64,000 nt of DNA from the NCBI GenBank assembly GCA_014871385.1, contig CM026433.1, forward strand, positions 5,715,585 through 5,779,584, written 5' to 3'. Below, in pieces: positions 1-64,000 of the stretch. A program made the translations under genes and the position numbers. Origin of the DNA: Ceratodon purpureus (lineage: Eukaryota > Streptophyta > Bryopsida > Pseudoditrichales > Ditrichaceae). Position 1 is the first letter of the stretch. Each line of letters opens with the position of its first letter. Under the pieces are notes generated by a model, which saw only the letters and a program-made list of their open reading frames with translations, was not told where the DNA came from and searched no databases.

Positions 1-3000
1 TAGCTGATGAAGCAAGGTTGGTTGGAAGTTATGGCTTGGAAACTGAGGCAATGGTAAACACCAAGTATAAAACTGTAGCAAAGAAGGTGAAGCCTGTGGC
101 ATCACAATTGCCACCAGATTCTGAAGATCATATTAGAAAGGCTGAAGAGGAGCCTGGATTGAGGGAGACAAGGAAAATTGGACACAATTTCACAGAAGAG
201 ACATTGGCCAAGCTAAAGATTGGAGGGGGTGAGTTCTTGAATGAACCTGAGAAGATAAGGTTCCGAGAAATGATCTCTAAGCATGGTAAGGCTTTTGCTT
301 CTTCACCTGATGAGATTGGATGTGTTAATCCAAAGATTGTTGCCCCAATGGTCATTTTTACAATACCCCACGTGCCTTGGGATTTGAAGCCGATTCCCGT
401 GCCAAGAGCCTTGCTACCTAAATTGGTGAGTCTATTGAAGGAGAAGATACAGATGGGAATACTTGAACCATCTATGGCTCCATACTCTAACCGATGGTTC
501 ACAGTGCCAAAGAAGTCTGGGGCTTTAAGGTTTATCCAAGACATGCAGCCTGCCAACAAGGTGACAATCAGAAACAAAGGGTCAGGACCAATTGTGGATG
601 AGGTTGCTGAGGCCTTTGCAAGACATGCCATCTATTCTATTGGAGATCTTTATTCAGGTTATGATCAATTTCAACTTGCATCAGAAAGTAGAGATTTGAC
701 AACTATGAAGACTCCATTGGGACTTATGAGGATGTGCACATTACCTCAAGGTGCTACTAACTCTGTAGCTCACATGCAGAGTGCCATGAACCAAATCTTG
801 AGGGATTTTGTGCCTGAGAAGACTATTCCCTTTGTAGATGACATACCTATCAAAGGATGCAAAGAAGAGGCTAAAGACTTAACAGAAGATGTTAATGGGT
901 GCAGAAAGTTTGTGAAGGATCACATTGAAGATGTGGAGAAGATTTTAAAAAGGCTTGAAGAAGTGGATTTAACTTTATCCCTTAAGAAGTCCAAGTTTGG
1001 AGTAGATGAGATTGTGGTGGTTGGACACTTGTGTGGAACTTATGGAAGAAAACCTAACCCTGAGAAGGTTGATGCTATTGCTAGGATGAAAGCATGTGGC
1101 AGCATCACTGAAGTAAGGAGGTTTTTAGGAGCTTGTGTCTTTTATCAGATATGGGTTGCTCATTTTGCTCACATAGCTGAGCCACTATATAAGCTGTTAA
1201 GAAAGGGGACCAAGTTTAGGTGGGAGCATAAGCAAGAGCTAGCCATGGAGAGTCTAAAGGAGATGTTGAAATCTCCACCAATCTTGAGGCAAGTTGACTA
1301 TGATTGCAACAGACCAGTTGTTGTCACTGTTGATACAAGTCCAATTGCTATTGGTTGGGCTATTGGTCAAGATGATGCAGAAGGAAAGCGATTTGCCATT
1401 AGATTTGGAGCAAGAATTCTCACGGATAGACAAAGAGCATATCCACAAGTGAAGAGGGAGCTTTTGGGGGCACTTACAGCTATGAAGGCAGACCGAAATT
1501 ACTTAATTGGAGCCAATGTGGTGTTGGAAACTGATTGCTTACCATTGTTGGGAATGGTTGCTAATTGTTCAACTCTTGATATTGCCATGTTGAGGTGGAT
1601 AGCCTACATCAGATCACTCAATCCTATCTTAGTGCACAATTCTGGCAAGAAGAATTCGGTGGCAGATATGCTATCTAGAGCCAGATATATCTGTGAAGAA
1701 GAGATGGAAACGCAAGAGATTCGTGAAGATGAAGAAGATGAGGGCTATGGATATGTGCAAGCTATTGATGGAGCCAACATGAGTGATGAAGACCAACCTT
1801 TCAGAGAAGAGCTTTACAGAGGGAAATTAAGAGACATTGGCATCTATTTAAGTACCATGAAGAGACAAGAAGGTTGGTCAGACAAGGCCTTTAAAGGCAT
1901 TCGACACCAATCCTATAACTACATCTTGAGAGACAGTTTCTTATGGAAGAGGCCAAAGAGGAAGGATGGAATTCCATTAAGAGTTGTGGATGATGAAGAA
2001 ACCAAGAGTCAAGTTCTCAAAGAGTTTCATGATACACTTTGGGCAGGCCATCGAGGAGTTTGGGCCACTTACCATAAAATTAAGGAAAGATACTGGTGGA
2101 AGGGCCTTTACAAGGATGTGGAGGAATTTGTGGCTTCTTGCATTGAATGCCAATTACAATCCAAAGTCAGATACAGAGATGAGTTGCATCCTACCTATCC
2201 AGTTGCTATGCATTTTCAATGGGTGATTGACTTGGTAGCTATGCCATTGGGATTGTGGGGCATGAAGTACCTTGTTTTGGCAAGAGAAGAGCTTTCAAAC
2301 TATGTTGAAGGTAGAGCTTTGAGGACCAAGACCACAGAAGGAGTATGCAGATTTATCTTGGAAGATATCTTCAGCAGATATGGTAGTATTGGAAGGATGA
2401 GGGCTGATAGAGGAGAATTGGATGCAGCAGAAGCCAGAGATTTTTTTCAGAGGTATGATGTGCGCTTGAAGCTAACTACTGCATATAATCCCGAGGCTAA
2501 TGGCAAGAGTGAGAGAGGACATCCTCCCATCATCAATGCTCTTGTCAAAGCTTGTAGAGGTAAACCAAAGCAATGGCCAAGACTTCTACCATTTGCACTA
2601 TGGGCTGATAGAACCACTCATAGCACTGTTACAGGTTATATGCCTATTGAGTTGATGTTGGGACAGAAACCACTTATGCCTACAGAGGATTCAATACCTA
2701 CTTGGATGTTTTTGGACTGGAAGGATGGCATTACAAGAGAAAGACTGTTGGAGCTTAGAATCCAACAGCTTGAAAGATTGCCTGAGGACCATAAGATTGC
2801 ATTGGAAAAACTGAAAGCTTCAAGGTTGAGCAACAAGGAAAGATTTGACAAGACACATCGGTTGAGGTCAAAACCTATTGAAGTCGGAGATTGGGTGTTG
2901 GTATTTGATAGTAGTTTGGAACATCAACACAGCACAGTTCGAAAGTTTGCACGGAGATGGTTTGGACCATATGTAGTGGTCACAGTGCATAATAATGCTA

Positions 3001-3200
3001 CCTATTCTCTACGAGAGTTAGATGGCACACTTTTGAGGATTCCTGTCGCAGGAAAGAGGATCAAGGCATTCAGAAGGAGAGCCACAGGACTTGCTCTAGA
3101 AGATCACACAAATGATCCAAGACCATCGGAAGATCAAGATGAAGGAGATGAAGTATCAGATGATCATGGATTAAACGAACTTGAAGAAGACCAAGACTAG
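1..3200 (+). mobile_element. Ty3/gypsy retrotransposon polyprotein (RT-RNaseH-integrase), 5' part cut by window edge
   Basis: An open frame runs from the window edge to the stop at 3200, so the gag/protease part lies outside. Counting residues from base 18, the reverse transcriptase covers about 110-340, with LPQG near 242 and the FVDDI active-site box at 272-276. RNase H follows (acidic DTS at 439-441, later D506 and D550). The integrase has an HHCC zinc finger (H671, H678, C708, C711) and a core with D738, D797 and E832, then a GPYVV-type C-terminal region near 970. There is no stop or frameshift over more than 1,050 codons, so the copy is young or recently active. The second catalytic Asp sits in an unusual DRGEL context instead of the usual SDxGxEF. 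The RT wording resembles, from memory, a gypsy group common in basidiomycetes; that is inference. Confidence 0.9.
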
Positions 3201-3242
3201 ATTGGCACATACCGGTGGATGTGCAGGTTTGGAGGGGGTGGA

Positions 3243-3790
3243 TGTCGTGTAAGGAACTGTTTCAATATGTAAATACAGTGTGGAATGGTTTGGGAGAAGT
3301 CTTCTGAGCAAATAGAAATAAAACTAAGAAAAACAAAAATATAGACAAAAGGGAGGGGGGAGATCAGAGGAATGAAGGGGGAAGAGAAAGGACCGTGGTT
3401 TTAACCACGAAACTTGGAGTCTCTGCATCTTCTCACATGCTCAGGGGGTAGGTGGCGCCAACTGGTAGTTTCCTGCCTAGTTTTCACTAGCAGTGCCAAG
3501 CCACGTGGCCATTCGCATGCTCATACGGGTCCAAAGGGTTTCGAACCCGGACCAGTGCTATGGCGCTTGAAGCACTTTACCAGTTGGACTTCCGCGGCTT
3601 GGCGATTATCAGGGCATGCTGAAGGGATTTATATCCCTATCCATTGTTTAATATTTTTTATTTTATGTTTTTTTGAGTGGATTTGATTGGGGAAAACAGA
3701 TCACATCTTTGGGAAAGCTTCACGGTGACGCCTTCTACAAAGTATTTGTGTTATAAGAAGAAGTTTCATTTAGAACTTCATCAGTTTTTT
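3243..3790 (+). repeat. Putative 3' LTR of the gypsy element (right end uncertain)
   Basis: A purine-rich tract at about 3225-3242 sits 25 bases after the polyprotein stop and is followed by TGTCGTG, the expected polypurine tract/LTR junction. The right end is a guess: a TTCATCA near 3777-3783 could be the CA terminus. The 5' LTR lies outside the window, so the pair cannot be compared and neither the length nor the target-site duplication is verified. Confidence 0.45.
3405..3605 (-). mobile_element. tRNA-like SINE or tRNA-derived insert
   Basis: Read on the minus strand from about 3600, a D-arm-like A box (AGTCCAACTGGTAAAGTG) is followed about 40 nt later by a perfect B box (GGTTCGAAACC). 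These are the two internal RNA polymerase III promoter boxes of tRNAs. The body continues about 120 nt with no clear anticodon arm or matched acceptor stem, so a tRNA-derived SINE is likelier than a functional tRNA. It lies inside the putative LTR, so it could be nested or part of the LTR family. Confidence 0.4.
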
Positions 3791-3798
3791 GTAGTTGT

Positions 3799-4272
3799 TT
3801 GATTTCTTTGATCATGTCGAATTGGAGAGTTTTTTCTGAGTCTCAGGATGAAGAGCTTCAACCAGAGCTTGAGCTGGATTTTTCTTTATCTCAACTGCCG
3901 GTTCGTACTCTTCTGCCATTTAATCCTGCACCGTTGCATGAGCGTCCACAAGAAGAAGCTGGGCCTTCTCGGCCGCCAAAGCAACCTCGTGTGGAGCAGC
4001 GGTGGCACGGCAATCTTCAACAAGATGCTCGTGCCTTGGTGATTCTGTTGCAGGTTGGGTGTGTTGAACCTGGTACTCGAGATGTGACGTTTGGAGGGAT
4101 CTTTGAAGGCCTAAATGACAATCAATATTCTTGTTGTCTTAGGCCTGTCAAAGGAAGTCGCGGTCATCAACGTTGGCTTGAAGGTCCAGTAAATCCGTTG
4201 ACCAAGGCTGCTCGTGCTGACTTTGTTGCCCTTATCCTTCAACGCATCCTCAAGTTCTTGCAAATGGAGTGA
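3799..4272 (+). CDS. Unrecognised 157-codon reading frame
   Basis: I do not recognise this protein. The frame opens at ATG 3799, and a second Met (3814, MSNWRVF) is an equally good start. The N-terminal part is acidic (repeated Glu/Leu), then comes a Pro/Arg/Gln-rich linker (residues about 40-70), then a region of about 80 residues that looks globular, ending in LILQRILKFLQME. It starts just after the putative gypsy LTR, so it may be transcribed from the LTR or belong to another element. Composition looks protein-like rather than random, but no domain is assigned. Confidence 0.35.
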   Translation: MISLIMSNWRVFSESQDEELQPELELDFSLSQLPVRTLLPFNPAPLHERPQEEAGPSRPPKQPRVEQRWHGNLQQDARALVILLQVGCVEPGTRDVTFGGIFEGLNDNQYSCCLRPVKGSRGHQRWLEGPVNPLTKAARADFVALILQRILKFLQME

Positions 4273-5329
4273 AATTCCTTTTGGAATTCTTTTCAAGCTC
4301 TTTTAGACATATATTAAATTTTACTTGTTTAGTTTTTTTTATGTTACCAAACTTCACCTTGCATATTAGAAGTTTGGTAGATAGAAGGTGGAAATAGTTT
4401 ACCATTTGGTAGACTTTTGATGCCTTATGGCTAAGATAAGGGATAGATAAGGCTGAAGTAAGCTTGAGGGAGTTAGCCAATAAGTAGTTGAGGCCCATGA
4501 GGCGTAGGTATGGGCTGGTGTTGACTTTGGGAGAAGGCAAAGAGGTCGGGTTCCCCTCTCTCCTCCACCAGAGTTTAGTTTTTTCGGTGTGCAGTTTTTG
4601 GAGAGCGAGAGCTGAGTGTGTACTATGAGTTTTTCTATGAGATTTTGAGAGCTTGTACATCTTGTTGTTGTGCTTCTATAATGATATGGCACGCTCTATT
4701 TGGGCTCAGTATGTAATTTCTATGTGTGTTTGAGTGGGACAGTGTCCGCTGTAAAGAAGTTTAGAAGACCGAAACTTCAAAAGCTTGTAGAAACTTGTTT
4801 ATAGTGTTTTTGTTTACAAAATTTAAGCATGTCAAGTATTATTGCATTAGTTTCCTATGGTGCTTTATGAATTTTGATTTAGATTGTTTGAGACAAAGTT
4901 ATGGCTTTGAAGGTGAGAGGGTGTTGAGTTGCCGAATAGATTCAAGAGTGGAAGTAAGTACCAACTTCATGTGAGCATAGAAACCGTTTGGTATAGATTC
5001 TGAAGATGAATTTTTGAGAGAATTTAGGTGCTGTTATCAGCTTTCTAGAAAGCTATCACTCAACTTAATCGAAGCTTGTATGAAGTCAGAGTGTTCTTGA
5101 AAGCAAAGAGAGGTGCAGCTGATGCTGAATTCGGGAGTATGACCTTTGGCGAGCTATGGACTCTTGACAGTACCTTGTTGAGCTTTAATCTTTCTATTTC
5201 TTTGTGAAGCACTTTGATAGCTTTCCAAAATGCTAAAGCACTCCTGATTTGAAGTGTTTATGCTAATTTGGTGGTTAATTGAAGTTTGGCTATTATTTTA
5301 GAGGAAGATTTGGGATTTTGAAGGTATGT
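4273..5329. other. Intergenic, AT-rich; LTR-like texture
   Basis: No convincing gene. The stretch 4500-4740 has a C/T-rich block, TTGTTGTTGTG runs and a TGG-rich end that look like the R/U5 part of an LTR, but I could not find matching ends. Confidence 0.3.
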
Positions 5330-5334
5330 ACAAG

Positions 5335-5550
5335 ACTTATACGGTTTTGTATACGGTAGATCGTATTTATACTTTGTACATGTATGTATAAGAGTATTAT
5401 ACTTGTACGTATAAATCATGTATTCGTATAGTATGTTCTACTGTATTTATACATGACAAATATACGTATAAAAGTACTCTATATATACGTATAAAATACT
5501 CTACGTATACGGATAGGAATACTCTACGTATACGTACAAAGGGGGGTATA
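5335..5550. repeat. TACGTATA-rich subterminal repeat block
   Basis: At least ten copies of overlapping palindromic words (GTATAC, TACGTATA, GTATTTATAC) occur within about 215 bases, in both orientations. Outside this block such density is absent. It is best read as the subterminal repeat region of the DNA element that follows. Confidence 0.55.
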
Positions 5551-5700
5551 GGTTCAAGTATGTATACATGATGTGGTCAAAGGTTATTACTTCTTATATT
5601 ATCCTTGTCTTTCATGTCTTGAGCCAAAACTAATAGCAGCCAGAAATCCAGTATTTTCCCAAGGCAAAGACTTCTCTACCCGACAACGCCTCCATATGCG

Positions 5701-6768
5701 ATGCGAGAGGCAATACGCATCCACGCCCTGGAGTCGACAGTGCAATGTATGGCCAGTGATCTGACGAACAGCAATGAACAAATAAAGGAAGTTAAAGAAC
5801 TACTCCTTCGATTGATTAATCCGACGCCGAATGGCCCCACCCAGGCAGCGCCGTCAACACCGGTAATGGAGCAAGGCCGAACATTACCTCGCCCCGAAGA
5901 ACATTATCGATCACCACTGCAGGAAGCCACCCGACCTCCTACGGACCCTTGTATGTATCAGCCGACCGCCACACCGCCACAGCCTATTCGACATCATGAA
6001 CATCCGATAGCAAGTATCGACCGCACCTTAATGCACCAACGGGATCCACTTTGCGCGATAGTACCACCTCCAGCACCAGTGCACCAATCTCTCTCATGTC
6101 CTTCAGGTGACACTGTGCCAATCACTCCGAATACATTACTCCAGAACTTCAGCAACAGGATGCCAATTGGTGCTGCCACGTCTACGGATGTTTCAGGTTC
6201 CTTTGGGACCCCATCGAACGACGCATTGCCAAGTCTGCATATGGAGTCGGGTGTGCTCTCAGAGCCATGCCCAGTTCTACAATCTAGCAGCCCTGTCACA
6301 GGTCCTCCCCAACCGGCAGTCTTGGATGGCGACATCGGTACCTGCCAAGATGGCGTCACAACAAGGGGAATGTCTACGCTTGCAGAGAAGGACCCTAAAC
6401 CTAGGGGTCCCCGTCCCAGGTTCGAATATGGTCTCTTACCCCGATTATCGTCTTCTCCTGTCGCAGCTAACGTTACATGTTTTATACTGCACCCTGAACA
6501 TGGGGATACCATCGTCGCGGAGGGACGAACTGGTGGCAGCTGGAAATCTCCTTCCCGCAAATTTGGAAAAGAATGTAAGGAAGGCGAGCAGATGGTGCAA
6601 GTCCATAAGATCATTAAATGTAACCTTCCGCTCCTCTTCATTGAAGAACGCCAGCCTTTTACACTACTGGACCACGCGCTTGTAAAGCAAAGCGGCTCCA
6701 GTGTATACGTGAAGTGGATGTCGAATCTTCTTATCAAGAAGCCGAAACCCAAGAGCGTAAACACTTGA
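5701..6768 (+). CDS. Transposon-associated protein, plant En/Spm-type accessory domain
   Basis: A 355-codon frame starts at ATG 5701. Residues about 5-45 are a predicted coiled coil (HALESTV...EVKELLLRLI). A long Pro/Ser/Thr-rich linker follows to about 260. The C-terminal 90 residues (DTIVAEGRTGG ... FTLLDHALVKQ ... VYVKW) have the layout of a small domain found in plant CACTA-associated proteins: a VAEG strand, a valine-rich middle strand, a leucine-rich helix, then V-x-W. That match is from memory. It lies between the CACTA-like subterminal repeats, which supports an element origin. No DDE transposase is present, so the element is probably non-autonomous. An upstream exon is possible. Confidence 0.4.
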   Translation: MREAIRIHALESTVQCMASDLTNSNEQIKEVKELLLRLINPTPNGPTQAAPSTPVMEQGRTLPRPEEHYRSPLQEATRPPTDPCMYQPTATPPQPIRHHEHPIASIDRTLMHQRDPLCAIVPPPAPVHQSLSCPSGDTVPITPNTLLQNFSNRMPIGAATSTDVSGSFGTPSNDALPSLHMESGVLSEPCPVLQSSSPVTGPPQPAVLDGDIGTCQDGVTTRGMSTLAEKDPKPRGPRPRFEYGLLPRLSSSPVAANVTCFILHPEHGDTIVAEGRTGGSWKSPSRKFGKECKEGEQMVQVHKIIKCNLPLLFIEERQPFTLLDHALVKQSGSSVYVKWMSNLLIKKPKPKSVNT

Positions 6769-7904
6769 CCATAAACCCCTCTGTGTTTATGCCCATGTTG
6801 ACATTGATCTCTCTTGTGTCCCCGAGTGCACGTTTTCACACTGGATGGAACCTGCTCATAGTCACAACGTTCAGCCTTCGTAAGTGATTATGAAGGGGAT
6901 GCATTCAAATTCGAGTTGATCACCTTCGCGTTACATGGCTATCCAATTCCCTGAGCTTACAGTTTTGTTCGTATCATTTTAGTGGAGCCTGTATGTAGTG
7001 TTAATGCAAGCGGCTTAGTGTATACAGGAAGGCTTGTATACCATCACCGTCCGTGTTTCAGATACAGTGCCTTCCGACTGTGTTTCAATCGATTACCACT
7101 TCATATTCACAGAATAAAGCATGTATTGGATTCTTTTTATCGCCGGAAGTCCTCGCATCTTGAATCACATACAGTCCCGACACGTGTCGACATTGCTCCA
7201 AACATCCGCACATGCCATCCGGTCACATTTTAATGCATCCGGTCACCAGAACAGGGTATGCATCCGAAAATACCCGCTCACCAAACGGATACCAGGGCCC
7301 GCCGGGTATATACCGGATATGTCCGATGGCTGTATCTGGTCAACTATTTGATTTTGAAATTGCGATTCTCAATCAGGGTAATAAGCCTTGGTCAAAGACA
7401 CGCGTCAGTTTTCCCCAGGCTCTCTAAACCCGGCCAGTATGTGGATATAAACTCGTAACCCCTAACCGGGTATGTCACGACGGACATGTCTAATCAAGTA
7501 TCAACATACGTTGCGCGGATATTACCACCCGTGTATAAGCCTTACAGTATCCGGGTACGGATCAAGTAAATTTCGAAATATACAGGAGAGGGTAAAACGG
7601 TAGTGGATGGGGACAACATGGATGAGCACAGGCGGCCTCACGCAGTAACTCGCAGTCAGAATTTACAGCCCAGAAATTGTACCCCAGCAACCCCACATGC
7701 GTGACTCGTGCGGGATGCATACCAAATCGAGGCTCCGTGGGACCCCCGGTTCGAATCTCCTTACACACCCGATGGTCACAGAAATAGTCCTGACATGTGG
7801 CGAATTACACCGAAACATTTTTTTCTACACCATTTCCAATAGGACTGAATTAGCTCTGAATCCGGTGTAGATTTCAGTGTAGTTGAACGTCTTTTCTACT
7901 AGTG

Positions 7905-9100
7905 AGCCTAAATCCAAATGGTATGGAGTTGTGGACAGTAAGAATGCTCTAATAATTGCTGTAGTGATTGAAGTATACTGAATATACCTTTGTCAAGAAC
8001 AAGTGATTATTTTGCAAAGAGTACTCAACCTTGACATAAACACACATGGTTTTGTCTGTGTTAAATCCAGGCAGGGCTTAACTTTAAAAGCAGGAGTTAA
8101 AATATACGTGGAGGCTTGTAAAATTCGCAACTTGCTGAGTTGCAAACGAAACATATTTGCTATTGCGGTTGGGGAAGCAGGGAAAAAAATTTAGACTGTT
8201 CACGAGGTGTATGAGTATCAACAAAAATGACAGGTGAGAGGTTGTATGAATTCAAATAGGGATATTGTGTATCTCCTGCAACTACCCAAACTAGCATCAA
8301 GTTTGCCCGAACTACCAACAAGACTAGCTGAATCTGGAAGAATGTTTACGATCGGCTTCCAAAACCAACTTGAGCAGATCATGCTAGTCAAGATGTTACA
8401 GGAAAACAAGAAACAAGCCGTTACAAAAGAAAAGCCTTACCTCAAAAAAGCCCTATAATTTGCAGATGGACGACTTCGCGCTTGCCAATTCTTCCACCAC
8501 TCACTCACTTGCCCTTGAATCCAAAGGAAGCTCCGACATTTCGTCCCGCGAAATAGTCCATTGTTGGTGATAGAACATCCTCACTTAGCAATAGAAGAAC
8601 ATATGCTGTAACACTCGACAAATTCTTCTAACATTTAGCATTATGAGTACATATAATAACATGCTTAGAAGACTAGAAAACCACAAAACAAAAAATAAAA
8701 CACTGCGGAGTTCTAATGTGATGGTTTAACGTAATCTGATGAAGGATAAGACTCCGAGTGCAAGGATTTTGAACTTGACGTGCTCGTTAATGTCTCCATT
8801 CATGCAATAATGGTGTAAATTCAGGTTTCCGGTGCTTCGCAAGTTCTACAGACAGGTTATCGGCACATGTATAACGAAATTCCAAATAAGATATTCCGTG
8901 CTAATTGCGGCAGTTGACTCCAAAATTATAACATCATGTTACAAACATAATCAACGTCTGTGAGATCAACAAATTTTCCGAACTGGGGAGTTGATAGAGA
9001 TCTCCAAGATTGCTCTAAAAGCTCAAAGCGATAAATCAATCGAAGTAGAGAGGCGATGCAACACGCATAATTGTCCCTTAACTTGTATGTACAGAGTATA
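7905..9100. other. Intergenic, no gene recognised
   Basis: Mostly unremarkable. A 74-codon frame at 8234-8458 (plus) has a leucine-rich, helix-forming composition but no recognisable domain and no splice or start support. Confidence 0.3.
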
Positions 9101-9156
9101 CATTCTCTGCCTGTCTGACTTCATAGACCACTTCTTTCATGCCAACATATGCTACC

Positions 9157-11439
9157 TTACAAAGATTGAGCAGATTCCGTCACTTCATGGCGACACACTC
9201 TAGCACTAGAGAAAACCCTTCCCGGCCTGCAGAAGTAGTTCTGCTCCGGTGCACAATGCTCGTCTCGGCTGCACACGCACAGCCCCTCCAGAGCACAATA
9301 TGCCCCTACCTTTGTCGCTCCAGGGGCGCCCTTCTGGTTGATCCCCAGCATAGTGTCCGACCATTCACTAGAAAACAATCCATGCGGGTCATGCTTCACC
9401 TTCACTTCCAGAAACTTCTCCATTTCAGGGTACTTGGTGGCAACACCCTCAAAGGCCACATTCCTGTTCTTCCCCCAGTGAGGCTTACCACCATACTTGT
9501 ACAGGATCATCTGCTCCAGCTCCGAAACCAGGTCTTCGTCGAGCTTCGGAGTGGTGGCGTCATAGCCACGGTAGTAATCGAAATTCACCTCAGCCATGTC
9601 TTCATGAGGAGCGTTTCCGAGGTAAGCTCGGTCGGACTGTTTCACAAACCTGAAGAGGAAGCCACCGTCGTAGAGATCCACATTGCACAAGCCTCCTGGG
9701 ACCTCCTTCCTCAAGGCCTTGACGTCTTTGATGAGGCTAGGGCAGCTCCTCACTGGCACATATGCTGATGTTTCAAAGTAGTTTCGTCTACCTTTGACTC
9801 TTATGTCCCAGTCGCAGTAGAGTCCTCGGTTCTCGGCGCTGGTGGAAGAGCAGCCAATGCTGGTTGAGATGTCGCTCTGGAGCCCAATTACAGGAAAGCC
9901 TGTGAAGGTTGTGGCGTTGTTGAGATACCCTGCTCCAGAGGGCAAGTATGCGTTTAGCCGAGACGTCGCTAGAGAGCACTTGGCCTCTCTCTGCTTTGTT
10001 GTTTCGGCGTGATCCTCTAAGTGGAGGCAACAAGGAGAAAACAGTACTCATCAGTACATCAAGATGTAGACTAGGCCCCATCGTCAAAGCTATGGAACAG
10101 CCCTTATGACAGAATGAGTTAACCCAAATGCAGAACACAGTCGGTATCTACAATTGCAGAAAATGAATTCGTGTCAACCAAAACCATAATATGTTCAGTT
10201 CATGTACTACCATAAAACACTGTACAGAAATGACATCACCACTAATTCAAGCGAGGCACGACAAGCAACCCGGAAAATGAGATTCAAGGATTAGAACGAA
10301 TATATTTTAGGACTGAAATGCAATGCAAGACTAATACCTTGTGCGCGAGCAGCCTTGATACTTGACAGCGGTGATCCATGGAATCTTGTGTTGACACCAT
10401 TCCCCGGCGTCGACAACGGAACCCTCTTCTCCAACCTGTAGATCACCTTGTGCAGCGATGGTACCCACCTCACATCACCAAACTCGTACTCCTTAGAATA
10501 TGCCTCAATCCTCTCTTCCAAATCGTCGTCGTCCTCCATCACAAGCTCCACCGAGCGCTTGAAAAGAGGCTTCACTTGCAAGGTGATTGTGGAGATCACC
10601 CCGAGAACCCCGAGAGACACCCTCGCGGCTTTCAGATCTTCATCTCCCTCCCTCAAAGTCACAACTCTGGCATAGTTCTCGGAGGCCGGTGCAGGCACCA
10701 CGAGAGTCATCTCCGTCACGTACTCGTGGACAGCACCTCCTCTGTCGAACAGGGAGCTCCCATGAGCGCCGGTGCTCAACAGACCTGCAACAGACAAGCC
10801 TGACCAGTATGGCACATGCGTGAGAGCCAGGCCGGATTCCGCAAGGGCGTCGATCAAGTCCTGGAGCTGGGTGCCGGCCTGTACTGTCACAGTGCCGGCT
10901 TCCTTGTCGATGGATATGATGGAGGCGTAATTGCTTGTGCTCAGGAAGATGCCGTTGTCTCCTCCGGGACACACGAGCTTGGTCATGGAATGGGAGTGCC
11001 TGCTTCCTGCCTTTATCTTCAGATTGTGCTTCACAGCGTGTGCTACAGCCTGAATGATCTCCTCTTCCGTCTTGGGATACACCACCGATGCTGCCTGCAA
11101 TTCCTCACAGGCGAACCAGAATTGGAATCTATGTCTTCAAAACCCCAGTATCAAATGAAACGGCAACGAAGTAGCAATCAGATGAACAAAACAAGTCGAC
11201 CAAATCGAGGCATGACATGTAATAAGAATGACAGAAGCAGTGAGAGACAGTACATGGCAAGGAATTCTGTCGGGCCAATATGCATATGCGTTACCGATCG
11301 TACATCCAGTTGTATCGCATACAACAATAGGAGCAGCATCACCGTGAACTCCCGTAAATGCCCAACTGCTCAGTAAGATTGCTGCCACAAGGATAAGACT
11401 TGTGACCTTCCTCTTTCTCTCGGATATTGAGCTCTCCAT
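9157..11439 (-). CDS. GULLO: L-gulono-1,4-lactone oxidase-like FAD enzyme (GULLO), copy 1; 3 exons
   Basis: CDS is complement(9157-10016, 10338-11094, 11254-11439), 600 aa, with GT-AG introns in phases 0 and 1. Exon 1 gives a secretory signal peptide (LILVAAILLSSWAF) and a Cys-rich start. Residues about 63-270 form the FAD-binding domain, including the plant-GULLO GSRHSHS box (92-98) and the STGAHGSS loop. Exon 3 holds the ALO-type C-terminal domain with the conserved HWGKN motif (494-498) and a Cys-rich tail. The family oxidises aldonolactones, with L-gulono-1,4-lactone to ascorbate as the type reaction; many plant members are apoplastic and weakly active. The exact substrate is not shown. 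The frame is intact, ending two residues earlier than copy 2. It lies downstream of ELIP on the same strand. Confidence 0.9.
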
Positions 11440-12965
11440 GATTGTGAGGGATGGGCAAGGAATGTGAGGGAATCAAACCACGACCTCAGAAATGATGGCC
11501 AACTTCGTACTCACTACAAAGTCTAGGTAATCGTCTTGCCGTCTACAAAGCCAACTTCTTCTAAACTGGCTGAAAACTACGGATCGGAAAGCATCTCTCG
11601 AGAATCCTGTATCCAGCACTTCAACTTTACTTCACCTCCAACACTAGCAAGATGTGCGACATCAATGTCACCTAAAACTATCAATCACTCTTTCTTCGAC
11701 TAAGGTCAATCGTCAATTCAAGAAGAACGCTCAGCTGGCTTCATTCCCCGCGCACCTCCTGAAACCCTACACCACACCTCCATGCCGAGCTTCAGAGATA
11801 CAACCCAAATTGAGCTAACTCCATTCACTGTCTAGAAAACTTCCCCCTGCGAAGAGGAAGTGCGAAAGCAAAGATAGATGGAATTTGACGTTTTTGTCAC
11901 AAACAATATGCCATTGCTGCATGACATGCAGAAGAAGTCAGGCAGAGACCATGCTTTTCCTCCAAAACCTCCAACATTTGGCTGACGTCATATCCAGATG
12001 CCACAGTGCCACACGATATCCATGGCCTGGCAATTGGGCTACTTATGCCAAGTATACCCACTGTACTGTACATTGTCCCCAATAATTCTTTCGCACCTAG
12101 CAACGCTTTGCACAAGTTGAAAGGTTACATGATAGACACCTTCATCTAAATCAAAATGAGAAAGTACGAAAAACGTTCATTCGAAAGTTCCTGAAAAACT
12201 CATTTAACACGGCGCGAAACACGTCACAGAATTTCACAAATTGCTGATAATTCTCAAATGTTGCAGAATAGAATTTGATCATCCTACCCACGCTGTGTCG
12301 ATTTCCGATCACGAAATTTATCTGGGACCCACCATGGAATTTCGAAGTTATACACCCTCTGACGAAGTCTTAGGTTCGACAGTGTTGTAAGCTTCTTCGC
12401 GTACTTCAAAGCAAGAGAGACATGACTACAACTTGGCTTCTGGTGTCACACAAACAATACCATGCTACGAAGTTCACACAATTATTCTCAGATTCAATCT
12501 CCCACAGTAATGAATACATGCGTGCACATGTAAACCAAATGGAGATGAATTGTTTCACTGATATCTGACTTACTCTCCAGTACCAATAAAAATTACCAAT
12601 CCACATGGAGCATGCACAGATCATAATGATACATTGAAGTTAGCTTTTCTCATTGAAATCAATCCAACAACAACATAAAACCGTCAAGCCAGGCACAAGA
12701 AATAGCCAAATCGTAATCAGTTCATTTTTGCATAAAACCAGTTCAAATTGCACAAGCTCTGTTCCCAGAGCATCTCTACATTGTGACAGACATGAAAGCA
12801 GAGCACGGATTCATCTCCATCTCTGCACCATTCCGTCTCAAGAATTTCGACCAATACTTCTCCTTGCCCCAAAATATGACAAAATTACCGTCTAATGTAC
12901 ACTCAACTGTCCACTAGTGATCAGAATATACACAGGATTCTGCACTACATGTCTGCAGTGCTTAT
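11440..12965. other. Intergenic region between ELIP copy 1 and GULLO copy 1
   Basis: It should contain the GULLO promoter and the ELIP 3' UTR. It is homologous to 41835-43256 but clearly more diverged than the coding parts, with indels. No further gene seen. Confidence 0.6.
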
Positions 12966-13881
12966 TTACAAGTTCAGGGAGCTGTGGATGAACCCCAGCA
13001 GAGGGCCCTTCAAGTAGATGTTCTCCGTCACCAGCAGAGCAATCAGCCCGATCATGGCTGCTCGCCCGTTCCACCGCTCGTTCTGCGCATTGAAGGGGCC
13101 GTTCTCTCGGCTGTCGGGAGACTCCTTGTTGTACATCGGGATCAGCGTCGCGGCGATGACGATCGGCGCCACAAACAGGAACCAGATCAGCCCTCTGCCC
13201 TCCGTCACCTGCTCCCACACGCTCTGCCCGGTCAGGATCTCCGCCACGAAGGCCCACGTGATGCCCAACATAGCCAGCCGGCTGTTGATGGTCTCGGGCG
13301 CAGGCCCGTCGAACTTCATCAGACTCTTGGTGCTGGTGTTGCCATCTTCCGGGCGCCGCTCGTTCTCGGGCCGGTAGAATTTCTCCACAGGCGAGCCCTC
13401 GAAGATGCGGAGAGGGTCGTCCTTCTTCTCTGGCTCACGCTTCGTCCCCGGCTGCAGATACACAATTCGTTCGAAACATGCCATTTAGAGACAAGATTCT
13501 GTAGCTTCCATCATCCGTGTACTCACGAAGTTTTACGACAGCAAATAGTTCACATCATCAATTGACTCAATCTGACTATTCTCAGCATGCCATGAATTTC
13601 ATGCTCGTGCAGAAACATGCGCACGCATTGTTTGCAAAAATGTTTATGAAATGCAGTACATTATGCTTCTTCGTACGAAATCAGTGGGCACTTACCAGAG
13701 GAGTGTCCTGCTTGGCAGAAACAACCAAACTGCGCCGCTCCAGCTGCAAAAACCTCGCACCTCGGAACTCCACTCCTCCGAGAAACGAGCTCCTCTCTGT
13801 GCTGCCCCTCGCACCTCCCAATGACGGAAGCCCAGCCACCGTCTGGACGCAAGTCCTGCTCAGCATGGAAGAAGCTGCCAT
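12966..13881 (-). CDS. ELIP: Early light-induced protein (ELIP), copy 1; 2 exons
   Basis: CDS is complement(12966-13451, 13696-13881), 223 aa, with one phase-0 GT-AG intron. Exon 1 (62 aa) is a Ser/Arg-rich chloroplast transit peptide ending near SLVVSAK. Exon 2 carries three membrane helices. Helix I has the chlorophyll-binding signature E114-x-x-N117-x-R119. Helix II is about 151-168. Helix III repeats the signature as E187-x-x-N190-x-R192. This is the three-helix LHC-superfamily layout of ELIPs, thylakoid proteins that bind free chlorophyll and protect against high light and desiccation. It differs from copy 2 at only three residues (V12, E29 and D73 here). Confidence 0.93.
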
Positions 13882-14385
13882 CTCTACAACTCTCCTAAAA
13901 GCACAAAAACCAGTTACCTCTACTCGTTGGATCGCACAAACTAAACCTCGAATCTAAATTCACAGCAAACTACCAAAATCCCTCACTGAAATAATCACAA
14001 TGCAAGTCTAACGCATACAAAATTGGTTGAATCACAAGCTGCTGATGATTCCAGCTCAAGAGCAACTCTGGTTATATGCACAGAGAAAAGTGCAAAACCA
14101 TAAAAGCGTACCAGTGATGTGTCAACCTCTTCGACGCAATACCAAACCAGGACGCCATGTGGATGCATCGACACAGCAACAGGTTACAACATCGTCTCCG
14201 TCGGATGTCCTAAACTCCAACGCCTCCATCATCTGCGAATAACCACAAGCGCAAACTCACAAACACTTGCCACATCGACAGATCAAAACTCGAAGCCACT
14301 GATCGAGTTCCAAATTTGCCGAAACGACCCTAGTTCATCGATGAAAACCGGTTTTCGTCGTTGTACGTAAGGTTTGACAGGGGCT

Positions 14386-14457
14386 CATGGGTTGGGAGGG
14401 ACCTGGAATGTAGGGCAATGGCGAAGCTGGGCTTAGTGTTGGGTCCCTCCCAACATG
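14386..14457. repeat. Hairpin at the outer edge of duplication copy 1
   Basis: GTTGGGAGGGACC (14391-14403) pairs perfectly with GGTCCCTCCCAAC (14442-14454), with CATG matches outside it and a loop of 38 bases. It begins about 30 bases beyond the last base shared with copy 2. Confidence 0.7.
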
Positions 14458-14459
14458 TG

Positions 14460-16440
14460 AGTTCTATGCGCGGTGAATTATTCAGCCTAATGCTCAAAAG
14501 GGATTTTAGGGGTGGTTTATACTATGGACCATGAAGATTGATCAAGAGAATTAAAATCATTTCTTGGTCATGGCTCTTAGTTTAGAGTTGTGACGATGAA
14601 AATTCTAAAATTGTATTTTAAATGTCTTGGTCACTTGTCATAGTGTGAAGTGGATTTGGACTAGGATGAATTTGGGTTGAAAACAAGGCGTGTGGGACCT
14701 CAAGGTTCACCTACAAATACAAAACTCCAAGAAAGTCAAAACTAAAATATAGGGTTTAAGTTAGGAGTATGAGCATATAGAAATAGAGAAAGAAGTGCAT
14801 CAAGCCAACAACTTACGGGTTTGCATTTCTGAGGTTTTATGGTTCCAAAATTGTATGACATTATTGCAATATAAATACAGGTTTCATCATCAATTTATGT
14901 TGTGATACCTTACCAATATAATTTGTTCAGTTGTGAATTTATAGTAGTATGCGTTTTAACAATTTTGACTCAATTAAATAATTTTATATTAAGTTTGTGA
15001 AGATAGATATTCTAGCACTGGGTTGATGACTCAGAGCTGAAGATACACTACTTTTGCTTCTTTTAGCTTTAATTATCGAATTTACGATATCAAAGATGAA
15101 ATAGATGTAGAACTTCGTATCATATGAACTGCAATTTGTAGTTACCTTGTTTATTGATCTTGTGAAGATGCTCCGATTTCCATCTTTAAATCAAAATCGA
15201 AAGCTTGACCAATATCCACATCTTTTCCAAACAAAATTATTCAAATACTCTACACTTTTTATTAAGCATTTACCTTAACTATTCTTTTAAAACTTGTACA
15301 GATTTTATCAATTAATTGCGTCAACTATTATAACAAACAACTATTTTTATGAACTAGAAAGTCATGTATTGTAATGAAAAACAACTTGTTACTTAACCCC
15401 CTAACGTCCACGACTATTTTTAGGATATTTTTGGGATTCTGGATAAGATCTAGTTGCAAGCTTCGTAGTTCAAATTTGGCAAGTTTTTCGAAATATCTAA
15501 CCGTACAGATGGATTTGTAGCATGGCAGTTAGTTACATCATGAGAATGGTCCCATTCCAAATCAAACTCACAAACATTATAACACATCTGTCAAGAAAAA
15601 GCTGAGAATTGCTTCACTGAAAACAACGTTTTTTCACACGTTTTTTATTTTTTTGTTTTTTTTTCTTCTAAAAAGTTTGAGAGAAGTTGCATTCTGGGAG
15701 CATCAGGGCATGAGAAATCTGTGGGAATTGAAAGTACTCCAATCCGCATATCCCAGCTAAAGATATTAATGTTCAAAGATTGATTAAATCCCAAATTCCT
15801 TTGAGAAAATTTGAGAAAATTTTCTAGGTCACAAGGAGCTTTTCTGGCTTTTCTCATACCCCCTGCCACTCAAATGGCTATAACTTTTGACTGGAGACTT
15901 TGATTCATGTGAGGTAAAGTGGGTTGGATAGCTAACTTGAGCGCGCACAACTCTCTAGTTGGGCTCAGATTCTATTTCCTTGTAGAAAAGAAGTTATCTG
16001 CCAAAAACCAGCCACAAAAGCCCAATTCAGGCTCCATGGACGTTATGGGGTTAATTGGATGTATACTCAATTGGATATCTCAAGTGGTATATGTGATGCA
16101 TAACCAGACTAAATGTTAAATAAATACTTTCTCAATCACACTGGACACTTTCTCTATATCTTTTAATAGATTTGGTATTTTCAATCACATTCTTCTACAA
16201 CCTTGTATAATAGACTTGCATCAGGATCTCCCTAAATGATAATGATTTCATGTGTCTCAGCAATTTTGGCTTCAAAACAGGAAGATTTCTCCGCACTTCA
16301 ATACCGATATGTGAAAATCATATATTTGCACAAGATAAATCAAACTATTATAGGCAGAATGATTGATGTGCCTTGTTACCATTGTTTACTTTTTTTCCAA
16401 AATTCCACATAAAGACTAATGTCAAAAATGGATAGTGGAA
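14460..16440. other. AT-rich intergenic DNA, no gene recognised
   Basis: Short frames only, poor composition, T-rich runs near 15640. No motif I can assign. Confidence 0.5.
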
Positions 16441-16479
16441 ATAAATGTACAAAGTTTACGGTCTCATAGATTCATAGAT

Positions 16480-19400
16480 GCAGGCGTCCACAGAGATTCT
16501 AACTCCTCGTCGTTCATCTACTTGTACTATTCAGACTCCCTTGCATCGTGATGTGAAGGTTAAAGTAGAGCCTGGCTCGGATACTCCTGTTGTAACACCA
16601 GTCATTTTCCTCTCCTGAGACAAGGAGACTAGTCCTCTGAAAGCATCACATGATGTTCCAAAACAACCTGTAGAATCTAGGCCGCCCACTACATTTCCAG
16701 TCTAATGTCCCAGTAACTTCTAATCTTCAAAGGATAAGACTGTTAGTATAGTCCCACTGATTAGGAAACTTGCGGAGAGACCAGGAAGGAAAAACATTCT
16801 TAAAAAAATAGATTACTTATTAGTGAGACACGAGAAAGTTGAACACTTGCCTGCAGTGTTCAATGGTGCTGTGATTCTTGAACTCCCCCTAGTTGGTGAA
16901 GGAGCTGTCAAGTCGCAGGCGAAGGCTATGCAAGGAATGGACAAGCGTTACGATGGCCATGTTTGGAAAAAGACAATCACTACCAACATCACAAACGACT
17001 TTGGCCTCTCTTTCCGCCACTCCAGCTGCGTTGGTTGGCTGCATTGCAACAATGAGGACTGTGATTTTCTGAATCGTTGACCTTGAATCGTCAAGGTAAA
17101 CGAGACTGAGTTTGAATGATGTACCCTCCAAGCGTTTCTAATGGATCAGCCACTCCCAGCTGATTCAACACTTGTCTGCAAGGTATGTAAAGAACCTCCC
17201 GCATGTATTGCTACATGTAGAGCTAAGATTTATTACGTAGTTGGGAAACTAAACCAGACTAGGGCATGTATTTATCTCAGAACTCATGATCACCCAATCA
17301 AGGTTGGAGACTATAGAGACATTAAGATGAGATCAGTAGCTTAATTGAAGACCAAGTTGAGAAGATTCCTCAAGCTACGAAGTGTGCAATTGTAATGGAG
17401 GCGAGCAAAGTCTTGATTGGTAGCTACCTTCTTCAGCCTGAGGACACACCCCCGAGGAAGCTCAGCATGGATGAGCTGGTTCTCGTACTTGACCGGTGCA
17501 ACGACATGGCTTCCCCAAACATCCGCAACAAGGTGATGACCTTCAGGCTGCTAAGAAGGTACGATATCATGGACGCCATCACCAAGCTCCGTGGTATCAG
17601 TCTATGGGCTTTTGTCCATGAGAACAAATTTCCTGGTGAAGGCGTTGATCTTGACAAGGTTTTCCTCTTCAAGATGTCTGAACTTCTGAAGTCGGGCCAG
17701 GCAGTGGGGTTGATTTGGTGAGAAGAATGCAGCCTAATGGAGATCTTCAGAACGCTTCGCTTATGTTTAACCATGTCAAACGGGTAAAATATTGGACCAC
17801 GATGGTCTGCCATGTGTACGACTCAACCTACTGTTGTGTCATGACAATTGCCACCTGTAATATGCAGTCTGAGGACTACGAGGCCCAAATTTTCTTTTGG
17901 CAAAATCTCAACCTTGTCATGAAGACTAATGGCGTGGAAGCGCCAAACTTCAAAGGCTTCATAGCAGTCAGCGTTCAAGCGAACTGGAATGCGGTTTGAA
18001 TTGTCTATGGAAATGGGAAGAAGATGGACCGCATGGAGGACACAGAGAGGATCTGTCTGTTTAATTGGACACAATTTATGGTCAATCACACGGAGAAGCA
18101 CATCCCCGAAGAGCTTTGGGAACAGCACAAGAAAATGTGTCACCAGTACAAGAAAGCGAGGACTATGGAAAAAGCGCATACCATATATAATGGCCTGCGC
18201 GCTTGGTGGATATCCACCGGAATAGTGTCGGAGAAAGCCCTGAGCTAACTTGAGCTCTGGCTTGCATTCTGGGATTTCCGTTATTGACAGTGGAGAAGAT
18301 TCATGACTGAGGTACGTTAATTCTTCTCTAATCTTTTATTCTACTTGTCTAGATACGGCCCTCTCATCCGTCTTTATTCATCAAATCTAAATACTTTGCG
18401 TGTTTCCCTTGTTGAAATTTACAGAGGAAGAATTTTCAGATATGCCTTCATATAACCTAGCCGAAACAATCCATAACAAATGGCTCCAAGCTTCAAGAAA
18501 CAACGGCAGCAATGTGTATGTTGCTACCGTGGACGACTTCGTTCGTGCATTTCTACAGGTAGTCAACTTTTACCACTACCTAAAAGATGACGTGGGCGGC
18601 ACAGGACCATCCAAGAAGGAACTCAAGCTAAGGATGGCTGAACGCCGGGCGAAGCAAACAGGAAATCTCATAGTCCTTGAAGACGCAATTTTGAAGATGC
18701 ATGGTGCAGAAGAGTTTTGCACGCGTGAGCCTCGCATGGCAGGAGAAGCAGTGTTTGGGTCAGTCAAGCAGAAGGCCGACCTACCCCTCGGAGCTGAAGA
18801 AGAATCACATCGTCCGGACAAGGTAAACTTCTCTCGTCCTAAAGGTTCAGGACGTGTTGTTAGGGCTCGCACCATGCCAATGCTAGTCATTGTAGAAGAT
18901 GATACTGAAGATGATACCGAGGTAGTGGAAGTTGAACCCCCGGCATCAATATCTCAGGATACCTCAGCATCACCACTGAATGAGGCGGGAGTTCGGCATG
19001 TCAATGCAGTTGAAGAAACCAAGGTGAATGTCAAGGAGTGGCACATTTCAACACTGCCCAAGACTTCTGCCAAGTGCTGCTAGACCCAAAGAGCTATTAC
19101 GAAAAAGAAGTGTACGGAGAGAATAGTAAAGGGTGCTAATTCGACTGCATCACCTACCTACAACGGAGTTTGGACTAACATACGCAGGAACACATTTGAA
19201 AAGATTGAGTTCTTCTTCTGCTCCAATGACATGAGAGTTGCGTAAAGGGTATCAGGCGCAAGTGGATTGTCAGATACTCTATGGATCAAGAGATGCCTCC
19301 GATTCCAAAGGTTTGGCCGGTGAAGCTAGGTATAAACCTGAATCTCACAGAAATTCGTGCACTTGAAGCGGCAGGGTGTCAACTTCCACAGAAGATGCCC

Positions 19401-19808
19401 ATCTCCCCAAGACGCCTCTTTTCCGCTACCCCTCCCCCTGCAAATCTTAGTTCTATACTTGTTCCTGCAGAAGTTGACCGCTACACTGGTAAGAGAGGCG
19501 GCAAGATGGTCAAAGGCACTGCCACTCGTCCAAATCCGGCACAGCGTCTCTCCACGGGCTCCTTCGACTCCCTCAAAGCTCGCCTCCACTCCATCACTAT
19601 AATACCTCATCCGGGCCATGGTTGCATCATCGGGCTGGATTCCGGCGTTGCTCCGGCCATCACGCAGTACCAGATCACCATCAGCTCCTACCCAGCTTGC
19701 ACTGGCCCTGCATTCAGGAAAACCATGACTGAGTTCCGAGGACGGACTCAATTCTCCTACCGCAAGCATGTGTACTACATTCTTTTGAAGGTCTGCAACG
19801 GGACCTAG
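16480..19808 (+). pseudogene. MULE-like transposase pseudogene (frameshifted, several stops)
   Basis: Consecutive plus-strand fragments in shifting frames read as one protein: about 16480-17080 (ends GWLHCNNEDCDFLNR), 17141-17340 (CKVCKEP zinc-binding-like cysteines, HDHPIKVGD), 17395-17721, 17715-17999 (DSTYCCVMTIA ... GFIAVSVQANWNAV), 18024-18248, 18400-19083 (NLAETIHNKW) and 19281-19808. The last has a SWIM-like finger, but its pattern is damaged: CTG and RKH where CxC and CKH are expected. The order (N-terminal zinc domain, transposase core, SWIM finger) is that of Mutator-like transposases. In-frame stops at about 17078, 17342, 17719 and 18246 and the frame changes show it is dead. A genuine multi-exon gene is unlikely because frames join without clear splice sites. 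Confidence 0.72.
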
Positions 19809-20165
19809 ACGCCGACCTTTTATCTATGCGCCTACTTTTAGTTTCAACGAGGTCTAGCTAGTCCTAAAGAGTGGAATCTTGACTCACCCCTTGGCAAAAA
19901 AATAGGAGGCAGAATAGTTTTTTGGACATGCATTCTCATAGTAGATGGTGGTTAATGGGGATGCTAGGTCATTAGTGTTTGAATTTTTCCTTGTACTGAA
20001 TGAGCAATATAAATATCGTATTGTCTATTTCAATATAAAGGTTTTGTCATTCACATTTATTACATTGTATAACAATAGCTTTTGCTTTGGACAAGTGCCC
20101 ATTGTACTTTGTATCCACTAACAGTTGCATTGAACTAATGCCATCAATACATATTAATAGCCATT

Positions 20166-20603
20166 TTATTCTTTGAACTTACTGCGTTTAGGTATCTCCC
20201 TTGCATTTTCAACATAATTACCAACCTCCGGCTGTATTATAGGACAAGCTACATTGACGTTCATTGTTCGTTCCACACTTGGCAATTGTCCTAGGTGGGG
20301 ACGTTTCAACAATGGACGACCTTCACTCTTTCCACGCAATGCTTCCCTAGAATAAGTCCCCCGTGGAATCTTCCCAACCTTGGAGTATGCATGAGGTGGC
20401 ATGGGCACGTCCAGCTCCTCCTCAAGTACCACAATACCACTTGGCTCTTCTACAGCCAAAGGGTCTCCTATCATGTCTAATTCTACATCCACGTCATCCT
20501 TTTCAGTAAGCCCTTCACTGCACCCATTTGCCTCCTCCACATATGGATGAAATAGGCCAACGACATCACCAAGTGAAAGAGCAATATCCCTTACATCTTT
20601 CAT
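20166..20603 (-). CDS. Hypothetical 145-codon frame
   Basis: Not recognised. The translation is acidic in the middle (DDVDVELDMIGDP) and basic at the end (KRSKFKE). It lies just beyond the dead transposase on the opposite strand, so it may be a remnant of the same or a nested element. It has no domain, transit peptide or splice evidence. Confidence 0.2.
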   Translation of the reverse strand: MKDVRDIALSLGDVVGLFHPYVEEANGCSEGLTEKDDVDVELDMIGDPLAVEEPSGIVVLEEELDVPMPPHAYSKVGKIPRGTYSREALRGKSEGRPLLKRPHLGQLPSVERTMNVNVACPIIQPEVGNYVENAREIPKRSKFKE

Positions 20604-20870
20604 AGCCGAAACACGCTCCTACTGGGACTTGCTTCAAGGAGACAATGAACAAAGAGGAAGAGACCTTCTATTGCCACTCCTTAAATATCCATGAGGTAGG
20701 TGTTTGGCGCCCTTGAAACCTCGACAATATAATGATAAACGAATTTCATCCTAGTCAATGGAATGACTGGGATTGTTAACACCGTTTTCATTGATTTTAA
20801 AATAAAATTAAAAAACCAAAAATTGAGGGGGGTCGGGAGGAAGTTCGTTCAAATTATTTTAAATAAAATG

Positions 20871-20917
<47 letters not shown>
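20871..20917 (+). repeat. Poly(A) run of 47 bases
   Basis: An uninterrupted A47 tract, followed by A-rich tandem units. It could be the tail of a retroposed copy or simple slippage; length in the true genome may differ because such runs are unstable. Confidence 0.9.
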
Positions 20918-20919
<2 letters not shown>

Positions 20920-20924
20920 AGAAA

Positions 20925-21101
20925 AATATAGATAACTCAAAAAATGCAACTAAAAGTAGGGAGTGTGTACACCAAGGGAAAACAAAACCAAAAAACAAAA
21001 AACAAAAAATTTGAATGAAAAAAAAACATAGGTAACTCAAAAAATGCAATTCAAAATAGGGAGTGTGTGTACCAAGGGAAAACAAAACCAAAAAATAAAA
21101 A
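20925..21101 (+). repeat. Two tandem copies of a ~101-bp A-rich unit
   Basis: The words TAACTCAAAAAATGCAA, then AGTAGGGAGTGTGT or ATAGGGAGTGTGT, then ACCAAGGGAAAACAAAACC, recur at 20932 and 21033 in the same order, separated by A-rich filler. Confidence 0.8.
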
Positions 21102-21109
21102 TTGAAATG

Positions 21110-22490
21110 GGAAAAAAAGATTAAAGATGAAATGAACAAATACCATATAAGAAGAAAATGAATAAACAAATTAAAAGATGAAATGAAAAAAAAAAAAATC
21201 CACGCTGAAAATGAAAATTATATGAAAGGACATAGATAGAAAGATAGAATTGGAATTGAGAAAATAGATAGAATGGAGGAAGATTGGTTAGAAAAAAAAT
21301 TCAAATTTTTTTTAAAAAAAATAAAAAATGATGAATGCCATATAGATGAGATTGGAAGAAATTTAGTAATGTGAAGAAAATGACATAGGGTTCTAAAAGT
21401 TAGTTGATCGGTCGTACCGGCTTTTATATTAGTACACAAAGGGACGGGAGAAGGTAGTAAGAAATTATTAAAAAAACTGTAAATTAGTCCACGTTTATAG
21501 GATAAATCAAATTACTAAAAACAGAATTATTTTGAAAATATTCTAAGAATATTTGAATTTTTTATTTATAGTTCTATTAATAGAAAAAACTATTTTTTGA
21601 TTTAGCACCCCCATTCTCTGGTCTCTGCTCTCCAAATCTCCACTCTCCGCTCTCCGCTTCCATACAAGTCTCGTCCAAGTTTTATTAATGACACAGTTTC
21701 CATCACTTATAGCTTTGTTCAATTTAGTAACCACATGGTTTACATTTTGGCAGAAACAACCTAGATATAGACTCGTCACCCTAAAGGATCCACTCTCAAA
21801 CTACTACCTCTGAAATGATCACCAAAAATTCAATTCATCTTGGATTGCTCAAATTTTTTTAACCACATTCCATACATCATGTGGGGAAATTTTGCAAAAT
21901 TTCATTGAAAACAGACATGTTTTGCATAAGGTACAGTTCTTCAAAGATGAATGTCTTTTCAAAATTTCCCAAATATGGAAGTCGAGATTGTTACGGATTA
22001 GAGTTGAAGCTTAGAAAAACTAAAGAAGTCTCATTTCATATAACATTTAGATATGGTTCAAATCCTCAAGTTAATCCCTCAAGTCATATGCCTCAAAACA
22101 ACCAAAACTCTTCAAAACAGTCTTCATCTAGTACAAGATGACATTTTTTAGATTACCTCAGTTAAACATCTACATTGTAATCTACATTGTATGTCACCTT
22201 GTGATAAAAGATTTTATGTAAAGGAATAGAACAAGTTTTTACGGAGATGCCTCATCACCAAAAAGATTGTGTCTTTTTAGAAAAAAACCTAAATAAAAAA
22301 TGCACAAGTGTTGTCTACTTTTTGATATAGACATTGTTGATTTTCCATGAATTCCCCCTCTTGTACTCACACAAGCAAAAGTAGATATTTTGTAACCTAG
22401 AATGATGTATGCACATCATAAACAAATCACCATGCCATGATAATACTAAAGCTCTTGTATGATAATACTATCTCCTCAAATCTCATTGTG
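21110..22490. other. AT-rich intergenic DNA
   Basis: No gene recognised. Contains the first copy of a dispersed repeat (22178-22404). Confidence 0.5.
22178..22404 (+). repeat. Dispersed direct repeat, copy A (partner at 23784-23932)
   Basis: Starts TAATCTACATTGTATGTC and ends TTTGTAACCTAGAATG in both copies. The middle part includes TTTTTGATATAGACATTG and TCTTGTACTC. Copy A has about 80 extra bases in the centre. The unit is not recognised; possibly a MITE or LTR remnant. Confidence 0.8.
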
Positions 22491-22499
22491 CACAGGGTT

Positions 22500-22776
22500 T
22501 ATATTAATTAATTAATGCAAGGGTGGGGAGGGGGGAGGGGGTACGTGGCGCAGCTAGGACGGTCGAGGGTCTTGAGGGGGGCTCTTGGGGGGGTCTTGGA
22601 GGGGCGATATTATTCCATAATGTTTGTACATCCTCACCCCCCTCAAAGTACAAGAGGGTTGGGGTGGGTGGAGAAGTTAAGTCAAAAATTTCCTAGTTTG
22701 CCATGTGGCACCCCTCAAGGAGATCCATGTGGCAAAAGTCCCACAGTGAGATTTCTTCATTAATTAATTAATGCAG
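22500..22776. mobile_element. GC-rich 240-bp insert flanked by ATTAATTAATTAATGCA direct repeats
   Basis: The 17-base word ATTAATTAATTAATGCA occurs at about 22503-22519 and again at about 22759-22775. Between them lies G-rich sequence (runs of GGGG, then CCCC), quite unlike the AT-rich surroundings. Flanking identical repeats look like a long target-site duplication or a repeat-mediated insertion. No coding content is recognised. Confidence 0.4.
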
Positions 22777-22798
22777 AAGTCTCAGAAATCTCACTGTG
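22742..22798. repeat. Perfect 15-bp inverted repeat
   Basis: CACAGTGAGATTTCT (22742-22756) and AGAAATCTCACTGTG (22784-22798) are exact reverse complements around the second ATTAATTAATTAATGCA copy. Confidence 0.8.
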
Positions 22799-22960
22799 AG
22801 ACACTATGATCTAGGATCTCATTATGACAATATTAATGCTCTTGTCTGATAATACTTATGCTAATGCTCTTGTTTTGTTTTCTGACTATGAGTATATAAA
22901 CCTACAAATATATTTTTCACATATCACTAGATGATCTGGGATGTGAGAACCGAAACCTCA

Positions 22961-23058
22961 AATCACTTGGGAAGCATGGTGGATTGGGTAGCATCCATGA
23001 GGTCTCAAGTTCAAGCCCATGCGGATGCTATCCGATCCACCATGCATCTTCAGTGATT
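22961..23058 (+). ncRNA. 98-nt near-perfect hairpin, possible microRNA-type precursor
   Basis: Bases 22974-22996 pair with 23023-23045 over 23 positions with two G:U-type differences. The stem continues outward (AATCACT with AGTGATT at 22961/23052) across a small internal mismatch, giving a stem of about 36 bp and a 26-nt loop. Length and regularity fit a plant pre-miRNA or a young inverted-repeat locus. The loop word AAGTTCAAGCCC is a weak B-box match, so a decayed tRNA-derived element is the alternative. Confidence 0.4.
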
Positions 23059-26000
23059 TGGCGTCATCCACAACATTATGTATCATTCCCAAAGAGCATC
23101 ATCAGACTTTAATTAGTCCAATTTTTGTACTATGCTATAAATTGAAAAAGAGACATGAATTTGTAATATTGCCAATAGACATTTTATTATTTTATTAGTA
23201 GAATTTCTTATGGAATTTGAATCCATATAGTCAAAAAAGAGGTTTGTGTTTATTCTTCAAGTAGAAAAAAAGAAAAGAAAAGAGGTACCAAAATCCCCCC
23301 AAAGTCGAGGAAAGATGCTTCCAACCCTAACAATTGTCGAGGGCTAATTGTACCTTGTTTTTTATTATGAATAGTACTATATGAAATGTGCTTCATCTGT
23401 CTATTTGTTAAAATTTCATCCATGTGTTAAGAAGTTCTGCCATTTTTGTTTTGTTTTGAATTTTAGGCTTGGATTAGGGCCTTTTGAAGTATAGCTTGTT
23501 TGTTTTTAACTTAGTACTTTCATACACTTTTCATTCCGTGCGGCATTTCTTTGGATTAAGAGTGTAACCTTCTTGACTCTTTGCACATTTGTAAACTTTA
23601 TGGGGCATGGCTTTTTAGGGAGGATATTTTATCAAGCTTTGAATTTTGTAAGTTGCCTTTGACATTTTTTGATTTAAGGTGTCTGCCTTATTTTAGGTGG
23701 AAAATTTTGATTACATGTCTCTCACTATTTTTAATTTTACCAAGTAAATGCTAATATAACCCACCTCATAAAAAAATTACATTATAATCTACATTGTATG
23801 TCACCTTGTAATAAAAGATTTTATATAAGACATTTTGATATAATACTTTTTGATATAGACATTGTTGATTTTCCATGAAATCTTCCTCTTGTACTCCCAC
23901 AAGCAAAAGTAGATATTTTGTAACCTAGAATGTAATTCAAATTTCCCAGAGAATGTGAGATCATAATGTAATAGTAGAAATAATAGTTTTTTTTTCGTTT
24001 TCGTAAAATTGCAAAGCATTGTTTTTGGAGTCCAAATAACCACTTTTGAATGTTGATTTTGATTTGTATTAGAATATTGTGTGGTTTCGTGTATTTGATT
24101 CTACTTATTATAAAAAATCATGGTTAAGGTTTAACTTTTAGTTCCAAAAATTTGAATCTTGATTCAAATCACTTTTGTCATTTGTCAAAAATTCACATAT
24201 TCTTATTTTAAAGATCCTTGGCGTAGAAATGGTATTCAACTAGGACAAGAATTGAGAAGAAATCGGATGGTTGAAAAACATCATCAGATGTGGTGAAGGG
24301 ACCTTCGAGAAAATGCATCGACCTGCAGTATTAATGCAAGAGTACTGCAGCTGCGTTGCACAGTTGTGTTGCAGTACTACTCTCAATACAGCACTTGTCT
24401 TGAATATTTAAAGCATACTATGTTAGCAATATTTTTTTAATCTTCATAATTGGAGCAACACAAATATTTTTTTGACTTATGGGATAGAATTGATGCGGTA
24501 TTGATGTGATATTTGGTAGGATATATGTATGGAAGCTGTATCAAATTAATATAACGTGCATCTATACTAAAAATAGCATCAAAAGCTTGTGGTTTCAATC
24601 TATTAGAAACATGTAATTTTAACTTGAGGAGCAACCATGACTGTGCAAGTCACTTGCAATAGAAAATAGTTTTAAAAGAGGTAAAAATAGCTTACATAAA
24701 GAAAACACCCTAATGATACACTTGAAGAACAATTATGCTTCTTTGCAAAAAAAAATCGAAAATGCCAATATTCATCTATTCAAATTTTTGAAGAAAAATT
24801 GGTTTTAGAACTTAAATACGTTTATAAAAAATTGAGCCTCGTTTCTAATGTCTGGAATCAATTGAACAAACTTGATAATTCTATCTATTTCTATCACCTT
24901 ATAGGAGTTGATGTTGTTTTCAGCCTACTTCAATAAATGACATTTCACCACGTTGTCAAATTTCAACTCTCCATACATGTGCAGAAAACACAATTCTTTG
25001 GAAATATAGCCATCTCCACCTTCCTTCATATTACACTTCAAAAGTAAACAGAGTTATCCATAAAATGTCATCTTGGTTCATTTTCACGTTCCATTAGGAT
25101 AGAAATATTACCATACCATTTTTTTTCATGAAAATATGATGTAGCACAAGTAAAAGTTGGACTTACTTCATGTCTGGAGCTTGGACCAAGACATAATGCA
25201 AGAGATTGGTATACTTGTAGTACTTGTAAGGGTAATGTTAAACATTAATTAATACATTTATTAATCAATTTACCAGAATATGAATATCAAGGTTTTTTTG
25301 TATAAAAGTTTTAGTGAAAAAAAAACATGACTATAGGTGAAATGATTTTCAGGCATAAAAATATTCTTGCATTCTAACTTCTTTAGCTGAAGTAGGATTG
25401 AAGCTACCTTTGGGTAAGTTACATGGTCTTTTTTTATCTAAGCTGGAGCTTGAAGGATGTAGAGTACCCATTGTACGCATTTGTATCTTTTCAAACCTTA
25501 GTCATTCGAAGTGCACGGATGGATTGTATTATGCACCCTTTGTACAATGATTTAGCTCGAGACAATTAAAAAAAAGATTTATGATATTATAGATTGTCAA
25601 TTGTAGTTTCTATTAATTGTAGTTTGTGTAGATTGAGTGGATCAAGATATGTAACCATGGCGGAAATAATAGGATTAAATACTGTGAACATTGCATGATT
25701 CTTGCAAAAGTACATCTTTGAGACATTTGAATGCTTTTGAAATCTATTCAGTTTTTACATTTAAGCCTAAAGAAAATCTACACCAGTGGAATAATTTGAA
25801 ATGTTCAGAATCTACATAAGTCATAGAGTTGGAGAATTACAAAATGTAATTTCTTATAACATGTAAGCTGCAAATTTAGTAGATATTATGCAATTGTTGC
25901 GGTACTGACATTTTACCTTGTAATAAATTTTGAGTACTGATTAGTGTATTGAAACAGAGTAGATTTTATTCAAATTCAACATTATAAAATTATGAATCTA

Positions 26001-26400
26001 GCAGAATCTATAGAGCTATCTTACTGCGGCAGTGCTATTTCAATTTTGCATCCCCTGGCGATTTTTTCCCAATGACGGGTTAGAAATCATTCATCGTTTG
26101 CATACTAGACGCAAGGAGACTTAAGATAGTAGCTCATGTACGTGTGAAAAAACAAAGTTCGAAAAAAGTGAAATCTCAATTTTTGGTGAATTTTTGAAGT
26201 TGCTGCAATATGATTGATTTTGGGCAGATTTTGAGAATAAATGAGCATATACCAGAGAATAAATGAACATATACCAGCAGATTTCAGCATGCCCTAATAG
26301 TGTTTTCAAACTTTAAGAGTGAAAAGTATAAGGAATTTTGGAACATGAATGGTCTTGTTAGAAACGTAGGAGAAAAATTTACAGTCTGCTAAAAGTTTCA
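23059..26400. other. AT-rich intergenic DNA
   Basis: No gene recognised over about 3.3 kb. Contains the second copy of the dispersed repeat (23784-23932) and a short hairpin (24341-24378, AGTACTGCA/TGCAGTACT). Confidence 0.5.
23784..23932 (+). repeat. Dispersed direct repeat, copy B
   Basis: Shorter copy of the unit at 22178-22404, same orientation, 1.6 kb apart, with clear point differences. Confidence 0.8.
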
Positions 26401-26544
26401 ACTTCATATGATCTAAATTTGGTACCTGAGAGCCTGACAAGAGTAAAATCGACCCATTTTGGGCCTCACTTGACTTTAGGGATTAAACTTGGGGAACCTC
26501 GTCTCTTTAGTACAGCTTCTACCAAGAATAAAATTGCCGCACCT

Positions 26545-29500
26545 TCACCAGTAATCACCACAAGAGCAGACGCCATCTTTGAAGTGGTGAAAGCGAGTAA
26601 CGTCCCGGGCCACAATCTCCCTTCCAGTCACCTTCGAGATGAACTTGGTTGCTGTATGGCAATCCGTACACACCCGAAGATTCTTGTACACACGAATTGG
26701 CTTTTCTACAGGTGTGTGCATCATTCCATAAGCAATAGCTAGCTTTTCACTGTGAGAGCAAAGTGCAAGTTCTTTGTCCTCCTCATCAATATTGCGCAAG
26801 ACAAGCCGAGTATCAGGAATGTAACCTTCAACCCTTAACTTTTTGATCAAGTTGTTCAGCACAGAATAAATCTTCTTTGCTTCTGGGTGAGACGTATCTC
26901 CTACAACAAAGCGATGAATCTTATTATTAATCTCAATCCAGCTTACCCCTGGCTCCTTGCGGATACCTCTTTCCTCCATCATGCACCGTATGAATGACAC
27001 TTGATCCCACTGGCCAGCGGCAGCATAGATGTTGGAGAGGAGCACAAATGTAGAAGCACACTCTGGTTCCAACTTGAGAACCTCTTTAGCAGCAAGTTCG
27101 CCCAACTCCACATTACCGTAAGTCCTACACGCACTCACCAAAATTCTCCAAGTCGCTGCATCTGCTTCAACTGGCATGTTGCCAATGAAGATCATTGCTT
27201 CCTCCAAGTGTCCTGCCCGCCCAAGAAGATCCACCATGCACGCATAATGCAACACATTACATTCGATGCCATAGTCTAGCGACATAGCTCGAAAGAGCCG
27301 ACGGCCTTCATCAACAAGGCCTGCATGACTACATGCTGACAATACTGCCACAAATGAGTACCCATCGGGTTTCAGACCATCAGCATTCATCTTCCTGAAT
27401 AATTCTAGGGCTTCTTGGCCACGCCCATGGTCTGCAAGTCCACCAATCATAACGTTCCATGTGATAACATCACGTTCCTCCATTCTATCAAATACTAATC
27501 GGGCTTCATCAATATTCCCACTCTTTGCATACATGTGGACAAGAGCATTAGCCACACGCAAGTCCGACTCAAGTCCTGCTTTCAGTAAATGGCTCTGAAC
27601 CGTCTTCACCCACTCAAAAGACCCCGCACTTGCACAAGCATTCAGAATGCTCAGATAAGTGACTGCATCTGGTTGAAAGCCTTCTCCTTTCATCTGGAGA
27701 TAGAGATGATAAGCCTCAACACCACGACCACTTTCTGCATACGCACCAATCATTGCAGTCCATGTGATGACATCACGTTCCTCCATTCTATCAAATACCA
27801 ATCGGGCATCATCCACACTGCCACTCTTTGCATATTTGTGAACCAGCGCATTGCCCACACGTAAATCGGACTCAAATCCTGCTTCCTGTATTTGGCTGTG
27901 AACCTCCTTCACCCACTCCATAGCCCCTGCGCTTGCTGATGCATTCAAGAGGCATACATATGTAATTGTATCTGGTTTGAAGCCTTCCCGCAGCATTTGG
28001 AGATAGAGTTCATATGCTTCCACACTACAGCCACTTCCTGTATAAACACCAATCATTACGTTCCATGTGATGACATCGCGCTCCTCCATTCTGTCAAATA
28101 CTAGTCGGGCATCATCAATATTCCCACTCTTTGCATACACGTGAACAAGGGCTTTGCCAACACGTAAATCGGACTCAAGTCCTGCTTCTCGTACATGGCT
28201 GTGAACATCCTTCACCCACTCTAAAGCCCCAGCGCTTGCACATGCCTTCAGGATGCTCAGATAAGTGATAGCGTCTGGTTGAAAGCCTTCTCGTTTCATT
28301 TGGAGATAAAGCTTATAGGCCTCAACACCCCGACCATTTTCTGCATACGCACCAATTATCACAGTCCATGTAATCACATTCCGCTCCTTCATCCTGTCAA
28401 ACACTATTTGGGCATCATCAATACTACCACTCTTTGAATACATGTGAACAAGGGCGCTGCCCACATGTAGATCGGACTCAAGTCCTGCTTCCTGAACATG
28501 GCTGTGAACATCCTTCACCCACTCTAAAGCCCCTGCGCTTGCACAAGCATTTAGGATGCTCGCATAAGTGATGGCATCCGGTTGGAAGCCTTCTCTTTTC
28601 ATTTGGAGATAAAGCTGATATGCCTTGACACCATGACCACTCTCTGCATGAGCACCGATTATCGCAGTCCATGTTATTATGTTGCGTTTCTTCATCCTGT
28701 CAAAAATTATTTGAGCATCGTCAATACTTCCAATCTTTGCATACATGTGAATGAGGGCGCTGCCCACACGTACATCCGACTCGAGTCCCTCAGACAAGGC
28801 ATGGCTGTGAATCTCCTTCACCCACTCAAAAGCCCCTGCACTTGCACAAGCATTTAGGATACTAACATAAGTGACTGCATCTGGTTTATTGCCTTTCCGC
28901 TTCATTTGAAGATAGAGATCATAAGCCTCAACACCACGACCACTTTCTGCATACGCCCCAATCATTATGTTCCACGTGATTACATTCCGTTCCTTCATCC
29001 TGTCAAATACTAGTCGGGCTTTATCAATATTCCCACTCTTTGCATACATGTGAACAAGAGCGCTGCACACACGTACATTCGACCCCAGTCCATCTTTGAA
29101 AGCATGGCTGTGAACCTCCTTCACCCACTCAAAAGACCCCGCACTTGCACAAGCATTCAGAATGCTCAGATAAGTGACTGCATCTGGTTGAAAGCCTTCT
29201 CCTTTCATCTGGAGATAGAGATGGTAAGCCTCAACACCACGACCACTTTCTGCATACGCACCAATCATCACGTTCCATGTAATGACATCACGTTCCTCCA
29301 TTCTGTCAAATACCAGTCGGGCATCATCCACACTACCACTCTTTGCATATTTGTGAACCAGCGCATTGCCCACACGTACATCGGACTCAAATCCTGCTTC
29401 CCGTATATGGCGGTGAACCTCCTTCACCCACTCCAAAGCCCCTGCGCTTGCTGATGCTTTCAAGATGCACAGATATGTAATTGCATCTGGCTCGAAGCCT

Positions 29501-30237
29501 TCGTGCAGCATTTGAAGATAGAGTTCATATGCTTCCAAACCACAACCGCTCTCCGCATATGCTCCAACCATCACATTCCAGGAAATGACATTCCGATCGG
29601 TCAAATCATCAAAAAATTGCCGGGCCTCCTTGATACTTCCACAATTTGTATACATCTTAAGGAGCGCAGTTCCTACACGAACATCTGATTCAAAAGCATC
29701 ATGTTTGATATGCATATGGACTTCCCTGCCCCATTTTAGAGCTAACGGGCTGGCACAAGCCTTCAGGATGCTCAAATAAGTAATCTCATCCGCCTGCACA
29801 TTTTCCTGGCGCATTTGATTGAAAATTGCCATTGCTTCTTCAGCACAACTGCGCTGAGCATAACCTCCAATCATGACGTTCCAGCTAATAACATCCTTCT
29901 TCCCAAGTGAATCAAACACTTGGCGTGCGCCATGCAGGTTACCACATCTGATATACACACTCAATAGGTTGTTCGCCACATATACGTTTTGCTCCATTTG
30001 ACTCTTGATGATGCAATCATGAACCTCCTTGGCCGCTTTAAGGTCTGTCTGCTTCAAGCACCGCTTGAGAAGTTCAACATACATGTACGAGTCTACACGA
30101 ATGCCTTGTTCCAGATGATTCTTCACAATAGTAATTGCTTCATTCATGGTACTTGCCTTTTGCATGTGCATGCTGCCACCACCATCTTCTCCATTATGCC
30201 TGAACTTATCAATAGATACTTCATGAGAACAAACCAT
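26545..30237 (-). CDS. PLS-class pentatricopeptide repeat protein with DYW domain (organellar RNA editing factor)
   Basis: An intronless 1230-aa frame. Nine P-type motifs (each starting V/I-I-T/S-W-N/T) alternate with L and S motifs from about residue 45 to 1000, so there are about 27 repeats. Then come E1/E2 motifs, the PG box (RKEPGVSWIEI near 1090) and a complete DYW deaminase domain: HSEKLA zinc/catalytic motif, CTDCH zinc motif and terminal CGDYW. Such proteins enter mitochondria or plastids, bind RNA by one-repeat-one-base recognition and convert a specific C to U. The start is the first ATG of the frame. The N-terminus is not strongly basic, so organelle targeting is inferred from the family. 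The central triplets are strikingly alike, indicating recent internal duplication. Confidence 0.96.
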   Translation of the reverse strand: MVCSHEVSIDKFRHNGEDGGGSMHMQKASTMNEAITIVKNHLEQGIRVDSYMYVELLKRCLKQTDLKAAKEVHDCIIKSQMEQNVYVANNLLSVYIRCGNLHGARQVFDSLGKKDVISWNVMIGGYAQRSCAEEAMAIFNQMRQENVQADEITYLSILKACASPLALKWGREVHMHIKHDAFESDVRVGTALLKMYTNCGSIKEARQFFDDLTDRNVISWNVMVGAYAESGCGLEAYELYLQMLHEGFEPDAITYLCILKASASAGALEWVKEVHRHIREAGFESDVRVGNALVHKYAKSGSVDDARLVFDRMEERDVITWNVMIGAYAESGRGVEAYHLYLQMKGEGFQPDAVTYLSILNACASAGSFEWVKEVHSHAFKDGLGSNVRVCSALVHMYAKSGNIDKARLVFDRMKERNVITWNIMIGAYAESGRGVEAYDLYLQMKRKGNKPDAVTYVSILNACASAGAFEWVKEIHSHALSEGLESDVRVGSALIHMYAKIGSIDDAQIIFDRMKKRNIITWTAIIGAHAESGHGVKAYQLYLQMKREGFQPDAITYASILNACASAGALEWVKDVHSHVQEAGLESDLHVGSALVHMYSKSGSIDDAQIVFDRMKERNVITWTVIIGAYAENGRGVEAYKLYLQMKREGFQPDAITYLSILKACASAGALEWVKDVHSHVREAGLESDLRVGKALVHVYAKSGNIDDARLVFDRMEERDVITWNVMIGVYTGSGCSVEAYELYLQMLREGFKPDTITYVCLLNASASAGAMEWVKEVHSQIQEAGFESDLRVGNALVHKYAKSGSVDDARLVFDRMEERDVITWTAMIGAYAESGRGVEAYHLYLQMKGEGFQPDAVTYLSILNACASAGSFEWVKTVQSHLLKAGLESDLRVANALVHMYAKSGNIDEARLVFDRMEERDVITWNVMIGGLADHGRGQEALELFRKMNADGLKPDGYSFVAVLSACSHAGLVDEGRRLFRAMSLDYGIECNVLHYACMVDLLGRAGHLEEAMIFIGNMPVEADAATWRILVSACRTYGNVELGELAAKEVLKLEPECASTFVLLSNIYAAAGQWDQVSFIRCMMEERGIRKEPGVSWIEINNKIHRFVVGDTSHPEAKKIYSVLNNLIKKLRVEGYIPDTRLVLRNIDEEDKELALCSHSEKLAIAYGMMHTPVEKPIRVYKNLRVCTDCHTATKFISKVTGREIVARDVTRFHHFKDGVCSCGDYW

Positions 30238-30429
30238 ACAAAAAGCTCTATTTCAGATGCATTCATTTTCAATCTTCATATTCTTTACATAGATGGTATT
30301 GCTTAGTCACAAATTCTCGCATGCGCCGAATTCGACTAATTACAAAAAGTGTGTTTTGCATTCACCTGAAACTTGTAAGCTTCATCTGAAGCGAAGAAAT
30401 ATGTCACAATTATATGCTTATGGCAATAC

Positions 30430-30966
30430 CTGTTTGGCTGTGCAGCGCCTTGGGAATCCTTGGCTTCATAACCTTGAGTCATCGGGTTAGCCTTGAGCCT
30501 TGCCTTCACCCACGCTGGTGTATACCAGCCATCTACCCAAAGTGCTTTCCCTGTCGCCTTATGTTTAAAGTCAGGTGCTCTTGGATTTTTCTGTAGGCAC
30601 CACAAGCCGTAATCAAATCTTGGCAACCTGACTCGTATTCACTCTACAACTTGTTCAACCAATCAGAAAGTATGTTGATGATGATAACTGTGATCCAGTC
30701 AACCTTCACTCTACTTCTAAACACGCAAAGAAAAACTTTGTGCTTGAGGTTATAAAGTCCCTATAACCTAGTACAAGCAAGAAATATCTTATCCTCCTCA
30801 CTCGTTTATTCAAATCATACTTTAATTTTCCATGATCAACTGCTAGTCCTGGTGATACCTTTTCAACTCTGTTGTCCCACCACTGGGAAGGATCCACAAA
30901 ATACTCTTCCCACACTTGTTCAGTTGTCTGTACTGCTTCGCCTGAATGAACTGCAACATGCTTCAT
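30430..30966 (-). CDS. OSB-like organellar single-stranded DNA-binding protein fragment (PDF motif); partial or decaying
   Basis: Two minus-strand exons can be joined: one ending at 30859 (TTEQVWEEYFVDPSQWWDNR, donor GTATCACC) and one at 30430-30590 (KNPRAPDFKHKATGKALW, acceptor CTACAG, donor GTATTGCC). Together they make the PDF motif (WWDNR...NPxxPDFKHKxTGxALW) that binds ssDNA in plant OSB proteins, which act on mitochondrial and plastid DNA. The expected upstream OB-fold is not readable. Between 30967 and 31260 there is an open frame (VRDVHLRGKKYTVWYL) that is out of frame with the PDF exon. Either exons are missed or the gene is broken. A GC-rich stretch near 32080-32270 encodes an Ala/Pro/Ser-rich start that could be its transit-peptide exon. 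It lies upstream of the PPR gene, same strand. Confidence 0.55.
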
Positions 30967-32253
30967 CCATGTCAGTCACATTCTCTCCATGTCGCAGAGG
31001 CAAATACCATACCGTATACTTCTTTCCACGAAGATGGACATCTCGTACAGACCTGCAGCATTTCTACTCCGGGATGATCTCTTCCTAACCGATGATGGCG
31101 AACACCTGATTTGTCCACCGGTTTTTCCTTCATACGAGGACCAGAGAACGGATAACGAAGGGTAAGTAGGCCACAAAGACTTGAAGAGTGTGATCGCACG
31201 CACATCCTGGCCACAGAAATCCCAATGCTCAGTCAAGGAGCATATTCGTAGCACTTTAAGCATACTTTTCCCGTTAATACTAAGGTGTTACGATAGTCAA
31301 CCGAGTTCATGACCTCTTACTTACTTTAGGGAAATGTGATAACGTACTACTCAAACAATGCATTTCGATTACGTATGGTGTTGTGAAGGAGACCTCATAC
31401 TTGGCCGACATATGTTGCAATCATGACCAGTCTATCCAGAATCACTTCTCTTGAACTCACTCACCTGTGCTGCATCAGCTCCACACACCAGCAAAAAGCT
31501 TCTGCGCTGTTGCTCATGCTGCAAATGTTGTCTGCTATTTAAATCCCACCACACAAACCGCGAAGGCAATTCCATCACTGGGACAAGCATGCAGGCTTCT
31601 TCCTCTCAGCCAGACAAGATTGCTTTCTCAATGCAAATTGGACCAGGTGCGGCTGAAAGCAAGCTTCAGGCAGTCACAACCTCGTGAAGCAATTGAAGTT
31701 GCTGTCTCCCAGATCATGTGAACTGGTTGTCAAAGAGGATGTTTCATTCAATAGCTCTTGAACAGCACAAAACAAGCAATGAGAACTCTGAAGAAACCAG
31801 AGAATTAAAATTAACAAAAATTGAATAGGCACCTGTTGGGCGACGTTGGGACTCCCCACCACCACCATCATCGCATCCTCAGATCGGAGCTCCCCATGAT
31901 CTCACCCCTCATCATGCTGAAAAATAGGCCCAATCCTTCCCCGAAACTGAGCCAAAACTGATCAAATTTCGACCAAATCTAAAAACCCACCTACCGAAAT
32001 GCTTTGAATTCTGTCCTGTGACAGATTCTAAGTGGGTAATTTGGTGATCGGAGCTGGGGCGAGAGAATTTTGAGGGAAATCAGACAAACCCTGCGTCGAG
32101 GGCGACGAGGGCGACGGCAACGGGGAGGCTGGGCGCGGATGGCGTGACGGGGAGGCGGGAAGCAAGAGGCGAGAGTCGGGAGAGTATTGTGCACAGATTC
32201 GGGAACGCCGGTTCTCGAACCAAGGAACGGCAGGCGGGGAGCGGGACCATTAA

Positions 32254-32682
32254 GGTGGAGGCACCTATAACCAACCAGTTAAGAGATTTGCCACTAAGAT
32301 TGAAGGTGTATAAGTTGAGGGAGATTTTTCCTTGAAGTGGAAATAGGTTTAAGGAGGAATGTAACTTTAAATGTCATGTTTACTTCAATATTTAATTTAC
32401 TATGAATTTTGAAAGACATTTTTTTTGTAATACATATAATTGATATGTAGGCTCACCTAAAACCGACCTCCATGACACCAAAACTTGATCACTGTGCTAC
32501 TACCAAAACATTCCCATATGATACCCTTTCATTCCCTTTGATTCATTTTCTACCAATCATGCTTCATACTTTCTTTTAGATCTCCCAAGATTTTGAACAG
32601 TAAGTGGTCGGAAATGGAGGTCGGAAATGGAGAAGTCTACTGATTAGTTATGGGTACGTGGTTGGCTATGGGTGCCTCTACC
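32254..32682. mobile_element. MITE with TTAA target duplication, copy 1
   Basis: Left end GGTGGAGGCACC and right end GGTGCCTCTACC are inverted repeats with one mismatch; matching continues inward over about 25 bases (CTATAACCAACC / GGTTGGCTATGG). Both ends are flanked by TTAA (32250-32253, 32683-32686), the target site of piggyBac-like elements. The 429-bp inside has no coding frame. The first 45 bases also match the right end of the 60.7 kb copy. Confidence 0.75.
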
Positions 32683-32689
32683 TTAACCA

Positions 32690-33320
32690 GGTTAGGATGG
32701 GGAGGTGAGGGGATCTCTGTAATGTAGTGCTACGAGCCTTTTTTGGGGACATGGTTGATGAATCCCCTAGTTTTTGGTTTTTTATTTTAAAATCTTTTGA
32801 GGGATGCTCCTAGAGTAATTTGGGGTCGCAGGCCCCATTTCTGAATTCAAAATCACCAAAAATGGTCTTGGGGTGGCCGAACTGAGAATTTCAGGGTTTT
32901 GAGAAAAAAAAACCCATTGGCTCGTGTAAACGCTCGTAGCGCTAAAATACGTGGATATGAGGTGAGGGATGAGCCCCACACTCCATTCCGCGAGGGTGGT
33001 GGATCCGTTAGTTGTTGATTGTTTTTGTAGTTTGAAGTGTAGGTTCAAGAAGAAGGTAAGGAATTTGGAAGTTTGAATTAGTATTAGGTAGAATAATTAG
33101 AAGCCTCAAACTTGTTCAAATGATTTCTAATGTATGTTTATGCAAGCTATTTTCTACGTTTATCTTTATGCTTGATTTTGCATTGGTTTACAATCATTCA
33201 ATTCTTGTATGTATGGATTGTGTTGAAGAAATGTATGGATTGTATTTACATTTTCTATTTTTGTAATGATTATGAAGAATTAAGGTTTAGAGTTTTAGAT
33301 ACTTTGCTCATTGTACGAAT
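32690..33320. other. Intergenic, no gene recognised
   Basis: AT-rich with short frames only. Confidence 0.4.
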
Positions 33321-33324
33321 TGAG

Positions 33325-34015
33325 GAATATCCATCATGAAACCCAAATAGGATTTATCACGAAAACTTGAAATTATCCTCACAGGAAGCATACATGAACA
33401 GCTCTTATAACTCTCTATACAATACCCATCATGAAGACCTTATGAATTATATCCAAATACCTTAGGAAAAATACCCATCATAAGCCAACTTTGAATTAAA
33501 TCACAACTTTCCAAGCAATACCCATCATACCTAGATTTTTAAGCAAAAAGATTTAACTGTGGTTGCCCTTTCATGGATTCCTAATGACTCTATGATAAAG
33601 AAAAGAAAAATGATGAATTGCAAGCACATAACAACTTCGAATGGCACACTATAGGATTGGGCCAATACCCATCATAGCCTCAATGGAGTTATATCACAAA
33701 ACTTTGAAACAATCATAAAAAGAAGCACACTTAGACATACCTCGTAAGTCCCTAGACAATACCCATCATGAACATAATTTTAAATCCATCGCCATCTTTA
33801 GGGTTTACTCATCTTGGCATTACCCATCATAGAGCAATTTCAAATGCATCACGATCTCTAGGAAATACCCATCATAGAGATTTTGAAATGCATTATGTAT
33901 TCTAGGAAATACCCATCATGGACTACATATGAGATAAATTACAATTACATGGACGAATACCCATCATAGAGATACTTTAGAATACATCACAATTCTTTAA
34001 ACCATACCTATCATG
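33325..34015 (+). repeat. Decayed minisatellite, period about 47 bp, core AATACCCATCAT
   Basis: The core occurs at 33421, 33470, 33517, 33664, 33758, 33864, 33908 and 33956, with variants at 33325, 33818 and 34002. Most gaps are 44-49 bases, and the longer ones are near multiples of that. The spacers are also related (words such as AAATTxCATCAC and TTTxAAATxCATC). The array is long diverged, so it is old. Confidence 0.85.
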
Positions 34016-34434
34016 ATTGCATTTCTACAAAAAAATTATATCTCTGCTTTGTGTAATCATTCCATAACACCTATAAACCTACAAAATAAAAATTTATTAA
34101 ATTGTTAAAACAATATGCTCTCAAAATATAAACCATTCAAATGTGCATATATTTTTAATGCATACAATAAATAAAAAAAATAAAAAATAAAAAATAATAA
34201 AAAAAAAAATAATGAGTGAAAGGTTTAAAACTTACCCCATTCAAAACTTCAATGGTGCTTGACTTACAAATCTCCTTTGAAACCACAAGTGATATCCACT
34301 TCAATTAATGTGCACAAAATTTTTTAGGTCCTCTCATTTCATTGGCTGGCAATTTCAAGTTGCAATTGTTCCTTTAAATGGATGTGGGTTCATAGGAATG
34401 ATTGCACACTAAGGCCAAAACGCCCCATTCATCC

Positions 34435-34700
34435 ACATGTCAAGGTAACCATGGGTTCGAACCATGGGTTACCTACTTGGATTATGAGGGATGAGAAAAC
34501 AAAGGGACCATCCCTGTCATTCATCCAGTAAGGTACTAGTGTGAGGGTTGATTCTCCCTGGCCTATAATGTAGGGGACAGACTCTGCACCATTTGGAACC
34601 CTAATCTTGTGAGGTCTCTCCACCTCTTTCGGAGCTCTAAACGAATCACAGCTGTAGTTCAAGATCTTTTGACTCCGAATTTGGAAACATTGAGGTAACC
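34435..34700 (-). repeat. Dispersed repeat unit, related to the tandem pair at 39.3 kb
   Basis: On the minus strand, AAGAGGTGGAGAGACCTC, then AGATTAGGGTT and CAAATGGTGCAGAGT, are shared in the same order with 39292-39345. The segment also has a tRNA-like B box (GGTTCGAACCC, minus, at about 34453-34463) inside a near-palindrome. It may be a SINE or LTR remnant. Confidence 0.6.
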
Positions 34701-35200
34701 TTGGCATTGATGCTCAGACTACCGGTTTAAGCCAGAGAGGGAGGGAGGGAGGGAGCGCGAGGACCCATTGCGAAGTGCTACGGGGCGGGAAGGGATAACT
34801 TGAGTCGGGAGGGGGCTTGGGTTTGGGTGTTTGGGTACTCGAGAATAGGAACAGAGTTTAGAGGGGCAAATTGTTGAGTAGAGGACTCTGCGTGGGTACA
34901 TTGAGGACACCATGAACTAGAAATATTGCAATTCATTTTAATTGATTTTTTATTATTAAAGTATTTTTAGTTAGTATTTTAATAAGAAAATTTCAGATAT
35001 ATTTAAGATATCTATTTAAAGTTTGTATAAGTCACCATTCCATATAATAAATATTTATGTGAAGGTGATTTTTACTACCGCACAATTATGGTTATTATAT
35101 TTAATTACGATAGATTCTAATTTATATATGTGCATTAAAATAAGTTAAAAATTTACTTTCGAGAATACAAATAAATCATGACTTTTCAAATTTTTGATGT

Positions 35201-35358
35201 CAAACGTGACTAATGTGACCAACATCCAAAATATGAGGTAGTCACATTAGCCACATTTGAACCTTAGATGTTAAAAATTAATAATTCCATGTTCTTAGTT
35301 CAAATGTGTCTATTGTGGCTGACACCTATTTTGGGGTTAGTCACATCAATCACATTTG
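35201..35358. repeat. Two tandem hairpin units, 100-bp period
   Basis: Unit 1 (35201-35259) pairs CAAACGTGACTAATGTGACC with AGTCACATTAGCCACATTTG (17 of 20). Unit 2 (35301-35358) has the same arms, more diverged. The units are direct repeats of each other, exactly 100 bases apart. Confidence 0.8.
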
Positions 35359-36060
35359 AATTCAAAGTGTTAGAAGTTCATGACTCCAATAATTGTAACC
35401 CACTTCAAGTTGGATAGGACAATTATTAAATGTGCTTGTGATATTCGTTTCCAAATTATGTGCTGTAAAAATGAAAACAATATTCCATTCAAAGTAAAAA
35501 GTACACTAATTACAATCTTGGTTTTGAAAATCAATGACATGTTTTTGTTTTTTGATTATCCATTAGTCTTTATTTTTATTTTTTATTTTTTATTCTAACC
35601 CCTAAAAGACTAGATGCATTTTGCAAAACTTAGATGCTTTATAGTATGTGACTTTGATACTTCCTATGAATTTTGTTGCAAAATAAAAATAAAAATATAA
35701 AGCATGTCAATCAGGAATTATTTCTACAATTCAAATTCTAATGAATGTATTAAAAAAAAAATCAAATTGATTTAAATTAATTCACCTTTAAAAATTTATC
35801 AGGATTACAATTTTTTATCTTTAATATGTGAATTTTTGTGATTGGTTAAATCATAAGTTGCATCTAAGACATAAAAAACACATGAAGTACAATCTCTAAA
35901 ACATCATTAGTTCTTTCAAACAACAAGTTTTCATACACTTCAAAAATGATGGCTACTTTAGATCTTTTCATTTTGAAACATATTGACCATATTGATTTTG
36001 TTTTGGAATAGTTCAATTTGATAATAATTTGATTTACAACCCAGTATGTTTAAAGAAGTT

Positions 36061-36350
36061 GAAACAAACTTGATTCAACCATAAATAAATGAATTTGTGT
36101 AACCCATGAAATAATAATTTGCATCAGATCTTCTTTTTGTAGTCTATAGTGTATAGTGTAAAGGTAAATATGAAGCATATATAATAATTCTCTTACATGT
36201 TAATACTAAAATAAGTTTGATTGAACCATCTATAACCCGATTTATGTAACACATGAAATGATAATTCACATCAGATATTCTTTCCGTTTGTAGTCTACAT
36301 TGTAAAGTGTAACAAGAATATCAAGTAATAATTCTGTTACTTTACATTTT
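36061..36350 (+). repeat. Diverged tandem duplication, ~147-bp unit
   Basis: Shared words in order in both units: TTGATT(C/G)AACCAT, TGTAAC(C/A)CATGAAAT, CATCAGAT, TTGTAGTCTA, AGTGTAA, TAATAATTCT(C/G)TTAC. Confidence 0.75.
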
Positions 36351-39291
36351 GGTTGAAACTTGAATGGCCTCTTAAGATATGAAGGCATCATTGTTTACAT
36401 CTATGACTGTAAAGGTAAAATGTTTTACACAGTGCCTGACCTAATGCAATGTAGATTTAATAAGTTGATACATAGTATTTCTTTAGCAATTGCCAATTAT
36501 TGGCACAATGTGCATAAATGCATTTGGACTTTGTAAATCTTATTAAACCTTACATGAATTTCACATTAGTAGAAAAACAATCAGTTAAAATAAAATATTT
36601 TATTTATCATTAGTGCATCATTTTTATCAATACAAGTAAGATGCCTTACAGATTGAAATCAATGTATTTAATTCAGAGTTTGGTACTCATTACCTACATC
36701 ATTTTATAGTGGCTTCTTGTTTCATCTTAAATTCCTATTCTTCAAACACACTTCTACGTAATTCTAGTATATGCTCACGCTTTTACTATCATGCATTTTG
36801 TAAGTAATTCTCAAGCCATTCCATTTATACCCGTGATGAATAGGTCCAAAGGCTTCATAAACTTATGGTGTAATGAGCTCATAAGCCACAAATATTTATA
36901 TTTAATTCCCGTGTCGTTTCAATTCGATGTTTTTTTTAATGAAGAATCAGATGTAGGGTGAAGAATCAAACGTAGAACTAGGTTATGACAAACAAGAAGA
37001 AATTGATTGATGGAGTGGCAAGAGAAAAAAACCTATTCCTTTCTTTCCACAAATACTAATACATTATCCTTGTGTCTTGAAAGAAGAAAGGAAACTATAC
37101 GGCTGAAAGTTTCTTTTGGCTCATTATAAAAACAAATACCATAAGTATATGAACAATCAAGAGAAGGCAAAAGTATGTTTAAAGGAAAATGGATTTTTAA
37201 ATCCTAATGATGAAAAAAAGCAGGGAGAAACATCTGGATGATCTCAAAAACATGTGTATAAATAATTTTATGAAGATGGAGTCACTAGACTTTAGACATG
37301 GTGTATCCGTGCTATGGCATCTCAAAGAATTGTATAATTATTGCTTACAATACATTGAGTACAATGATAAGCGGTTAAAAAGTGGCAAAAATATCAAATA
37401 TATGAAGCATGTAAATTTTTGAATTTTATTTCTTAAATTTTTGGTATGATTTTCATTTTTGTAAAATAAAAAATAAAAAATAAAAATATTAGTTATTCAT
37501 ATAGTTCCTAAAGTTATATTGTTTTGCTTAAAGGTTTTGGAACGAAAAATTGGTGTAAACTTCCATAGGCATGTTATTTGGCCTTTGAATTGTCTCTTGG
37601 TGATTGAATTTTGTAGATTGGTTCTACAAGTGGAGAGGAGGTTGATGTTGAAGATCCAATTCTTGAATTAGAAGCATGAAGAAAAGAAAATCAGAATGTT
37701 GTTGATTTGGAGGTTTAAGGTCGCCTTCAACAATTAGAAGCTCCATACTTTCAAGACCCGCAAGGGATAATCTATTTGACTCATCTATGAACTTAATGAC
37801 AATCTTGTTATTACTTATCTATTGTAATTTTTTATTTTTCAATTTCTTTGTATTCTTAAATATTTCATTGTGACATGATTGGCATATAGGATGAGGGAGG
37901 TAATTTACAATGTTCAAAAAGAGAGGAATATAAAAAAACTACAAGACAACTGCTAAAAAAAATTTAAAAAATAAAAATAAAAATAAAAATAAAATAAAAG
38001 AAAAAGATTGCTACGGAAGTAAGCGTAGAAGAACAAAATGTTCACAAGGTGCTTTATGAAGAAGCTATAGTGACAATTAAGAAACATTTTGGATATGAAT
38101 CACCTCATTTAACTATTCACGATTTAGATAAAATCATTAACCAATTTAGTACACTAGAAGAGACCAAGAAGTATATCTAATGGAACGGTTTGGATGTAGA
38201 GAAAAAGGCTATGAAAATTGCCAACAAATTAGAGGTTGTGGCATAACCCTCATAATGAAAAGGATATATTAATTTATATTGGGACTTGGTATATATCTAA
38301 CTCACAAAGATTTTGAATTTCAAATGTTTATTGAGTTAACTTTACCGCATTATGTTTTTGTCTAACTGACATATGAATGATATCTTTACTAAATAATTTA
38401 ATATGCTCGTTAGCTGAGATCAATGACATACAAAGGGTTGTGTAGGCACAAGATGGAATAACTTGCCGGTCTTAGAAAGTTCGAGGTTGGGTTTGCACTT
38501 GTGCATGGAGTTTCAGAGGATTTGAGTGTGTTGTTGTGGTAAGGGCAAGATTTGCAGACAAGGTAAGGTTGTTTGGATTTCGCGTTGAATGAAGAGTCAA
38601 GTGGTGAGGTTTATTATTTAATGTCAAGACTGTTTCTGGTGGTGGGTAGCAGGGAGTCAATGCAAGCACGGTGGGAGGCTCCAAGGTGAATCACAAGCGG
38701 GCAGAGCTCGACATATTTGTAGTGGATTCAAAGGTCGGTACAATGAGATCTTGGTCGGTTCAATGAACTTGATTGTTTGTGAGATTTGAGTTTATGGTGT
38801 ATTGGTAAAGGTTGTGCTTTGAGTTTAAGAGTTTAAGGTAGGTGGCCTGCTTGACCTAGTTTGCATTCGTTTTGCATATTGGGTGATGGTGAAAATTGCA
38901 AATTTGGGTGAAAAAGAAGGTTGGGAATGCTTAGGATGGGTGTGAATGTCAGTAGACGTAGCTGAGTTGCAACTAAGGTTGAGTTCTTTACCGGGACACT
39001 TGTAGGACTTAGTTAGATTTTTCTACAAGGATTGTTGTGGCAATTCATCGGTACTATTGAGTTCTTGGCACTTACTCGAGTTTATCAGAAGTTACCCCTA
39101 GTTTACAAATTCTGAATTAGGTCAAAATTCGTCATGGAAAAAAAAAAAAAATTGTTTATGGAAAACAAAGTATTTTAGCAGATGAAAGGAGACATAAATT
39201 AAGGTTTCATTACCTCAGTGCCTCTGTATTTTGAGGTCAAAAAAACTTGACTACTCATACAATTTGTAGAGAGCTCATAGAGAGCTCCAAA

Positions 39292-39470
39292 AGAGGTGGA
39301 GAGCCTTTCAGAGATTAGGGTTACAAATGGTGCAGAGTGAAACCCCACTTTTTACACCTCTACCCCCGATTTAAAAAAGAGCCCTAATAGAGGTGGAGAG
39401 CCCTCACAAGGTTAGGGTTACAAATGAGCACAGTGCCATTCCCACTTTATATACATACCCCGGTTTAACT
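39292..39470 (+). repeat. Tandem pair of ~98-bp units just below duplication copy 2
   Basis: AGAGGTGGAGAGCC, then TTAGGGTTACAAATG, CCCACTTT and CCCCxxTTTAA, appear twice in order (39292 and 39390). The unit matches the minus-strand repeat at 34.5 kb. Confidence 0.8.
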
Positions 39471-39523
39471 CACAGGTCAAAGTTAACATTATCTACCTGC
39501 CGGACTTCATGGGCCACTTCCTT

Positions 39524-41834
39524 TCATGCCAACAGAGATTGAGCAGATTCCGCCACTTCATGGCGACACACTCTAGCACTAGAGAAAACCCTTCCCGGCC
39601 TGCAGAAGTAGTTCTGCTCCGGTGCACAATGCTCGTCTCGGCTGCACACGCACAGCCCCTCCAGAGCACAATATGCCCCTACCTTTGTCGCTCCAGGGGC
39701 GCCCTTCTTGTTGATCCCCAGCATAGCGTCCGACCATTCACTAGAAAACAATCCATGCGGGTCATGCTTCATCTTCACTTCCAGGAACTTCTCCATTTCA
39801 GGGTACTTGGTGGCAACACCCTCAAAGGCCACATTCCTGTTCTTCCCCCAGTGAGGCTTACCACCATACTTGTACAGGATCATCTGCTCCAGCTCCGAAA
39901 CCAGGTCCTCGTCGAGCTTCGGAGTGGTGGCATCATAGCCACGGTAGTAATCGAAATGCACGTCAGCCATGTCTTCATGAGGAGCGTTTCCGAGGTAAGC
40001 TCGGTCGGACTGTTTCACAAACCTGAAGAGGAAGCCGCCGTCGTAGAGATCCACATTGCACAAGCCTCCTGGGACCTCCTTCCTCAAGGCCTTGACGTCT
40101 TTGATGAGGCTAGGGCAGCTCCTTACAGGCACAAACGCTGCTGTTTCAAAGAAGTCCCGCCTGCCCTTGATCCTTGGGTCCCAGTCGCAGAAGAGTCCTC
40201 GGTTCTCGGCGCTGGTGGAAGAGCAGCCAATGCTGGTTGAGATGTCGCTCTGGAGCCCGATTACAGGAAAGCCTGTGAAGGTTGTGGCGTTGTTGAGATA
40301 CCCTGCTCCAGAGGGTAAGTATGCGTTTAGCCGAGACGTCGCTAGAGAGCACTTGGCCTCTCTCTGCTTTGTTGTTTCGGCGTGATTCTCTAAGTGGAAG
40401 AACAAGGAGAAAACACTCATCAGTACACCAAGATGTAAGTTAGAACAAGCCCCATTATCAAAAGATATGGAACAACCCTACTGACAGCATAAGTTAACCC
40501 AATTGCAGAAAATATTCGGTCTGTACAAGTTTTACAGAAAACGAATACCGTCGTATGCTCAGTTCGTATACGCAACAGTGTATGCTCAGTACTAGCATAA
40601 AACACTCTACGAAATCGATCTGATCGCCAGTAATTCAAACCGGGCATGACAATTAATTCCGAGAACGAGATTCCAAGATCAAACACAATATCATTCAGCT
40701 CCGGGGATGGAATGCAATGTCAGATAGAATACCTTGTGCTCGAGCAGCCTTGATACTTGAGAGCACTGAGCCCTGAAACCTTGTGTTGACACCATTCCCC
40801 GGCGTCGACAATGGAACCCTCTTTTCCAACCTGTAGATCACCTTGTGCAGCGATGGTACCCACTTCACATCACCAAACTCGTACTCCTTAGAATATGCCT
40901 CAATCCTCTCTTCCAAATCGTCGTCGTCCTCCATCACAAGCTCCACGGAGCGCTTGAAAAGAGGCTTTACTTGCAAGGTGATTGTGGAGATCACCCCGAG
41001 AACCCCGAGAGACACCCTCGCGGCTTTCAGATCTTCATCTCCCTCCCTCAAAGTCACAACTCTGGCATAGTTCTCGGAGGCCGGTGCAGGCACCACGAGA
41101 GTCATCTCCGTCACGTACTCGTGGACGGCACTTCCCCTGTCGAACAGGGAGCTCCCATGAGCGCCGGTGCTCAACAGACCTGCAACAGACAAGCCTGACC
41201 AGTATGGCACATGCGTGAGAGCCAGGCCAGATTCCGCAAGGGCGTCGATCAAGTCCTGGAGCTGGGTGCCGGCCTGTACTGTCACAGTGCCGGCTTCCTT
41301 GTCGATGGATATGATGGAGGCGTAATTGCTTGTGCTCAGGAAGATGCCGTTGTCTCCTCCGGGACACACGAGCTTGGTCATGGAATGGGAGTGCCTGCTT
41401 CCTGCCTTTATCTTCAGATTGTGCTTCACAGCGTGTGCTACAGCCTGAATGATCTCCTCTTCCGTCTTAGGATACACCACCGATGCTGCCTGCAAACGAG
41501 TCCCCACAGGCCAACCCGAATTGGAATCTATGTCTACGAAACCCCAGTACCAAATGAAACGGCAACGAAGTAGCAACCAAGTGGATAAAACAAGTCGACC
41601 AAATTGAGGTATAACATGTAGCGAAAATGACAGAAGAAGACTCAGTACATGGCAAGGAATTCTGTCAGGCCAATATGCATATGCGTTGCCGATCGTACAT
41701 CCAGTTGTATCGCAAACAACAATAGGAGCAGCATCACCGTGGACTCCCGTTAATGCCCAACTGCTCAGGAAGATAGCTGCCACAAGGATAAGACTTGTGA
41801 CGTTACTCTTTCTCTCGCACATTGAGGTCTCCAT
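39524..41834 (-). CDS. GULLO: L-gulono-1,4-lactone oxidase-like FAD enzyme (GULLO), copy 2; 3 exons
   Basis: CDS is complement(39524-40389, 40733-41489, 41649-41834), 602 aa. Splice sites are at the same places as copy 1. The signal peptide, GSRHSHS FAD-domain box, STGAHGSS loop, HWGKN motif and Cys-rich tail are all conserved. Substitutions relative to copy 1 cluster in the signal peptide region (METSMCERKSN versus MESSISERKRK) and around residues 380-400 (LFCDWDPRIKG versus LYCDWDIRVKG). A changed stop adds Leu-Ala. The 159-nt first intron has no stop in the exon 1 frame, so its retention would insert 53 residues without a frameshift. Function as for copy 1; substrate not established. Confidence 0.9.
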
Positions 41835-43256
41835 GATTCTGAAGGATGGGCAAGGAATGTGAGGGAATCAAACCAAGACCTCAAAATTGATCACCCACTT
41901 TGTCCGATGAAAGCAGTATTAGATCTTGAACTCAGACAGAAGGAATGAGCTACTTCTTTTGTGACATGCATTTCGCAACTGCACAGTAAAGCTTCTTAGT
42001 TTGTCACTTCCATGGTACAGATGTGTACGGGAGATGATAGCTGTAAACATAGAATTGAGGTCTAGCAGTGCAAAAAGCCAACTTCCTCCAATAACTAAGG
42101 ATCGAGATTCATCTATCGAAGATCTTTTAACCAGCAGTTCAACTTCACTTCACCTCGATTACCAGCACGATGTGCGACAACAATGTTCTCCTAAAACTAT
42201 CAATCACCCATTCTTTAGCCCCCAATTTAAGAAGAACGCTCACCTAGCTTCATGGTGCGCACTTACGCTATCGCTACAGTACATCTCCATACTGATGCTT
42301 TAGATGTACAAACCAAATTGATCCACTACCATTCACTATCTAGAAAACCTTCTACAAAGAGGAAGCGGCATAAGTACAAAAGTGAAGATGACGAAATTTG
42401 ACGTTTTTGTCCTTAACACGTCAACTAAATTTCTGGCAAGAAAACCTGCTATACACTGTCTCCGAAAAATCTCTCGCATGTGACAATACTTTCCTGCACA
42501 AGTTGATAGTTTACATAAAGGGTATCTTCACCGAAAGTTTGTGAAAAATCTATCAACTTAGGAAAGAAAATATCACAGTTTTCCACAGTTGCTGTCAATC
42601 CCCAAGTGATGCAAAGTAGGAGTCATACAGTGTGCCCACTCCGATCACGTGTCTTACCTGATCCTCACGATGAAATTTCGTAGTTATCCAGCATTTGTCT
42701 GACTGACTTGTAAGTTCCTTGACGTCATACATACGATGCAGACATCACTAACACTCGACTCCTAGTCTCACAATAATAAGACGATGACACGATATTCACA
42801 CAAGTATTCTCAGATTAAGTTCTCCAGAGTCCACAGTAACGTATATATGTTATGTACACATAAAAACCAAATCCATATGCTCTGCCAAACTCATAATATG
42901 TCACTTACTTAGCACTAACAATCATACAAGGTACCAATTACATGCTGCATGCACAGACTGTAAATAAGTCTCTCCTCATTTGATAAACTTCCCAAATGAA
43001 AATGAACAAGTCCAGCCAGGTACACAAAATAGCCAAATCAAATCAATTCATATTGCACAAGCTCTGTTCCCAGAGCACCTCTACATCGTGACAGAGATGA
43101 AGCAGAGCCCAGACTCATCTCCATCTCTGCACCATTCTGTCTCAAGAAAACTCGAACAGTAATTCATCCTGCTCCTAATACTCAAATGTACACTCGCATG
43201 TTCACTAGCGATCAGAATATACACAGGATTCTGCACTCCATGTCTGCAGTGCTTAT
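41835..43256. other. Intergenic region between ELIP copy 2 and GULLO copy 2
   Basis: Diverged homologue of 11440-12965. No further gene seen; it should hold the GULLO promoter. Confidence 0.6.
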
Positions 43257-44175
43257 TTACAAGTTCAGGGAGCTGTGGATGAACCCCAGCAGAGGGCCCT
43301 TCAAGTAGATGTTCTCCGTCACCAGCAGAGCGATCAGCCCGATCATGGCTGCTCGCCCGTTCCACCGCTCGTTCTGCGCATTGAAGGGGCCGTTCTCTCG
43401 GCTGTCGGGAGACTCCTTGTTGTACATCGGGATCAGCGTCGCGGCGATGACGATCGGCGCCACAAACAGGAACCAGATCAGCCCTCTGCCCTCCGTCACC
43501 TGCTCCCACACGCTCTGCCCGGTCAGGATCTCCGCCACAAAGGCCCACGTGATGCCCAACATAGCCAGCCGGCTGTTGATGGTCTCGGGCGCAGGCCCGT
43601 CGAACTTCATCAGACTCTTGGTGCTGGTGTTGCCATCTTCCGGGCGCCGCTCGTTCTCGGGCCGGTAGAATTTCTCCACAGGCGAGCCCTCGAAGATGCG
43701 GAGAGGGTCCTCCTTCTTCTCTGGCTCACGCTTCGTCCCCGGCTGCAGACACACAATTCGTTAGAAACATGTCATTCAGAAACATTGCCATTCTGTAGCT
43801 TCCATCATCTGTGTGCTCACGAAGTTTTACAACAGCAAATAGCTCACATCAACTATGGACTCAATCTGACTGTTCTCAGCATGCCATGAAGTTCATGCTC
43901 GTGCAGAAACATGCGCACGCATTGTTTACAAAAACGTTTATAAAATGCAGTACATTATGCTTCTTCGTACGAAATCAGTGGGCACTTACCAGAGGAGTGT
44001 CCTGCTTGGCAGAAACAACCAAACTGCGCCGCTCCAGCTGCAAAAACCTCGCACCTCGGAACTCCACTCCTCCGAGAAACGAGCTCCTCGCTGTGCTGCC
44101 CCTCGCACCTCCCAGTGACGGAAGCCCAGCCACTGTCTGGGCGCAAGTCCTGCTCAGCATGGAAGAAGCTGCCAT
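43257..44175 (-). CDS. ELIP: Early light-induced protein (ELIP), copy 2; 2 exons
   Basis: CDS is complement(43257-43742, 43990-44175), 223 aa, with exon lengths identical to copy 1 (186 and 486 nt). Residues A12, A29 and E73 are the only differences from copy 1. Both LHC chlorophyll-binding signatures (E114/N117/R119 and E187/N190/R192) and all three helices are intact, so the product should be a working thylakoid photoprotective protein. The gene lies head-to-head with the mL45-like gene (start codons 673 bases apart), so the interval 44176-44848 carries promoters for both. Confidence 0.93.
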
Positions 44176-44848
44176 CTCTATAACTCTCCTAAAATCACAG
44201 AAACCAGTTACCTCTACTCGTTGGATCGCACAAACTAACCCTCGAACCTAAAATCACAGCAAACTACCAAAATCCCTCACTGAAATAATCACAATGCAAG
44301 TCTAACGCATACAAAATTGGTTGAATCACAAGCTGCTGATGGTTCCAGCTCAAGAGCAACTCTGGTTATATGCACAGAGAAAAGTGCAAAACCATAAAAG
44401 CGTACCAGTGATGTGTCAACCTCTTCGACGCAATACCAAACCAGGACGCCATGTGGATGCATCGACACTGCAACAGGTTACAACATCGTCTCCGTCGGAT
44501 ATCCTGAACTCCAACGCCTCCACCATCTGCAAATAACCACAAGCGCAAACTCACAAACACTTGCCACATCGACAGATCAAAACTCGAAGCCACTGATCGA
44601 GTTCCAGATTTGCCGAAACGACTCTTGTTCATCGATGAAAGCCGGTTCTCGATGTTGTTCGGCCCGGTTTTCGTCCGGGCATAAGCCCTAAACCCTCACG
44701 AAAACGCATGATTCCAGTTCATTTGATGGTGTTTGCAGATGCAGGATTTGGAGTTTCACGTTTGGTAGGGTTTTGATCGGCGTTTGAGAGCTCTGGGTGT
44801 GGACCCAATTTTTTTTGAGTGGGTTGTCGGCCAGCATTCGGAGTAGCC

Positions 44849-47800
44849 ATGGGGCATGTGTTACGTTATGGGAGGAGGTTTGCCTCGCAATTGGGTTTTT
44901 CTGGTTCTCGTGCGAGCTTGGGAATCGGTGAGCTTTGTGGCGGTGATGGCAATGGGAAGCTCCTGCAGTCCTTGTTGGGTTCAGTGCGAGGGTTTGCAAT
45001 TAGTGGAGAATCTCGGCTTGGGTTGAGGGATGAGGGTTTTTTGAGGTCTAATGAGCGTCTGGAGTCTTCCTCTGGGGTGACCCTTGGAGCGAGAGATGGC
45101 CTGTCTTCATTGTTGGGCTCATCGGCGTCTTTTTCTCGGAGCTTTTCGTCGAATTCTGCTTCACTGTTCCTTAGAGGTAAGTGGTGCCGTTCATATTCGA
45201 GCTTAAGCTTGTTTAGGAGGACGGGACCTCTGTGGAGTCAGTAATTGAGGATGATGTTTGAGAGGGTTTTAGGAGCATTATGAGCGGTTAGTGGACAGAA
45301 CTTCTCAATTATCTCAACTTTGCTTCCATCAGCGAATTATTAGAGAATTCTTATAAAAAAATATGAAGCGTCCATTCTGTCGAGACTTCAGACATTTCGG
45401 CCCCTCACCTTGCTAGCATGTTCACCTGCGAAAATGTATAAACTGAAACCTCCCAACCTGATTTTCCACCTTACATTGTACCTTTACAGTCTCTATTTGT
45501 GTATCCGTCTAAGCCAAAGCGATACTGTTTTAGGGTTTAACTAGGGCTGTGAATAGATCACCTTCAGTGCTCTTTTCTGCACTATCAGCTTGGGGTATTC
45601 AATAGTCGCAAAATCCCAGTGTATCGTGACTGTTCTAGTTGAGGTTGTTGTGAGAATAGAGATCGTGATAATACTGCACAGCATTTGCTTTCGGTTATGG
45701 TAGGTGGAACTTGCGGTTTAGGGTATCCAATCCTAGCATGCAGAAGAGCAGTGCATTGATATGTAGTTTTGGTTACCCAGTTGCAGGTATGCAGGCGACG
45801 ACGACAGTATATGGCTTAGGTTTTCATCAGCGACAGGATTTGGTATGTAGGCTTCATTCATTTGAATGACTGCGTAACATATGGTTTCTTGGTTTGTTTG
45901 CTGCAGTTGTTTTCAGTTGAAAATGACAGTACAAACCTTGAGTTTAGACGTCCCTGAATTTGCGATATTCTATGGTTCTTCTCAGTCAGATTGCAGCAAT
46001 CAACTGTTTTATTTCATGAGCAGATTACATTTCAAAGTGCTGTGAGAGGGGACCGTGGATTTGCGAAAGCCGTTGCTTTGCCTCCTCAGATGCAAAAGCC
46101 GGTAAGCTAATTCATGACTTTTTTGTGAAGTGTGCAGATTTACAACTTCCAAAGTACTGTTGTTCTGTAGCTCTGTGAGTTGGGAAATACATTAAGAGTA
46201 CGGAAGTTCTATTCTACACTTCTGTGTTGGAATGATTTTCTGGTCGTTACCTTACCTTGTTTTTTGGGTCTCCTAGCACTTCCTTCTAGATGCCTCACCA
46301 TGCTTGACATTGTACAGATGAAATTGCGCGTTTATATGGGTAGTCCTGGAGTAATTGGAGAACCCTGGAAACCTCTGCCTCCGCCACTACCCTTCTTGAA
46401 ACGGTCTGCTCTGATCCAGCATTTAGCAGCTTTCTCTACTGCTATGAAACTTCTCAATAACTATCTGCTACTTGTAGGCAATCTGCAAGAAGCTTCTTTT
46501 ATTTGTTCAACTCTATTTCCTCACCTCTACTGCCTGGATAGATTTCTTTATATGGATAATGTCTTCGCGTCCTAGCAACGCATGCACTTATTATATGCTA
46601 TGTGTTTTTGGGGCCAGATGGTTTACAAAAGAAGGATGGAAGATCAGAAAACAGAATGTTCAAGGCATGGTATGTATCATTAAAACTTTTGTACATCTTG
46701 TTCGTAACTTCGTGATAGTAAAAAGTCATATCAAGAACATGCTGTGCGCTTGTACTTTATCACATACGTACTGATTCACAAACTTTTATCCCCCGAGTGC
46801 GTGATAGTCTATTAATAGCTAAACTTGGTTTTGGATCATCATCATCTGTTGGATACACTGCGCCTGACGCAATAGTCTCTTAAACCTCGTGCGGTTTACT
46901 TCGACTGTTTCAGCTAAAAACAGGTTTTACATTAGCGAAAATACGACAGAAGACAAAAGGCTACAACCAAACCAAGTTTTATCGGGATACCGCTGATCTT
47001 TATAAGGAGGCATGTGTTGCACTTAAATCTCATCACTCTCTTTTCCTTCTGTAAGTTGGCCTGGATTCTTCGATTAAACTGGAGTACAAGCTGAATGAAA
47101 TTCAAAATCAACAGGTCCCTTTTGGCCCCTGGCATTGTTTCACTCCTATTGACATTCAATTGTTGTATGCAGATTAATACCGCTTTGGCAACAGGGGATC
47201 GTTCTGCTCTTCGCCAGCTTGTTACAGACAATGTCTTGACGGTACGTACCAAACCACTCATGTGCTTAAATAAGCTTGAGAGTTGCAGAGACTTTAGCCA
47301 GAAGTAGGTTTGGAGTTATCCTAGTTTGGAGAGGAGGCCACAGGAGATGATCCTTTTCTTAGTAATACACTAGCCGTTCTTTGTATGAATTTGAGAGTCG
47401 ATGGAACTTGCTTGAATGCAGTTCTACCTACTTCAATGTCTGGCACTGAGGACTGTTCGCTGTTCTTTATTTGTCAGACAATGAAAAAAGAGCTGAAGCA
47501 TAGGGAGCAAGCTTGGGCACGAGTTCACTGGGAGCTTGTTGGCCCACTGAAGTCGATTCGGACATTACAGGGCCGTTTGGTGGGTGTCATTTGTCTTGCT
47601 CTCCCTTTGCGGTTTTGGCTGTGGCTTATTTAACGTTCGTTAACAGCTGTCTTACTCTCTGTTTGCGTTTATGGGAGTGACACATTTCATATTCACTAAC
47701 AGCAGGAGTTCTCTTACAGATAGGAATTGATCAGAAGAATATGGACACCGCGTTTGCACAGCTCACCCTCCGTATTATTAGTAACCAGGTAAGGTTCTGG

Positions 47801-48277
47801 AAATATTTGTCAATTCGTCTACATTTGATTTGCTTCCATGCTGTCCACTGTACTCTAGAAATACAGCGTCAGCATTTTTGGCCTCTCGAACTTCTTGATA
47901 CATTAAGGATGCTTAACTATGTTTTCGTGCAGAAATTTGCAGCATATGATAAGCACGGAAAACTTGTTGCTGGGGATCCAGAGAAAGAGGTCAGTTCGTT
48001 TTCAACTCATCTACGTACTCCTCGCGTGTTGCTTAAATTACTGGACGTGTTTTCTAGAATTTTGATCTTTGTCAGATTCTAAAATCGGTATTTGAGGTCT
48101 ATAACATTAGTCCCCTCGAATAACTGTGTTCTATTAGGATCAATGCTGTACAGTCCTAAACACTTACCAAGGTGGGGACGTATTTTACAGCTTAAGGTGG
48201 AGGACATTTGGGTCTTCGAGAGACAAATCTCACATCCAGAGTTGCGGTGGAAGTTGTGTGGACGTCTCTCAGTTTGA
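44849..48277 (+). CDS. Mitochondrial Tim44/ribosomal mL45-like protein, 11 exons
   Basis: CDS joins 44849-45176, 45787-45842, 46024-46101, 46318-46403, 46618-46669, 46914-47009, 47173-47241, 47478-47579, 47720-47788, 47933-47989 and 48191-48277. Phases agree throughout, giving 359 aa. The first ~120 residues are rich in Ser, Arg and Leu (GHVLRYGRRFAS), a mitochondrial presequence. Then come VYMGSPGV, a basic linker (FTKEGWKIRKQ) and the Tim44/mL45 fold: INTALATGDRSALRQLVT, REQAWARVHWELV, a FAAYDKHGKLVAGD hairpin and the closing DIWVFER...WKLCGRLSV. The ending matches what I recall of plant mL45-type proteins. mL45 contacts the inner membrane at the mitoribosome exit; a Tim44-related import role is the alternative. 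Intron 6 begins with GC, not GT. Confidence 0.8.
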
Positions 48278-48840
48278 GCTGTTCAACTCCACCATCTGTT
48301 AGCGAGGATACGATTTTACTAAAGTCAAAGAAACATTACAGTTTTTGCTCCTTATTTCAAAAACCCATTGATCACAGTTCCCAAGCTCACATACTTCGAA
48401 GTCCCCTGAAACAGATCTAGACTAGTGTACAGAGGCCAAACTTCAAAGAGTACGTGAGTTCACAACAGAATCGGGATTTCAGCACGATATAAAGCTCGAA
48501 AGGGTGAAGCATTTGTCACCAAAAAACACGAGGTGTTCCTCGTTCCCAAGTAGATTCGATCAATTACTTATTCTGGCGCTGGCTGGTCCATAATAACAGA
48601 GTTATCATTGTGAGTAATATCCTTGACATACTGATTCGATCCCAACAGCAGACTGTTCCAGTGAGCACAAAAATTCTCATTTACTTTCAGTTTCCCCTTT
48701 TACTTTTCTTCTCAAGTTTTTCATTTTTCTTATCCATTATGCTCTGCACATGTACCGTATCGTTTGGGAAGACTAGAATTGCTTGGTATATATTACAGCT
48801 GAAGCCATATGCCCCTCACATGCGTGGTGAAGGGGTGCTT

Positions 48841-49095
48841 CTGCCCGTGGAGGCAACATGTCTATGAAGGTTCACCTTCTGTCCGTGACCCTTCATCGGT
48901 GCAAAGTGAAATTCCCCGAGCAGTGCCAGGCAGAGATGCCGTCCCGAAAGGGAAGACCTGCTCCAGGGCCTGTCCAGCGGCGTAGAACGTTTGATCAACG
49001 AGCCCTTGCGGCAGGTCCCGGGGCAGTAGCTTGCTACAGCGCAGCCATGCAACCCCACCCGTGAGGGTGAACAGAATGGGGATTACTCTCACCAT
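48841..49095 (-). other. GC-rich 77-codon frame, mirrored in both arms
   Basis: Minus frame 48862-49095 (MVRVIPILFTLTGGVAWLR...) and its right-arm twin at 57349-57582 are nearly identical. The start is hydrophobic, signal-like, and the base composition is much richer in GC than the surroundings, suggesting a captured exon. No domain recognised. Confidence 0.35.
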
Positions 49096-49514
49096 GCCTA
49101 CTTTTTTGTATTTCCAAACATATCCACTCTCAATACTGTGGTGTTTAAACCCTAATTGGCGCCTAGTGGATTTTTCTATTTGTCTTACAACTCTAATTTT
49201 TTTTACTTCACCCCTTAAGTATCTTTGGGATTTTTAATACAAGTAAATAACATGATTGAGATTATTTTGTCTTTTGAAATTTGTCTTTTGAAGTTCTCTG
49301 TAGTAAGGAAATTCATTAGATAAGGAATCAAAGGTTTATCACTCTTTCTGTCAAGATGCAAAAATTTAAAAATCAAAAATTTAAACATTTAAAAAATTAA
49401 AAATATTAAATTAAATTAAATTAAAAATTTTGAATTTTTTTAAACTTTTTTAATTTTAAAGTTTTAAAAAGTCTTTATTACATAAAAGATAGATATTTAC
49501 ATATATAGATGTAG

Positions 49515-49541
49515 ATATATATATATATATATATATATATC
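49515..49541. repeat. (AT)n microsatellite, longer than in the right arm
   Basis: About 13 AT units here; the mirrored tract near 56928-56937 has about 5. It shows that the arms have diverged and are not a simple assembly copy. Confidence 0.85.
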
Positions 49542-50297
49542 TTTTAAAAGATATATTTGGTTTTTTCAACTAATTCATTTAAAGCATTTAAATTTTAAAA
49601 TTCCTAAAATATATTCTCTTCTTTTTTTCTACTTCAAGAATGGCAATAAAACTTTGTTTTAACTATATATATTCGTATTATAATAAAAAATGATTTTTCA
49701 AAAATAAATTATTCATATATCTGAAGTCGTTAGTCTTATACATGGAGTATAAATTGTAGCTTATATATGGAAAAAAGTACCTTGTACGTTAGTTTCTATT
49801 GACAGCTTACTAGATTCTGAACGTGCGTTTATTGCAGATCTTCGATATGTGGAGCTCCTTCTATGATCCATTACGATCATTTGCTGAGTATAAATTACAG
49901 AAGCCGTTAGTATTATATGCATGGTGAAAAACGTCATTGTTCATGTTTCTTTAGCAATAAACTTAGCTGTAAAGGCATGTGACATCAAGAAAGAGTTCAC
50001 ATGAAAGTTATTCGAATATGAAAGATAAGTTGTCAAGATATCTGAAAAAAGAAGTTTGCCAAGTCAGAGTAAGTAGCACACCAAGTATAGATGTCAAAGA
50101 GTTCAATAATTTAGTACACCTCCGGATTGAAGGTACCCAGTCTCAATTCGAAGCTGAAATATCCAACAAGCCATGCTCAAACTTCTCAAATACACAGGTT
50201 CTGACCTGATATTTTGGGTAGAAACTAGGATAAAATGATCATGATAAATTTTCTTAATCAATTCGGAGGGAGCAGTGTGAAAGTCAAAGTCACTCAC

Positions 50298-51287
50298 AAT
50301 TCTGATAGTTGTGGTTGAGATATGTTCTTGGCCCAGTGGGGAACAGGGCCTCCAATATCAAGGTTTGAGATATCAAGCACGCCCAGCCCTTGGGGAAGTG
50401 TACTGAGGAAATGAATTACATTATTTGACAGCCCTATGAAATCGTTCAAACTCAAATTTCTGCAGCACGGATTTGAAGTAGAATTACTTTTGTCATTCAT
50501 ACATCCATTTGATGGCTAAATTCTGTGAACTTACTCTACTCATACTGACCAATGTTCTAAGTTTCGGCAACCAACCTTGTTTTAGAAATTGTGATTTATA
50601 AATAACTCCGCTTAGACTCCTGCCATGATGTAACATCCCTACAAGTCTGCAAGTTCAGGTAGCTAGGAGCTGACCGCCGAACAAGCACAACTTCCTGATC
50701 AAGTGCGATCAAAAGAACGGCAATTTTCAAGACCAAAAACAGTGCCAAGGATTTGCGAAGAACTCACAAGGTTTTCAAGGTGATTAAGTTGTGTAGGTCT
50801 GGCAATGGGCCTCCGAGTTTGTTGTTGGATAAATCTCTGCATTGTAAAGAGTGGAAGCCTTGGCATTGGAAACGTGGGTTTACAAAACGAATAGTATTTT
50901 GGCAATAAGATGAATTCGTGTTCAAAGACCAGGTAAGTCTGGGATACTAAAACATGCTGCATAGTTTTTGAAAAGCATATGCAACTGACAAAAAGTGGCT
51001 TTGAGTCACTCACAAAGAAGTCAAATATGTAGCACCGGCGAAGCTGGACACTGAGCCTGTAAACTTGTTGTTTGATATGTTTCTGCGTAGAGTCAACTTC
51101 GCAGGTCAAGCTAGAACCAACGATGTGATTGCATTATCATGTTATTAAGGTTGCTAAGTACCATTGATTCAGAACTGTATATTTTGTACAAGCCGTGATA
51201 GCACTTACACATAATCAAGATCGGATTCGTGAACTGGAAAGGATTTCGGATCATAGGGACCCTGTGAAGTTGTTCGAAGAAAGATCT
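50298..51287 (-). pseudogene. Mirrored LRR receptor-like gene fragment (left arm)
   Basis: Exons at 50298-50459, 50768-50836 and 51014-51082, plus a damaged one around 51216-51287, are the mirror images of those in the right arm. Here the long exon reads NLSLNDFIGLSNNV, where the right arm has NLSSNDFIGLSNNG. See the right-arm entry for the exon logic. Confidence 0.65.
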
Positions 51288-51850
51288 CTGCACATGATAC
51301 ATCCAAACCACTTGTTGACCTGGAGACTGGAGATATTAATTAAGTTAAACATAATTCCAACAGGAAATTAACTGTTAAATATTCTCCTTAAATAAATCCC
51401 TTCATTAACAAAGTTAATTTCACGTCAAACCTACACATTGTGACTGCCTTAGCATTCTTAATGTTTCAGGTTCTATTGATTCAGATTTCCAAATGTAGGA
51501 ATTCGGTTTAAATGAGTATTGCGCTAACATATATAACCTAGGCCAGTGCAAATTAATGGAGGGCCGGAAAAACATATTCCTCGAAAGATCTCTGCGCAGG
51601 ATTCATGCAAACTATTCGTTTCTTTGGAGAAAGAAATGTTCAAAACCATAAACTGCACAAAATTTCAAGAGTCTCAAAACCAGAGTAGCACTTGTTCATG
51701 CCTCACGAATGCAGGGCTGACTCATCTACCTCCCATTTCTGGCTAGGGTTATAAATCTGATAATTATAATTGAAGTGACTGAGTTAAAACCTTGGACCCC
51801 ACTCCCCACCGCACAAGCTAACTATATATATACAATCATTACCCTCTCAT

Positions 51851-51962
51851 GGTCGGTCGTGGTGTGGCACACTCGGCCAGGGGCTGTGCGGGACGCGTGC
51901 GCCGCGCCCCCACAGCCTTTTGCCCCCAACCCCCGACGTCTCCGGTTCGATTCCCTCCGACC
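51851..51962 (+). mobile_element. tRNA-like SINE head in the left arm (mirrored at 54503-54614, minus)
   Basis: The sequence begins GGTCGGTC and ends CTCCGACC, which can pair like an acceptor stem. It contains an A-box-like TGGCACACTCGGCCAGG and a perfect B box GGTTCGATTCC. The middle is longer and more GC-rich than a tRNA. This points to a tRNA-derived SINE or a degenerate tRNA gene. The mirrored copy shows it was present before the inversion-duplication. Confidence 0.5.
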
Positions 51963-52855
51963 CACTTTTGTGATTTTTTAATTCTCTTCACCCTTTTAAT
52001 TCTTTTCCAGCAACAACTCTGTTTTTTCTCGTTTTATGTATGTCTATGTATGTATGTGCTAAATTAGTAAAAGATTTAGAGGATGTTTAAGGCTTAGGCA
52101 TGTTTTTTGTACACTAGGCCTCATTGACATGACTCAAATGTGATGCAATCCACAACGGTTGAAGAGTTAGAATGTAGGCATAAACCAAAAACAGTAAATA
52201 AAAAACTTCAAATCTATTGTGTTTTTTACTCCATATACACTACATGTACAATATGACTCTAGTACCGGATCGACAAGGATGTGTATTGTTATGGCAATCA
52301 ACTTTAGCCTTACTCCATAAACCAAAATCACTTCTTTTTCTAGAGAATCATCCATCTACATTTACAATGTCAACGGAAACAACCACTCATGGACTAAAAC
52401 TTTCTTCATGAGCAAAGTTCATCCCACCAAGACCCTTATCTTTTGTACTCTCCTCTCCGTATTCTCTTCAATTCCGCCTTTCTTTTGGTTGCCGTATAAG
52501 GCTACAGTGATGTATTCTTATCAATTTGGACCCTCTACAATGACTCTGAATGGAGATCTGATTGTTGCATCCTGAGCCTCTGAGAAGAACGGAAATCTCA
52601 ACAAGTATATATAGTCGAGAGCAAATTCATTTTGGATTTCAAGATATTCACCCCCAACTGAGTTTCGAACCACATTTTGGTTCCCTATCAATAACAACAA
52701 AAAAGACTTTCAACCGTAAGATGTTTATGTAAGCCTATTTCTTGGTCTAGTTTGAAAACCAATGTTTTAATTATTATCTTTCACAACATCGTAACATTCA
52801 ATGTGTGTGTAAAAGCTTTTTTGGGCATTGCTCGAGAGGCATTACTTCCACGGTG

Positions 52856-53609
52856 CTCTCTGAAAATTTATGAATTACAATATTCATACGACACTTAGAC
52901 CAAGTTTCCAAGAGTTTGATATGATTCAGGAGAGAGAAGAAAAAAAAAAGGAAAAATATAGAAGTAGAAGTAAAAATATCGACGAAAGAAATGAAGAAGA
53001 AGAAAAAGAATTCCATCTTCAAAGGGAGTCACTCTAAACAAAGTGTATGTTTATCCCATCAAAATATAGATTGAGGGTGTAGAACTACAAGTATCCTTGT
53101 TGGATTTCAAAATGATTTATAAGGTGGGCCTTCAACTATGAATAATTCCCATGAGCCTCGATTGAGAAAGGAAAAACTAAAAACTTTAAATAAGCACCAA
53201 TAGTTGTCATATACTTGAAGGTGGCCGATGGAAATTTCGCACATTATGCATCTTACTCCACTGCCTACTTGAACGTACTTTTATAACAATGGTTATGGGT
53301 GCTCCATGAAGTGTGATTTCTTCATAGATATATTTTAGCACAAAATTGAATGAAGAGTTAAAAGTAATATTCTTGCTTACGATTTGTACGTATTCGTCTT
53401 CATATCCTTCATCCTTCCATCCACGAACGTGGTGGGGCTCGCCGCACAAGAGGCTAGTTTTATAAAAAAAAAATGAAATATGTTCATAACCAAATCACTA
53501 CTCAAATTCAATATTGGCCTTAGTCCAAAAGTTCACCAATTTTGCAACGGCAGCCTCCATTACTTACAAAAACAAGCTTCAAAGTTTTTAGTAATTATTG
53601 GTCTCACTT
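52856..53609. other. Palindrome spacer, unique sequence
   Basis: About 754 bases not repeated in inverse. An 80-codon minus frame (53207-53449) has no recognised domain. There is a purine-rich tract at 52929-53010. Confidence 0.7.
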
Positions 53610-54502
53610 TGCACCGTGAGAGTAATGCCTCTCGAGCAATGCCCAAAAAAGCTTTTACACACACATTGAATGTTACGATGTTGTGAAAGATAATAATTAA
53701 AACATTGGTTTTCAAACTAGACCAAGAAATAGGCTTACATAAACATCTTACGGTTGAAAGTCTTTTTTGTTGTTATTGATAGGGAACCAAAATGTGGTTC
53801 GAAACTCAGTTGGGGGTGAATATCTTGAAATCCAAAATGAATTTGCTCTCGACTATATACTTGTTGAGATTTCCGTTCTTCTCAGAGGCTCAGGATGCAA
53901 CAATCAGATCTCCATTCAGAGTCATTGTAGAGGGTCCAAATTGATAAGAATACATCACTGTAGCCTTATACGGCAACCAAAAGAAAGGCGGAATTGAAGA
54001 GAATACGGAGAGGAGAGTACAAAAGATAAGGGTCTTGGTGGGATGAACTTTGCTCATGAAGAAAGTTTTAGTCCATGAGTGGTTGTTTCCGTTGACATTG
54101 TAAATGTAGATGGATGATTCTCTAGAAAAAGAAGTGATTTTGGTTTATGGAGTAAGGCTAAAGTTGATTGCCATAACAATACACATCCTTGTCGATCCGG
54201 TACTAGAGTCATATTGTACATGTAGTGTATATGGAGTAAAAAACACAATAGATTTGAAGTTTTTTATTTACTGTTTTTGGTTTATGCCTACATTCTAACT
54301 CTTCAACCGTTGTGGATTGCATCACATTTGAGTCATGTCAATGAGGCCTAGTGTACAAAAAACATGCCTAAGCCTTAAACATCCTCTAAATCTTTTACTA
54401 ATTTAGCACATACATACATAGACATACATAAAACGAGAAAAAACAGAGTTGTTGCTGGAAAAGAATTAAAAGGGTGAAGAGAATTAAAAAATCACAAAAG
54501 TG

Positions 54503-54614
54503 GGTCGGAGGGAATCGAACCGGAGACGTCGGGGGTTGGGGGCAAAAGGCTGTGGGGGCGCGGCGCACGCGTCCCGCACAGCCCCTGGCCGAGTGTGCCA
54601 CACCACGACCGACC
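54503..54614 (-). mobile_element. tRNA-like SINE head, right-arm copy
   Basis: Mirror of 51851-51962 with the same A- and B-box words. Confidence 0.5.
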
Positions 54615-54873
54615 ATGAGAGGGTAATGATTGTATATATATAGTTAGCTTGTGCGGTGGGGAGTGGGGTCCAAGGTTTTAACTCAGTCACTTCAATTATA
54701 ATTATCAGATTTATAACCCTAGCCAGAAATGGGAGGTAGATGAGTCAGCCCTGCATTCGTGAGGCATGAACAAGTGCTACTCTGGTTTTGAGACTCTTGA
54801 AATTTTGTGCAGTTTATGGTTTTGAACATTTCTTTCTCCAAAGAAACGAATAGTTTGCATGAATCCTGCGCAG

Positions 54874-56167
54874 AGATCTTTCGAGGAATATGTTTTTCCG
54901 GCCCTCCATTAATTTGCACTGGCCTAGGTTATATATGTTAGCGCAATACTCATTTAAACCGAATTCCTACATTTGGAAATCTGAATCAATAGAACCTGAA
55001 ACATTAAGAATGCTAAGGCAGTCACAATGTGTAGGTTTGACGTGAAATTAACTTTGTTAATGAAGGGATTTATTTAAGGAGAATATTTAACAGTTAATTT
55101 CCTGTTGGAATTATGTTTAACTTAATTAATATCTCCAGTCTCCAGGTCAACAAGTGGTTTGGATGTATCATGTGCAGAGATCTTTCTTCGAACAACTTCA
55201 CAGGGTCCCTATGATCCGAAATCCTTTCCAGTTCACGAATCCGATCTTGATTATGTGTAAGTGCTATCACGGCTTGTACAAAATATACAGTTCTGAATCA
55301 ATGGTACTTAGCAACCTTAATAACATGATAATGCAATCACATCGTTGGTTCTAGCTTGACCTGCGAAGTTGACTCTACGCAGAAACATATCAAACAACAA
55401 GTTTACAGGCTCAGTGTCCAGCTTCGCCGGTGCTACATATTTGACTTCTTTGTGAGTGACTCAAAGCCACTTTTTGTCAGTTGCATATGCTTTTCAAAAA
55501 CTATGCAGCATGTTTTAGTATCCCAGACTTACCTGGTCTTTGAACACGAATTCATCTTATTGCCAAAATACTATTCGTTTTGTAAACCCACGTTTCCAAT
55601 GCCAAGGCTTCCACTCTTTACAATGCAGAGATTTATCCAACAACAAACTCGGAGGCCCATTGCCAGACCTACACAACTTAATCACCTTGAAAACCTTGTG
55701 AGTTCTTCGCAAATCCTTGGCACTGTTTTTGGTCTTGAAAATTGCCGTTCTTTTGATCGCACTTGATCAGGAAGTTGTGCTTGTTCGGCGGTCAGCTCCT
55801 AGCTACCTGAACTTGCAGACTTGTAGGGATGTTACATCATGGCAGGAGTCTAAGCGGAGTTATTTATAAATCACAATTTCTAAAACAAGGTTGGTTGCCG
55901 AAACTTAGAACATTGGTCAGTATGAGTAGAGTAAGTTCACAGAATTTAGCCATCAAATGGATGTATGAATGACAAAAGTAATTCTACTTCAAATCCGTGC
56001 TGCAGAAATTTGAGTTCGAACGATTTCATAGGGCTGTCAAATAATGGAACTCATTTCCTCAGTACACTTCCCCAAGGGCTGGGCGTGCTTGATATCTCAA
56101 ACCTTGATATTGGAGGCCCTGTTCCCCACTGGGCCAAGAACATATCTCAACCACAACTATCAGAATT
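54874..56167 (+). pseudogene. LRR receptor-like gene fragment, short LRR exons with splice sites (right arm)
   Basis: Exons start after a TGCAG/CGCAG acceptor and end at a GTGAGT-type donor. 55383-55451 reads NISNNKFTGSVSSFAGATYLTS. 55629-55697 reads DLSNNKLGGPLPDLHNLITLKT. 56006-56167 reads NLSSNDFIGLSNNGT and then DISNLDIGGPVPHWA. The first two are 69 nt with the same phase, as in plant LRR receptor kinases where one exon carries one repeat. Two further candidate exons are damaged: at 55178 DLSSNNFTGSL runs into a stop, and at 54874 only DLSRN remains. No kinase, malectin or transmembrane part was found, so this is a captured or decaying fragment. Confidence 0.68.
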
Positions 56168-57781
56168 GTGAGTGACTTTGACTTTCACACTGCTCCCTCC
56201 GAATTGATTAAGAAAATTTATCATGATCATTTTATCCTAGTTTCTACCCAAAATATCAGGTCAGAACCTGTGTATTTGAGAAGTTTGAGCATGGCTTGTT
56301 GGATATTTCAGCTTCGAATTGAGACTGGGTACCTTCAATCCGGAGGTGTACTAAATTATTGAACTCTTTGACATCTATACTTGGTGTGCTACTTACTCTG
56401 ACTTGGCAAACTTCTTTTTTCAGATATCTTGACAAGTTATCTTTCATATTCGAATAACTTTCATGTGAACTCTTTCTTGATGTCACATGCCTTTACAACT
56501 AAGTTTATTGCTAAAGAAACATGAACAATGACGTTTTTCACCATGCATATAATACTAACGGCTTCTGTAATTTATACTCAGCAAATGATCGTAATGGATC
56601 ATAGAAGGAGCTCCACATATCGAAGATCTACAATAAACGCACGTTCCGAATCTAGTAAGCTGTCAATAGAAACTAACGTACAAGGTACTTTTTTCCATAT
56701 ATAAGCTACAATTTATACTCCATATATAAGACTAACGACTTCAGATATATGAATAATTTATTTTTGAAAAATCATTTTTTATTATAATACGAATATACAT
56801 AGTTAAAACAAAGTTTTATTGCCATTCTTGAAGTAGAAAAAAAGAAGAGAATACATTTTAGGATTTTTAAAATTTATATGCTTTAAATGATTTAGTTGAA
56901 AAAACTAAATATATCTTTTAAATTATATATATATGTAAATATCTATCTTTTATGTAATAAAGACTTTTCAAAACTTTAAAATTAAAAAATTAAAAAAAAT
57001 TAAAATAATTTAATTTAATTTCATTTAATATTTTGAATTTTTTGAATTTTTAAATTTTTTATTTTTAAATTTTTGCATCTTGACAGAAAGAGTGATAAAC
57101 CTTTGATTCCTTATCTAATGAATTTCCTTACTACAGAGAACTTCAAAAGACAAATTTCAAAAGACAAAATAATCTCAAAGACAACCAATCATGTTATTTA
57201 TTTGTATTAAAAATCCCAAAGATACTTAAGGGGTGAAGTAAAAAAAATTAGAGTTGTCAGACAAATAGAAAAATCCACTAGGCGCCAATTAGGGTTTAAA
57301 CACCACAGTATTGAGAGTGGATATGTTTGGAAATACAAAAAAGTAGGCATGGTGAGAGTAATCCCCATTCTGTTCACCCTCACGGGTGGGGTTGCATGGC
57401 TGCGCTGTAGCAAGCTACTGCCCCGGGACCTGCCGCAAGGGCTCGTTGATCAAACGTTCTACGCCGCTGGACAGGCCCTGGAGCAGGTCTTCCCTTTCGG
57501 GACGGCATCTCTGCCTGGCACTGCTCGGGGAATTTCACTTTGCACCGATGGAGGGTCACGGACAGAAGGTAAACCTTCATAGACATGATGCCTCCACGGG
57601 CAGAAGCACTCCTTCACCACGCGTGTGGGAGACGTATTGCTTCAGCTGCAATATATACCAAGCAATTCTAGTCTTTCCAAACGATACGGTACATGTGCAG
57701 AGCATAATGAATAAGAAAAGTGAAAGAGGAAATTTAGTTTGGATCGGAAAACATCTGTTTCAGGGGACTTCGAAGTATGTG

Positions 57782-57835
57782 AGCTTGGGAACTGTAATTA
57801 GCTTGGGAACTGTAATTTGCTTGGGAATTGTAGTT
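57782..57835 (+). repeat. Three tandem 18-bp units at the outer edge of the right arm
   Basis: AGCTTGGGAACTGTAATT at 57782 and 57800, and a variant at 57818. The left arm has a single copy at the mirrored place, so the expansion happened at the junction. Confidence 0.85.
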
Positions 57836-57983
57836 CCAAAATCTGCAATTAGCTTCATTTTTCAACTGGAATGATTAGTAAGACAATGAACTTGTGCACA
57901 AAAGATGAACCTGCACACTGTTTCAGTATGACCTGAAATAGGTAGTTATGAGTGAAAAAGTAATGACACTTGGATGAGACTGC

Positions 57984-59027
<1,044 letters not shown>

Positions 59028-60530
59028 CTGCTCGACCCCCTCTTCCACGAACTGTTTGAAATGCTCTTGAGCCAACCAGAGGGCTTGCTTTCAAGAGTAT
59101 TCTATCCCTCACTCAGTCTGTGCACGTCAATACACATGGATTTAGATGCTCTCAGAATGCATGAAATTACACGTAGTAGATTCTTTTCAAACTTTTCCAA
59201 AATTCCTCCCTAAACATTCTTCATTAAATTTCCTGCAGCTCAGTAGGACCAACATAAATAAGATACTCCCCACTAGCTCTGGAAAGATACATGATCTCTC
59301 TTGTAGTTCCATAGGCAAACCTTCTAGATCTAAAAGAAGGACCAAGTTTAAAATCCAGAAAATTCCCCCATGCGTTGGTAACTGAGATGTAAGCTTCAAA
59401 TTCATCACTCCACAACAATAATGAGGATCTGAAACACTCCCAACCCTGCATCAATTGCAGAGTCCAGACGTCTACACTGGCAGCGATCACATACAACCAC
59501 GTAAAACCCAAATGTAAAACTAAACGAGAAATGCAACGCGTGCAAGACTAAAAATCCGCTACGCAAAGTATTTCAAGTAGTTGGAGCAATTGGAGCAATA
59601 AGAAGCAATCGGAGGAGTTTCCAAAGGATCTACCGACAGTCAGAATAACAGATCATAAACACGTCTCACCAGATGAACACAAATTCTTCAAACAAGCAAT
59701 ACATGGTACTCACAAAATGGGTCACGTAAGAATTCCAATGCGCCAATGCCCCGCTCCGTCGCCCGAAACTTGCAACCACACCAAAGACTAAAAAATGTCC
59801 AGAAACCCAGAAACCCTAATCTCACGCCAGTAGCGAACACCACCAAATAAACTCCAAAAAACTGCAACCCATCCACAATCAGCCCTCCACGATCACGAAA
59901 CTCCCACACGAAAGCCAGACGCTATCCAGGCTGCCCAAACCCACAACCCCGCAAACCCACAAACCCTAATCACGTCCTAGACTAGAATACCACCAAATTT
60001 GCACCAAAATCTGTTCTAAAAATCACAATCGAACGTAGATAACGGCAGGATTCAGACACGAGTCCAATGGAGTGTAGGTTTCGCGATCCCATAAAAAGCC
60101 TGGAAATGTGTGACAGACGCACAAACCCACAAACCCTAATTGTATCCTGGTCAAGAGATCACCAAATTCGCACCGGAAGAGCTCGTATGAATCGTGATCG
60201 GGTGATTATTGGTGTCTAGATTGGAGTCCCAGGCGAAGGTGGGACGTGGGCACCGAGATGAGGGAGCGAGAGGTGCGTGGAATCGTGAGGAGTGTTGCGA
60301 AGGCGTCGTGGCGGGTTTCGACTGTTGGACTTATGTGTGCGTCCGAAGGTCGGGCGGAGTGTCCAGTGGGTGGTGGCGAGGGGATGAGTTTTGGTGACAG
60401 TGCTGGATGTTGTGAAGTTTATCTGGTTGAAGATACTCTTGAGCAGCGCTTTTTTTTTGGCTTTCTGGTGCCAGATTGCACCAGAAAAAAAAGTCTGGCT
60501 AGAAAGGGTTACAAAGACTGCCAAATTTTT
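59028..60530. other. 5' flank of the deaminase-like gene
   Basis: Contains its promoter and possibly 5' UTR introns. The segment 60200-60430 is GC-rich with CG dinucleotides, suggesting a promoter. No extra gene recognised. Confidence 0.4.
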
Positions 60531-60731
60531 TGGATGAAATCGCCAGACAACTTTGAAATCTAAAAAAATATTAGATGAAATCGCCTAATTTTGGATGAAA
60601 ACCGTACTATAAATCCAATAAGTGCATGAATATTGCAATTTGAGCACCGTGACAATATTATATATCGTCACTGTAGCACTTCTTTAAAAATGAAAAAAAA
60701 AACCCTGCTCTTGAGTGTTAGCTGCAATTAA

Positions 60732-60878
60732 GGTTGAGGCACCCATAGTCGACCGGGTCTCCATAACCGATCACCCAATCACATTCAATATCGTATGAAT
60801 CGTGATCGGTCTCCATAATCGATCACATTCAATATCAGTGGGAAATCTCTTAACAGGTCGATTTTAGGTGTCTCTACC
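60732..60878. mobile_element. MITE, copy 2 of the TTAA family
   Basis: Ends GGTTGAGGCACC and GGTGTCTCTACC are imperfect inverted repeats, flanked by TTAA (60728-60731) and TTAG (60879-60882). The right end read inward (GTTAAGAGATTT) matches the left end of the 32.25 kb copy. Inside, GGTCTCCATAA and CGATCAC...ATTCAATATC occur twice in tandem. At 147 bp it is a deletion derivative. Confidence 0.7.
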
Positions 60879-60882
60879 TTAG

Positions 60883-62400
60883 TGCGAGTTAACCGTATCA
60901 GCGCCTACGATAGCGAGTGTTTACATTTGGAGAGGACACAAACTAGTAGAATTATTTTTTGATTAACGTAAAATATACTACAGTTTTAATTGGAAGGATT
61001 GAATGTTGTAAATGTCATGCCTTGTTTAGTCCATAAGTGCCACTTGGTACTCAATATGAGCGCCAACCAGAAAGGAAGGGGTCTTGACCAATAGCAAGCA
61101 TTAACTAGGACTAAGAGTGATTGGATGTGGTGAAAATGAGGTGGGAGTGTGGCAAAGATGGGGTCATTTTTACGTCGGTGCTTATAAGATGGTCTACCTT
61201 AATTAATCATCTAGTTCAATATATATATCTTACTAGAGTTATCCTTGAGTTTACCAATATATCATGAATTTTGTCTTCATGTTCTTTCTCCTATTGTGAG
61301 TTCTGTACTTCTACATAATAATTTAGAATAGAAAAGTTTGGTTGTCTCTCTATGTTCGATTATTAAGAGTTTGAAGTTTTTATAATCCCCATTGTTTGAA
61401 ACTAGCGTCTAAGATTTGAATGTTTGAATACCCAAAAAAAAAAAAAAAAAAACCCTATGAATGTCGTTCATCCAACCTACAAAAACAAAATTGAAATTCT
61501 TTGATTTGTTAGCATTTTGCATATGTGAAATTTACAGAGAAGGATGATAAGTGAATTTCTATGCTTCATTTCATACTTAAGCGATTCTCCAAAAACTTCT
61601 AAGAATATAATTCAAAACGGGTTCTTTAATAAATGACCTTAAAATATTCCTAAATTCAAGCACTTTAAAGATGTAGCAAAACCACTTGTATGAAAGTATT
61701 GCATTTCAATCCATCACAACCTACGGATTGTCAAATTTTATTTTTACTATTATTTTAAATTTAATAATGGTTTTGAAAAAAAATTAAAATATTAGTGATA
61801 AAAATAATAAATCTAGATTTATGAATGTAATCTAAATTCACTATTTACAAAATTCACTATGAATATTAGTTTATGATTTTCTTTCTTCTTATACACTACA
61901 ATGAAACTCTCTAATCATATAAATATGGAAAAAGATAAGATCGTTTAGGAGCTACCGCAAATCAATTTTATTGTCATTAATGTTGGAAAAAAACTAATTT
62001 GTCTTTAATTGGAATAGCACCAAGTTCTTGTATACACCTAACAATGATTCTAACAAAACAACTACAAAGTTATTTACTACAGAGAAAAACAAGATTAATG
62101 TTACAAAGAAGAATAGAAAGATTAAAATACATGGTATTTTGATAAACTTCAAAGAAAATTTAAATGTGTGATACCATCGACAAACAAATGCCTAGTTTTG
62201 TTATTTCTCATGGTTTAAAATCAGCTTCGTTCTCTTTTTCACGTTACAGTTAACATTGAAGAAAATCTCTCAATTCCATCAAAGTGAGCTCATTGCCAAT
62301 TTGCCACATTCAGGCAGATAAGAATACATGAAATGGAGTTAGACTGCATTGATTGGTGACATGACTTAATTTTACTCATTAAATCTTGGTAGTTTTAATA
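60883..62400. other. AT-rich intergenic DNA
   Basis: No gene recognised. An A-run at about 61434-61452. Confidence 0.5.
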
Positions 62401-62469
62401 ACATAAGCATGCTTCACCACACCCGGGCAGCCCGTCCCCATGCGCCAGCCAAAAAAACACACGCATCGC

Positions 62470-62517
62470 CACGTGAAAAGCCCACCTCGGACCCATTGCC
62501 AACCTTAAAGCCACGTG
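62470..62517 (+). promoter_or_regulatory. Two G-box (CACGTG) sites
   Basis: GCCACGTGAAAAG (62470-62475 core) and GCCACGTGGAA (62512-62517 core) lie 42 bases apart in a GC-rich island about 0.8 kb upstream of the plastid-targeted gene. G-boxes bind bHLH/bZIP factors in light and ABA responses; function here is inferred. Confidence 0.4.
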
Positions 62518-63324
62518 GAATCCCAGTTGGACCCCTTTTCTACCCATCAGTCCCCCTTTTGAACTCCTTTTGCACTCCTTTTTTCAACGCCAGTGTGAAC
62601 CCGTCAAATTTCCCCCTCTTGAGTCTTATCTCAACGCTCCGAGAAGCCCTCGTCCTCACACAAGCTACAACTTCTTGACGAAGAGGTGTACATATAAATT
62701 CCGACACAGAACCAAAAACGAAACACTATCTTTGAAATGTGCACATTTCCGCGACTGAAATGTTCACGTAGAGTAGACAAACCAGTTTGATACACAGTAA
62801 CGGCTTTGCATATACACACCAGACACTCCTTTCCAACTCATACCACGCTGATACACATCCAATACTGATTCAATACTCGTATAATACCCCCCGGGTATAT
62901 TAAAAACTGGACAAGAAGAATTACATACTAGAAATCCGTCGCTTAACCTAAAAGCGTCATTATGTACCAAAAGTGCACATTACCTTGTCTCAAATCTACG
63001 AATAACACTTCGAGATTTGGTTTTGGTGCAGTGACGGGATTTTGCGGAGGCTTGTCGAAGCACGCCATTTCGGCATCGGCACTTGAATTTCTCGCAAGTT
63101 TAGCTCCGGATTACGCTTGCGAGTGTTTCAGATCACGTCTTTGCGTTGCAGGATTTCGGCAGAGCTTGGAAAATATATCCTTGGTGGGGTATTGATCGAG
63201 AATTGGTGGTTTTAGGCCTGTGGAAGTGTTGGGTTTGTTGAGGTTTTGGGCAGCGATTTGGAAATTGGGTTGGGATTGCAGGGCAGGATTTGGGAGCTTG
63301 TGATCGGAGGAGAGGAGTGTGGCG

Positions 63325-63834
63325 ATGGCGGCTCTGAGTGCTGGGAGCTCCAGCGGCTTGATGCGATGTGGATGCGATGTGGGTTCGTTTCGTGGAGTGT
63401 ACATGATTCCCATGCAGGTTTCGCCTCCTAGAAGAGTAGTTCGAGTGGTTGCAGAAGCGCAGAGGAGTGGACCAGGCAGGACGAAGAAGACGAAGAGTAA
63501 CGCTGTGGGTTCTCTGAGTTCAGCTACGGGTGATGCGGAGGTTAGGGTTTCTAGTGGGGATGTGATGCGGTCTGAGGAAGAGGAGAGCTGTGAGAAGGTT
63601 GAGGAGAAAATTGAGGAGAAGGCGATTGATGTTCCTTTGCAACAGTTGTTGATGGAGAGGTTGAAGCTGGACAAGGCGTTGGACGAAGTGGTGGGATTTA
63701 TGGCTCCCAGGGAGAAGGGCGACATCAGGGATGTGATTCTCATGAGCTTGTCGTTCGCTGTCTTGGTGTATATTTCACAGCGGCTTGTGTGTCTGTATTG
63801 CGTAGTTCGGCACATGGCATCCCAGCAATTCTAG
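63325..63834 (+). CDS. Probable plastid-targeted small membrane protein, function unknown
   Basis: A 169-aa single-exon frame; start chosen at ATG 63325 (MAALSAGSSSG). The first ~45 residues are Ser/Ala/Arg-rich with VVRVVAEA, which looks like a chloroplast transit peptide cleavage zone. Then a basic KKTKS region, an acidic coiled-coil stretch (SEEEESCEKVEEKIEEKA), a conserved-looking helix (LQQLLMERLKLDKALDEVVGFM) and one hydrophobic segment (VILMSLSFAVLVYIS) near the C-terminus. The last 15 residues could be intron read-through, so the 3' end is uncertain. I do not recognise the family. Confidence 0.6.
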   Translation: MAALSAGSSSGLMRCGCDVGSFRGVYMIPMQVSPPRRVVRVVAEAQRSGPGRTKKTKSNAVGSLSSATGDAEVRVSSGDVMRSEEEESCEKVEEKIEEKAIDVPLQQLLMERLKLDKALDEVVGFMAPREKGDIRDVILMSLSFAVLVYISQRLVCLYCVVRHMASQQF

Positions 63835-64000
63835 GTCTAGCAAAGTTTTTAGCAAACAATTCATTCTAGCTTTATCTTCTCCATCCATTTTAGTTGATTG
63901 TTTTATGATTGCTACTGTTTTGTACAATTTTGTATTCATATTTGAAGTGTAATCACCGAGTGTAATATAGTTGGCCATTGGCTTTCGTCTCGCTTGCAAG

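Follow-up and report, generated by a model that had tools for sequence, protein, structure and literature searches.

A palindrome in the moss Ceratodon purpureus with a candidate RNase MRP RNA gene in each arm

What is a large palindrome doing between two convergent genes of the moss Ceratodon purpureus? An earlier note on this DNA had proposed that transcription through its centre would yield a very long hairpin RNA, a potential source of siRNA. We analysed the whole surrounding stretch of 64,000 nucleotides (the window), together with related sequences elsewhere in the genome, and asked what the arms carry, how they have diverged and which origin their structure suggests.

Results

Self-BLAST of the window revealed an inverted duplication of 9.4 kb, with a left arm at 48374-52856 (+) and its inverted copy, the right arm, at 53611-57795 (-), about a spacer of 754 bp (52857-53610, +; positions 52857-53473 are a dispersed repeat). 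The palindrome is real: the imperfect structure of about 9.4 kb described before, its arms of about 4.2-4.5 kb and its 754-bp spacer were all borne out. From the outside inwards, the left arm consists of a 43-bp block (48374-48416) with 100% identity to 57795-57753, a stretch of 302 bases missing from the right arm (48417-48718, +) and the main arm (48719-52856), which aligned with 57725-53611 on the minus strand at 97.95% identity over 4149 columns. The coordinates of mirrored positions had been said to sum to 106465; this was exact at 50449/56016 and 51793/54672, whereas the sum was 106467 at the inner end and drifted to 106444 and 106169 farther out, through indels. A gap of 285 bp had also been reported. 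A large length difference is indeed present, but its size is another: 302 left-arm bases lie opposite 27 different right-arm bases (57726-57752), a net difference of 275. Because the match of a relative on contig C3 to the left arm reaches out to 48654, covering the inner 65 of the 302 bases, a deletion from the right arm is the more likely cause.

The palindrome is flanked on the left by a Tim44-domain (mL45-like) gene (44849..48277, +, start approximate, stop codon 48275-48277) and on the right by a cytidine-deaminase-domain (guanine-deaminase-like) gene (57984..59027, -, start approximate, stop codon 57984-57986). Whole-frame domain scans of the left gene gave no match, and the Tim44 domain (1.6e-14) was seen only after its exons had been joined. 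The two genes are convergent, with stop codons 96 and 188 bases from the palindrome, in keeping with the earlier estimate of about 100 and 190. No second inverted repeat of at least 200 bp with arms less than 10 kb apart (E<=1e-10) was found in 264 kb, made up of 224 kb of continuous sequence including the window and 20 kb each from contigs C5 and C3.

RNase MRP RNA is a component of an rRNA-processing enzyme. The family model for this RNA, RF00030, matched the left arm at 48820..49098 (+, 60.7 bits) and the right arm at 57346..57624 (-, 58.1 bits), both over its full length (model 1-266) and above the curated cut-off of 50 bits. Upstream of the left gene there is a USE-like element, ACCGTATCGTTTGG (48754..48767, +), which recurs in identical form at the right gene (57677..57690, -); a TATA box follows in each case (48787..48793, +; 57651..57657, -), and a T6 run resembling a Pol III terminator lies downstream (49102..49107, +; 57337..57342, -). 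The element matches the USE of a U6 gene on contig C11 at 12/14 positions, with equal spacing to the TATA box, and a match of this quality was reached by 1 and 2 of 5000 shuffles. Seven promoter sequences of the same genome, four from U3 and three from U6, were compared: the USE-to-TATA spacing of the MRP genes, 33 bases, recurred in five of them and was 35 in the other two. A plant-type USE and a TATA box upstream and a T-run downstream are present at both copies, and from the sequence we infer that both may be transcribed by RNA polymerase III.

At least four MRP copies over the Rfam cut-off were found in the genome among the best 26 of 2104 candidates: the two in the arms and further ones on C5 and C3. 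Within the same best 26 of 2104, the C5 copy outscores the arm copies at 75.2 bits; it may be the main MRP gene, and those in the arms could be duplicates in decay. Two sub-threshold matches in this genome were left uncounted, because a search at E<=1 also gave matches in 11 of 14 control genomes (over the cut-off in 0). In a consensus fold derived from the four copies only, 7/83 pairs change on both sides, with a covariation term of +1.5, which lends the fold no clear support.

Divergence between the arms is uneven. We counted 43 substitutions over 48724-52846, every one before 50449. The outer 1.7 kb differs at 43 of 1,694 aligned sites (2.5%) and the inner arms at 0 of 2,396; an identity run this long was obtained in 0 of 20,000 permutations. 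Across this inner tract (50449..52846, +, in the left arm) the two arms agree at 2,396/2,396 sites, bar one 2-bp TA indel, and two mismatches outside the counted range (52847-52848) lie eight bases from the inner end of the arm. With C3 as outgroup, 26 differences were resolved into 13 right-derived, 8 left-derived and 5 unassigned. Over 50030-51847, the arms agree with each other against contig C4 in 28 columns and are separated in 3. Arm-to-arm gene conversion would best account for this pattern. The differences from C4 common to both arms would also fit a second, recent duplication of the inner arms, and inner-arm identity could come partly from assembly or polishing.

The two MRP gene copies differ at 5 internal positions. 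Over the final 204 bases of the gene there are 0 differences, versus 14/171 just upstream (Fisher p 1.2e-5). The USE, TATA box and T-run are likewise invariant between the arms, though 9/96 aligned pre-gene bases differ. Past the gene, low divergence runs on for 262 bases (2 differences), so conversion, and not selection, may have left the MRP core clean. The earlier note had missed both the MRP RNA gene in each arm and the almost complete confinement of divergence to the outer arm.

Inward of the MRP genes, each arm contains a receptor-like-kinase gene fragment that comprises the 5' part but not the kinase part (left, 50030..51847, -; right counterpart, 54618..56436, +), facing outward in both arms. 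The fragment is 98% identical to sequence on C4 and 81-83% identical to five further loci. Its own pieces gave no Pfam match; it was identified through a kinase domain adjoining its relative on contig C10, a weak kinase match on C4 (best E 0.00099) and what we take, by eye, to be a leucine-rich motif. A dispersed repeat of about 640 bp lies further inward (left arm, 52049..52686, +; right arm, 53781-54416). A tRNA-like stretch noticed by eye at about 51850-51970 was rejected: ARAGORN predicted 0 genes in the window, and Rfam gave no match there.

Segment 51793-52856 and the spacer recur on C4 and contig C12, both times in inverted arrangements; on both contigs the spacer is oriented the other way round relative to the arm. 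These relatives match inner arm segments only and end at other places, and no MRP match was found in the C4 and C12 pieces examined. The right half has arm and spacer in the same order as the C4 and C12 relatives, less 298 bp, and at the left arm/spacer junction 3 bases, TGC (read by eye), are shared with the corresponding sequence of the relatives. On these grounds a template switch or microhomology joining may have linked the left arm to the spacer.

Among the matches listed, the U6, U3, U5 and U1 genes form further mirror-image groups in the genome. All five inverted pairs taken to the sequence level (3 U6, 2 U3) align over nearly the whole 551-651 bp read, at 92-100%; in three U5 groups of four, the mirror axis, as given by coordinates only, is common to the base. 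Orientation was counted among the matches listed, which range from the best 26 of 2104 candidates (MRP) up to the best 48 of 30530 (U6). Within 30 kb, the neighbours of U6, U3, U2 and MRP comprised 17 inverted and 5 direct cases; where the scores were equal, the numbers were 13 and 0. For U5, U1, U4 and SRP it was predicted beforehand that neighbours of equal score are inverted, which was not confirmed (9 inverted against 5 direct, p 0.21); over the whole set of neighbours in these four families among the matches listed, 18 were inverted and 22 direct. We tentatively raise the possibility that mirror duplication recurrently holds and homogenises the MRP, U6, U3, U5 and U1 genes of this moss in palindromes kept alike by intrachromosomal conversion. 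Inverted arrangements would perhaps prevail because a recombination-prone genome loses direct repeats while inverted ones persist.

Discussion

Our favoured explanation, held with moderate confidence, is that a segment of about 4.4 kb was duplicated in inverted orientation, doubling an RNase MRP RNA gene whose promoter is of the plant Pol III snRNA type, and that conversion homogenised the arms. After the left arm had been joined to the spacer, the arms would have exchanged sequence by gene conversion, latest over the inner half. Of the two readings, that of a duplicated pair of RNA genes suits the locus better than that of a hairpin giving rise to small RNAs; the locus would matter, if at all, via MRP gene dosage and homogenisation, not hairpin RNA.

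The duplication may instead be a neutral accident without effect, its MRP copies becoming pseudogenes and its arms homogenised because nearby inverted repeats convert. The scores of the arm copies below that of the C5 copy fit such an origin, as do the amount of arm sequence that consists of gene fragment or dispersed repeats and the inversion of the same repeat-rich segment on C4 and C12. We nevertheless regard it as unlikely, since the promoter elements, the T-run and the MRP 3' part have stayed constant between the arms while adjacent upstream bases differ.

More doubtful still is a long-hairpin locus, in which read-through RNA would fold into over 2 kb of duplex and be diced into small RNAs silencing related receptor-kinase genes. 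An identical arm of 2.4 kb with a 754-bp loop would suit this role, and the similarity of the kinase-gene fragment to C4 and to the five further loci would supply targets; both flanking genes aim into the palindrome from the short distances given above, so that read-through could form the hairpin. The idea is unsupported, however, because none of the annotated elements was recognised as a promoter directed at the spacer. The MRP genes do point inward but their units end in T6, and the kinase fragment points outward in both arms.

It is very improbable that the arms are the long inverted ends of a fold-back or other transposable element. The inverted recurrence of 51793-52856 and the spacer on both C4 and C12, and the dispersed repeats inside the arms, are what such an element might leave. 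The arms are, however, a mosaic in which an RNA gene, part of a host gene and repeats lie side by side. The pieces examined on C4 and C12 lack an MRP match and end elsewhere, and among the C12 pieces neither L044 and L045, scanned in six frames, nor L040:2400-4067, scanned in three, showed a transposase domain. An assembly artefact can hardly be credited either: this is a single assembly and the inner arms are identical, but the arms are separate sequences, as had been argued before, with 43 counted substitutions, several indels, the 302-bp difference and a spacer between them, and a palindrome made by a chimeric read would be expected to lack such differences.

Of at least four over-cut-off MRP copies, two are arranged as mirror images, in arms that pass abruptly from diverged to identical sequence. 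If the U5, U6 and U3 mirror groups are of the same kind, they would provide several independent natural cases for comparing arm identity, RNA-gene function and orientation, and the concerted evolution of dispersed snRNA genes would become directly testable in a recombination-prone plant. Among the paper titles listed, none deals with snRNA or MRP palindromes in mosses, which is no proof of absence.

Several known systems offer comparisons. Plant inverted-repeat silencing loci are a known class and share with this locus an inverted duplication with a fragment homologous to other genes; here, however, no spacer-facing promoter was identified among the annotated elements. Gene-bearing palindromes with arm-to-arm gene conversion are best known from mammalian Y chromosomes. 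Like those, the palindrome described here has inverted arms, a short spacer, genes in each arm and a stretch more alike than the rest predicts. Unlike those, its arms are small (4.2-4.5 kb), it lies on a contig of 16.5 Mb and not on the giant one of this genome, and what it carries in seemingly intact form is a non-coding RNA gene. In the moss Physcomitrella, near-identical neighbouring genes have been ascribed to gene conversion (PMC3045890, which cites Lang 2008). Both cases concern moss duplicates that stay alike, with conversion proposed; the Physcomitrella genes are described there as tandemly arrayed, whereas the MRP genes form a mirror pair. With RNase MRP RNA genes in general (RF00030), the arm copies share a full-length model match, and with it come a USE/TATA promoter and a T-run; what sets them apart is that the two are mirror images of each other and that C5 and C3 carry additional copies.

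A palindrome carrying two RNase MRP RNA genes

Self-comparison of the window delimited a palindrome with a left arm at 48374-52856 (+), a 754-bp spacer at 52857-53610 and a right arm at 53611-57795 (-). The main arms (48719-52856 and 57725-53611) are 97.95% identical, and an outer block (48374-48416 and 57795-57753) is 100% identical. Two convergent genes flank the palindrome, which fills the gap between them: a Tim44-domain, mL45-like gene has its stop 96 bases to the left, and a deaminase-domain gene has its stop 188 bases to the right. These arms, spacer and gaps bear out the structure described in the earlier note, a 9.4-kb palindrome between convergent genes. Judged from a single assembly, it is a genuine inverted duplication, and two features stand out most: its paired RNase MRP RNA (MRP) genes and an abrupt transition within the arms from diverged to identical sequence. 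A search of 224 kb of continuous sequence including the window, and of two 20-kb pieces elsewhere, found no second inverted repeat that was 200 bp or longer and had its arms less than 10 kb apart.

Two Rfam matches in the whole window exceeded the gathering score, both to MRP (RF00030, cut-off 50 bits): 48820-49098 (+, 60.7 bits) in the left arm and 57624-57346 (-, 58.1 bits) in the right arm, both pointing inward. A genome search listed six MRP matches, with four over the cut-off, namely those in the arms and one each on contigs C5 (75.2 bits) and C3 (53.2 bits) of the same genome. The C3 locus is 76% alike to the left arm across 48654-49441, and the 5' domain of MRP is longer in both arms and C3 than in C5. 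In a consensus fold of the four copies, too few for proof, both-sided changes occurred in 7 of 83 pairs and the covariation term was +1.5, not favouring the fold.

As promoter yardsticks we employed the upstream sequences of four U3 and three U6 genes of this genome, scoring the USE (the promoter element upstream of the TATA box) against CCCATATCGTTTGG from a C11 U6 gene. Each of the seven agrees with it in 11 to 14 of the 14 positions, with the element 64 bases before the gene and the TATA box at a distance of 33 bases (five genes) or 35 bases (two genes). In the arm MRP genes, ACCGTATCGTTTGG (12/14) stands 66 bases ahead of the Rfam start, and a TATA box follows 33 bases further on. The C3 promoter is similar (12/14, TATA distance 33); that of C5 is less so (11/14, 37). 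The USE, the TATA box and a T6 run 3' of the gene are identical between the arms, and 9 of 96 aligned bases upstream of the gene differ.

The earlier note also guessed that a transcript through the spacer would fold both arms into a hairpin RNA, a possible siRNA source. Read-through from the flanking genes could provide such a transcript, but the inward-pointing MRP genes terminate in T-runs, a receptor-like-kinase gene fragment is directed outward in both arms, and no spacer-facing promoter was identified among the features described here. The proposal is thus unsupported.

Divergence and proposed copying between the arms

Of the aligned sites in 48724-52846, 43 are different between the arms. 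All 43 fall in the outer part, up to 50448, and from there inward 2,396 aligned sites are the same in both arms, with one 2-bp indel. Two mismatches (52847-52848) lie at the extreme inner end, beyond the counted range. None of 20,000 random placements of 43 differences reached a clean run of 2,396 sites (longest, 1,185).

The boundary falls within a gene fragment (50030-51847), the 5' portion of a receptor-like-kinase gene, which is 98% identical to a locus on contig C4 and 81-83% to five other loci. Its relative on C10 runs on into a kinase domain (PF07714, 2e-27), a part absent from the palindrome. Over this fragment, 28 columns set both arms together apart from C4, and 3 separate the arms. 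Had the whole inner part been inserted later, the boundary would not lie inside the C4-like fragment. Its position does fit gene conversion, in which one arm was copied onto its partner; the alternative is a recent second inverted duplication restricted to the inner part. A smaller clean stretch occurs at the MRP 3' end (0/204 differences over the last 204 bases; 2/262 beyond the gene); selection or a further conversion patch could account for it.

Formation of the palindrome

Both C4 and C12 carry copies of the segment 51793-52856 and of the spacer; there the spacer is inverted relative to the arm, with about 300 bp in between. Dispersed repeats with copies through the genome occupy 52049-52686 and, in the spacer, 52857-53473. 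At C3:3740503-3743640, two copies of the spacer repeat lie inverted to each other at a distance of about 1.9 kb.

Read inward, the right half keeps the arm/spacer order seen in the relatives on C4 and C12, minus about 298 bp; the left arm junction falls where these relatives go on into other sequence. Because the relatives' order is kept on the right and TGC is common to both sides of the left junction (read by eye), we propose that the left arm may have been joined to the spacer by template switch or microhomology joining. Close to their outer ends the arms differ by a 302-bp stretch, which the right arm has probably lost by deletion, since the left arm agrees with C3 across the inner 65 bases of that stretch.

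The window holds other repeats. A direct duplication (9159-14364 and 39532-44658, about 30 kb apart, 92-95% in the main blocks) contains reading frames that, by eye, we take to be an oxidase and an ELIP-type gene. A 303-bp unit forms about seven tandem copies at 27441-29591 (79% matches). A pair of 2.44-kb direct repeats with 99.96% identity, separated by 6.25 kb (C13:5710134-5721269; one end at window 3243-5685), may belong to a young LTR retrotransposon extending into the window.

Other inverted RNA genes and repeats in the genome

Neighbour orientation was counted within 30 kb, among the matches listed. Neighbours of U6, U3, U2 and MRP were 17 inverted versus 5 direct. On U5, U1, U4 and SRP we then tested the prediction, set beforehand, that neighbours of equal score are inverted. 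The counts did not confirm it (9 inverted, 5 direct, p 0.21), and all neighbours listed for these four families gave 18 inverted versus 22 direct. With the eight families pooled, the listed matches gave 35 versus 27 (p 0.19), and those with equal scores 22 versus 5 (p 0.0008), discovery and test data being mixed in the latter. A general orientation bias of RNA-gene neighbours was not shown.

In all five inverted RNA-gene pairs sequenced, the alignment extends through essentially all of the 551-651 bp read, with identities of 92.4% (U6, C2), 99.5% (U6, C11), 100% (U6, C13), 97.5% (U3, C4) and 100% (U3, C9). By coordinates only, U5 on C11 forms three groups of four genes (8194685-8197619, 9432340-9438979 and 7839523-7850606) with a mirror axis exact to the base and equal scores at mirror positions; likewise by coordinates, four U1 genes at C4:6063541-6077488, with a U2 match in between, show near mirror symmetry (coordinate sums 5 apart).

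Larger inverted structures also occur. At C4:10668686-10673273, 834-bp arms (99.8%) surround part of a receptor-like-kinase gene. C12:2749907-2787445 is a mirrored array of 7.17-kb tandem units, for which the positions of the matches listed suggest about 36 kb in total; in the part read, arms of 4,016 bp (99.9%) surround a 2.9-kb centre with a SINA-type RING/zinc-finger fragment. A repeat segment of the window palindrome also lies within both the C4 inverted repeat and the C12 array.
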